NCBI GenBank assembly: GCA_017619655.1
Contig: JAFZRV010000013.1
Location: 1-42,937 of the forward strand
Source: Bacteroidales bacterium
GTDB taxonomy: Bacteria; Bacteroidota; Bacteroidia; Bacteroidales; UBA932
Direction: 5' to 3'
Length of the DNA stretch: 42,937 nucleotides
Under the pieces are notes generated by a model. The model searched no databases. It saw only the letters and a list, made by a program, of their open reading frames with translations, and was not told where the DNA came from. Each line of letters starts with the position of its first letter. Position 1 is the first letter of the stretch. Made by a program: the position numbers and the translations under genes. This document shows positions 1-42,937 of this stretch, one piece after another.

Positions 1-1821
1 GAAAAATATACCCTCTCTCTCATCGATCTCGTGATTGATTACTGGCGCACCGATGAGCACAGGGATGAAACCATGGAGGCGATCAGCAATGACAATCAGC
101 TGGCCAACTCGGTGAAGATATACTGGCTGCTCTTCTACATCTTGTCGTTCCTGCTTATCTGGGGACTTTCGGCGATCATCCTGCTGCCTGTCTATCGGTT
201 GATAAAGCCATTGGGGAATAGGGTGGCCAAGGAGCAGCGGCGCTATCTGGCCCTCTTGCTGGCCTGCGTCGTTTTCCTGATCCTTAGCTACGAAAGCACG
301 GATGACGACATCGCCCGCAAAGGTCTCAGCATCATGCAAACCTTCATCGGACTGCTGATGGCCATTTACACGGCCCTGCTCATCCGGGTGAAACCCGACA
401 AGCTCAAATACAGCGTCCGGATCTACCGGCCCACCATCTTTACGGCTTTGCTCGTGATCAGTCTCCGGGTGCTGTTCGTGCCCAATGCCTTTTTGAATTT
501 CTTCTTCCCGCCGCTGCTGCTGGTGATGGTGCTGTGGCAGCTGGTGGTCAATCTGAGGCATGGCGGGAAGACGGATCCGACCGATACGGCGATAGGCTGG
601 GTTTCTTTCGGCGTTACGGCCATTGCCCTGGCCATCAGCTGGATCGGCTTCGTTTTTCTGGCACTGATCATCCTGGTGTGGTGGTATTTCCAGCTGGCGC
701 TCATCCTGGCCATCGCCTCGGTCTGGGAGTTGACGCTCCTGTACAAGCAGAAGCGGCTGGACAAGCGGCTGGCGGCCTATAAAGCCAAGATTACCTACGT
801 CGTCGGTCCGGCCAAGGAGAAAATGATGTTCGGAGCTACCTGGTTCTACGATCTCATCCGGGAGGTCGTGCTTCCGATCATGGTGCTTTGTTCCATTCCC
901 GCCTGCATCAAGTGGGCACTGAATATTTTTGAATTCAACGACTTGTATCATACCATCTTCGAAGAACCCTTCGTTCGCCAGGGAGAATTCCGGGTATCCA
1001 TGTATGATATCTTGTTCCTGCTGGGGATGTTCTTCGTATTCCGGTATATCGTCAAATTGCTCCATACCCTGTGGCAAAGCTTTGAATACCATCGCTTCCT
1101 CCGCAAACACAACCGGAAGACGGTGCGCAGCGACGAAGTCAACCTGGCGTTGGGCAACAGTCTCATCTCAGTGCTGGTCTGGTTTGTGTACATCGACCTC
1201 GTCGTTGTCACGCTGCATATCCCGACCAATTCGCTGGGCCTTGTCGCCGGCGGCCTGTCGGCAGGTGTCGGTCTGGCCCTCAAGGATATCATCAACAACT
1301 TCATCTACGGTATCCAACTCATGGGAGGCAGGTTAAAGGTTGGCGACTGGATCGATTGCGACGGCATCCGGGGCAAGGTGGTCGACATCAATTACCAGAC
1401 AACCCTGGTTGAAACCCTTTTCGGAACCCAGGTGGCCTTCCTGAACTCCGCCCTGTTCGGCAAGAACTTCACCAACCTCACCCGAAACAACGCTTACGAA
1501 CTCACCATCATCAAGGTGGGCGTCGCCTACGGTACCGACTTCCAGAAAGTGCGGGAAGCGCTGGAGAAAGGCCTGGAAGTGCTGAAGACCAAGGACAAGT
1601 ACGGCCGGGATATCGTCGAGCCCACGTACGGGCATTATATCCGTTTTGACGACTTCGGCGACAGTTCCGTGAATGTGGCGGTGCGGCAGTACGTGCTGGT
1701 GTCAGAGCAGATTGAATACAGGTACCAGTGCAAGGAGCTCATCTACAAGATCCTGGCCGAGAACGGCATCACCATCCCGTTCCCGCAGCGCGACGTGCAT
1801 ATGATCGATGATAAAAAATAA
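1..1821 (+). CDS. MscS-family mechanosensitive ion channel, 5' end outside window
   Basis: The frame is open from base 1, so the gene very likely begins before the window; the first possible start inside it is a GTG at 31. The visible part is about 600 residues. The N-terminal two thirds is a series of about eight to ten hydrophobic segments, and the conserved MscS pore and beta domain follow near residues 410-500 (VAGGLSAGVGLALKDIINNF, then GDWIDCDGIRGKVVDI and the F-L-N-S region). The C-terminal 100 residues form the usual alpha/beta cytoplasmic cage. MscS channels open under membrane tension during osmotic downshock and release solutes across the inner membrane. The long N-terminal membrane region makes it a large MscS type rather than the short 290-residue one. 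The next gene starts 9 bases downstream, so the two are probably cotranscribed. Confidence 0.93.
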   Translation, partial: EKYTLSLIDLVIDYWRTDEHRDETMEAISNDNQLANSVKIYWLLFYILSFLLIWGLSAIILLPVYRLIKPLGNRVAKEQRRYLALLLACVVFLILSYESTDDDIARKGLSIMQTFIGLLMAIYTALLIRVKPDKLKYSVRIYRPTIFTALLVISLRVLFVPNAFLNFFFPPLLLVMVLWQLVVNLRHGGKTDPTDTAIGWVSFGVTAIALAISWIGFVFLALIILVWWYFQLALILAIASVWELTLLYKQKRLDKRLAAYKAKITYVVGPAKEKMMFGATWFYDLIREVVLPIMVLCSIPACIKWALNIFEFNDLYHTIFEEPFVRQGEFRVSMYDILFLLGMFFVFRYIVKLLHTLWQSFEYHRFLRKHNRKTVRSDEVNLALGNSLISVLVWFVYIDLVVVTLHIPTNSLGLVAGGLSAGVGLALKDIINNFIYGIQLMGGRLKVGDWIDCDGIRGKVVDINYQTTLVETLFGTQVAFLNSALFGKNFTNLTRNNAYELTIIKVGVAYGTDFQKVREALEKGLEVLKTKDKYGRDIVEPTYGHYIRFDDFGDSSVNVAVRQYVLVSEQIEYRYQCKELIYKILAENGITIPFPQRDVHMIDDKK

Positions 1822-1830
1822 CATAGACTG

Positions 1831-2385
1831 ATGAGTATTAGATTCAAAAACAAATCGGACGTCTTCAACATTGTGGTTACGGTCCTGGCAGCGGTTCTCT
1901 CCGTGGGGATCATGCTCTACGGCGTGTGGCATTTCGGCTTGCGGGAAACCTGGCCGGAACTGGTGCTCAACCTGTTCTACATCGCCTGCATCCTGCTGAT
2001 CTGGATGTTCTTCTTCAACCGCATCCAAGCTTTTCAGTTCAACTACTGGTGTACCGTATGCGTGGGCATCGCCGTGCTGCTTCGGGATATCCTTTTCCCG
2101 CCGCACCTGGCCTATTACTCCCTCCACCTGTCGTGCCTGGCCCTTTCGGTGCTGCTGCTCCTCATGCTCACGTATTTCTATGCCCGCAAGGACTGGCGGA
2201 GATATACCAAGGGGAACCTGTGGACGATCTTTGTCGTGGACATGCTCATCGCCCTGCTGTATAACCTCGATATCATCCTGGAACCCACCGATGAATTCAC
2301 CAGCTATATGATGGTGGAAATCTGGATCCGTCCCACCATCACCTACGGCCTGGTGGCCTGCTTTGTCAAGGAGTCCCAAGATTGA
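1831..2385 (+). CDS. Small multi-pass membrane protein of unknown function
   Basis: This 184-residue protein has about five hydrophobic segments (roughly residues 15-35, 45-62, 68-85, 92-113 and 130-146) joined by short charged loops. I do not recognise a family. It starts 9 bases after the MscS gene stop and is therefore likely part of the same transcript, possibly an accessory or simply a linked envelope protein. The stop lies 3 bases from the 3' end of the convergent MATE gene, leaving no room for a terminator. The ATG at 1831 is the only sensible start and the reading frame is intact. Confidence 0.75.
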   Translation: MSIRFKNKSDVFNIVVTVLAAVLSVGIMLYGVWHFGLRETWPELVLNLFYIACILLIWMFFFNRIQAFQFNYWCTVCVGIAVLLRDILFPPHLAYYSLHLSCLALSVLLLLMLTYFYARKDWRRYTKGNLWTIFVVDMLIALLYNLDIILEPTDEFTSYMMVEIWIRPTITYGLVACFVKESQD

Positions 2386-2388
2386 CGG

Positions 2389-3753
2389 CTAAATCTGCTT
2401 GTCCCGCCAGTTCCCCTTGTGAATATACACAAGGCACTGAATAAGGATACACAGGGAGTAGACGCCATCGGCCGTCCAGCACACGGCAATGCTGGATTTA
2501 AGACGGCCGATGATGAAGATGCAATACACGGAATAGATGAGCAGGGCCACGATATCGAAGCGGAGGCAGATCCGTGTGTTACCCGTTCCAGCCACCGACT
2601 GCAGGTAAATATTCCACGGCAGGGTAAGGAGCGTTGCCGCACACATCACCCACAGCGTAGGTACCGAATCCCGGACCAAAGAGGGGATATCGGTAAAGAT
2701 GCTGATGATCTGGTGCGGGAACAGGGAGAACAGCGCCAGCAGGGGCAGCATCACGATGGTACAAAGCATAGTTACCCGCCGGATGACGGGAATGACGCCC
2801 TCCGGATGGCCTTCGCCGATGATGTTGCTCACCAGCGTGGCGGCCGTTGAGGCGAAGGCTGCCGAGAAGACGAACGACACCTCGGAAATGCTCCGGACGA
2901 TGTTGGCAATGGCCAGCTGCTCCTCGCCCAGGTGCTCGATGAAAAGGAAGAAAAGCAGCCATACGGAGACATTCAGCACATACTCCACCATCACCCAGGA
3001 GGCCGTGGAAAGCAGCTGCTTGAGTTCCTTCCACACCGGTTTCACAGGCTTCTGCAGGCCATATTTCCGGTCGGCGGTAAAGGCGGCCCAGACGACAAAG
3101 CAGAGAAGGGAAATGCCTTCCGCGATGGTAGAGGCCAATGCGGCGCCCTTAATCCCCATGGCCGGCAGGCCCCAGTGGCCGAAAATGAGCAACCAGTCCA
3201 GCAGGATATTGCTGCTCACCAGCACAGCGGAGTTCCAGGTGAGAATAGATGTCTCCCGTGTGCCCACGTAGAAGGCACGGAACAAGGCTGCCAAAAAGCC
3301 GAAGAGAAGCCCGGGTACGCGCCAGTCCACATAGGCCAGGGTAGCGTCAAGGATTCTGTCGGAACTGATGACCGCCTTGAGGATGCCGGGGGAAAAGATG
3401 TAGGACAGGCCCATGGTCAACAACGCCAGGGCCCCCAGGAACCAGACGCCCTGCCAGAAAACCCGGCCGATGGAATCGAAGCCCTTCCCGCTCTCGTGCG
3501 CTTCTCCGTTTCTCCATCCGATGATGATCTGCACGCCGATGGAAAAGCCGAATCCCAGCATGTACAGAATGGTGTAGTACACGCCTGCAATGGCCGAGGC
3601 GCCCAGTTCTATTTCTCCCACACGGCCCAGGAAAGCCGTATCGATCATTCCCAACAGTTCCTCCATCACAAGAGCGACGAGGATAGGGAAGGTCGTCTTC
3701 CAGATGGCCTTGAAGGAATACTGCTGCCCGAGCTGATAGGTCTGTGTCTTCAT
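2389..3753 (-). CDS. MATE-family multidrug efflux transporter
   Basis: A 454-residue inner-membrane protein with about twelve transmembrane segments arranged as two similar halves, as in MATE (NorM/DinF-type) cation antiporters. Recognisable parts are the N-terminal PILVALVMEELLGMIDTAFLGRVGE region, typical of the first MATE helix pair, and the repeated pattern in the second half. Members export drugs or metabolites using a sodium or proton gradient. The frame continues 18 codons upstream, but the ATG at 3753 (MKTQTYQLG) is preferred because the extra N-terminal residues are atypical and would overlap the promoter area. The gene is divergent from the amidohydrolase operon at 3927, so it could export a substrate or product of that operon; this is inference from position only. 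Confidence 0.92.
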   Translation of the reverse strand: MKTQTYQLGQQYSFKAIWKTTFPILVALVMEELLGMIDTAFLGRVGEIELGASAIAGVYYTILYMLGFGFSIGVQIIIGWRNGEAHESGKGFDSIGRVFWQGVWFLGALALLTMGLSYIFSPGILKAVISSDRILDATLAYVDWRVPGLLFGFLAALFRAFYVGTRETSILTWNSAVLVSSNILLDWLLIFGHWGLPAMGIKGAALASTIAEGISLLCFVVWAAFTADRKYGLQKPVKPVWKELKQLLSTASWVMVEYVLNVSVWLLFFLFIEHLGEEQLAIANIVRSISEVSFVFSAAFASTAATLVSNIIGEGHPEGVIPVIRRVTMLCTIVMLPLLALFSLFPHQIISIFTDIPSLVRDSVPTLWVMCAATLLTLPWNIYLQSVAGTGNTRICLRFDIVALLIYSVYCIFIIGRLKSSIAVCWTADGVYSLCILIQCLVYIHKGNWRDKQI

Positions 3754-3797
3754 TTTCGGAGTGCGAAGATACGCAATTCGAACGATAGCGGCTTTCA

Positions 3798-3829
3798 GAA
3801 TTTGCAAAATGGTTTCGGAATTCGCAAAA
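3798..3829. repeat. Pair of 12-base direct repeats in the MATE/amidohydrolase divergent region
   Basis: GAATTTGCAAAA (3798-3809) and GAATTCGCAAAA (3818-3829) differ at one base and are spaced by 20 bases centre to centre, two helical turns. A candidate MATE minus-10-like box (TATCTTCG on the minus strand, 3764-3771) lies just downstream on that strand. This is the layout expected for a regulator binding one DNA face, but no regulator gene is adjacent. Confidence 0.4.
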
Positions 3830-3854
3830 CTTGCTTTCCGGCCCTTTCCCCTTA

Positions 3855-3885
3855 TTGTGCCTTGGGCGGATAATGACTAACTTTA
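3855..3885 (+). promoter_or_regulatory. Candidate promoter of the amidohydrolase operon
   Basis: TTG at 3855-3857 is followed after 20 bases by TAACTTTA at 3878-3885, one base off the Bacteroidota minus-7 consensus TAnnTTTG at the usual spacing. A second TAACTTTA lies at 3906-3913 but has no well-spaced minus-33 element. The start codon follows at 3927. Confidence 0.45.
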
Positions 3886-3926
3886 ATTATTGCAACGGAC
3901 TATAATAACTTTAAAAAGCAATAATC

Positions 3927-5582
3927 ATGAAAGCAGACCAGATTATCAAAAACGCAAAGATTTTCACATCGGACCAGAAGAACCCCAAAGCCACCGCCCT
4001 GGTGGTGAAAGATGGCAAATTCGTCTATGTTGGCGACGAGGCCGGCCTGAAGGACTTTGACGGTCCTGTAACGGACCTGGGCGGCAAGTTCATCATGCCG
4101 GGCATCATCGACAGCCACGTCCATGTGACCATCCCTGTGGCATTTGAGTACGCCGACCTGGGTGTCCGCTTTGAGCCCAATGGCAAGAAGGACGCTATGG
4201 CCTTTATGGCTGGCTACGTCAAGGAGCATCCCGGCCAGAAATGCTATCGCTTCCTGCTGGAGCGCCATTTCCTGAACGGGGAGGAGATCACCAAAGAAGA
4301 CCTGGACGCCGTGTGCCCGGACGCCGAGCTCATCCTCCTGGAAGGCGAATGCCACAGCAACTGGGTCAACTCCAAGGTCCTCAAAAGGATGGGAATATTC
4401 GACGATACACCGGACCCCGTACCGGGACTCGCCTACTACGTAAGAAAGGACGGCCACGTGACCGGCAATTCCTTTGAAACCGCCAGCTGGCCCATCCTCT
4501 TCGACGGAGTGAATGACCTTACGGAAGAGCAGATCAGAGTGTCCCTGGAGCGCTGGGTGGAGTATTCCAAACAGGTGGGTGTGAGCGCGGTCTTCGACGC
4601 CGGTTTCCCGGAGCACAACCCCGTCCACGAGCGGATGTACGACATTCTGTGCAAGTTGGATAAGGAAGGCAAACTGCTTACCTATATTGACGGCTGCTAT
4701 GTGCTCACCCGGCCCAGCAAGATGCACGAGGCCATAGAGGAAGTGAAGCGCTTCAGCCGCAAGTTCAACAGCGAGCATCTGAAGGTGCACACCCTCAAGA
4801 TCTTTATGGACGGCACCCTGAAGATTGAAACTGCCGCACAGGTTACGCCTTACGTGGACACCGGAGTGACAGGCACCACCGCCTTCAAGCCCGCCCAGGT
4901 GGCCGAAATCCTCAAGGCCCTCAACGAGGCGGGCCTGGACCTCCACGTCCACACTGTGGGCGAAGCCGCTTCCCGCGTGGTGCTGGACGGCGTAGAACTG
5001 GCCCGGAAGGAGCTGGGAGACAAGTTCCACGTAAAGGTTACCTGCGCCCATCTGGAGGTGCAGGACGATGCCGATCTGGACCGTTTCGCCAAGCTGGGCG
5101 TATTTGCCAACTACACCCCCTGGTGGCACAACGGAGGCGGCCCGGGCGCCCTGGCCCAGATGCTGGGAGAGAAGCGCTCTATGAATATGTATCGCTGCAA
5201 GACGGTCTGGAATTCCGGCGCCACGGTGGCCTGGTCCAGCGACAACGTAGCCTACGGGGACTTTGCAACCTGGAATCCTTATCTGGGTATGGAGATTGGT
5301 ATGACCCGCACCATTTCGGAGAAGACCAATGTCCCTGCTTACTGCATCAGCCCTATTCCCAATCCGCCGGCAGAGGAAAGGATGAACATAGAGGAAATGA
5401 TTATCGGCTACACCATCAACGGCGCCAAACAGCTGGGCGTTGAGAATAAGAAGGGCTCCATCGAAGTGGGCAAGGACGCCGACTTCCTGGTGTTCGACAA
5501 GGACCTCCTCACCGCAGAGAAAGAAGGCTTCAGCTACAACACGCCGGCCGAGGTGTATTTTGGCGGCAAAAAGGTGAATTAA
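3927..5582 (+). CDS. YtcJ-like amidohydrolase (amidohydrolase family 3)
   Basis: A 551-residue metal-dependent hydrolase of the amidohydrolase superfamily, without signal peptide, so cytoplasmic. The metal-binding HxH motif is visible at residues 64-66 (in GIIDSHVHV); other expected pieces are the DGT loop at 295-297, HVH at 340-342, the His at 375 and the Asp at 439 (WSSDN). The N-terminal and C-terminal pieces form the small composite beta domain, ending with the usual GKDADFLVFD motif. Relatives hydrolyse N-substituted formamides, hydantoin-like rings or other amides; the exact substrate cannot be read from sequence. Four bases separate it from a second, only distantly similar amidohydrolase, which suggests two steps in one pathway or two substrates. 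All catalytic residues appear intact. Confidence 0.9.
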   Translation: MKADQIIKNAKIFTSDQKNPKATALVVKDGKFVYVGDEAGLKDFDGPVTDLGGKFIMPGIIDSHVHVTIPVAFEYADLGVRFEPNGKKDAMAFMAGYVKEHPGQKCYRFLLERHFLNGEEITKEDLDAVCPDAELILLEGECHSNWVNSKVLKRMGIFDDTPDPVPGLAYYVRKDGHVTGNSFETASWPILFDGVNDLTEEQIRVSLERWVEYSKQVGVSAVFDAGFPEHNPVHERMYDILCKLDKEGKLLTYIDGCYVLTRPSKMHEAIEEVKRFSRKFNSEHLKVHTLKIFMDGTLKIETAAQVTPYVDTGVTGTTAFKPAQVAEILKALNEAGLDLHVHTVGEAASRVVLDGVELARKELGDKFHVKVTCAHLEVQDDADLDRFAKLGVFANYTPWWHNGGGPGALAQMLGEKRSMNMYRCKTVWNSGATVAWSSDNVAYGDFATWNPYLGMEIGMTRTISEKTNVPAYCISPIPNPPAEERMNIEEMIIGYTINGAKQLGVENKKGSIEVGKDADFLVFDKDLLTAEKEGFSYNTPAEVYFGGKKVN

Positions 5583-5586
5583 GCAT

Positions 5587-7251
5587 ATGAAAAATACGAA
5601 CAGCGCAGACCTTGTGGTCTATGGAAAAATCTTCACTTCCGAAGATAATCAGATCGTAGAAGCCTTTGCCGTGAAGGACGGGAAGTACGTCTATGTAGGC
5701 GACAAAAAAGGCGCCGAAGCATTTATTGAAAAAGGCAAAACAGAGGTTCTGGATTACACTGGCAAGGGCCTTGTGATGCCTTCCTGCGGCAACGGCCACG
5801 CCCATTATTCGATAGGCGTCGCCCTGCCCATCGTCGGTACGGTGGCCGTTGGGAAAACCCCGGAAGAGTTCCTGAATGAAGTTGTTCCCGCTGCTGTCAA
5901 GAAGGCTCGCGAAGCGAATGCGAAATCCATCTTCGGCTTCGGTTGGAGCTACTTCACCTTCGGGGATCAAATTCCTACTCGTCAGCAGTTGGATGCCATC
6001 TGCAGCGATATCCCCATGTACTTTGCCGACGATGAGGGACATAAGGGTGTGGCGAATACCCAGATGTTGGTCAATGCCGGCATTATGGCAGCCGACGGCA
6101 CGGTGCTCAAAAAGGACAAGGACATCCGTGGCGGCGAGATTGTGATGGGTCCGGACGGCACGCCCACCGGCTTCCTGAAAGAACAGGCAGGCACCTACAC
6201 CCGTTCCTTCCTGGACAATGAGCACCTCTATCCCGTTGACGTAGCCAAAGTAGTTGTCAAGGGTGTCCAGGAGAAACTGCTGTCAGAGGGTTACACCATG
6301 TATATCGATGGCTGGGGCAACTATTTCTATAACAACAATTTCTTCAAGGCTGCCCAGCAGCTGGACAAGGCCGGAGATATGCATATCATCCTGGGCCTCA
6401 CCTACGAAGTGGAGAGCTGGATGAATGTGGACGAGGCTTTGAAAGGATCCGTCGATGTTCAGAAATACGCCACCAGGCACGTCAAGACCAACTGGCTCAA
6501 ACTTTTTATGGACGGCACGGTGGAAGGCGGTACCGGCTTTGTGGAGCCGCTCTATCCCGACGGACACCAGGGCCTGGCCAACTGGACGGAAGAGGAACTG
6601 ACCGACATCACGCGCAAGACCAACGCCAATGGCATCACCATGCATATCCACACCATGGGCAACAAGGCCGTCCATACTGTGGTCAGCGCTTACGCGAATG
6701 GTGGAAAGAATGAGCTGCGGAATACGCTGGTTCACGTTCGCAACGTCAATCCGGACGATTACAAGCGCATGGCCGACCATAATATGTATGTTACTTCCGG
6801 CATGCTTTGGCATAATATGCCGACTGGGGTGATTGAATTGCTGAAAACTTTGGTTCCCGCCGGAATGGAGGACAAGTCGTATCCCATGAAATCCTATTTT
6901 GACAAGGGCATCCCCGTAACCTCCCATTCCGATTTCCCTGCCTTGAGCGGTTGCCCTGACGATCCGTTCGGCATCATGGAGATTGCGGTCACATGCGTAC
7001 ACCCGACAGTGAAAGGTGAACCCTGGTGGCCGGAGGAGCGCCTCACCCGCGAACAGGCCATCACGTCCCTGACCATCAACATCGCCAAGCAGATGCTCAT
7101 CGAGAAGGAGAGAGGCAGCATATGTGAAGGCAAGTATGCCGATTTCCTCCTTGTCGACAAGGACGTGCTCTCCTGCCCGGAAACTGAAATCCACGAGGCC
7201 AAGCCCGCCGCGACCTACTTTGAAGGGAAGAAAGTATATTCAAAATTATAA
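5587..7251 (+). CDS. Second YtcJ-like amidohydrolase
   Basis: A 554-residue cytoplasmic amidohydrolase paralogous to its upstream neighbour. Landmarks are HAH at residues 71-73, the FMDGT loop at about 307-311, HIH at 353-355, His383 and Asp449 (SHSDF), and the C-terminal GKYADFLLVD strand. The HxH motif is preceded by SCGNG rather than the more usual GFIDSH or GxxDxH, so the entrance to the active site differs from the partner. It starts 4 bases after the first amidohydrolase and ends 4 bases before the esterase start, so the three are almost certainly one transcript. Substrate unknown; the context suggests sequential hydrolysis of amide and ester bonds in a small molecule. Confidence 0.9.
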   Translation: MKNTNSADLVVYGKIFTSEDNQIVEAFAVKDGKYVYVGDKKGAEAFIEKGKTEVLDYTGKGLVMPSCGNGHAHYSIGVALPIVGTVAVGKTPEEFLNEVVPAAVKKAREANAKSIFGFGWSYFTFGDQIPTRQQLDAICSDIPMYFADDEGHKGVANTQMLVNAGIMAADGTVLKKDKDIRGGEIVMGPDGTPTGFLKEQAGTYTRSFLDNEHLYPVDVAKVVVKGVQEKLLSEGYTMYIDGWGNYFYNNNFFKAAQQLDKAGDMHIILGLTYEVESWMNVDEALKGSVDVQKYATRHVKTNWLKLFMDGTVEGGTGFVEPLYPDGHQGLANWTEEELTDITRKTNANGITMHIHTMGNKAVHTVVSAYANGGKNELRNTLVHVRNVNPDDYKRMADHNMYVTSGMLWHNMPTGVIELLKTLVPAGMEDKSYPMKSYFDKGIPVTSHSDFPALSGCPDDPFGIMEIAVTCVHPTVKGEPWWPEERLTREQAITSLTINIAKQMLIEKERGSICEGKYADFLLVDKDVLSCPETEIHEAKPAATYFEGKKVYSKL

Positions 7252-7255
7252 CACT

Positions 7256-8818
7256 ATGAGCGAACACAGAGTAGATTTGGTCGAAGCGAAGGCCGTCAAG
7301 TGCAACAATGGCACTTTCATCGGCAAGGAAACAGACGAACTGATTATCTGGAAGGGCATTCCCTACGCGACGCAGCCGGTGGGGAAACTTCGCTGGCAGA
7401 AGGCACTTCCTGCCGCAGACGATGACGGCGTGTACGACGCCACAAAGCCCGGCCACGTTCCCGTCGGGCCCATGAACGACTCGAATGGAACGGCGGAGTT
7501 CGGCGAGGACTGCCTGGTACTCAACGTCTATTGCAATACCACTTGCACCGACAGCAAGAAGCCGGTGATGGTTTGGATCCACGGCGGCGGATTCTGCTCC
7601 GAATCCCAGGCGTCGCCCCTGTACAACCTCACCAACATTGCCAAACAGTGCCCCGACACCCTGTTCGTGTCCATCGACTACCGCCTCGGCTTCCTGGGAT
7701 TCATGAACTTTGAGCGGGTTCCCGGCGGAGAGAACTTCAAGGAGGCCGGCAACCTGGGCCTGCTGGACCAGCTGGAGGCCCTCAGGTGGATACAGAAAAA
7801 CATTGCCGGCTTCGGCGGAGACCCCGGCAACGTGACCATCTTCGGCGAGTCGGCAGGATCAGCCAGCGTCACCTTCCTCCCGCTCATTGAGGGAAGCGAG
7901 GGACTCTTCAAGAGAATCATCGCACAGAGCGCCAACATCGCCTATACCGACACCATGGAGCACGGCATCCACGTTACGCAGAACTTCCTCACCGCTACGG
8001 GCTGCCGGAGTATGGACGAGCTGATGCAACTCACTACCGAACAGCTCGTCGAAGCCACCCTGAACGCAGGCATGATTGACAAGAATAGCCTTCTTGGATT
8101 TGCCAACTTCCCGCTCCTGGACGGCGTCACGCTGCCCGAGGACCGGGCGGACCTGTACAGGATGTGGGGCGATGAGAAGCGGGCCAAGATTGATCTGATG
8201 ATTGGGTCTAACCTGGATGAAATCCGGTACTTTGTTCCGTCCGAGGGCGGCGAAGAAGGCTTCGCAAATGTGCTGAGGTGGATTGCGAAGCGGGACCGTG
8301 CGTTGCTAAACGGGGAGGAGAAGGCTATGTACGACGAGTTTATGGCCACGATGGCTGGCGAGAGCGAACTGAAGAGGCTGGAGCAATACTGCAACGACAT
8401 CAACTTCCGCGCCGGCAACACCGATATGGCCATCCGGCACGCTGCCGCCGGCGGCAACACCTACATGTACTTTGTTAGGAAGCCGGTGACAACCCCCTAT
8501 CTTGGCGTGATGCACTCGGCCGAGATTCCATACCTGTTCGACAATCCCTCAGCGGACCCGATGGGAAGCGGAGAAATCGTCAGCACCGAAGACTGCGAGT
8601 TCCGCCATGTTGCAAAGGAGATGTGGACCAATTTTGCCCGCACGGGCAACCCTTCCACAGAAAAATATGAGTGGAAGCAGTTCTCGGGAGACGACCGTCA
8701 GACGATGGTCTTCGACGATGAGATTGGCATGCAAAAGGATATATTCGGAAGACGTGAGGACCTGATGATGTCCTGGGCCGAGCGCCTCGGGAACGGGTCG
8801 TCCAAGAGGGTCTGCTAA
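7256..8818 (+). CDS. Type-B carboxylesterase (alpha/beta hydrolase)
   Basis: A 520-residue carboxylesterase/cholinesterase-family enzyme. The oxyanion-hole HGGG is at residues 109-112, the nucleophile is Ser199 in GESAG, and the likely acid and base are Glu322 (NLDE) and His420 (MHSAEIPYLF). The family cleaves carboxylic esters, and some members act on p-nitrobenzyl or carbamate esters. Unlike many Bacteroidales relatives there is no signal peptide: the ATG at 7256 begins directly with polar residues, and the frame upstream runs through the previous gene, so a cytoplasmic location is likely. It begins 4 bases after the second amidohydrolase. With the two amidohydrolases it forms a three-hydrolase module. 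Confidence 0.9.
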   Translation: MSEHRVDLVEAKAVKCNNGTFIGKETDELIIWKGIPYATQPVGKLRWQKALPAADDDGVYDATKPGHVPVGPMNDSNGTAEFGEDCLVLNVYCNTTCTDSKKPVMVWIHGGGFCSESQASPLYNLTNIAKQCPDTLFVSIDYRLGFLGFMNFERVPGGENFKEAGNLGLLDQLEALRWIQKNIAGFGGDPGNVTIFGESAGSASVTFLPLIEGSEGLFKRIIAQSANIAYTDTMEHGIHVTQNFLTATGCRSMDELMQLTTEQLVEATLNAGMIDKNSLLGFANFPLLDGVTLPEDRADLYRMWGDEKRAKIDLMIGSNLDEIRYFVPSEGGEEGFANVLRWIAKRDRALLNGEEKAMYDEFMATMAGESELKRLEQYCNDINFRAGNTDMAIRHAAAGGNTYMYFVRKPVTTPYLGVMHSAEIPYLFDNPSADPMGSGEIVSTEDCEFRHVAKEMWTNFARTGNPSTEKYEWKQFSGDDRQTMVFDDEIGMQKDIFGRREDLMMSWAERLGNGSSKRVC

Positions 8819-8830
8819 CGAGTACATTCT

Positions 8831-9697
8831 ATGGGAACATACGAGAAGATTAACCTGGAAGATTATATCCAGACCGGCGAGGGCGGAACGGCCCAGGCTT
8901 ACACGCGCAAAGACGGCAAGACGCTGGCCAAGCTCTACAATTCCGGATTTGAGGCCGACAGGGCGGCGGGGGAATTCCTCACTGCCCGTACCGTCTTCGA
9001 GATGGGTATCCCTACGCCGGAGCCCTACAGGCTGGTAAGCGACGGGGAGCGCTTCGGCGCTGAGTACGAGCTCATCAAGAACAAACGCTCCTTTGCCCGT
9101 ATCCTCTCCGAAGAACCCGAACGGCTGGAGGAAATCTCCCTGACCTTTGCCCGTGCCGCCCGGGAGCTGCACGCCCACAAGGCCGATACCGCCCGCCTCC
9201 ACTCCTACAAGGAGGTCCTCACCCAGTTTTATCGGGATAAAAACTTTGTGCCGGAAGAATACAAGCGGCGTGCCCTCGCCTTCCTGGAGAAGGTGCCGGA
9301 AGCGGATACCTGCCTTCACGGAGACCTCCAGATAGGGAACATCATCACAGACGGAAACCGCACGCTCTGGATCGACGTGGGCGAGTTCAGTCACGGCGTT
9401 CCCGAATGGGACATCTCCATTCTTTGGACGATGGCCCACAACATGAAAGCCGACCGTTCGGTCAAGCTTTTCCACATTACGCCCGAAACCTTCAACAAGC
9501 ACTGGAACATCTTCCTACCCGCCTACCTGGCAACAAAGGATCCGGGTGAACTGGAAGCATTTACCAAGCGCCTCTTCCCCTTTTATGCCGCCAAGGTCCC
9601 ATATGTTTTTGATATGGCATACCACACCTCCCTTCCGGACGAAGCCCTGCAGAAGATCATTCAAATGTTGCCGAATACATCTTCAGGAGTCGGATAA
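8831..9697 (+). CDS. Aminoglycoside-phosphotransferase-like kinase, TIGR02172-type
   Basis: A 288-residue protein with the kinase-like phosphotransferase fold. A glycine-rich GEGG loop is at residues 16-19, the catalytic HGDLQIGN at 163-170, and the metal-binding Asp at 182 (WIDVGE). It resembles the small-molecule kinase family built into many anaerobe genomes as TIGR02172 and related to choline and aminoglycoside kinases. Substrate unknown; the position behind three hydrolases would fit phosphorylation of a released alcohol or amine, but antibiotic modification cannot be excluded. It starts 12 bases after the esterase. A paralog with the same motifs lies at 12509-13372, with the repeat protein and RhuM gene between them. 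Confidence 0.82.
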   Translation: MGTYEKINLEDYIQTGEGGTAQAYTRKDGKTLAKLYNSGFEADRAAGEFLTARTVFEMGIPTPEPYRLVSDGERFGAEYELIKNKRSFARILSEEPERLEEISLTFARAARELHAHKADTARLHSYKEVLTQFYRDKNFVPEEYKRRALAFLEKVPEADTCLHGDLQIGNIITDGNRTLWIDVGEFSHGVPEWDISILWTMAHNMKADRSVKLFHITPETFNKHWNIFLPAYLATKDPGELEAFTKRLFPFYAAKVPYVFDMAYHTSLPDEALQKIIQMLPNTSSGVG

Positions 9698-9757
9698 TGC
9701 TGGTGAGCAGTAAAGATAAGAATGGGGGAATTATGAGAAAAAAAAGTAATCAATAAC

Positions 9758-10930
9758 ATGAAAAAAGCATTCATTATTCTGAACTCAGTGCTCCTCGCGC
9801 TGTCATGCTGCGAGATAGAGGTAGTAAAGATCGTGGATCTTGCCACGCTCACAGCCGACTACGAAGCCCAGGACGGGGATATGCTCACAGGGATCATCTC
9901 CGGCAACTACAAGATTACCATCGCCGACGGCGCTACCGTGATGCTGAAGAATGCCGTCATCTACGGTGTGAACGACGATAAGTATGAATGGGCCGGTATC
10001 ACCCTCCTTGGAGATGCCACCCTTGTTCTTGAGGCTTCCAATATCGTGAGAGGTTTCGACGCCGGATATCCCGGCATCCTTGTTCCCAAAGGCAAGACGC
10101 TCACCATAACGGGGAACGGAAAACTGGATGTGAGCAGCAACGGATATGCCCCCGGAATCGGCGGTGATGACGATAACGGTGGCAATATTGTCATCCAGGG
10201 GGGCACCATCCGCGCTACAGGCGGGGATGGTGCCGCAGCTATCGGCTCCATACGTTTTAGAAGTTGTGGCGACATCACCATCAGCGGCGGGTCGGTAACT
10301 GCCATTGGGGGCGATGAAGGAGCCGGTATTGGAAGTGGCCTTGAAGGCTCGTGCGGAAACATCACCATCAGCGGCGGAACCGTCATAGCCGAATCGGTAG
10401 TTTCTGCGGCCGGCATCGGCTGCGGCCACTTGGCAACGTGCGGAAATATCTCCATCAGCGGAGGCGACGTCACCTCGCGGGGCGGAGATGATGCCGCCGG
10501 CATCGGCAGTGGCAGCGGAGAAGATGACGACGAAGAAGATGATGAAGAAGATGAGGACGAAGGCAATGCCACCTCCATTTGCGGCGACATCACCATCAGC
10601 GGCGGTACGGTAACGGTTCACGGCCACAGTATCATTGCCGCCGCCGCCATCGGCTCGGGTTGTAACGCCCGCTGCGGCAACATCCTCATCAGCGGAGGCA
10701 CGGTCACGGCCGAAGGCGGTTACAAATCGGCTGGAATAGGCACCTCGGAAAGAGGAAGCGTGGGCAACATTACCATCACCAGCGGCGTAACCCAGGTATC
10801 GGCCAAGAAATGGGATGAAAAGACGCCGCACAGCATCGGCGGCGGCGTGGACTACGCCAGTATCGGTACCGTGACCGTCGGCGGCAAAGTGGGTCCCGTG
10901 AGCGAAAGCCCGTTTGTGTATAAGCCGTAA
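9758..10930 (+). CDS. Repeat protein with predicted beta-helix fold, probable lipoprotein
   Basis: A 390-residue protein. Residues 1-17 form a short hydrophobic signal ending in LSCC, compatible with a loose Bacteroidota lipobox, so it is probably exported and lipid-anchored. Residues 50-140 are beta-rich. From about residue 142 to 335 there are six consecutive units of about 29 residues with the pattern C-G-(N/D)-I-T-I-S-G-G-T-V, a short loop, A-G-I-G-S-G; a seventh degenerate unit follows. Most units end in a Cys (170, 199, 228, 275, 306), which would stack as a ladder in a right-handed parallel beta-helix. The fourth unit carries an insert of thirteen consecutive Asp/Glu residues (255-267). 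Similar repeats occur in Bacteroidota and Firmicutes surface proteins annotated as carbohydrate-binding; the ligand is unknown. It stands 60 bases after the kinase gene and may have its own transcript. Confidence 0.8.
   Translation: MKKAFIILNSVLLALSCCEIEVVKIVDLATLTADYEAQDGDMLTGIISGNYKITIADGATVMLKNAVIYGVNDDKYEWAGITLLGDATLVLEASNIVRGFDAGYPGILVPKGKTLTITGNGKLDVSSNGYAPGIGGDDDNGGNIVIQGGTIRATGGDGAAAIGSIRFRSCGDITISGGSVTAIGGDEGAGIGSGLEGSCGNITISGGTVIAESVVSAAGIGCGHLATCGNISISGGDVTSRGGDDAAGIGSGSGEDDDEEDDEEDEDEGNATSICGDITISGGTVTVHGHSIIAAAAIGSGCNARCGNILISGGTVTAEGGYKSAGIGTSERGSVGNITITSGVTQVSAKKWDEKTPHSIGGGVDYASIGTVTVGGKVGPVSESPFVYKP
10181..10762 (+). repeat. Intragenic tandem repeat of about 87 bases (six units)
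   Basis: The DNA encoding residues 142-335 repeats with an 87-base period, recognisable from recurrent GGCGACATCACCATCAGCGG-like segments at about 10268, 10355, 10442, 10583 and 10676. One unit is enlarged by a GAN trinucleotide run (about 10519-10563) that encodes the acidic insert. Both elements are prone to slippage and recombination, so length variation between strains is likely. Confidence 0.75.
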
Positions 10931-11020
10931 TGTAATAGGCCACCAACGGCTCATCTTCGTGCCATCTCCGAAGGCATCGGCTTCCTTCCGGCCAGGTATG
11001 AAGTACTTTTGACATTTCCC

Positions 11021-11045
11021 AATCGTTGTAAACCTTGCAACGATT
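11021..11045. promoter_or_regulatory. 25-base palindrome overlapping the RhuM-gene promoter
   Basis: The arms AATCGTTGTAA (11021-11031) and TTGCAACGATT (11035-11045) match at ten of eleven positions around a 3-base spacer. The right arm overlaps the minus-33 TTTG at 11044-11047. The short spacer and lack of a T-run argue for a protein-binding operator rather than a terminator of the upstream gene. Confidence 0.5.
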
Positions 11046-11075
11046 TGCATTCACTGAGCTTTTGGGTTATCTTTG
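11044..11075 (+). promoter_or_regulatory. Bacteroidota promoter of the RhuM gene
   Basis: TTTG at 11044-11047, exactly 20 bases, then TATCTTTG at 11068-11075: a full match to the minus-33 and minus-7 consensus. The ATG follows at 11105, giving a leader of about 20 bases with GGAGG (11095-11099) as ribosome binding site. Confidence 0.75.
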
Positions 11076-11104
11076 TAGGTGCTCATCTTATTTGGAGGTA
11101 GTAT

Positions 11105-12085
11105 ATGGAAGACAATGGCAGCATAGTGATTTACGAATCGGAAGGAGGAGATGTCCGCTTGGATGTCCGGTTGGAGAACGGTACGGTGTGGCTGACGCAG
11201 CATCAAATGTCATTGCTGTATGGGAAAGCCGCGTCCACCATTAATGAGCATATAAGTGACATTTTTGCAGATGAAGAACTGTCTCCAGAGGCCTGTAGAA
11301 AGAAATTCGGAAATTCCGAATTTCAGCAGAAAGCGCCGTTCTACTATAATCTTGACTTGATTATAGCCGTCGGATTCCGTGTTCGTTCACGCAATGGTGT
11401 CATCTTTAGAAGATGGGCAGGAGAGCGCCTGAACGAGTATATCGTGAAGGGCTTCACCATGGATGATGAGCGGTTGAAGGAGATGGGCGGTGGCGGCTAT
11501 TGGAAAGAGCTCCTGAACCGCATCCGGGATATCCGTGCTTCCGAGAAGGTATTCTATCGGCAGGTTCTTGACATCTATGCCACCAGCGTAGACTATGATC
11601 CTAAAGCAGAGATTTCCATTGACTTTTTCAAAAAGGTTCAGAACAAAATTCACTACGCTGTGCACGGTCAGACTGCCGCTGAGGTGATCTATAATAGAGC
11701 AGATGCGGAGAAAGAATTCATGGGCTTAACCACCTTCAAAGGCGATAAGCCCCATCTCTCCGATGCTGTTGTGGCCAAGAATTATCTGACAGAAAAAGAA
11801 TTGCGATCTCTTGGGCAACTGGTTTCCGGTTATTTGGATTTTGCAGAACGGAAGGCCGAGCGCCATGAGTTTATGACCATGGCCGACTGGGCTGCTCACC
11901 TGGATAATGTCCTAACGATGAATGGCGAACATCTTCTCGTCGGCCCTGGCTCCGTCAGTCACAATCAGGCAATAACCAAAGCTACTGAGGAATACAAAAA
12001 GTACCAGCAGCGCACCCTCAGCGATGTAGAGAAATCCTATCTGGATACCATCAAACTTCTGGAAAGTAAAACGAATTATGGATAA
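11105..12085 (+). CDS. RhuM-family protein
   Basis: A 326-residue cytoplasmic protein of the RhuM family, named for a Salmonella pathogenicity-island gene. The N-terminal part (residues 10-110) contains the characteristic YESEGGDVRLDVRLENGTVW, TQHQMSLLYGK and NLDLIIAVGFRVRS segments, which resemble a winged-helix or antirepressor-like DNA-binding module; the C-terminal 200 residues are mainly helical with the F-K-K-V-Q-N-K-I-H-Y-A-V-H-G core. The biochemical role is not established; RhuM genes are commonly found on islands and near restriction or toxin systems. It has its own strong promoter and a ribosome binding site. Its last 8 bases overlap the start of the next gene, so those two are translationally coupled. 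Its base composition appears more AT-rich than its neighbours, consistent with horizontal transfer. Confidence 0.88.
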   Translation: MEDNGSIVIYESEGGDVRLDVRLENGTVWLTQHQMSLLYGKAASTINEHISDIFADEELSPEACRKKFGNSEFQQKAPFYYNLDLIIAVGFRVRSRNGVIFRRWAGERLNEYIVKGFTMDDERLKEMGGGGYWKELLNRIRDIRASEKVFYRQVLDIYATSVDYDPKAEISIDFFKKVQNKIHYAVHGQTAAEVIYNRADAEKEFMGLTTFKGDKPHLSDAVVAKNYLTEKELRSLGQLVSGYLDFAERKAERHEFMTMADWAAHLDNVLTMNGEHLLVGPGSVSHNQAITKATEEYKKYQQRTLSDVEKSYLDTIKLLESKTNYG

Positions 12086-12506
12086 CAAAGAGCTGCAAAA
12101 GACAGTCAACCCCATTTATCTGACCGCTAAATCTACTTTGGGCCTTCTGAAGAGGGCAGGGGATCCGGATGCCGTTGCCTTGATGCCTTATATCGCCTTA
12201 GATACAAGTCTGCAGGAGAAAGCCAAGGTACTTCCCGACTCTATCGGGCTCTGTTACAAGACTGCCCAGCTGGCCCGCTATGAAATATACAATACAGCTG
12301 CGCTTCAAAGCGGCGCTCCTGAAATGGGCGGCGGCGAGGAGGAGCTCGCGTTCATCCGTGCCATGGTGGGTGTCAGCAAAGAGAACTTTGAGAGCACCCT
12401 GGACTTCATTGATTCGGAGTACGGCAGCCTTTCCGCCTATCTGGAGAACGCACTTGGCTTTTCCGCACAGGATCAGGAGAAACTGCGCAGCAAACTTCTG
12501 AAGTAG
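12078..12506 (+). CDS. C-terminal fragment of a Y_phosphatase3-type tyrosine phosphatase, catalytic loop missing
   Basis: A 142-residue protein. Residues 85-141 (F-I-R-A-M-V-G-V, then T-L-D-F-I-D-S-E-Y-G-S-L-S-A-Y-L, ending L-R-S-K-L-L) closely match the C-terminal end of the Y_phosphatase3 family, for example Mycobacterium PtpB, where it follows the catalytic HCxxGKDRTG loop. That loop and the rest of the phosphatase domain are absent, and the first 65 residues do not resemble the family. The reading frame is intact, overlaps the RhuM gene by 8 bases and stops 2 bases before the next kinase gene. It may be a remnant rescued by fusion to a new start, or a noncatalytic small protein with an adopted role. 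Catalysis is not expected. Confidence 0.55.
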   Translation: MDNKELQKTVNPIYLTAKSTLGLLKRAGDPDAVALMPYIALDTSLQEKAKVLPDSIGLCYKTAQLARYEIYNTAALQSGAPEMGGGEEELAFIRAMVGVSKENFESTLDFIDSEYGSLSAYLENALGFSAQDQEKLRSKLLK

Positions 12507-12508
12507 CT

Positions 12509-13372
12509 ATGTCATTAAACCAGTATAAACAAATCAATCTTGCCGACTGGCAGCAGGTAGGTGAAGGCGGCAACGGGAAGACTTATGTCAACCCCGCCGA
12601 GCCCGACCTGATTCTGAAGGTGAACAATGAGCGCCTGAGTACCTTTGAAGCCGTCAAGCACGAATTCGACGTTTCTAAAGCAGTGGAAAGCCTAGGCCTT
12701 TCCTCGCCCAAGATGTATGAAATGGTCCGTGTGGGAGAAGCCTACGCCACCCTCTCCGAGCGCATCAAGGACAAGAAATCCCTCTCCCGTATCTGCCACG
12801 ACTCTCCGGAGCGTACTGAGGAAATGGCCCGGCTGCTGGCTGAGAAGGGAAAGGAGTTATTCGCAACGCCCTGCAATACGGACTTTTTCCCCAGCCGGAA
12901 GGAACAAGTCCTCTGGGCCATCGATCACGCCACCTTTGTGAACAAGAAAAACCGGGCGCTCATCCGCGCCTTTGCCGAAAGCATTCCCGAGAACACCCAC
13001 TGCGTCCACGGGGATTTCCAAACGGGCAACCTCATCCAGTCCGGGGACAAATACTATTGGATAGACCTGGACCGTTTCGCACACGGAGACCCCATGTTCG
13101 ACATCGGCCACCTCTTCCAAATCTGCTGGATTTATGCCCCCATGAAGCGGGTACAGGACCTGTTCCACATGACCCTGGAGCAGTTCCACCGCTTCTGGAA
13201 CGCCTTCGCCGAAGCTTATACCGGAAAGGCCGACCACGCCGGTTTCGACGCCCTTTCCGGCAAGTTCGCCTGCCTGGACGTCATCGTGCGCACCTACTTC
13301 ATCAAGCCCACTTTCCTGGAAAAACTCTTCTTCGGAATGTATGTCAGGAAACTTGTAAATGAGTACTATTGA
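12509..13372 (+). CDS. Second aminoglycoside-phosphotransferase-like kinase, TIGR02172-type
   Basis: A 287-residue kinase-like protein with GEGG at residues 18-21, the catalytic HGDFQTGN at 167-174 and the metal-binding Asp at 186 (WIDLDRF). The start MSLNQYKQINLADWQQ matches the layout of the paralog at 8831 (MGTYEKINLEDYIQ), and the two align over the full length, though with many differences. Substrate unknown. It sits 2 bases after the phosphatase remnant and 5 bases before the cyclohexadienyl-dehydratase-like gene, so RhuM, the remnant, this kinase and the following lipoprotein gene form one tight transcript. Confidence 0.82.
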   Translation: MSLNQYKQINLADWQQVGEGGNGKTYVNPAEPDLILKVNNERLSTFEAVKHEFDVSKAVESLGLSSPKMYEMVRVGEAYATLSERIKDKKSLSRICHDSPERTEEMARLLAEKGKELFATPCNTDFFPSRKEQVLWAIDHATFVNKKNRALIRAFAESIPENTHCVHGDFQTGNLIQSGDKYYWIDLDRFAHGDPMFDIGHLFQICWIYAPMKRVQDLFHMTLEQFHRFWNAFAEAYTGKADHAGFDALSGKFACLDVIVRTYFIKPTFLEKLFFGMYVRKLVNEYY

Positions 13373-13377
13373 TCATT

Positions 13378-14202
13378 ATGAAAAGACGAATATTCCTGTC
13401 AATTGTTACGCTTGCCTCACTGGCCCTGGTTGTCCTGGGCTGTGGCGTCTCATGCAGGACATTCCCTGCATCGACGACACCCAACGTCGACAAAATCCAG
13501 CAGCGAGGGGTTGTGCTTGTGGGCACAACCGGCGATTACCGGCCCCTCAGCTACAAGGAGCCCGATACCGGGGTTTACTGGGGCTTTGACCTGGAGGTGG
13601 CAGGGGCGATTGCCAAGAAATTGAACGTCACGGTCCGTTACGTTCCCACTTCGTGGCCCACCCTTACTGCCGACGTGCTGGCCGAGCCGCAGACCTTCGA
13701 CTTCGCCATCGGCGGCATCACCATCACGGACTCCCGCATGCAGACAATGGATATGTCCGAGGGTTACCTGGGCAACGGAAAAACCATCCTGTGCCGCAAA
13801 GAAGACGCCGGGAAATACACCTGCCAGGAAGACTTAAACCATCCGGAGGTGCGGGTTATGGTGAACCCCGGCGGCCTTAATGAGAAGTTCGCCAGGGCAA
13901 ACCTTCCCAACTGTACGCTCATCGTCTTCGACAAGAACGAAGAAATCCCCAATCAGGTAGCCGAGGGAAATGCCGACGTGATGATTACTGAAATCACTGA
14001 AGCTCCCTGGTATGTCCAGAATGACAGCAGGCTGGCCGCTCCGCTCCTGGACAAGCCTTTCACCCGCGGCCAGATTGGCGTGCTGATGCGGAAAGGACAG
14101 GAAGACCTCATGGATGTGGTGAATACCACCATCCGTCAGATGAAGGCCGACGGCACCCTGAAGGCTTTGCATGAGAAATACGGCCTTCAATATGCATATT
14201 AA
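13378..14202 (+). CDS. Lipoprotein of the cyclohexadienyl dehydratase (PheC) / solute-binding fold
   Basis: A 274-residue protein with a lipoprotein signal (lipobox VLGC, Cys22) and a type-3 solute-binding-protein fold. It resembles PheC cyclohexadienyl dehydratase more than ordinary amino-acid receptors: VGTTGDYRPLSY, the VPTSWPTL segment, IGGITI, VMVNPGGLNEKFARANL and VMITEITEA all line up with the Pseudomonas enzyme, including the Glu (residue 208) corresponding to the dehydratase catalytic Glu. PheC converts arogenate or prephenate to phenylalanine or phenylpyruvate in the periplasm. No ABC permease or ATPase gene is nearby, which also favours an enzyme. The ATG at 13378 is chosen because it gives a clean signal peptide; a TTG three codons upstream overlaps the previous stop. 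A receptor role remains possible. Confidence 0.75.
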   Translation: MKRRIFLSIVTLASLALVVLGCGVSCRTFPASTTPNVDKIQQRGVVLVGTTGDYRPLSYKEPDTGVYWGFDLEVAGAIAKKLNVTVRYVPTSWPTLTADVLAEPQTFDFAIGGITITDSRMQTMDMSEGYLGNGKTILCRKEDAGKYTCQEDLNHPEVRVMVNPGGLNEKFARANLPNCTLIVFDKNEEIPNQVAEGNADVMITEITEAPWYVQNDSRLAAPLLDKPFTRGQIGVLMRKGQEDLMDVVNTTIRQMKADGTLKALHEKYGLQYAY

Positions 14203-14252
14203 ACTGGCTGCGTTTTTTGATTATCATTGTAAGTACTCATTTTGTTTGTAAT

Positions 14253-14915
14253 ATGAAGATAAAGCCGACTTTGCTCTTTGGGGTACTTCTTTTGATTTTG
14301 ACTGCCTGCAAAAGCCATAATGTCCATGTTGAACCCGCTGCCGCTGATACGATACCGGCTGTAAATCAAGTTATAGAAGAACTCAAGGGCCGGGACGTGG
14401 TCCTTTTCGTGGCCGACGAGGATGAGATTTCGCCTGACGAAGTGCCTTTCCCTGTAGTGTTTACCGGGATGGGGAAGATGCGGATGTTCAGTGCCCTGGT
14501 GAAGTGGCACGAGGCCTTGCCCGAGGGATGTAGCCCCGTTGTCCTGAACATCGGCAGTGCCGGGTCGGCCAAATATCCCATCGGCACCATCGTGCCCTGC
14601 ACCCGCTTCATCAATGGCGGATGCGAACTCGTCGACGATTGCATTGAAGTATCTGGCGACGGCGCCAGCGTCTTCTCCGGAGATTACTTCATGAGCACCC
14701 AGACTTTCAGCCCGGAGCAGGTGAAGCAGCTGTCGCAGCAGTACGACCTCTTTGACATGGAGGCCTACGCCGTGGCCCAGTTCTGCAGGATGTACGATAT
14801 CCCGTTCTACTGCCTCAAGGCTGTCTCCGACAACCTGGACGGCAACCTCAAGGACTGGCGGGGCATCCTTGCCGACATCCGCGCCCGGTTTACGGAGTTG
14901 CTGAACCTTCCCTAA
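14253..14915 (+). CDS. MTA/SAH-nucleosidase-like lipoprotein
   Basis: A 220-residue protein with a lipoprotein signal (MKIKPTLLF to LTAC, Cys19) followed by a purine-nucleoside-phosphorylase/MTAN fold. Family marks are V-F-T-G-M-G-K, L-N-I-G-S-A-G-S-A, then F-D-M-E-A-Y-A-V-A-Q-F with the substrate-ribose Met-Glu pair, and A-V-S-D-N with the catalytic Asp. The enzymes cleave the glycosidic bond of 5'-methylthioadenosine, S-adenosylhomocysteine or related nucleosides and normally work in the cytoplasm, so the lipid anchor is unusual. The ATG at 14253 is preferred over a start 12 codons upstream because it places the signal at the N-terminus. It begins 50 bases after the PheC-like gene. Substrate uncertain. 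Confidence 0.78.
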   Translation: MKIKPTLLFGVLLLILTACKSHNVHVEPAAADTIPAVNQVIEELKGRDVVLFVADEDEISPDEVPFPVVFTGMGKMRMFSALVKWHEALPEGCSPVVLNIGSAGSAKYPIGTIVPCTRFINGGCELVDDCIEVSGDGASVFSGDYFMSTQTFSPEQVKQLSQQYDLFDMEAYAVAQFCRMYDIPFYCLKAVSDNLDGNLKDWRGILADIRARFTELLNLP

Positions 14916-14928
14916 TACTTAAGCAATA

Positions 14929-15255
14929 ATGATAGAAATAACTATAAGCGTGGGCTTGAATGATGCCGTCACGAAGCAGCAGGAGCATCCGACGAAGACG
15001 TACGTTGCTATAATGAAGAACGTATGTAAAAGTTACCATGTTGCTTTCTCGTTTATCGTTTCAGAAGGTGGTTATTTTCACGATAATGGTGATTATACAC
15101 AGGAAAAGACCCTTGTCCTTTGTTTGCTTGACCCTAAGGAAGGTGTCGTGGACAGCATTGCAAGAGATCTCTGCGCCTTTTTCCATCAAGAATCCGTCCT
15201 GATAACAGAGAGTAAGGTCAGGGCATATTATATAAAAGAAGAACGACTAGACTAG
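14929..15255 (+). CDS. Small protein resembling DUF3574
   Basis: A 108-residue protein without signal peptide. The order [30 protein letters not shown], a following TLVLCLLD strand and the FHQESVL motif resembles the DUF3574 family, whose conserved end is F-x-Q-E-S-V-L. The resemblance is from memory and only moderate. Known DUF3574 proteins are mostly short exported proteins of unknown function; this one looks cytoplasmic. It lies 13 bases after the nucleosidase gene and 1 base before the phosphoglycerate mutase gene, so it belongs to the same transcript. Confidence 0.6.
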
Positions 15256-15256
15256 A

Positions 15257-16888
15257 ATGAAAACAGTTTTCCGCCTGCTTCTTTACACAGTCCTCGTTTG
15301 CTGCGGGGTGTTCTCGGCGTGTACGATAGAGGATGAGCCCGGAGTCGACGGCAAGAAAGCCCTGTTGATCATTCTCGACGGGTGGGGACTTGGTGACAAA
15401 AGCAAGGGTGACTTGATTACGCAGACCCCTACGCCTTACATGGACTACCTGAAGGTCAACTATCCGCACTCCGAACTACAGGCTTCTGGCGAGTATGTGG
15501 GTTTGCCCGACGGGCAGATGGGCAACTCGGAGACGGGCCACCTCAATATCGGTGCCGGGCGCGTGGTATATCAGGATTTGGCGAAAATCAACCGCGCCAT
15601 TGCCGACAATTCCATCCTGGAGAACCCGGAAATCAAGCAGGCCTTCAGCTATGCAAAGACCAGCGGCAAGCGCCTGCACCTGATGGGCCTGACTTCCACG
15701 GGCGGCGTTCACTCTTCCTTAGACCACCTCCTGAAACTCATCGACATCGCCAAGGCGTACGACATTCAGGAATGTTACGTACATTGCTTTATGGACGGCC
15801 GGGATACCGACCCCCGGTCGGGCAAGGGCTTCATCGCCGACTTGCAGAAGCACATGGATGAGGTGGGCACAGGCGTTGTCGCAACCATCATCGGCCGCTA
15901 TTACGCCATGGACCGCGACAAGCACTGGGACCGCATCAAGCTGGCCTACGACCTGCTCGTCAACGGCCAGGGCCGTGCGGTGACCGACATGGTGGCGGGC
16001 GTACAATCGTGCTATGACAGCCATACCGAGGAGCACAAGAACACCGACGAGTTCATGGAGCCCCTCGTCAACAGCCAGGTTGACGGGCGCATCCGGGAAG
16101 GCGACGTGGTCATTTTCTTTAATTTCCGCAGCGATCGCGCCAAAGAGCTGACCACCGTGCTCACGCAGCAGGACATGCCGGAGCAGGGGATGAAGACCAT
16201 CCCGAATCTCCAATACTACTGCATGACGCCCTATGATGAATCCTTCGCGGGGGTTCACGTCATCTTCCCCAAAGAGAACGTGGTGAACACCCTGGGCGAA
16301 TTCATCGCCAGCAAGGGCCTGAAGCAGCTGCACGTCGCCGAGACAGAGAAGTATGCTCACGTGACATACTTCCTCAATGGCGGGCGGGAAGAACCCTTCA
16401 AGGGGGAAGACCGCATCCTGGTGAATTCCCCTCAGGTGGCCACCTACGACCTGCAGCCCGAGATGTCTGCTTACGAAGTGACGGACAAGCTGGTTGAGGC
16501 GCTCGAAACCGGCAAATACCACTGGATCGTGGTGAACTTCGCCAACGCCGACATGGTGGGCCACACGGGTGTTTACACGGCCATCGGGTCTGCCGTGAGA
16601 GTGATTGACGAGTGCCTGCTGGAAGTGGTGGAAACCGCCAGGACGATGGGCTATGAAATCATCATCACCGCCGACCACGGCAATGCCGACCATGCCCTCA
16701 ATGAAGACGGCTCGCCCAACACGGCCCACTCCACGAACCCCGTTCCTTTCATCTACGTGACAGAGAACAAGGATGCGAAGGTTCAGAACGGCGCCCTGGC
16801 CGACGTAGCCCCCTCCATCCTCCACATCATGGGCCTGGAACAACCCGCGGAAATGACCGGCCAGTGCCTGATCGTCGCTTCTCTTTGA
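15257..16888 (+). CDS. gpmI: 2,3-bisphosphoglycerate-independent phosphoglycerate mutase with lipoprotein signal
   Basis: A 543-residue protein in which residues 30-543 are a complete cofactor-independent phosphoglycerate mutase (interconverts 3- and 2-phosphoglycerate). Metal and catalytic residues are all visible: Asp41 in ILDGWG, the phospho-Ser91 in [24 protein letters not shown] and TADHGNADH. Residue 93 is Thr where NSEVGH is usual. The N-terminal 22 residues ([22 protein letters not shown]) form a lipoprotein signal ending FSAC, and the next residues TIEDE are acidic, like the Bacteroidota export signal for surface lipoproteins. No in-frame Met precedes the enzyme domain, so the leader cannot be dropped by choosing another ATG. 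Glycolytic mutases are normally cytosolic and about 505-515 residues. The 3' end overlaps the convergent hipA gene by 62 bases. Confidence 0.88.
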
Positions 16889-18152
16889 TGACAGCGGTGA
16901 TATGGCTGACTTCGTCGGAAGGAACACCTTCCTCGCGTGCATATCCGGCAAAATGCGAGACGGCTTCATCTACCTGCTCCAGAATCTCTTTGGGATGCCG
17001 AATGCTTTGGGCTGCGGCTATTTCAAAGAGATCCTTGTCGGTAATATTGTCGCGTTTCCCGTTGATGGTCAGTTGGTGCGCATTCGCCCATTGGCCTTTG
17101 GGATTGTAACTGAAACCCATATCATAGGCGGGCGCCAAATGCCAGGTCCCATCTCTTTCCATTAAAAACGAAATGTTCTTTGTGTGATCATCCATATTGA
17201 CGCTCAATACGTTGAACAGCATTCTCCGGAACATTTCTTCGCTTTGGATGTAATCCAGATTCAGCATCCGCATGGTCCTGAAAACCTGTTCATAGGAATA
17301 GGCGCCCGGCTGCTGGAAATCATAATGGGCCAGACCGCAGAGGGTTTGCATGTGTATCTTCTGGCCGCCTCTTCTGTCGAACCTTTTTGTCATGAAGTGC
17401 GCCCTGTCGTTTTCGCGGATAAGCCGGCATTCTGTCATCTGAATTCCGGCATCCTTCACGCAACGGGAGAACGCATACTCGATTCGTCCGTAGTTGGCCG
17501 GATTGACCGGGCGGGCGTGAGAGTCAAACCCGTCAAACTTGAGCAGCCAATAATCAAAGCCTTCCGGTGCCGGAACCTGCCCTGACCGGATTTCTCCCGT
17601 GGTATCGTTCAGCGCGATGACGGCCTTGGCGCGCTGTCCGCCGGCAGATGTGCCGATTTTAAGGATGTCAAGAATCGCTTGTTCCTTGTTTTCAAAACAA
17701 GATTTGAATCCCTCTTTTGACGAAAGGGCTTGCCTGGCCGTCTCTACCAACGCCTCCAGTTCAATCAAAGAACTCTCATCCATGTATGTTTCGCGAGCAG
17801 GCTGGTATTCCAGAGCGCCCATGCAACGTTGTCCTTGGAAAGAGAGCTTCTCCAAAGCGTTGGCCTGGCCCTCGTCCCGCGAATTCAGCGTGAGCCACTG
17901 GTTAAGGAGCGCCTGGCCAAAACTGTCCGGCAAGGAGTCTGCAATCATCCCCGGCAGGCCATTGAAGGTGTCGCGACTGAGGTTGGGAAAGCTATAAACC
18001 CGTCTTCCGTCAGTTGGCATCATAAGCGGGGAGGGCTGAAGGCCACTGGAACGAAATGCATCGGTATACTCAAAATCACAGTAGCCGTTTTCCAGCAGGC
18101 GGAGCGCCCCGATGGGTTTACCATAGAGGAGTACTGTTATTGTCTGCATCAT
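16827..18152 (-). CDS. hipA: HipA-family toxin kinase
   Basis: A 441-residue full-length HipA-type serine/threonine kinase. The Gly/Ser-rich loop [12 protein letters not shown] (residues 167-178) corresponds to the Ser-containing loop of E. coli HipA; catalytic and metal residues are Asp321/322 in NMDDHTKN and Asp344 in PAYDMG. HipA toxins phosphorylate glutamyl- or tryptophanyl-tRNA synthetase and induce dormancy. Two adjacent ATGs (18152 and 18149) are possible starts and both overlap the 3' end of hipB, as in coupled hipBA operons. The last 14 or so residues ([14 protein letters not shown]) are read from the antisense strand of the gpmI end and are not typical of the family, so the C-terminus has probably been extended by the junction. 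Confidence 0.9.
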
Positions 18153-18465
18153 CTTTTCTTGCTTTTGATGCACGTTTGCGTGTTTTCATCCCGGCTTCCA
18201 GCTTCTGGTATTCCAACGGAGAAATTTCTTTCTCTTGAAAGAAAGGGGAAAGCGCATCCAGCCTGTCTAAAATACGCAGCACTTTTATCAGGTTCTGCAT
18301 CGAGGTTCCTTTCCCGTTCTCTATCTGATAAATGGTTGCCAGACTCAACTGCGTCTTTTCCGCCAAATGGGCCTGAGACAGGTCCATATCCAGCCTCCAG
18401 GCTTTGACCTGTTCCCCCATTCTCTTTAGGATGGCACTGTCCGTCATCCATTTTATGTTCTCCAT
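18118..18465 (-). CDS. hipB: HipB-like XRE-family antitoxin
   Basis: A 115-residue DNA-binding protein with a helix-turn-helix of the XRE/Cro type at about residues 16-70 (L-S-Q-A-H-L-A-E-K-T-Q-L-S, then I-Y-Q-I-E-N-G-K-G). The C-terminal part is basic and probably disordered, typical of the segment that contacts HipA. It would neutralise the toxin and repress its own operon. The gene overlaps hipA by about 35 bases. Its start codon at 18465 lies inside the left arm of a 14-base inverted repeat, and a second in-frame ATG six codons in (18447) is better spaced from a GGAG, so the start is uncertain. Confidence 0.87.
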   Translation of the reverse strand: MENIKWMTDSAILKRMGEQVKAWRLDMDLSQAHLAEKTQLSLATIYQIENGKGTSMQNLIKVLRILDRLDALSPFFQEKEISPLEYQKLEAGMKTRKRASKARKDDADNNSTPLW

Positions 18466-18531
18466 AACTATTGGAATTTCTATGTATTGAAAGCAAATAT
18501 AGTCAATAACATTTAATATTCCAATAGTTAT
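18464..18531 (-). promoter_or_regulatory. hipBA operator and promoter region
   Basis: ATAACTATTGGAAT (18464-18477) and ATTCCAATAGTTAT (18518-18531) are perfect 14-base inverted arms 40 bases apart. Between them, on the minus strand, is TATATTTG (plus-strand CAAATATA at 18494-18501), a minus-7 box. The TATTGG/CCAATA cores parallel the paired half-sites bound by HipB-type antitoxins. Binding at both arms would cover the start codon and the upstream promoter region. Confidence 0.65.
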
Positions 18532-18543
18532 AGACTATTTTTG

Positions 18544-18684
18544 TTACCCAAGGATCAGTTTCACGCGGAAGCCCCGTTCGGTGGGCTCTTCCACTACTTG
18601 CTGGCATTGGGCGGAAAGGGCGCTGCGTTGCTCGGCTATCAGGTTATTGGTAAAGCTCTCGGCAAGGGAAGTGAAGAAGTCCAT
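18544..18684 (-). CDS. Possible 46-residue protein downstream of the cupin gene
   Basis: An open frame of 46 codons starts with ATG at 18684, 7 bases after the cupin stop. The product begins MDFFTSLAESF and ends VKLILG; residues 3-35 look amphipathic and helical, and codon use resembles real coding. I recognise no family. No good ribosome binding site is visible, so translation would rely on coupling to the cupin gene. It could be a remnant or chance frame. Confidence 0.4.
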   Translation of the reverse strand: MDFFTSLAESFTNNLIAEQRSALSAQCQQVVEEPTERGFRVKLILG

Positions 18685-18691
18685 AGCTTAC

Positions 18692-19066
18692 TTATTCCAG
18701 CGGGATCTCCGGGTGCTGCACCGAAATGGGCAGGCCTTTCTGCGAGACGTAGAACATGCAGAGGACGACGGGTTTCGTGCCGCGGTTCTCGCCGCGGTGG
18801 ATGGTGCCCACCATCTCCACGAGGGCCTCGCCCTCATGAAAGACCCGCTCGGTGCCGTCCGGGCAGGCGATGGTCAGATCGCCCTGCACCACGATGCCGT
18901 AGTTCATCACGGGGTGGTGGTGCCAGCCCAGTTTCTTTCCGGCGGGTATCTCGTATTTCATGGCCACCAGTTCGGGGCGGCCCTGCGGGTAATCGGGCAT
19001 TTCCACGCCGTCCCAACTCTGGCTGGAACGGATCAGTTCGGTGGACGTAACGGTCGTTTGTTTCAT
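18692..19066 (-). CDS. Cupin-domain protein
   Basis: A 124-residue single-domain cupin. The first cupin motif is GWHHHPVMNYGIVVQGD (three His plus the later Glu-like position) and the second is G-T-I-H-R-G-E-N-R-G. Small cupins of this type bind a metal and may be isomerases, dioxygenases or sensors; the substrate is unknown. No signal peptide. The gene follows the tRNA operon terminator on the same strand, with the start 30 bases downstream of the hairpin, and may share an operon with the small frame after it. Confidence 0.85.
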   Translation of the reverse strand: MKQTTVTSTELIRSSQSWDGVEMPDYPQGRPELVAMKYEIPAGKKLGWHHHPVMNYGIVVQGDLTIACPDGTERVFHEGEALVEMVGTIHRGENRGTKPVVLCMFYVSQKGLPISVQHPEIPLE

Positions 19067-19096
19067 GGCTGGATGGTTTTCGGTTCATTGACAAAA

Positions 19097-19122
19097 GAGG
19101 CACTCACTTTCGTAAGTGCCTC
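19097..19122 (-). terminator. Intrinsic terminator of the tRNA operon
   Basis: GAGGCACTCAC (19097-19107) pairs with GTAAGTGCCTC (19112-19122) through eleven bases with one mismatch or wobble around a TTTC loop. On the minus strand it is followed by a T run (AAAA at 19093-19096 on the plus strand), directly after the 3' end of tRNA-Met. Confidence 0.7.
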
Positions 19123-19128
19123 ATTTTC

Positions 19129-19205
19129 TGGTAGCGGGACCCAGGATTGAACTGGGGACCTCATGATTATGAATCATGCGCTCTAACCAGCTGAGCTATC
19201 CCGCC
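19129..19205 (-). tRNA. tRNA-Met(CAT)
   Basis: The 77 bases on the minus strand fold as a complete tRNA: acceptor GGCGGGA with TCCCGCT (G1-U72 wobble), D loop with AGCTGGTTAGA, anticodon stem CATGA/TCATG around TTCATAA, and a TTCAATC T loop. The 3' CCA is encoded (19129-19131). The anticodon CAT means methionine, most likely elongator; an Ile tRNA with a modified CAT anticodon cannot be excluded from sequence. Confidence 0.93.
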
Positions 19206-19215
19206 TTATGATACC

Positions 19216-19303
19216 GGGGCACTGCCCCGGACCCCTCGCTCCGGCCTTGCTATTGCTCGGGCTAACCCTGCTCGGCCTACGCTAGCGGCTGATGCCGCTT
19301 TGA
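19216..19303. repeat. tRNA-associated structured repeat, copy 1
   Basis: About 88 bases beginning GGGGCACTGCCCC (a 5-base stem with a 3-base loop) and ending GCTAGCGGCTGATGCCGC, where AGCGGC and GCCGCT form a second hairpin. It lies between tRNA-Met and tRNA-Gln and is closely matched by the copy at 19393-19482. It contains no open frame of note. Confidence 0.8.
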
Positions 19304-19315
19304 GCGCTAGTTTTG

Positions 19316-19386
19316 TTGAGGTAGACGGATTCGAACCGCCACTAAGAGGACCAGAATCTCTTGTGCTGCCATTACACCATACCTCA
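19316..19386 (-). tRNA. tRNA-Gln(CTG)
   Basis: Seventy-one bases on the minus strand with acceptor TGAGGTA/TACCTCA (the U1-A72 pair is typical of glutamine tRNA), a D loop with GTAATGGCAG, anticodon loop TTCTGGT (CTG) and T loop TTCGAAT. The anticodon stem has one A-C mismatch next to the loop. CCA is not encoded. It is the upstream member of the tRNA operon. Confidence 0.9.
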
Positions 19387-19392
19387 GTGACT

Positions 19393-19482
19393 GGGGCGCT
19401 GCCCCAAACCCCGCCGCTACGGCCTTGCTATTGCGCAGGGCTAACCCTGCCCGGCCTTCGCTAGCGGCTGATGCCGCTTTGA
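19393..19482. repeat. tRNA-associated structured repeat, copy 2
   Basis: About 90 bases beginning GGGGCGCTGCCCC and ending GCTAGCGGCTGATGCCGCTT, roughly 85 percent like copy 1 by eye, with the same two hairpins. It occupies the leader of the tRNA transcript between the promoter and tRNA-Gln. Differences between copies partly keep the hairpins (loop ACT to GCT). Confidence 0.8.
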
Positions 19483-19491
19483 TTGGGACTG

Positions 19492-19521
19492 CAAAGGTAG
19501 GAAAAGAAATCGGGTTTGCAA
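19492..19521 (-). promoter_or_regulatory. Promoter of the tRNA-Gln/tRNA-Met operon
   Basis: On the minus strand TTG (plus CAA 19519-19521), 19 bases, then TACCTTTG (plus CAAAGGTA 19492-19499), matching minus-33 and minus-7 elements. Transcription would run through repeat 2, tRNA-Gln, repeat 1 and tRNA-Met to the hairpin at 19097. Confidence 0.65.
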
Positions 19522-19528
19522 CAAAAAC

Positions 19529-20299
19529 TTAATTTTTTTTGTAGATATCCTCGATGACCAGGCCGGCGAGGGTCATGCCGAAGAGGGCGGTGACATGGGC
19601 CGTGGTGCCGTTGATCTGGGCCTTGCGGCCGTCCCACTCGCTGTTGGTCGCGTCGGCGGCGAGGGCGGTGCCGCGGTTGGGAAGCACTTCCTCGTCGTAC
19701 ACGCAGCGGAACTTGTGCCCGGGATAGGTGTGGTTCTGTTTGTATTTCTTGCGGATGGCTGCGCCGAGCGGACAGCCGCGCACGTTCCAGAATTCCGCCA
19801 CCTTCACGCCCTGCGGATTGACTTTCAGCGCGGCGCCCATCGAGCTGAAGAAGACCGCCGGGGTGCGGGTGCCGCGCAGGATCAGGTCGGATTTTTCCTT
19901 GAGCGAGTCGATGGCGTCGAGGATGTAATCGTAGCTTTCCAGCTGGAAGGAAGCGGCGGTGTCCGCGTTGTAGGGCTGCTGCAGCGCGGTGATCTCCGCG
20001 TGCGGGTTGATCTCGAGCAGGCGCGCCTTGAGCGCTTCGACCTTCACCTGCCCGACGGTGCGGGCGGTGGCCATGAGCTGGCGGTTGATGTTGCTGGTGC
20101 TCACGCAGTCGGAGTCCACGAGGGTCAGGTGCGTGATGCCGGAACGGACCAGGCCTTCGGCACACCAGCTGCCCACGCCGCCCACGCCGAAGAGGATGAC
20201 GCGGACGCGTCCCAGCGCCGCCATGACCGCGTCTCCCACCAGAAGTTTCGTGCGGTTGAAGGCGGGATCGTCAACAGGGGAATAGGGGATTTCGGACAT
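19529..20299 (-). CDS. tcdA: tRNA threonylcarbamoyladenosine dehydratase
   Basis: A 256-residue ThiF/E1-superfamily protein. The ATP-binding GVGGVGSW loop is near residues 37-44, followed by the LVDSDCVSTSNINRQ segment typical of E1-like enzymes, and conserved Arg/Asp residues further on. TcdA (CsdL) uses ATP to cyclise threonylcarbamoyl-A37 in tRNAs reading ANN codons. The long frame continues upstream into the metX region, but the ATG at 20299 (MSEIPYSPV) is right because it fits the family length and follows the regulator stop by 2 bases. It is the downstream partner in a two-gene operon with the Lrp-type regulator. Confidence 0.9.
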   Translation of the reverse strand: MSEIPYSPVDDPAFNRTKLLVGDAVMAALGRVRVILFGVGGVGSWCAEGLVRSGITHLTLVDSDCVSTSNINRQLMATARTVGQVKVEALKARLLEINPHAEITALQQPYNADTAASFQLESYDYILDAIDSLKEKSDLILRGTRTPAVFFSSMGAALKVNPQGVKVAEFWNVRGCPLGAAIRKKYKQNHTYPGHKFRCVYDEEVLPNRGTALAADATNSEWDGRKAQINGTTAHVTALFGMTLAGLVIEDIYKKN

Positions 20300-20301
20300 G
20301 G

Positions 20302-20772
20302 CTACAGATAAAAACCGTGGTTTTGCTTGATTTCCTTCATGACGAAGGTGGAGAGGATGGAACCGATGGACTCGATGGTTCCCAGCGTGTTGATGACGAA
20401 ATCGTTGTAGTAGCGCATGTTGGGCGCGTTGATGGTGAGCAGGTAGTCGAACTCGCCCGCCACGTTGTAGCAGGCCGTCACCTGCGGTACTTTCTGGATC
20501 ACCTTCACGAAGTCGTTGGCTACGTCGCGGCTCATCTGTTTCAGCTTCACGCTGCAGAACACCAGGAAGCCCTGGTTGAGTTTCTCCGCGTCGAGGATGG
20601 CGACGTATTTCTTGATGTAGCCTTCCCGTTCGAGGCGCTTGAGGCGCTCGAAGACCGGGGTTGTGGAGAGATTGACCTTGGCGGCCAGTTCCTTGGTGGT
20701 GATGCGTGCGTTGTCCTGCAGGGTGCGCAGGATTTTCAGGTCGGTTTCGTCGAGTCGGTTGTCGGGCGTCAT
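20302..20772 (-). CDS. Lrp/AsnC-family transcriptional regulator
   Basis: A 156-residue regulator. The N-terminal helix-turn-helix (LDETDLKILRTLQDN, then TTKELAAKVNLSTTPVFERLKRL) is followed by the RAM ligand-binding domain (residues about 65-150) with G-E-F-D-Y-L-L and a conserved S-T-F-V-M-K. The family binds amino acids and regulates amino-acid metabolism. It is divergent from metX-thrA-asd with 160 bases between start codons, so it may control that operon and itself. The frame extends 17 codons upstream, but ATG at 20772 (MTPDNRLDETD) fits the family. Confidence 0.9.
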   Translation of the reverse strand: MTPDNRLDETDLKILRTLQDNARITTKELAAKVNLSTTPVFERLKRLEREGYIKKYVAILDAEKLNQGFLVFCSVKLKQMSRDVANDFVKVIQKVPQVTACYNVAGEFDYLLTINAPNMRYYNDFVINTLGTIESIGSILSTFVMKEIKQNHGFYL

Positions 20773-20881
20773 GGGAGGCAGAATGATATTCCGAAAAAGG
20801 CCCCGTCGGGAGCCTGTTTCCATAGATTAATTTTACTTCTTTCTGCAAAATTAGAAAAAATATCCAAATTTCTTTCCTGCC

Positions 20882-20912
20882 TTGTAATATTTTTCCAGAA
20901 TTCTCAATTTTG
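20882..20912 (+). promoter_or_regulatory. Candidate promoter of metX-thrA-asd
   Basis: TTG at 20882-20884 and CAATTTTG at 20905-20912 with 20 bases between, one base off the TAnnTTTG box. The region is AT-rich and lies between the divergent Lrp-type gene and metX. The leader to the ATG at 20933 would be about 14 bases. Confidence 0.4.
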
Positions 20913-20932
20913 CATCGTAAAAACCGTTGAAG

Positions 20933-21952
20933 ATGCAGCGACACTCCCTGATCCTGGACGAGCCTTTTCCCCTGGAAGCCGGCGGACAGCTGCCCCGGCT
21001 GGAACTGGTGTACCACACCTCGCCGCGGGCATACCGGCCCGGCGACCGGGTGGTCTGGATCTGCCACGCGCTGACCGCTTCTTCCGATGCGGAAGACTGG
21101 TGGCCGGGGCTCGTGGGGCCGGGGAAGGAGTTCGACACGGAGCGCGACTTCGTGGTGTGCGTCAATATCCTGGGTTCGCCCTACGGCTCCAGCGGCCCCG
21201 CCTCGGTCAACCCCTCGACGGGAAAACCCTGGCTGCTGGGCTTCCCGGACGTGACCATCCGCGACTTCGTGCGGGCTTCCATCCTGGTGCGCAGGCACCT
21301 GGGCATCGAGGCCATCGACCTGCTGGCCGGCGCGTCGACGGGCGGTTTCCAGGTGCTGGAGTGGTGCGTGATGGAACCGGAGGTCATCCGGCGTGCCGCC
21401 ATCATCGCCACGGATGCGCGCGTGACCCCGTACCTGACCGCCTATGATACCGCGCAGCGGATGGCGCTGGAAGCCGATCCTTCGTTCCGCGAGTCGAACA
21501 GCCTCCGCGGCGGGGAAGCGGGACTCCGTTGCGCCCGGGCCATCGCCATGATCTCCTACCGCAGCTACGAGGGCTACAACAACACGCAGCCCGAGCCCGA
21601 CGCCGACACCCTGTTCGCGCAGCGCTGCGCCTCGTACCAGCGCTATCAGGGCAAAAAGCTCTCCGATCGTTTCGACGCCTACAGCTATGCCAGCCTGATC
21701 CACGCCTGCGAGAGCAACAACCTGGGCCGTGGCCGCGGCGGCGTGGAAAAGGCGCTGGGCACCATCCAGGCGCGTTGCGCCGTGGTCTGCATCGACAGCG
21801 ACAGCCTCTTTCCGCCCCGGGCGATGCGGACGCTGGCCGCCGGCATTCCCCATGCGGCCTACTATGAAATCGCCTCGCCCTTCGGCCACGACGGCTTTCT
21901 TTTGGAAAATGAACAATTAAGCACGATCTTTACTTCGCTATGCAAGTCCTGA
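20933..21952 (+). CDS. metX: Homoserine O-acetyltransferase-family enzyme
   Basis: A 339-residue alpha/beta hydrolase of the MetX type, which transfers an acyl group from acyl-CoA to homoserine for methionine synthesis. The nucleophile is Ser135 in GASTGG, where the family more often has GGSxGG; an Asp in the D-S-D-S-L-F-P-P segment and His in F-G-H-D-G-F complete the triad. The family marks W-I-C-H-A-L-T-A-S and N-I-L-G-S-P-Y-G-S-S-G-P are present. Start: ATG 20933, two codons after a TTG. Its last 13 bases overlap the start of thrA, indicating translational coupling. Acetyl versus succinyl preference is not certain from sequence. Confidence 0.88.
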   Translation: MQRHSLILDEPFPLEAGGQLPRLELVYHTSPRAYRPGDRVVWICHALTASSDAEDWWPGLVGPGKEFDTERDFVVCVNILGSPYGSSGPASVNPSTGKPWLLGFPDVTIRDFVRASILVRRHLGIEAIDLLAGASTGGFQVLEWCVMEPEVIRRAAIIATDARVTPYLTAYDTAQRMALEADPSFRESNSLRGGEAGLRCARAIAMISYRSYEGYNNTQPEPDADTLFAQRCASYQRYQGKKLSDRFDAYSYASLIHACESNNLGRGRGGVEKALGTIQARCAVVCIDSDSLFPPRAMRTLAAGIPHAAYYEIASPFGHDGFLLENEQLSTIFTSLCKS

Positions 21953-24360
21953 AATTCGGAGGTACGTCGGTGGCCGATGCGGCTGCCATGACCCGCGTGG
22001 TCGACATCGTCACCGCGGCGGTCGAGCGCGACCGGACCATCCTGGTCTGTTCAGCCATCAGCCGCTGCACCGATACCCTGATTGAAATCGGCCATCGGGC
22101 CGCCCGCCGCGACGACAGCTACCGCACGCTCATCGACCAGCTGCAGCAGCGCCACGAGGCGATCGTCCAGGAGCTTCTGGTTCCCGAGCGCCAGGCGGAG
22201 GCCAACGCCCAGGTGCGCACGCTCTTCGATTCGCTGCGCAGCATCGCGCAGGGCGTCTGCCTGGTGGGCGAATTGAGCCCGGCCAGCCTCGATGCCATCG
22301 AGAGCTTCGGAGAACTCCTCTCCACCCGCATCCTGGCCATCCGCTTCGCCCAGACCGGCATTCCGCTCAAATGGCTCGATGCCCGCGAACTGATCCGCAC
22401 CGAGCGGGTGAGCGGGCGCAGCGTCGTGGTTCCCGACGTCACGAACCAGCGCATCGTCGAGGCGGTGGAGCACAACCCCCTGGTCTCGCTCTTCATCGTA
22501 CCCGGATTCATCGCTTCCGACCGCGAAGGCCGCACCACGACGCTGGGCCGCGGCGGTTCCGACTATACGGCGGCGCTCCTGGCCGTCGGCATCAAGGCCC
22601 GCCTCGTGGAAATCTGGACCGACGTGCCCGGCATGATGACCGCCAATCCGAAGAGCGTGCCGACCGCCCGCACCATCCGCCACATCTCCTACCGGGCGGC
22701 GCTCGAGCTCTCGCATTTCGGTGCCAAGGTCATCTATCCGCCGACCATCCAGCCCGTCGTGTCGGAAGGCATCCCCATTTATGTGAAGAACACCTTCGAT
22801 CCCGCCGCCTTCGGCACGCTGATCGAGAAGAATCCGCCCCGCAGCCGCGACAGCCTCACCGGCATCACCAATTCCGACGACATAGCGCTCCTCTCGCTCG
22901 AAGGGAGCGGCATGGTGGGCATCCCGGGCTTCTCGAGCCGGCTCTTCGATACGCTGACGCGCGAAGACATCAATATCATCCTGATCACGCAGGCCTCCTC
23001 GGTGCACACCATGTGCATCGCCGTGTCGGAAAAAGATGCGGAACGGGCCAAGCGCGCCGCCGACAGCTGCTTCGCCTATGAGATCAGCCTGGGCAAGCTC
23101 AACCCCCTGAAAGTGGAGAAGGGCTGGTCCATCGTCTGCCTGGTGGGCGACAACGTCATCGGCCAGAGCGGCGCTACGGGCCGCATGCTGGCCGCCCTGG
23201 GCGCGCACGGCATCCAGGTCCGGGCCACGGCGCAGGGTTCTTCGGAGCGCAATATCTCGGTGATCGTGCCCTCGGCTTCGGTGGAAGACGCCATCCGGCA
23301 CATCCACAACGAGTTTTTCGACAAGCGCAACGAGCAGGTGGTCAACCTCTTCGTCACGGGCTACGGCACGGTGGGAAAAGCGCTGGTCGACATGGTGGCC
23401 ACGCAGGCCGACGCCATTGCGGAACGGACCGGCAAGCGGCTGGTGCTCTGCGGACTGGCGAACAGCCGGCGCTTCGTGCTCGATCCGGAAGGCCTGGACG
23501 CTTCCCAGGCGGCCGCCCTGCTGGCGGAAGGCCGTCCCTCGACCGACGACGCCTGGTTCGGCGCCCTGGCCGGACTTTCGCTGGAACATCCTGTGTTTGT
23601 GGATTGTACAGCCAGCAGCGACGTGGCTTGCCGTTATCGGCAGCTGCTGCAGCGCGGCTACCATGTGGTGGCCTGCAACAAGATCGCCTTCTCGGCACCC
23701 GGCAACCCGCTGCCGGCCCTGCGCTCCGCCGCCCGCTCCGGCGGCGTGACGCTGCGGTATGAGACGACCGTGGGCGCTTCGCTGCCCGTGCTGGAATCCG
23801 TTTCCCGCATCGTGGCTGGCGGCGACCGGCTGCAGGCCGTCGAGGCCGTGCTGTCCGGGACCCTGGCCTGGCTTTTCGACCGCTACGACGGCGGTCGCGA
23901 CGGGGTGGATTTCGCCTCGCTGGTGGAGCAGGCGCGAGTGGCCGGTTACACGGAGCCCGATCCGGCCATCGACCTGAGCGGCCGCGACGTGCTGCGCAAG
24001 CTCCTGATCCTGGGCCGCGAAGCGGGGATTCCGCTCGAGGAATCCGATGTCGAACAGACGCCGCTGCCGGCGGTCGGCGATGAAAGCGCCTTCGCCGCGC
24101 TGCATGCCGAGGCCGTACGCCAGGGCGGTAAGCTGCGCTATGTCGCTTCGCTGGTGGCGGATGCATCGGCGCCCAAGGGCTGGCAGGCGCGCATCGGCCT
24201 GCAGACGGTCGGGCCGGACAGTCCGCTGTACGCCCTCCGCGGCACGGACAACTGCGTGCTGTTCCATACCGCCGATTATGCCTCGCCGCTGGTCATCCAG
24301 GGCGCGGGCGCGGGAGCCCGGATCACGGCTTCCGGATTGTTGAACGATATACTCTTGTAA
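21940..24360 (+). CDS. thrA: Bifunctional aspartate kinase / homoserine dehydrogenase I
   Basis: An 806-residue fused enzyme. The aspartate kinase domain spans about 1-290 (KFGGTS at 5-10), two ACT regulatory subdomains about 300-460, and homoserine dehydrogenase from about 465 with the dinucleotide loop GYGTVG at 474-479 and the V-A-C-N-K and ETTVGASLP motifs further on. It performs the first and third steps of the aspartate family route, and the ACT region usually gives threonine feedback. Length is close to the 820 residues of E. coli ThrA. It starts inside metX and is followed 4 bases later by asd, so the three form one operon that supplies homoserine for methionine and threonine. Confidence 0.96.
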   Translation: MQVLKFGGTSVADAAAMTRVVDIVTAAVERDRTILVCSAISRCTDTLIEIGHRAARRDDSYRTLIDQLQQRHEAIVQELLVPERQAEANAQVRTLFDSLRSIAQGVCLVGELSPASLDAIESFGELLSTRILAIRFAQTGIPLKWLDARELIRTERVSGRSVVVPDVTNQRIVEAVEHNPLVSLFIVPGFIASDREGRTTTLGRGGSDYTAALLAVGIKARLVEIWTDVPGMMTANPKSVPTARTIRHISYRAALELSHFGAKVIYPPTIQPVVSEGIPIYVKNTFDPAAFGTLIEKNPPRSRDSLTGITNSDDIALLSLEGSGMVGIPGFSSRLFDTLTREDINIILITQASSVHTMCIAVSEKDAERAKRAADSCFAYEISLGKLNPLKVEKGWSIVCLVGDNVIGQSGATGRMLAALGAHGIQVRATAQGSSERNISVIVPSASVEDAIRHIHNEFFDKRNEQVVNLFVTGYGTVGKALVDMVATQADAIAERTGKRLVLCGLANSRRFVLDPEGLDASQAAALLAEGRPSTDDAWFGALAGLSLEHPVFVDCTASSDVACRYRQLLQRGYHVVACNKIAFSAPGNPLPALRSAARSGGVTLRYETTVGASLPVLESVSRIVAGGDRLQAVEAVLSGTLAWLFDRYDGGRDGVDFASLVEQARVAGYTEPDPAIDLSGRDVLRKLLILGREAGIPLEESDVEQTPLPAVGDESAFAALHAEAVRQGGKLRYVASLVADASAPKGWQARIGLQTVGPDSPLYALRGTDNCVLFHTADYASPLVIQGAGAGARITASGLLNDILL

Positions 24361-24364
24361 GGAT

Positions 24365-25353
<989 letters not shown>

Positions 25354-25363
<10 letters not shown>

Positions 25364-25402
25364 TCCGTATCTTTTTATAACTTTGGGAAAAATATCCCAA
25401 AG
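25354..25402 (+). promoter_or_regulatory. Promoter and perfect hairpin before the M48 protease
   Basis: TTG at 25354-25356, 21 bases, TAACTTTG at 25378-25385, a full minus-7 match. A perfect 8-base inverted repeat, CTTTGGGA (25381-25388) and TCCCAAAG (25395-25402), starts inside the minus-7 box and ends 3 bases before the start codon at 25406. It could act as an operator or a leader hairpin. Confidence 0.6.
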
Positions 25403-25405
25403 ACC

Positions 25406-26197
25406 ATGAAAAGACTTTACCTTGTGCTGCTGTCGGCGATGCTGACCCTGTCGGGTTGCGGCGTCCTGACCGGTACCGGCGTTGACGCGGCCGGGCTCGC
25501 TACGGCGGCCGGCACGGCCATGACCGCCCTGACCATCACCGACGACCAGATCGCCGAGCTCAGTGCCCAGTCCGTCGCCTACATGGACTCGGTCAACAAG
25601 GTGGAAAAAGGCAATTATGACGCCCGTCTGCGGAAACTGATGGGCAATGTCAAGTCCATCAACGGCGTGCCCATCAACCTGAAAGTCTACAAGACCAACG
25701 AAGTCAACGCCTTCGCCTGCGGCGACGGCTCCATCCGCGTGTATTCCGGCCTGATGGACGTGATGGACGATGCCGAGCTGATGGCGGTCATCGGACATGA
25801 GATCGGCCACGTCGTCAACAAGGACACGAAGACCGCCATGAAGAAGACCTACATGGCCTACGCGGCCCGCATGGCCCTGGGATCCACCGGTACGCTGATC
25901 GGCAACCTTTCCACCAGCGTCCTGGGCGACATCGCCCAGTCCTATCTCAACGCGCAGTATTCCCAGAAGCAGGAGTTCGCGGCCGACGAGGCGGGCTTTG
26001 CCTTCTCCATCCAGCAGGGCTACAGCCCCTACAGCATGTACAACTCGCTGGTCAAGCTCATGCAGCTGAATTCGGGCAGCTCCACGTCGCGCAGCAGCGG
26101 CGTGCAGCAGGCCTTCTCCTCGCACCCGGCTACGGAAGAGCGCGCCGCGCGCATGAAAACGGCGGCGGAGACCTATCTGCAGCAGCAGAAAAAGTAA
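25406..26197 (+). CDS. M48-family zinc metalloprotease, lipoprotein
   Basis: A 263-residue lipoprotein (signal MKRLYLVLLSAMLTLSGC, Cys18). The zinc motif HEIGH is at residues 131-135, and E-F-A-A-D-E supplies the third ligand. It resembles BepA/YfgC and LoiP-type periplasmic proteases that clean up misassembled outer-membrane proteins, but lacks a TPR tail. The lipid anchor puts it in the periplasm, probably on the outer membrane. It has its own promoter and leader hairpin and stops 6 bases from the convergent cysS. Confidence 0.9.
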   Translation: MKRLYLVLLSAMLTLSGCGVLTGTGVDAAGLATAAGTAMTALTITDDQIAELSAQSVAYMDSVNKVEKGNYDARLRKLMGNVKSINGVPINLKVYKTNEVNAFACGDGSIRVYSGLMDVMDDAELMAVIGHEIGHVVNKDTKTAMKKTYMAYAARMALGSTGTLIGNLSTSVLGDIAQSYLNAQYSQKQEFAADEAGFAFSIQQGYSPYSMYNSLVKLMQLNSGSSTSRSSGVQQAFSSHPATEERAARMKTAAETYLQQQKK

Positions 26198-26203
26198 TCC
26201 TGT

Positions 26204-27679
26204 TTATTCAATCGTCCACTCGCAGCCGTCCTTGGTGTCCTTGATCTGGACGCCGAGGGCTTTGAGTTCGTCGCGGATGCGGTCGCTGGTCGCCCAGTCC
26301 TTGTTGGCCTTGGCCTGCTTGCGGACGTCGGCGATCATGCCGATCAGCCCGTCGACCAGCTGGCCGGAGCCGCTTTCGGCGCCTTCGTCTTCCAGGCCCA
26401 GCACGTCGTGCAGCACTTCCGTGAAGAGGGTGTGCAGGATCTGTTGATCGGCCGGATTGATGACGAGCGACTTGTCCTTGACGCTGTTGACGATGCGCAC
26501 GGCGTCGAAGAGGACGGAGAGGGCGATGGGCGTGTTGAGGTCATCGCACAGGGCCTCGTAGACGCGTTCCGGCAAGGCGGCGATTTCGGCGTTGGCCGGG
26601 GCCTTGGGGTCGGTGGGGAGCTTGTCCACGTCCTTGGCGGCCAGCATCATCCGCTTGAGCCCTTTCTCGGCGGCCTGCAGGGCTTCGTTGCTGAAATCGA
26701 GCGGGCTGCGGTAGTGGGCCTGCAGGATGAAGAAGCGCACGGTCATCGGGCTGTAGGCCTGGTCGAGCACGCTGTTCCTGCCGGTGAACAGTTCGTCGAG
26801 CGTGATGAAGTTGCCCAGCGACTTGCCCATCTTCTGGCCCTTGATGGTGATCATGTTGTTGTGCATCCAGTAATGGACGCCGCCCTGTCCGCGGGAGGCG
26901 GTGTTCTGGGCCAGTTCGCATTCGTGATGCGGGAACATGAGGTCCATGCCGCCGCCGTGGATGTCGAACACTTCGCCCAGGTACTTCTCGCTCATGGCCG
27001 AGCACTCCAGGTGCCAGCCCGGGAAGCCTTCGCTCCAGGGCGAGGGCCAGTGCATGATGTGCTCGGGCGAAGCCTTCTTCCAGAGGGCGAAGTCGAGCGG
27101 GGAGTGCTTGTCGTCCTGTCCGTCGAGGTTACGGGTTCCTTCGCGGGTGTCTTCGAGGTTGCGGCCCGAGAGAATGCCGTAGTGGTGCTTCTCGTCGTAT
27201 TTGGCCACGTCGAAATAGATGGAGCCGTTGCTCTCGTAGGCGTAACCGGCTTCCAGGATCTTCTTCACCAGGGCGATCTGCTCGATGATGTGCCCGGAGG
27301 CACGCGGTTCGATGGACGGTGGCAGCACGTTGAGCTTGCGCATCGCGTCGTGGTAGCGCAGGGTGTAGGTCTGCACGACCTCCATCGGTTCGAGCTGCTC
27401 GAGCCGCGCCTTCTTGGCGATCTTGTCCTCGCCCGTGTCGGCATCGTTCTCGAGGTGGCCTACGTCGGTGATGTTGCGGACGTAGCGCACCTTGTAGCCG
27501 AGCTGCTTGAAGAGCCGGAACAGGACATCGTAGGTGATGCCGGGCCGGGCGTGCCCCAGGTGAGCGTCACCGTAGACCGTCGGGCCGCAGACATACATGC
27601 CCACCATGCCCGGATGGACGGGTACAAACAGTTCTTTCTGATGCGACAGGGTATTGTACAGGTAAAAAGCTCGAGCCAT
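26204..27679 (-). CDS. cysS: Cysteinyl-tRNA synthetase
   Basis: A 491-residue class I aminoacyl-tRNA synthetase. The zinc-binding Cys near residue 30 (VCGPTVYG) precedes the HIGH-like HLGHAR; the second signature is KMGKSLGN in place of KMSKS, common in this group. The C-terminal helical DALR-type region is present. It charges tRNA-Cys in the cytoplasm. The ATG at 27679 is preceded on the minus strand by a minus-7 box. Confidence 0.96.
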
Positions 27680-27707
27680 TTCTTGCAGGTAAAGATGGAT
27701 ACGAAGG

Positions 27708-27715
27708 CAAAATTA
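27708..27715 (-). promoter_or_regulatory. Candidate minus-7 box of cysS
   Basis: TAATTTTG on the minus strand (CAAAATTA on the plus) matches TAnnTTTG about 30 bases before the cysS start. A TTTG lies 22 bases upstream, slightly wider than usual. Confidence 0.5.
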
Positions 27716-27774
27716 CGTATTTTTTGGCATACTGCGACAAATGGCCCGAGTTCTTCGACCAAAAGCGGGGACGG

Positions 27775-28122
27775 CTAGGCCGTTCCGGCCGGGAGGCAGG
27801 GCTCCAGGCGCCCGGCGACGATTTCGACCAGGCTGCGTTCCGTGCCGTCGTTGCCCGTGTACTTGATGTTGCGGAGACGGCCCACGAGCGAGACGAAGGC
27901 GCCTTTTCGGATCTCCTTGAAATCCATGATGTTCCTGCCTGCCCAGGCAGAAATGTTGTGCCAGGTGGTCTCCTCGCGGAGTTCACCGCTCTTTCCCCGG
28001 AATGCTTCATTCGTTGCCAAAGAGAACCGCGCGACCTGCGCATCTCCCACACTGAAAACCTTGGGATCGTGTCCGACGCGGCCCCTGAGTTCCACTCTGT
28101 TTAAAAATTCGTTCTCAATCAT
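27775..28122 (-). CDS. ssb: Short single-stranded DNA-binding protein
   Basis: A 115-residue OB-fold protein starting MIENEFLNRVELRGRVGHDP and keeping the W-H-N-I and V-S-L-V-G-R-L motifs. It is shorter than canonical SSB (about 150-180 residues) and lacks the acidic D-D-D-I-P-F-type tail that recruits partner proteins; it ends RLEPCLPAGTA. It binds single-stranded DNA and is a short paralog type seen in Bacteroidota. The gene lies 95 bases upstream of cysS on the same strand. Confidence 0.88.
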   Translation of the reverse strand: MIENEFLNRVELRGRVGHDPKVFSVGDAQVARFSLATNEAFRGKSGELREETTWHNISAWAGRNIMDFKEIRKGAFVSLVGRLRNIKYTGNDGTERSLVEIVAGRLEPCLPAGTA

Positions 28123-28187
28123 GATACTTTGTGTTTTTGTTGTTCGGGGGCAAAGTAAATATGGAAAAACGCCGGCAGCAAGAGGCT

Positions 28188-28223
28188 AAACGGATATAAA
28201 CGGGTATAAACGTTTAGAAACGG
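28188..28223. repeat. Four 10-base-phased AAACGG iterons
   Basis: AAACGG at 28188, AAACGG at 28198, AAACGT at 28208 and AAACGG at 28218 repeat with exact 10-base spacing; each is preceded by ATAT-, GTAT- or TTAG-like bases. The stretch is in the 223-base divergent region between ssb and the zinc-ribbon gene. Helical phasing suggests cooperative binding of a protein to one DNA face. Confidence 0.55.
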
Positions 28224-28316
28224 CTCCGCGGCGTCCAGGAAAAGTTGTATTTCCCGTTATTTTCCCGAGATTCCGTAAATCTTTCCTCCGAGTTTTTATT
28301 TGCAGCCCGCCCGGCT

Positions 28317-28336
28317 TATCTTTGTCAGAAAGGAGG
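28317..28336 (+). promoter_or_regulatory. Minus-7 box and strong ribosome binding site of the zinc-ribbon gene
   Basis: TATCTTTG (28317-28324) matches the minus-7 consensus; AGGAGG (28331-28336) lies 9 bases before the ATG at 28346. A perfect Shine-Dalgarno is unusual for Bacteroidota and supports this start over the upstream TTG. Confidence 0.6.
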
Positions 28337-28345
28337 AATACGACG

Positions 28346-28714
28346 ATGGAGAGAACCTGTATCCGCTGCGGGAAGCCCTACGAAGGGCGTTCCGACAAGA
28401 AATTCTGCTGCGACGACTGCCGGACCGACTACCACAACCAGGTCCGGCGCGAGCGCGACCGGGGCTTCCGGACGGTCAACCGCATCCTCGCCAGCAACTG
28501 GAAAATCCTGAAGGCCCAGCTCCGGGAGGGCCGCACCAGGCTCTCGGTCGCCGAGCTGGCGGGCCAGAACTTCAATTTCGAAGTCTACACGAATACCCGC
28601 AGCCTGCTTCCCGGGCTGCGCACCTACTGGTGCTACAACTGTGCGTACCGGATTTCCCGCTCGGGCACGGTACGGATTTGGGAAGGCGGCTGTCGAAATA
28701 ATGCGTATCTTTGA
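28346..28714 (+). CDS. Zinc-ribbon protein of unknown function
   Basis: A 122-residue protein with an N-terminal zinc ribbon (C-I-R-C, then C-C-D-D-C at about residues 21-25) and a helical, basic middle containing TVNRILASNWKILKAQLREG; the C-terminal W-C-Y-N-C pair may add another metal site. I do not recognise a specific function. Similar small Bacteroidota proteins are annotated only as hypothetical. It has its own promoter and a strong ribosome binding site, and the stop codon is inside the candidate minus-7 box of the following peptidase gene. Confidence 0.8.
   Translation: MERTCIRCGKPYEGRSDKKFCCDDCRTDYHNQVRRERDRGFRTVNRILASNWKILKAQLREGRTRLSVAELAGQNFNFEVYTNTRSLLPGLRTYWCYNCAYRISRSGTVRIWEGGCRNNAYL
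28706..28713 (+). promoter_or_regulatory. Minus-7-like box overlapping the zinc-ribbon stop
   Basis: TATCTTTG ends 4 bases before the peptidase ATG at 28718. If used, transcription would begin around the start codon and the mRNA would be leaderless; it may simply be the end of the upstream gene. Confidence 0.3.
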
Positions 28715-28717
28715 ATC

Positions 28718-30763
28718 ATGAACGAAAACCGCATCAATCCGCTGCTGGCGGAATCCCCTCTGCCGTACGGCGCCCCCGTCTTCGACCGGATCGAAGAAAG
28801 CGACTATCTCCCGGCCTTCCGCGAAGCCATCGACCGCGCAAAGCGCGAAATCCAGGCCATTGTCGACAACCCGGCCGCCCCGGACTTCGCCAATACCATC
28901 GAGGCATTGGAAGCTTCCGGCCGCGATCTGGACCGCGTCTCCGGCCTCTTCTTCAACCTGACGGAGGCCTGCACGGACGACACGATGGACCGCATCGCCG
29001 AGGAAGTCTCGCCGCTGCTGACCCAGCACGGCATGTCGATCCTGCTCAACGAGCCGCTCTTCGCCCGGGTCAAGGCCGTGTGGGAGCAACGTGCTGCGCT
29101 CCAGCTCGATACGGAGGCCGACAAGCTGCTTGAAGACACCTGGAAATCCTTTGCCCGGCACGGCGCGAACCTGCCGCCTGCGGAGAAAAAGCACTTCGCC
29201 CAACTGTCGGAGGAACTCTCGCTGGCCACGCTGAAGTTCGGCCAGAACGTGTTGGCCGCCACCAACGCCTACACGCTGCACCTGACCGACGAGGCCGACC
29301 TGGCCGGCCTGCCCGACTTCGTGCGCGACATGGCTGCCTCCGAGGCGAAGAGCCGTGGCCTGGAGGGCTGGGTGTTCACCCTCAACCAGCCGAGTTACGG
29401 GCCCTTCCTCAAGTTCAGCGCCTGCCGGCCGCTGCGCGAGCAGATCTGGCGGGCCTACAACGGCAAGTGCGTGGGCGGTGAGAACGACAACAAGGCCCTC
29501 ATCCGCCGGATCGTGGCCCTGCGTGCAGAAAAGGCGCAGCTGCTGGGCCATCCGACCTACGCCGACTACGCCCTGGAAGAGCGGATGGCCAAAAAGCCGC
29601 AGACGGTGCAGCGTTTCCTGGACCGCCTCATGGCGCCCTCGCTTCCCGCCGCGCAGCGGGAAGTGGCCGAGATTGCGGCGTACGCCCGGTCACAGGGATT
29701 TGCAGAAGCGCTGATGCCCTGGGACTTCAGCTACTGGTCGGAGAAGTACCGCAAGGAGCGCTTCGACCTGGACGACGCCCTGCTGAAGCCCTATTTCCAG
29801 CTGGAAGCCGTTCAGGCGGCCGTTTTCGACCTGGCTGGCCGTCTCTACGGCCTGCGCTTCACGCCGCGGACGGACCTGCCGGTCTATCATCCCGACGTGC
29901 GGGTTTTCGAAGTAAACGCAGAAAACGGGCGCATGATGGCGCTGCTCTATATGGATTATTTCCCGCGCGAAAGCAAGCGTGGCGGTGCATGGATGACCAC
30001 TTTCCGCGAGCTCGGCACGTTCCGGGGACAGGAAGAGCGCCCGCTGGTGTCGGTGGTGACCAATTTCACCAAGCCGACCGCCACGACGCCCTCCCTCCTG
30101 ACTTTCTACGAAGTGACGACCCTGCTGCACGAATTCGGCCATGCCCTGCACGGCATGCTGGCCGAAGGGCGCTACAAGACCCTGACGGGCACCAGCGTCG
30201 TGCGCGACTTCGTGGAGCTGCCGTCACAACTGATGGAGAACTGGGCCTTCGAGCCGGAGTTCCTGAACACCTTCGCGCGCCACTGGCAGAGCGGGGAAGT
30301 GATCCCGCAGGAATATGTCGACCGCATCGTCGCGGCCCGCAACTTCCTGGCCGGCTACGGGCAGGTGCGCCAGCTGCAGTTCGGCCTCCTCGACATGGCC
30401 TGGCACAACCGCGCCGAAGCGCCGGACGGGGACGTGGTGGCCTTCGAGCAGGAGACGCTCCGTCCGACGGCGGTCCTGCCCCTCATCGAAGGCATCGCCA
30501 TCTCCCCCTCGTTCAACCACATCTTTTCCGGCGGCTATGCGGCCGGCTATTACTCATACAAGTGGGCGGAAGTGCTGGAGGCCGACGCCTTCGCCTGGTT
30601 CAAGGAGAAAGGCATCTTCAGCCGCGAAGCGGCGGAGCATTTCCGCAGGACCCTGCTGTCCCGCGGCGGCAGCGTAGACGCCGACATCCTCTACCGCGAT
30701 TTCCGCGGGAGGGATCCGGAGCCCGATGCGCTCCTCGAAAAGCTGGGCTTGAAGGCGGGCTAG
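28718..30763 (+). CDS. dcp: M3-family metallopeptidase (dipeptidyl carboxypeptidase type)
   Basis: A 681-residue zinc peptidase of the M3A family with HEFGH in L-L-H-E-F-G-H-A-L-H near residues 470-475 and the downstream Glu ligand region (residues about 495-505). Family members remove dipeptides from C-termini or cut short peptides. No signal peptide, so cytoplasmic; many Bacteroidota relatives of this length are similar. It begins 3 bases after the zinc-ribbon gene and is followed by the convergent OsmC gene 5 bases later. Confidence 0.93.
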   Translation: MNENRINPLLAESPLPYGAPVFDRIEESDYLPAFREAIDRAKREIQAIVDNPAAPDFANTIEALEASGRDLDRVSGLFFNLTEACTDDTMDRIAEEVSPLLTQHGMSILLNEPLFARVKAVWEQRAALQLDTEADKLLEDTWKSFARHGANLPPAEKKHFAQLSEELSLATLKFGQNVLAATNAYTLHLTDEADLAGLPDFVRDMAASEAKSRGLEGWVFTLNQPSYGPFLKFSACRPLREQIWRAYNGKCVGGENDNKALIRRIVALRAEKAQLLGHPTYADYALEERMAKKPQTVQRFLDRLMAPSLPAAQREVAEIAAYARSQGFAEALMPWDFSYWSEKYRKERFDLDDALLKPYFQLEAVQAAVFDLAGRLYGLRFTPRTDLPVYHPDVRVFEVNAENGRMMALLYMDYFPRESKRGGAWMTTFRELGTFRGQEERPLVSVVTNFTKPTATTPSLLTFYEVTTLLHEFGHALHGMLAEGRYKTLTGTSVVRDFVELPSQLMENWAFEPEFLNTFARHWQSGEVIPQEYVDRIVAARNFLAGYGQVRQLQFGLLDMAWHNRAEAPDGDVVAFEQETLRPTAVLPLIEGIAISPSFNHIFSGGYAAGYYSYKWAEVLEADAFAWFKEKGIFSREAAEHFRRTLLSRGGSVDADILYRDFRGRDPEPDALLEKLGLKAG

Positions 30764-30768
30764 CGCGC

Positions 30769-31176
30769 CTACCAGTGGAACACGACGACCTTCTTGATGT
30801 CCGGGTGCAGGCTGTTGGCCACCGGGCAGGTCTTGGCTGCGTTCTCGATGAGGGCTTTCTCCTTGTCGCTGTAGTGGCTGCCGGCGGGAAGCTCGATGTC
30901 GAGGTGCAGTTCGGCCACGCGGCGCGGGTTGGCCGCCATCACCTTTTCGGTCGTGATGGTGGTGCCGTCGATGGAGAAGCCGTGGGTGCGGGCCGTCATG
31001 CCGATGATGGTCAGCATGCAGCAGCCGAGCGAGGTGGCGAAGAGGTCGGTGGGAGAGAAGAGGGAGCCGTCGCCGTTGTTGTCCTTCGGAGCCACGGTGC
31101 GGATCTTGCTGCCCGAGTCGAGGTGCTCGGCTTCGCAGCGGAGCTCGCCCAGGTAGACGGTTTTCATCTTGGTCAT
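30769..31176 (-). CDS. OsmC-family protein
   Basis: A 135-residue OsmC/Ohr-type protein. The two conserved Cys are in L-G-C-C-M-L and in T-C-P-V-A, and the pattern N-G-D-G-S-L-F-S-P-T-D-L-F is typical. Members reduce organic hydroperoxides using these cysteines. The frame runs far upstream into rpoN; ATG at 31176 (MTKMKT) is chosen, though ATG 31167 is also possible. It lies 11 bases after the rpoN stop and is the last gene of that operon. Confidence 0.88.
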   Translation of the reverse strand: MTKMKTVYLGELRCEAEHLDSGSKIRTVAPKDNNGDGSLFSPTDLFATSLGCCMLTIIGMTARTHGFSIDGTTITTEKVMAANPRRVAELHLDIELPAGSHYSDKEKALIENAAKTCPVANSLHPDIKKVVVFHW

Positions 31177-31187
31177 ATGCGGGAATG

Positions 31188-32600
31188 TTAGAGTTCTTTG
31201 CGGAGTCGCGCGATCGGGATGTTGAGCTGCTCCCGGTACTTGGCCACGGTGCGGCGCGCCACCTTGTATCCCTTGGCGTCGAGCACGGCCACCAGCTCCT
31301 CGTCGGTGAGCGGCTTGCGCTTGTCTTCCTCTTCGATGCTGGTGGTCAGGATGGTCTTGATCTCGCGGGTGGAGACCTCCTCGCCGTCGTTGGCCACGAG
31401 GCCTTCCGAGAAGAAGTACTTCAGCGGGTAGATGCCGAAATGCGTCTGGACATACTTGCAGTTCACCACGCGGGAGATGGTCGAGATGTCGAGGCCGGTC
31501 TTCTCGGCGATGTTGCGCAGGACCATCGGCTTGAGCAGGGTCTCGTCGCCGTCGATGAAGAAGTCGTGCTGGTAGTCGATGATGGCGTTCATCGTGTTCT
31601 GCAGGGTGTTGTGCCGCTGCTTGATGGCTTCGATGAACCACTTGGCCGAATCGAGCTTCTGCTTGACGAACGTGGCGGCCTCTTTCTTCTCGCGGGTGGC
31701 GCTGTTGGCGGCTTCCATCAGCACGTCGGCGTAGCGCTTGTTGACCTTGAGCTCCGGCACGGAGAAGCGCGGCATCGACATGACGGGCTCGCCGTCCTTG
31801 AGTTCGACGAGGAAGTCCGGAACCACCTGCTGCAACTGCTCGGTGTAGGAGTCGTCGATCTGTCCGCCGGGGCGGGGATTGAGCCGCACGATCTCGCCGA
31901 TGGCCTCTTTCAACTCTTCTTCCGAGATGCCCAGCTTGGCCGTGATCTTGGTATAGTGTTTCTTGGTGAATTCCACGAAATGGTCGCGGAGGATGCGGGT
32001 GGCCAGCTGCACCGACGGGGTCTGGGTCTTGGTGCGCAGCTGCAGCAGCAGGCATTCCCGCAGGTCGCGGGCACCCACGCCGGCCGGGTCGAATTCCTGG
32101 ATCAGGGCCAGCAGCTGCTCCACTTCCTTCTCGTCGGTCTCGATGCCGAGCCGGAAGGAGATATCGTCGCAGAGCGATTCGAGGTCGCGCCGCAGATAGC
32201 CGTCGTCGTCGATCATGCCGATGATGAAGAGGGCGATCTGGTGCTGCCGTTCGTCGAGCTTGCAGTAGCCGAGCTGCGACTCGAGGCTCTGGTGGAAGCT
32301 CTCCCGTACGGAGAACGTATTGTACTGGGGCTTGAGGTCCTTGCCCTGGTTGTTGACGTAGAGCTTGTAGGAAGGCGTCGGGTCGCTGCCGCTGTATTCG
32401 CTCAGCGAGACGTTCTTCTTCTCCTCACCTTCGGGCGAATCGTCCACCACTTCTTCGAGCACGGGGTTCTCCTCCAGTTCCTTCTGGATCCGCTGCTCGA
32501 GTTCCGGCGCGGGAAGCTCGATCAGCTTGATCGTCTGGATCTGCAGGGGCGAGAGCTTCTGAAGCTGCTTCTGCTGCTGGGTGAGGCTGATCTTCGACAT
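31188..32600 (-). CDS. rpoN: RNA polymerase sigma-54 factor
   Basis: A 470-residue sigma-54. The Gln-rich N-terminal activator-binding region (LTQQQKQLQKLSPLQIQT) is intact, the acidic linker follows, and the C-terminal RpoN box ARRTVAKYRE recognises the minus-24 element. It directs enhancer-dependent transcription. ATG at 32600 (MSKISLTQQQ) is chosen over one 12 codons upstream because it matches known N-termini and the previous gene stops 1 base away. No ptsN or hpf follows it as it does in Proteobacteria. Confidence 0.95.
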   Translation of the reverse strand: MSKISLTQQQKQLQKLSPLQIQTIKLIELPAPELEQRIQKELEENPVLEEVVDDSPEGEEKKNVSLSEYSGSDPTPSYKLYVNNQGKDLKPQYNTFSVRESFHQSLESQLGYCKLDERQHQIALFIIGMIDDDGYLRRDLESLCDDISFRLGIETDEKEVEQLLALIQEFDPAGVGARDLRECLLLQLRTKTQTPSVQLATRILRDHFVEFTKKHYTKITAKLGISEEELKEAIGEIVRLNPRPGGQIDDSYTEQLQQVVPDFLVELKDGEPVMSMPRFSVPELKVNKRYADVLMEAANSATREKKEAATFVKQKLDSAKWFIEAIKQRHNTLQNTMNAIIDYQHDFFIDGDETLLKPMVLRNIAEKTGLDISTISRVVNCKYVQTHFGIYPLKYFFSEGLVANDGEEVSTREIKTILTTSIEEEDKRKPLTDEELVAVLDAKGYKVARRTVAKYREQLNIPIARLRKEL

Positions 32601-32601
32601 G

Positions 32602-33075
32602 TCAGAATCCGGGGTAGTTGATTTGTTCCTTGACAACGAAGACGTAGGGATAGGCGCCCGTCGCGGAGAGCTTGCTCGCGAAGCGCTGGGCGTCGGCCCG
32701 GGTACGGAAATCGCCCACCGCCACCTTGAAATAGGGGCTGACGTGGCTCACGTACACGGGGACTTCGGGGTATTTCTCGCGGAACCCTGCGGCGATGGAG
32801 GCCGATTTGGCGCGGGCGGTACGGTCGCTGTCGAAGAAGATGCGCACGCGGTAGCCCTGCAGCTTGGCGCTGCTGTTGGCCACGATGTGGCGGGAGAGGG
32901 CGTTGCGGATCTCGATGGACTGGTTGACGATGGCGGTGCCGTTCGGGCCCTCGTTCTGATGGATGAGCGAGAGGATGTCGACGCCCAGCAGCGAACTGTC
33001 GACCGGGGCTTGCGCCGAGGCGGCGACGCCGATGAACAGGGCGGCGATCAGGGTCAGGAGTCTATACTTTTTCAT
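32602..33075 (-). CDS. SPOR-domain exported protein
   Basis: A 157-residue protein with a cleavable signal (MKKYRLLTLIAALFIGVAASAQA) and a C-terminal SPOR-like domain about residues 70-150 (Y-R-V-R-I-F-F-D-S-D, V-S-P-Y-F-K-V-A-V-G-D-F-R-T-R-A-D-A). SPOR domains bind denuded glycan strands of peptidoglycan, usually at the division site. It overlaps the LEA14-like gene by 4 bases (ATGA) and sits 1 base before rpoN, so the three share a transcript. Confidence 0.9.
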   Translation of the reverse strand: MKKYRLLTLIAALFIGVAASAQAPVDSSLLGVDILSLIHQNEGPNGTAIVNQSIEIRNALSRHIVANSSAKLQGYRVRIFFDSDRTARAKSASIAAGFREKYPEVPVYVSHVSPYFKVAVGDFRTRADAQRFASKLSATGAYPYVFVVKEQINYPGF

Positions 33076-33569
33076 TCCGTTTCAGTTTTCATGTTGCCGA
33101 GCAGGTCCTTGAGCTCCTTGAGCGGCACCCGTTCCTTGTGGATTCGTTTCTTGAGCGAGCCCTTGCGGACGGTCATCTCGATGTCGGCGACGTACTGTGC
33201 GAGGTCGAGGGCGTCCTCGCCGCCCGAGAGGAGGGCGAGGGGACGGAGCAGCACCACTTCCAGCGGAATGGCCACGGTCTGGTTGCTCCTGGGCGCGATG
33301 GAGGCGGTTTCGGGCATCGTGACCTCGGCGAAGCGGGCCGTTTCATCGCCCCGGTATACATACGCGTGCAGCGTGTCGAGGGTATAGGTCGCGGAAGAAG
33401 GATTCTCCACGTCGAGGTTCAGCACCAGGCCGGCCGTCACGCCGTTGGCGCCGAGTCCCAGCCCGCCGGAAGGCTGCAGGCGATACCCCCTGATCACGGG
33501 ATCCTTGGACGCGTCGTGGCAGGCGGTCAGCAGCAGGGCTGTGCAAAGAAAGGCCAAAATCCGTTTCAT
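33072..33569 (-). CDS. LEA14-like (LEA_2) domain lipoprotein
   Basis: A 165-residue lipoprotein (signal ending LTAC, Cys17) followed by a beta-sandwich pattern of the LEA14/LEA_2 type (L-N-L-D-V-E-N-P, then V-Y-R-G-D-E-T-A, I-P-L-E-V-V-L-L). Function unknown; such domains are seen in periplasmic and desiccation-related proteins. ATG 33569 is chosen over one 6 codons upstream as it gives a clean signal. It is the first gene of the rpoN operon, with promoter at 33596-33603. Confidence 0.75.
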   Translation of the reverse strand: MKRILAFLCTALLLTACHDASKDPVIRGYRLQPSGGLGLGANGVTAGLVLNLDVENPSSATYTLDTLHAYVYRGDETARFAEVTMPETASIAPRSNQTVAIPLEVVLLRPLALLSGGEDALDLAQYVADIEMTVRKGSLKKRIHKERVPLKELKDLLGNMKTETE

Positions 33570-33595
33570 GCTATTTCGTCTCAGCAAATATCATA

Positions 33596-33620
33596 CAAAG
33601 ATATAAAAAACTTATCTTTG
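33596..33620. promoter_or_regulatory. Face-to-face minus-7 boxes of the rpoN operon and miaB
   Basis: CAAAGATA (33596-33603, minus-strand TATCTTTG) and TATCTTTG (33613-33620, plus) are only 9 bases apart and symmetric. Each promoter would place its minus-33 element beyond the other's minus-7 box, so the two cannot be occupied by polymerase together. Confidence 0.55.
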
Positions 33621-33640
33621 CTGCGAAATTTGAGCGAGCA

Positions 33641-34963
33641 ATGAAGGTCTTTATCGAAACATACGGCTGTCAGATGAACGTCAACGACAGCGAGGTAGCC
33701 CTCTCCATCCTGCAGCAGGCGGGATATTCCCGTTGCACGTCCATGGACGTCGCCGACCTGATCCTGATCAACACCTGTTCGGTGCGGGACAACGCGGAGC
33801 AGCGCGTCCTGGGCCGTCTCGACGTGTTCCGCCAGGAGAAGCGCCGCCGCAGCGGCGTGGTGGTGGGCGTGATGGGCTGTATGGCCGAGCGGCTCAAGGA
33901 GAAACTGCTGGAGAACCCGGCCGTCGACATCGTGGCCGGCCCCGACGCCTATCGCGACCTGCCCCGCCTGGTGGCCGCCGTCACCAGCTCCGGCAAGCAG
34001 ATCAATACGATCCTTTCCCACGAAGAGACCTATGGCGACATCGCGCCGGTGCGGATGGACCGCGACGGCGTGACCGCCTTCATTTCCATCATGCGGGGCT
34101 GCAACAATGTCTGCTCCTACTGCATCGTTCCCTTTGTCCGCGGCGCCGAGCGCAGCCGCGACGCCCACAGCATCCTCCGCGAGGCCCGGAGCCTGATCGA
34201 CGCCGGCTACAAGGAGATCAACCTGCTGGGCCAGAACGTGGATTCCTACCGCTGGGTGAATCCGGAAGGCGGCGAGACCGTCGATTTCGCGGGCCTGCTC
34301 GAGCAGGTGGCCGCGCTCGACCCGGCCATCCGCATCCGCTTCGCCACGTCCCATCCCAAGGACATGAGCGACGCCGTGCTGCTGGCCATGTCGCGCCACG
34401 CGAACATCTGCCGGCACATCCACCTGCCCGTCCAGTCCGGCAGCGACACGATGCTCGAGAAGATGAACCGCAAGTACACCCGCGCGCACTACCTGGAGCG
34501 CATCGCCCGCATCCGGGAGATCCTGCCCGACTGCGCCATCACCACCGACGTGATCGCGGGCTTCTGCGGCGAGACCGAAGCCGACCACGAGGCGACCCTG
34601 TCGCTCATGCGGGAAGTGCGCTACGACAGTGCCTTCATGTTCCAGTATTCCGAGCGCCCGGGGACCCGCGCGTCCCGCCATTTCCCCGACGACGTGCCGG
34701 CCGAGGTCAAGACGCGCCGTCTCAACGAGATCATCGCGCAGCAGAACGAGATTTCCCTCGAAATCAACCGCCAGCTCGAGGGACAGTGCTTCGAGGTGCT
34801 GGCGGAGTGCACGTCGAAGCGTTCCGATGCGGAGCTGCTGGGCCGCACGTCCCAGAACAAGAGCTGCGTGTTCCCCGCCGCCGGCCACAAACCCGGCGAC
34901 CTGGTCACCGTGCGGGTGCTGTCGAGCACTTCGGCCACCCTGCGGTGCGAAGTCGTCGAATAG
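33641..34963 (+). CDS. miaB: tRNA-i6A37 methylthiotransferase
   Basis: A 440-residue radical-SAM enzyme. The N-terminal UPF0004 domain holds its cluster cysteines (Y-G-C-Q-M-N, the N-T-C-S-V-R and M-G-C-M-A positions), the radical SAM motif CxxxCxxC is Cys154, Cys158 and Cys161 (C-N-N-V-C-S-Y-C), and a TRAM domain ends the protein. It adds the methylthio group to i6A37 in tRNAs reading UNN codons. The start at 33641 is well supported. Stop is 12 bases from convergent upp. Confidence 0.95.
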   Translation: MKVFIETYGCQMNVNDSEVALSILQQAGYSRCTSMDVADLILINTCSVRDNAEQRVLGRLDVFRQEKRRRSGVVVGVMGCMAERLKEKLLENPAVDIVAGPDAYRDLPRLVAAVTSSGKQINTILSHEETYGDIAPVRMDRDGVTAFISIMRGCNNVCSYCIVPFVRGAERSRDAHSILREARSLIDAGYKEINLLGQNVDSYRWVNPEGGETVDFAGLLEQVAALDPAIRIRFATSHPKDMSDAVLLAMSRHANICRHIHLPVQSGSDTMLEKMNRKYTRAHYLERIARIREILPDCAITTDVIAGFCGETEADHEATLSLMREVRYDSAFMFQYSERPGTRASRHFPDDVPAEVKTRRLNEIIAQQNEISLEINRQLEGQCFEVLAECTSKRSDAELLGRTSQNKSCVFPAAGHKPGDLVTVRVLSSTSATLRCEVVE

Positions 34964-34975
34964 GTTTTTTCCTGT

Positions 34976-35629
34976 TTAGTTTTTGGAGCCGAAAGCCAAA
35001 TCGCCGGCATCGCCCAGGCCCGGGACGATGAACGAGTGGTTGGTGAGCTCTTCGTCGATGGCGCCCACCCAGAAGGTCACGTGCTTGTGGGGTAGGTTCT
35101 TGGATAGATTCTCCACGCCGTCGCGCGAGGCCACGGGGCAGACGATGTGCGTGTGCTTCGGTTCGCCGTTCGCCACGAGGCTTTCATAGGTCATCAGCAT
35201 GGAGGCGCCTGATGCCAGCATCGCGTCGGCGATCACCAGCGTCTTGCCTTCCAGCGGCGGGCAGCTCTGGTATTCGATGAGCATGTCGCATTCGTTGCCC
35301 TTGCCGTATTTGCGGTAGGCCGCCACGAAAGCGTTCTGTGCGCCGTCGAAGCAGTGGAGCAGGCCGTCGTGGACCGGCAGTCCGGCGCGCAGGATGGTGG
35401 CCAGGACGATGGGTTCGTCCAGGACGCGGCAGTCCGCGATACCCAGCGGCGTCTCGGTCTGTACCGTCTTGTACGACAATGTCTTGCTGATCTCATAGGC
35501 GAAGATTTCTCCCATGCGTTCCATGTTCTGGCGGAAGCGCATGCTGTCTTTCTGCACCGATTTGTCGCGGATCTGTGCCAGATAGTGCCCCAGCAGGGAG
35601 TCGGTTTCTCCAAGAGCGATGATTTTCAT
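34976..35629 (-). CDS. upp: Uracil phosphoribosyltransferase
   Basis: A 217-residue PRTase that makes UMP from uracil and PRPP. The segment V-I-A-D-A-M-L-A-S-G-A-S is the phosphoribosyl loop, where the more usual D-P-M-L-A-T-G is changed at two positions; the uracil-binding region near the C-terminus (S-F-I-V-P-G-L-G-D-A-G-D) is intact. Cytoplasmic. The divergent DMT gene starts 84 bases away. Confidence 0.93.
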   Translation of the reverse strand: MKIIALGETDSLLGHYLAQIRDKSVQKDSMRFRQNMERMGEIFAYEISKTLSYKTVQTETPLGIADCRVLDEPIVLATILRAGLPVHDGLLHCFDGAQNAFVAAYRKYGKGNECDMLIEYQSCPPLEGKTLVIADAMLASGASMLMTYESLVANGEPKHTHIVCPVASRDGVENLSKNLPHKHVTFWVGAIDEELTNHSFIVPGLGDAGDLAFGSKN

Positions 35630-35651
35630 AGTCAGTCGGGTTTTTACAGCA

Positions 35652-35696
35652 TAAAGATAATCATTCTGCGCAGAGAATGAAAATTTATTATCTTTG
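35652..35696. promoter_or_regulatory. Divergent symmetric promoters of upp and the DMT gene
   Basis: TAAAGATA (35652-35659; minus-strand TATCTTTA, near-consensus) and TATCTTTG (35689-35696) form an inverted pair, with AAAGATAAT (35653-35661) and ATTATCTTT (35687-35695) as perfect arms. Between them TCATTC and GAATGA enclose TGCGCA, a further nested palindrome. It looks like shared divergent control with an operator in the middle. Confidence 0.45.
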
Positions 35697-35713
35697 ACCG
35701 CTCAATAGAAAAG

Positions 35714-36631
35714 ATGGCTGAAAGGAAGCTACGCTACCATTTGCTCGCCCTGTTCGTCGCTGCCGTGTGGGGTGAGACCTTTGTCTCGACGAAGGTCCTG
35801 ATCGGGGCCGGCATGCACCCGGTGGCCATCTTCTTTATCCGCTTCCTGCTGGCGTATGTCGGGATCTGGCTGTATATCGGGCTTACCCGGCAGAAGACGA
35901 GACTCTGGTACGGTTGGAAAGACGAGCTGGTGTTTCTGCTGCTGGGCGTCAGCGGCGGCTCTTTCTATTTCCTTGCGGAGAATAATGCGCTCGCCTATAC
36001 CCAGGCCACCAACGTGGCCTTCCTGGTCTGCTCCGCCCCTTTGCTCACGGCGATTTTCACCCTGCTGTTCAGGCGCTTCGGCAAGGGACGCTTTGCCGAG
36101 GGACTGGAGGACATCCGGCTGGGCTTCCCGCTGATCGGCGGAACCATACTGGCGCTTTTCGGCATGGCCCTGGTGGTCTTCGACGGCAAGGGCCTCCATT
36201 TGTCGGTGAGAGGCGACCTGCTGGCCATCTGCGCGGCCTTGTGCTGGGCGGTCTACAGTCTCTTCATGGGACAGATGTCGCGCGATTACGGCGCGGTCAC
36301 GCCGACCCGCAAAGTCTTTTTCTACGGACTCCTGACCATCCTCCCTTTCATGGGCGGGATGCAGGAATCCTTTTCCCCGGCCCTCCTGAGCCAGACCGCT
36401 GTCTGGACCAACCTGCTTTTCCTGGGCTTGCTGGCTTCCCTGATCTGCTTCATCCTCTGGAACCTGGTCATGGACAAGCTGGGGAACGTGACTTCCACCA
36501 ACTACGTGTATCTGAATCCGGTCTTCACCCTGCTCACGGCCATGGCCCTGTTGGGAGAGCGCATGACGCTGATGGCCGGCATCGGCTGCGCCGCGATCCT
36601 GCTTGGCGTCATCTGGGCCGGCAAGGCTTAG
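35714..36631 (+). CDS. EamA-family (DMT) transporter
   Basis: A 305-residue inner-membrane protein with about ten hydrophobic segments in two EamA repeats (residues about 8-145 and 160-300). The family exports or exchanges metabolites such as amino acids or nucleotide sugars; specificity is not visible. Promoter TATCTTTG at 35689. The stop is 22 bases from the convergent fimbrillin-like gene. Confidence 0.9.
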   Translation: MAERKLRYHLLALFVAAVWGETFVSTKVLIGAGMHPVAIFFIRFLLAYVGIWLYIGLTRQKTRLWYGWKDELVFLLLGVSGGSFYFLAENNALAYTQATNVAFLVCSAPLLTAIFTLLFRRFGKGRFAEGLEDIRLGFPLIGGTILALFGMALVVFDGKGLHLSVRGDLLAICAALCWAVYSLFMGQMSRDYGAVTPTRKVFFYGLLTILPFMGGMQESFSPALLSQTAVWTNLLFLGLLASLICFILWNLVMDKLGNVTSTNYVYLNPVFTLLTAMALLGERMTLMAGIGCAAILLGVIWAGKA

Positions 36632-36653
36632 ATGGGTCAGTTCTGTCCTTGTT

Positions 36654-37607
36654 TTACAGCGCGGTCGACACCGTTTCACTGCTTACGGAGAGTTCCAGCC
36701 GTCCGGTGAGCCGGGTGTTTTTCATGCTCACGAAAGTGCCGGCCTTGTAGGCTGCAGGGACGGTCTTGGCGCCGTAATAGGTGACGCCGTCGTTGTCCAT
36801 TACCTTGAATTTCAGGTCTTCGTCCGCTGTCGTATTGTTGTTGCGCAGGGCGACGAAGAACGGATCGGTCCTGGCGTCGTCCAGGATGACGTCGATGGTT
36901 CCGGTGGTGGAAGCGCCGTTCGGCGCCACGGACTGCACCAGCCCGCCGTCGGCTGCCGTGATCCATATCCGCTTGGCGGTGATGTCGTACACATGGCCCG
37001 CTCCATTGTGCTGGAAACGGAAGTTGATCCGATAGATGCTTTGCTGGTTGGCGAAGGAAGCGTTTTCCGTGGTGATGGTTCCGTTGGAGACATCCGTGAC
37101 CAGTACGTTTTCAGCGAGCGTATAATGGTACTTGTTTTCGATGGACCGGTTGGCTGCGCCCGGGTGGTTGCCGTCGTTGCTGTTCAACAGCAGGCCCACC
37201 TGCCCGGTATAGTCCCATTCGTTCCGGGGTGTGCGCAGGGTGAGCGTTGTCGTCCCGGCCGTAATGCCGCTCGTGGTGACGGTGCCGGAGAGCGTGGCTT
37301 TGTGGGCATCCGAGGGGTCCGGGCTCGCTGTCAGCGTGCCGATGCTGTCCGCCCCCAGATAGACGAGTACCGGCTCATTCTCTTTCCAAATCGACCGGAG
37401 AACCGTGGTATTGTCCAGGCCGCCGTCGCCGATGTCCAAGCCCTTCGTTCCGGCCCCTTCGCCTTTGAACGCCTCGATGCGGACCGTCCACACCGAGTCT
37501 TTCTGCTGTGCCCGCTGATCCGGGCTTAGCTCGTGGACGAGAACATCCTGACATCCGGCCAGCATTCCGGCCAGGGCGAATCCTATGAGCAATAAACGCT
37601 TTTTCAT
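36654..37607 (-). CDS. Fimbrillin-like lipoprotein
   Basis: A 317-residue lipoprotein (LAGC, Cys19). The pattern G-A-G-T-K-G, T-T-V-L-R-S-I-W, T-L-S-G-T-V, then the P-E or Y-T-G-Q-V-G-type strands and N-A-S-F-A-N-Q-Q-S-I-Y-R-I-N-F-R-F resembles the FimA/Mfa-like fimbrillin family, whose N-terminal strand is removed before polymerisation. It could be a fimbrial subunit or a tip/anchor protein. Its ATG overlaps the upstream gene stop by 4 bases. No fimbrial assembly partner genes are next to it other than the long secreted protein. Confidence 0.75.
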   Translation of the reverse strand: MKKRLLLIGFALAGMLAGCQDVLVHELSPDQRAQQKDSVWTVRIEAFKGEGAGTKGLDIGDGGLDNTTVLRSIWKENEPVLVYLGADSIGTLTASPDPSDAHKATLSGTVTTSGITAGTTTLTLRTPRNEWDYTGQVGLLLNSNDGNHPGAANRSIENKYHYTLAENVLVTDVSNGTITTENASFANQQSIYRINFRFQHNGAGHVYDITAKRIWITAADGGLVQSVAPNGASTTGTIDVILDDARTDPFFVALRNNNTTADEDLKFKVMDNDGVTYYGAKTVPAAYKAGTFVSMKNTRLTGRLELSVSSETVSTAL

Positions 37608-40606
37608 TCTGCTACGAAATAGGCTTTTCCGGCGGGAATCGTGTTCCCGGAGAAGGGATAAAAGCCCCATTTTTTGTTGTTGTCAATCCCGAGCACGTAC
37701 ACGGTCTTGCCGCCGAACTGACTGACATTCACCGGCCCGTCCGAACCCTGCAGGATGTTGTACGGGCGGGGCGTCGGTCGCGTGCCGCTGAGGGACAGTG
37801 CGATGGTCTTCGTGCTTCCCGTGTCTCCCGGCTGTTTGTCCAGCAGGATAATCACCGGTGTTCCGGACGGAATCACGTCGCCGATGCAATAGAACACGTA
37901 ATCATCTCCTTCCTTTTCGACCGTGTAGGCCAGCCCGCCTTGCGGCAGCTGCCAGTTTCTGGACCCGTCATAGAACGAGGCGATATACTGCGTCTCTTCC
38001 CGCACGGTGGCCAGTGTAGCCACGGGCCTGGGGACCTCGGTGATGCTGATGTCGTCCACGTAGAGCCAGGCCGTCTGGTCCTTAACCATGATAAGAACGT
38101 ACTTGACGCCTTCCGGCACTTGGAGCGAGTAATGGTTCCACTGCCCGTTGACGGCCTCCACTTCCGAGGTGAACTTAAAGTCGTTCAGGCTGTTGGTCTT
38201 CGTGGACCAGCCGGCCCGGAAGGAGGAAGCATAGGATGTGAGCGTCGAGCCTTCCTGTACGGCGTAGTTCTTATAATAGAACGAGATGACTTTTGCGGCG
38301 TTTCCGTCCAGCAGGGGAGAGCGCAGGAACTGCGCTTCCGGACTGCCTTCGTCGAATTCGAAACCATAGGAGCCGTCGTGGTGTTGGTCCGTGGTTATCC
38401 CGGAGCGGCCATGTCCGTTCTCCAGGCGCCAGCCACCCATCCCGTTCTCGAAATCCTGGTAGTGCGGGATGGTAACCATCGGGCCTTCGGTCAGGAATTG
38501 GAAGGTCACGTAATTGCTGGTGCCGTTGGAGTAGCGTGCCTTGACGCGGAAAATATACGTCGTGTTGGCCGTCAGGTTCCCGAGCGTTGCGGCAGCGCTG
38601 TTTACCGTGGCTTCAGACGACCAGTCGCTGTCGTTCAGCCGCCGGTATTGATAGGCATAATCCGTGGCGCCATCGACTGCATTCCACTTCAGCGAGACTT
38701 GCTGTTCGCCCAGCTCGCTCACGGAGAGGCCGGTCGGCCTGGCCAGGGAGGAGTACGCCTCAAAGCGGAAATCATCCAGATACAGATCGGTATTCCAGGC
38801 ATAGGACTGGACGGCGATGAAGCGGGTATTGGAAGGGAAGTCGTTGTCGTACAGCAGCCACTGTGCCTCTCCGGCGGTCAGTTCGTCTTCCCAGTGGAAG
38901 TCGCTGATATCGCTGGTCGAATCGGAATAGCCCACTTTGAACTTAGCGTACTGCGACGCCGAGGTGGAGGTGTTCCGATAGTAGAACGACACCCTGACAG
39001 GCCCGGCGCCCGGCAACCTGGGACAGATCAGATACTGGGGCGTTTCATCACTGTAGTGTTCGAACTTATAGCCATAGGAACCCTCATGTCGGGCCTCCTC
39101 GCAAATACCGGTATAATCAATGTTGTAATAATGATTGTAGTTCACCTGGCTCCAGCCCGGCATCCCGTTTTCAAAGCCGCAGGTGTAGGGCAGCGAGACG
39201 GCTGTGACGAAACGCAGGAGGGAGAAGCTGCTTTCGCCGCCGTCATAGATGATCTTCACGCGGAACAGGTATTCCTTGAAAGCCGTCAGATCGGAAAGGG
39301 ATACGGTCGTACCGGGAGTTGAGGCCAGGGCAGACCAGGCCGCGTCTTCGACTTTCTTGTACTGCCATTCATAACGGGTAATCGTGGGGTGGGTGCCTGC
39401 CGGCGCGCTCCAGCTCACGCTTGCGCTCTTCTCTGTAAGCGCCGTCACGGCCAGGTTTGCGGGATTGCGGTACGGATTGGGAACGATGTTGATCCGGATA
39501 TCGTTTCGCTGCGTTACATTGTCTGATCCCGTAAGCGTAGCCGCCGTATCGATGGGCGTCTCGGAAGACATACGGCGTCCCCTGTTATTCGCATAATGAA
39601 AGCTGAACGTTTTCCCCTTTTGCGTGGCGCTTACCGGCTTGTAGCAGCAAACCATCAGATTCTGGTTGCCGTCATATTCGAAGGCGTCGTCCAGGCGGAC
39701 TGTCAGCCATCCCTCGCCGGAAGCAGCGAAGGGACCTTTGTATACCTTTGTGAAATCCTTGACGGGATCCAGGTCGGGACCGGCAAAGGAATCTTTGTCC
39801 GTATGCTTCAGAAAGATCAGGACTGTATCGATCGAGAAGGACGCATTCGTCCTATAGTAGAAGGAGAGGGCCTTGATGGTTCCGGCTGTTCCGATTTCCT
39901 CAGCCGTATAGATTTGCTGTGAAACGGAATAGGGGTAATAATCATTGGAAAGATAGATGGGAAGAGCGTCGGTTCCGGCTGTTCCGTCGCCGATCCTTAC
40001 AGGCTCCAGCGCCGTGGCCGTGGCGACGTGCATGAAGATGAGGTCGCCCTTGTTGCCGGAGTTCAGGCTGTAACCCCAGTCGCTGAACGTAGAACTGTCG
40101 ATCGAGCGTACGGCACCTTTCGGCAGAATGCTGAAAGTGATGTCGGTTACGACACGCTGGTCCGGAAAGAAGTCGCGGGTGTAGTAGAGATAGATGGCCG
40201 TGCCGCCTGTGCCGTTGTTGACATTGCCCTTGCTCGCCACGAAACTGCTCCCGCCCTGGCAGGGTACGGGGAAGTAGGAACGACCTTCGTATTCGATCTT
40301 GTCGGAGTAGTTGTTGGCGATGACGAAGCCTGTGATGCTCCCGTAGTTGAATCCGTCATCGATGCTTTCCCGTTTGTAAAACAGATGGATGTAATCACCT
40401 CCGGCACCGTCGTTCAGGTCTTTCCCGATCATTTTCCAACCTTGTTGTGTCAGCGTGACTGTACTGGCGGCTATGTCATCCTCACTCCCGCCGACCAGCT
40501 GGACGTCCTTGATGTAAGACGTCGCCGTTGCCGGCGTCCACGCCCATGCCAGCAGCACCGCCAGCAGCGTACGGTAAAAATGGACAAGCAGTGTCTTTCG
40601 CATCAT
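37604..40606 (-). CDS. Secreted multidomain protein with MABP-like beta-prism, FN3 and MAM-like domains
   Basis: A 1000-residue exported protein, signal about 1-29 (ending TPATATS). Residues 31-197 contain three repeats with D-L-N-D-G-A-G-G-D-Y-I-H-L-F-Y-K-R (63-79), N-V-N-N-G-T-G-G-T-A-I-Y-L-Y-Y-T-R (128-144) and L-N-S-G-N-K-G-D-L-I-F-M (181-192), the threefold pattern of an MABP beta-prism. Then a beta-rich domain (about 200-375), FN3 (380-470), a MAM or choice-of-anchor-J-like domain (471-618), a second FN3 (620-708), a second such domain (710-857) and a C-terminal module (860-1000) ending I-P-A-G-K-A-Y-F. It may bind glycans or host surfaces; no catalytic residues seen. It is coupled to the fimbrillin-like gene (4-base overlap). 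Confidence 0.8.
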   Translation of the reverse strand: MMRKTLLVHFYRTLLAVLLAWAWTPATATSYIKDVQLVGGSEDDIAASTVTLTQQGWKMIGKDLNDGAGGDYIHLFYKRESIDDGFNYGSITGFVIANNYSDKIEYEGRSYFPVPCQGGSSFVASKGNVNNGTGGTAIYLYYTRDFFPDQRVVTDITFSILPKGAVRSIDSSTFSDWGYSLNSGNKGDLIFMHVATATALEPVRIGDGTAGTDALPIYLSNDYYPYSVSQQIYTAEEIGTAGTIKALSFYYRTNASFSIDTVLIFLKHTDKDSFAGPDLDPVKDFTKVYKGPFAASGEGWLTVRLDDAFEYDGNQNLMVCCYKPVSATQKGKTFSFHYANNRGRRMSSETPIDTAATLTGSDNVTQRNDIRINIVPNPYRNPANLAVTALTEKSASVSWSAPAGTHPTITRYEWQYKKVEDAAWSALASTPGTTVSLSDLTAFKEYLFRVKIIYDGGESSFSLLRFVTAVSLPYTCGFENGMPGWSQVNYNHYYNIDYTGICEEARHEGSYGYKFEHYSDETPQYLICPRLPGAGPVRVSFYYRNTSTSASQYAKFKVGYSDSTSDISDFHWEDELTAGEAQWLLYDNDFPSNTRFIAVQSYAWNTDLYLDDFRFEAYSSLARPTGLSVSELGEQQVSLKWNAVDGATDYAYQYRRLNDSDWSSEATVNSAAATLGNLTANTTYIFRVKARYSNGTSNYVTFQFLTEGPMVTIPHYQDFENGMGGWRLENGHGRSGITTDQHHDGSYGFEFDEGSPEAQFLRSPLLDGNAAKVISFYYKNYAVQEGSTLTSYASSFRAGWSTKTNSLNDFKFTSEVEAVNGQWNHYSLQVPEGVKYVLIMVKDQTAWLYVDDISITEVPRPVATLATVREETQYIASFYDGSRNWQLPQGGLAYTVEKEGDDYVFYCIGDVIPSGTPVIILLDKQPGDTGSTKTIALSLSGTRPTPRPYNILQGSDGPVNVSQFGGKTVYVLGIDNNKKWGFYPFSGNTIPAGKAYFVAE

Positions 40607-40618
40607 GCGACCTCCGGC

Positions 40619-40807
40619 TTAAGGCAGTGGCGGATAGCCTGGAGAACCCAGCAAGGATTCCAGGGCGGGTTGCTCGAAGGGAGATAACGAATCGTTGAGA
40701 TTCCCGTGCGGGTAATCGGTGAGAGAGTTGTTCAAAATCCTTACCGGTTGAATGGTAAAGACTTGCGAGGTGGGAGCCCAGTAGCGTTTCTTGTTTTTCG
40801 TTGCCAT
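40619..40807 (-). CDS. 62-residue peptide at the head of the surface operon
   Basis: A 62-residue hydrophilic protein beginning MATKNKKRYWAPTSQVF and ending GSPGYPPLP. Short K-x-Y-x-x-P-x-x-x-V-F-starting proteins are common beside Bacteroidales fimbrillin-type genes and start with similar sequence, so it is probably real. No signal peptide. Function unknown. It stands 12 bases before the long secreted protein and directly downstream of a full promoter, so it is the first gene of a three-gene operon. Confidence 0.65.
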   Translation of the reverse strand: MATKNKKRYWAPTSQVFTIQPVRILNNSLTDYPHGNLNDSLSPFEQPALESLLGSPGYPPLP

Positions 40808-40835
40808 ACTGTGCGTCGCTGGAGGAAAAACCAGC

Positions 40836-40867
40836 CAAAGTTATCTTTTTTCGGCCAAGCGGCCAAA
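40836..40867 (-). promoter_or_regulatory. Promoter of the surface operon
   Basis: On the minus strand TTTG (plus CAAA 40864-40867), exactly 20 bases, TAACTTTG (plus CAAAGTTA 40836-40843). The start of the peptide gene at 40807 is about 28 bases away. The spacer includes GGCC-AAGC-GGCC (40853-40864), a small palindromic operator-like element. Confidence 0.75.
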
Positions 40868-40925
40868 TTAAAAAAGAGGATAATTCATATTTCTATCGTA
40901 ACTTCGTAGCATAAAAAATCCTGTT

Positions 40926-41945
40926 ATGAGAACGAATCGCTTTTCCGCCTTTTTCGTCGCAGCGCTCGCGCTGGTTCTGACGACTTCGTGTGCAACCCCG
41001 GACCCGGACAACTGGGTGAAAGTCAAAGGAAACAAATTCATCGACCCGCAGGGCCGGGAACTGATCTTCCGCGGACTCTGTTTCTCCGACCCGGTCAAGC
41101 TGGTCAGCGACGGACAGTGGAACGAGCGTTATTTCGCCGAGGCTGCGGACTGGGGCGCCAACGTGGTCCGTTTTGCCGTCCATCCGACCCACCTGAACGC
41201 CATGGGCTGGGAGAATGCCTTCGCGGCCATGGACCAGGGCATCGAGTGGGCCAAACAATACGGCATGTACGTCATCATGGACTGGCATTCCATCGGCAAC
41301 CTGAAGGATGAGCTGTATACGTCTCCGATGTACAACACCACGAAAGAAGAGACCTTCCGCTTCTGGCGTACGGTGGCGCAGCGCTACCGGGACGAGCCGA
41401 CGGTAGCCCTGTACGAGGTCTTCAATGAGCCTACCGTTACGGCGGAGGGTGTCGGCAGCTGCACCTGGCCCGAGTGGAAGGCGCTGCAGGAGCAGATCAT
41501 CGACACGATCCGGACCTACAACCCCCGGGCCATCTGCCTGTGCGCGGGCTTCAACTGGGGGTACGACCTCACGCCCGTGGCGGAAGCGCCCATCGCCCGC
41601 GAGAGCGTGGCGTACGTGTCGCATCCCTACCCGATGAAGCGGGACCAGCCGTGGGAAGAGCAGTGGGAGCGGGACTTCGGCTATGTGGCCGACAGCTACC
41701 CGGTCATCTGCACGGAGATCGGCTTCTGCCTGGCAGACGAGCCGGACGCCCATATTCCCGTCATCTCCACGGATGTTTACGGCGAGCACATCACGAAGTA
41801 CTTCGAGGAGAAAGGCATTTCCTTCACCGTCTGGTGCTTCGATCCTGACTGGGCGCCCATGCTGATCAGCGACTGGGATTTCACGCCCACGACGCAGGGC
41901 CGCTTCTTCAAGCCTTACCTGCAGGGCAAGGCCAAGGGAGAGTGA
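40926..41945 (+). CDS. Glycoside hydrolase family 5 lipoprotein
   Basis: A 339-residue lipoprotein (signal ending TTSC, Cys22). The TIM-barrel has the acid/base Glu168 in E-V-F-N-E-P and the nucleophile Glu264 in I-C-T-E-I-G-F; R-F-A-V-H-P and the active-site H-P-Y motif support GH5. The family hydrolyses beta-linked polysaccharides such as cellulose, mannan or glucan; the actual substrate is unknown. The gene is divergent from the surface operon and stands alone, with a weak minus-7-like TAACTTCG at 40899-40906. It is exported to the surface or periplasm. No susC/susD-type pair is next to it. Confidence 0.92.
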   Translation: MRTNRFSAFFVAALALVLTTSCATPDPDNWVKVKGNKFIDPQGRELIFRGLCFSDPVKLVSDGQWNERYFAEAADWGANVVRFAVHPTHLNAMGWENAFAAMDQGIEWAKQYGMYVIMDWHSIGNLKDELYTSPMYNTTKEETFRFWRTVAQRYRDEPTVALYEVFNEPTVTAEGVGSCTWPEWKALQEQIIDTIRTYNPRAICLCAGFNWGYDLTPVAEAPIARESVAYVSHPYPMKRDQPWEEQWERDFGYVADSYPVICTEIGFCLADEPDAHIPVISTDVYGEHITKYFEEKGISFTVWCFDPDWAPMLISDWDFTPTTQGRFFKPYLQGKAKGE

Positions 41946-41950
41946 CGCCG

Positions 41951-42643
41951 CTACAGGGTCGATGTCAGTTCGTCTGAAAAGCTGTAGTACTTCTTCTTGC
42001 CGATGATCACGTGGTCGAGCAGCTCGATGTCGAAGACGGCGGCAGCTTTCTTCAAGGCATCGGTCTGGCGCACGTCCTGCTCGCCGGGATGCGGATTCCC
42101 GGAAGGGTGGTTGTGAATCAGGATAATGCCGCTGGCCAGCCGGTCAACGGCTTTTTTCACGATGATCTTGATGTCGATGATGGTCGACCCCAGGCCGCCC
42201 ACGCTGACTTTCTCCTTGCCGATGAGCCGGCGGCCCCGGTTGAGGTAGAGCACCCAGCACTCTTCGTGCGGGAGGTTCTGGAGGTGGGGGAGCATCATCC
42301 GCGCGACGGTTTCCGGCGTGCGGATGGTCAGTTCGTCTTCCGGCAATTCGGCGGCCAGGCGCCGGGCCAGTTCGAAGGTGGCCAGGATGGTGGTGGCCTT
42401 GGCCGGACCGATGCCGTCGGTCTCGGTCAAGTGCCGGCTTTCCATGCGTGAGAGGGCGTCGAGCCGCCCGCCGCAGGCGGCGAGCAGGTCGCGGGCCAGG
42501 TCGACGGCTGTCTGCCTGCGGGTGCCCGAACCGAGCAGGATGGCCAGTAGTTCCGTGTCAGTGAGGCAGGCGGCGCCTTGTAGCATCAGCTTCTCCCGCG
42601 GCCGCTCTTCCTCATTCCAAGTTTTGATGCTGTGAGTCTTCAT
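41951..42643 (-). CDS. radC: RadC-like JAB-domain protein
   Basis: A 230-residue protein with an N-terminal UPF0758 helical region (M-K-T-H-S-I-K-T-W-N-E-E-E-R-P-R-E, L-A-I-L-L-G-S-G-T) and a C-terminal JAB/MPN domain with the metal site H-N-H-P-S-G-N-P-x-x-x-x-x-D. Function is debated; it is named for DNA repair but may not act there. The stop is 5 bases from the convergent GH5 gene. Confidence 0.93.
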   Translation of the reverse strand: MKTHSIKTWNEEERPREKLMLQGAACLTDTELLAILLGSGTRRQTAVDLARDLLAACGGRLDALSRMESRHLTETDGIGPAKATTILATFELARRLAAELPEDELTIRTPETVARMMLPHLQNLPHEECWVLYLNRGRRLIGKEKVSVGGLGSTIIDIKIIVKKAVDRLASGIILIHNHPSGNPHPGEQDVRQTDALKKAAAVFDIELLDHVIIGKKKYYSFSDELTSTL

Positions 42644-42654
42644 GGTCAGGAAAT

Positions 42655-42690
42655 AAAAAAACTTTCCAACAAAGGTTGGAAAGTTTTTTC
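42655..42690. terminator. Bidirectional intrinsic terminator after rpsT
   Basis: AAAAAACTTTCCAAC (42656-42670), loop AAAG, GTTGGAAAGTTTTTT (42675-42689) form a strong hairpin with A and T tracts on both sides. It follows rpsT on the minus strand and separates it from radC. Confidence 0.9.
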
Positions 42691-42714
42691 AATTCTCGAC
42701 CGCAAAAAAGCAAT

Positions 42715-42937
42715 TTATGCGAGCTTGTTCACATAAACGGCGATGCCGCTCTTCAGGTTGGCCGCTTTGTTCTTGTGGATGACGTTGATCTTGGCCAGTT
42801 TGTCGATCATGGCGAACACCTTCGGCATGGAAGCCTCGGCTGCTGCTTTGTCGGTGGTATTGCGGATCGCCTTGATGGCGTTACGGGTTGTACGTGCATA
42901 GTACTTGTTATGCACTCTGCGTTTCTCGCTTTGGCGA
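42715..42937 (-). CDS. rpsT: 30S ribosomal protein S20, 5' end outside window
   Basis: The frame reads [22 protein letters not shown] and ends [18 protein letters not shown], clearly S20, a small basic protein binding 16S rRNA. The GTG inside the frame at 42915 is not the start: the upstream codons continue in family sequence to the window edge, so the first roughly 10 residues are missing. A terminator follows. Confidence 0.93.

Follow-up and report, generated by a model that had tools for sequence, protein, structure and literature searches.

The window, that is, the whole 42,937-nucleotide stretch of a Bacteroidales genome analysed here, contains a lipoprotein-type cofactor-independent phosphoglycerate mutase (iPGM) gene on the forward strand at 15257..16888, which encodes 543 residues from an ATG start. 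The first 22 residues (15257..15322) form a putative lipoprotein signal peptide with a basic n-region, a hydrophobic core and the lipobox FSAC, which ends at Cys22, and the same feature is found in relatives. It is followed by a linker (residues 23–32, [10 protein letters not shown]; 15323..15352) beginning with TIEDE, so that three acidic residues occupy +4..+6 within the +2..+6 region. The enzyme domain comprises residues 33–540 (15353..16876). The NCBIfam equivalog TIGR01307 scores 664 bits on residues 33–539 against a curated cut-off of 331, Pfam Metalloenzyme and iPGM_N also match, and residues 33–540 align with solved iPGMs such as 1EJJ. The protein keeps Ser91, [16 protein letters not shown], and the complete set of nucleophile and two-metal ligands is present (D41, S91, D432, H436, D473, H474, and H491). 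The motif NSETGH (15524..15541), containing the nucleophile Ser91 and Thr93, takes the place of the expected NSEVGH. The start codons among codons 1–70 are ATG1, GTG18, TTG37, TTG53, and ATG62, and GTG18 (15308..15310) is the sole alternative start upstream of the domain. These features agree with the original prediction of a complete iPGM behind a lipoprotein signal, with a Thr in the catalytic motif and no Met between signal and domain.

Upstream on the same strand lie the genes for a TIGR02172-family APH-like kinase (12509..13372), recognized by family profiles, and for two proteins assigned by Pfam and the lipoprotein rule, namely an SBP_bac_3 solute-binding protein with a lipobox (13369..14202) and a nucleosidase-fold (PNP_UDP_1) protein with its own lipobox LTAC (14217..14915). 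The latter adds to the enzyme families that are usually cytosolic but here bear an export signal. A DUF3574-like gene (14929..15255, forward strand), which scores 20 bits and does not reach the Pfam cut-off of 25, ends 1 nt before the iPGM gene. The ORF at 12078–12506 is chimeric, with a methyltransferase-like/STAS part (77% over 83 aa) and a Y_phosphatase3 part (78% over 59 aa), an arrangement that a deletion joining two genes of the neighbour pool described below would produce. Beside the iPGM gene, the opposite strand carries a HipA-like gene (43 bits, NCBIfam cut-off 401) and an HTH_3 gene at 16827–18465, as well as a Cupin_2 gene at 18692..19066, whose relatives recur at other loci of this iPGM in the locus comparison. 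The GC content of the window is about 0.54 at 1–20000 and about 0.62 at 20000–38000, and the iPGM gene lies in the left part.

Relatives of the same form (lipo-iPGMs) were collected by a pattern scan for NSETGH; because Thr is required for a match, any lipo form with Val would go undetected. Within the order, the pattern occurs in 2 of 393 genomes, that of the window and G481, whose protein is 76% identical to the window's and has its own lipobox. The scan of genome contigs returned at least 111 stretches. Among the matches listed, 33 are Bacteroidales loci with 68–84% identity, bringing the form to at least 34 genomes with G481, and the other 78 are distant (38–57% identical where matched) and by title mostly from candidate-phylum bacteria. 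The titles of the 33 Bacteroidales loci state a ruminant source in seven cases and carry the label RUG, which we take to denote rumen uncultured genomes, in 17, the remaining nine giving neither. The motif is likewise rare in the family of G598, where it occurs in four of 399 genomes, G598 counted. For the named relatives, the sequences come from uncultured genomes or MAGs. The exported gene is broken at L206 and L243, in G586, where a frameshift follows close after the signal, and in G610.

The genome of the window (1.40 Mb, 19 contigs, 60.65% complete, 0.24% contamination) encodes a second iPGM on another contig (C8), which is 57% identical, signal-less and of the NSEVGH type; the search for such a copy was the key test of the original prediction. 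No dPGM was found in this 60.65% complete genome. Among the 34 other lipo-form genomes collected, 28 also possess a signal-less iPGM. In each of the 28 genomes that matched iPGM at least twice, a copy of the signal-less type is present, 56–82% identical, and its motif, readable in 26 of them, is NSEVGH in all 26. The remaining six genomes contain dPGM in four cases (359–362 bits) and apgM in one (478 bits), according to searches that covered ten genomes; no separate PGM was found in the sixth, G600, completeness figures existing for the window's genome and G481 only. A separate PGM is therefore found in 34 of 35 lipo-form genomes, the window's included, with signal status read on the iPGM copies, which indicates that the exported iPGM is an addition and not the housekeeping gene. 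In the window's own family, 167 of 199 genomes match the window protein (P0001), and among the matches listed none exceeds 67% identity except the window's own copy. The 29 family loci inspected (L003–L031) are NSEVGH forms and by eye lack a lipoprotein extension.

The two iPGMs might also derive from different organisms through a misbinned contig. The incompleteness and fragmentation of the assembly would fit this explanation, as would the GC step along the window and an 806-aa neighbour protein that is well matched in only five of 20 other same-genus genomes. However, those five matches are full length and 58–67% identical, the contamination estimate is low at the value given above, and lipo and signal-less copies occur together in 28 other genomes. 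We thus regard misbinning as highly unlikely.

A lipobox-type Cys is present in all 30 unbroken N-termini (the window and 29 relatives, with start codons of the relatives assigned by hand). It is located at position 18–32 behind a hydrophobic stretch, 10–17 residues ahead of the domain. A strict lipoprotein rule is passed by 23 of the 29 intact N-termini of relatives and failed by six, versus none of the 28 signal-less paralogues listed, among which three N-termini could not be read (Fisher p = 1.6e-10, with 0/27 used for the paralogues and the relatives being mutually non-independent). According to the available text of PMC5080379, the surface lipoproteins of Bacteroidota have an export signal (LES) of acidic residues just past the Cys. 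The window's protein is like these lipoproteins, its lipobox Cys being followed by acidic residues, whereas the members of the clade vary: two or more acidic residues at +2..+6 were found in 11 of 31 N-termini, one in nine and none in 11. Given the missing acidic residues in these 11, the published signal fits the window and not the whole clade, and the surface-export signal proposed originally is only partly supported.

The signals appear to be exchanged between near-identical enzymes. Among ten pairs with a domain DNA identity of at least 98%, the signals are 60–74% identical in five and 82–99% identical in the other five, compared with a baseline of 48% for shuffled signals. For instance, G598 and G600 share 98.6% of the domain DNA with a signal identity of 61%, and G588 and G604 share 98.9% with a signal identity of 64%. 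The occurrence of different signals on near-identical enzymes in half of the pairs suggests selection for export, and the exchange suggests how a cytosolic protein can turn into an exported one. Moreover, the 121-nt signal segment of the G596 gene was found at 22 places in 11 of 14 genomes, 11 of them iPGM genes or pieces and 11 non-iPGM. Among the non-iPGM matches, a nucleoside hydrolase agrees at 95% over 110 nt and a solute-binding protein at 91% over 117 nt; a HAD phosphatase (74% over 81 nt) and a DUF3089 protein (86% over 50 nt) match less well. The segment is matched best in G596, G598, and G600, which are closely related. The one control signal run, from another G598 lipoprotein, matches itself only. 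The window's own signal has no shared-DNA partner among the lipo and iPGM loci compared. We tentatively propose, as one possibility, that in rumen-type Bacteroidales a recombining lipoprotein-signal segment of about 100–120 bp is copied before enzymes that are otherwise cytosolic (iPGM, nucleoside hydrolase, cupin, HAD phosphatase, and esterase), making outer-membrane lipoproteins and an exported salvage metabolism, with iPGM as the clearest case. In the literature, as far as its text was available, nothing was found on signal-peptide shuffling in Bacteroidetes lipoproteins.

The N-terminal data also bear on the reading that the protein is an ordinary cytosolic iPGM, translated from GTG18 or later, and that the apparent signal is merely upstream sequence. 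The GTG at codon 18 and a domain that is a perfectly good iPGM would suit this reading, but it leaves unexplained the lipobox-type Cys in every unbroken N-terminus, the exchanged signals in five of ten pairs, the separate PGM in nearly all of the genomes and the absence of such an extension from the signal-less paralogues (read by eye). A start-site artefact behind the window's signal is unlikely, and the cytosolic reading as a whole is very improbable. Export of the lipo-iPGM, as predicted from its sequence, is well supported.

The active site is strongly conserved. Of 22 positions checked, 20 are identical across the 33 lipo rows, including the metal, nucleophile, and substrate positions except D12, which 31 of the 33 rows retain; the other two are taken to be the frameshifted row and a truncated one. 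The metal and nucleophile positions were assigned from what we take to be the numbering of the Bacillus enzyme. The substrate residues, which we assume to be H123, R153, D154, R185, R191, R261, R264, and K336 in 1EJJ, are kept in all 33 lipo rows. The assigned metal and nucleophile positions agree with the ligand list of the C. elegans iPGM in the accessible part of PMC5382265. The median dN/dS is 0.108 (range 0.03–0.24) over 387 of 528 lipo pairs, which are non-independent. This conserved active site speaks for a catalytic role. Compared with cofactor-independent PGM (TIGR01307; 1EJJ/1O98), the window's form has the same whole domain, nucleophile Ser, and metal and substrate residues, and differs in the added lipoprotein signal and linker, in being additional to another PGM, and in a Thr that replaces Val two residues past the nucleophile. 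The lipo-iPGM is a known enzyme in a new form.

This Thr, at position 64 in 1EJJ numbering (Thr93 in the window), is found in 33 of 33 lipo rows; all 58 signal-less rows that could be read have Val instead. By the criterion applied, it is the only fixed change that the signal-less G606 sister lacks, a result that is partly circular since the rows were sampled by Thr. L242 and L248, second copies obtained by protein search and not by the pattern, contain NSETGH too. Distant iPGMs from other phyla likewise have Thr here, with no evident signal, and together with the Thr-based collection of relatives this weakens Thr93 as a mark of export. An exported, catalytic protein in which Thr93 brings about a changed reaction, making it a phosphatase or directing it to a different phosphoester, would be in line with the Thr/Val partition and with the signal-bearing phosphatase-like proteins and PTP-like phytase at some lipo loci. 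However, the Thr fixation arises partly by construction, only L242 and L248 being free of the bias (both Thr), the distant Thr-bearing iPGMs lack an evident signal, and all substrate ligands are kept, and a changed reaction is rather unlikely.

Another explanation is that the protein is exported and non-enzymatic, serving as a moonlighting adhesin or binding protein on the iPGM fold. The available portion of PMC5962675 describes GpmA and other glycolytic enzymes as surface proteins with a dual location or a moonlighting function, and the text available from PMC8980031 lists iPGM in a P. intermedia secretome. The lipo-iPGM is alike in being a glycolytic enzyme predicted outside the cytosol. In contrast to the dual-location enzymes described in that portion of PMC5962675, here a separate paralogue bears the signal, whereas a moonlighting enzyme is a housekeeping protein without one; the lipo-iPGM has a signal and is accompanied by a separate PGM. 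In addition, the checked catalytic residues are kept throughout the clade with a dN/dS of about 0.1, and pure binding would not need them. This explanation is unlikely. The moonlighting role raised in the original prediction has little support. The same is true of the new substrate, since conservation extends to all substrate and metal residues examined.

The tree contained 33 lipo rows from 32 genomes, one of which has two copies, with fragmented copies excluded. All 33 lie on one side of a branch with support 100/99, recovered in 100% of 200 bootstrap trees. The lipo clade adjoins the signal-less NSEVGH copy of G606, within Bacteroidaceae/Prevotellaceae-type iPGMs, and the own-family signal-less copies sit elsewhere. 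The clade is monophyletic in this tree, compatible with its having arisen once from a cytosolic iPGM of the Bacteroidaceae/Prevotellaceae type. The close sister, the second copy of G606, makes location, the Val-to-Thr change, and activity separable. The 11 lipo rows with an own-family-type other copy (labelled by hand) require three changes on the tree and are together in 0% of bootstraps, and this scatter points to horizontal spread. At the sequence level, the patchy distribution of the lipo form is at odds with the cytosolic-copy tree; misbinning may contribute in single MAGs. Plasmid or phage carriage was rejected: 44 plasmid and 22 phage records match, at best 71% and 68%, and the best plasmid record is a plain gpmI amid housekeeping genes. 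Only short, imperfect repeats were found around the window cluster. The iPGM paralogues of Foster et al. 2010 (PMC2964296) are alike in the second iPGM gene and lateral transfer, as far as the accessible text goes; its abstract terms iPGM paralogues rare, and the words 'signal peptide' and 'secreted' do not occur in the main text available.

No conserved operon partner or fixed neighbour of the lipo-iPGM was found across the lipo loci. The neighbourhoods vary, and a common pool of accessory and exported proteins recurs in them: a cupin at seven of 20 lipo loci (one a 33-aa piece) versus none of 26 signal-less iPGM loci (p = 0.003), and a TIGR02172-type kinase at six of 20 (three at 30–34% identity) versus none of 26 (p = 0.01), with the source locus removed and the p values uncorrected for 15 families. 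The enrichment is biased upward because the family set was chosen from lipo loci. Signal-less loci, too, contain two of these 15 families, SpoIIE at 2/26 and esterase at 1/26. Other pool members at lipo loci are nucleoside hydrolases, Y_phosphatase3, one PTP-like phytase, FGE-like lipoproteins, and SBP_bac_3. This recurring pool suggests an exported salvage role. Lipoproteins in general are not significantly in excess near the lipo-iPGM (21/207 vs 13/227, p = 0.11), and no phosphoglycerate transporter was found among the annotated neighbours.

Taken together, the protein is probably an outer-membrane lipoprotein iPGM that acts on phosphoglycerates outside the cytosol and has been spread horizontally. 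A cytosolic iPGM would have been converted to a lipoprotein, lipidated at Cys22 and anchored in what is probably the outer membrane, exposed either to the periplasm or to the exterior. There it may function as a metal-dependent phosphoglycerate phosphotransferase needing neither ATP nor a diffusible cofactor, and would interconvert 2- and 3-phosphoglycerate from lysed plant or microbial cells. Alternatively, it might dephosphorylate 2-/3-phosphoglycerate via leakage of the phosphoserine intermediate; the solvent-inaccessible active site that iPGM assembles, described in the accessible part of PMC5382265, disfavours such leaky phosphatase action. The lipoprotein iPGM would then be part of an exported salvage repertoire with nucleoside hydrolases, phosphatases, and a phytase-like protein. 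The second complete copy of a glycolytic enzyme with an export tag in these gut relatives of Bacteroides suggests that a housekeeping enzyme was recruited outside the cell interior, and the relatives make it a replicated case of a central glycolytic enzyme apparently rebuilt as an envelope lipoprotein. No report of an exported iPGM was found in the available text of the literature on PGM with lipoprotein, signal peptide, surface or rumen export.

No second enolase, as a candidate exported copy, was found in 12 lipo-iPGM genomes: one enolase is present in six, and none was detected in the other six (G590, G598, G605, G612, G613, and G588). All 14 control genomes gave an enolase match. The idea that the exported iPGM requires the loss of enolase was rejected, since the window's genome and G481 both have the gene. 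Glycolysis without enolase is an open question in the accessible text of PMC11026938. The six genomes with undetected enolase reflect a known puzzle of rumen bacteria, for which we claim no causal link to the exported iPGM; enolase loss in rumen Prevotella and Butyrivibrio has been published (PMC6118326, in the part available).
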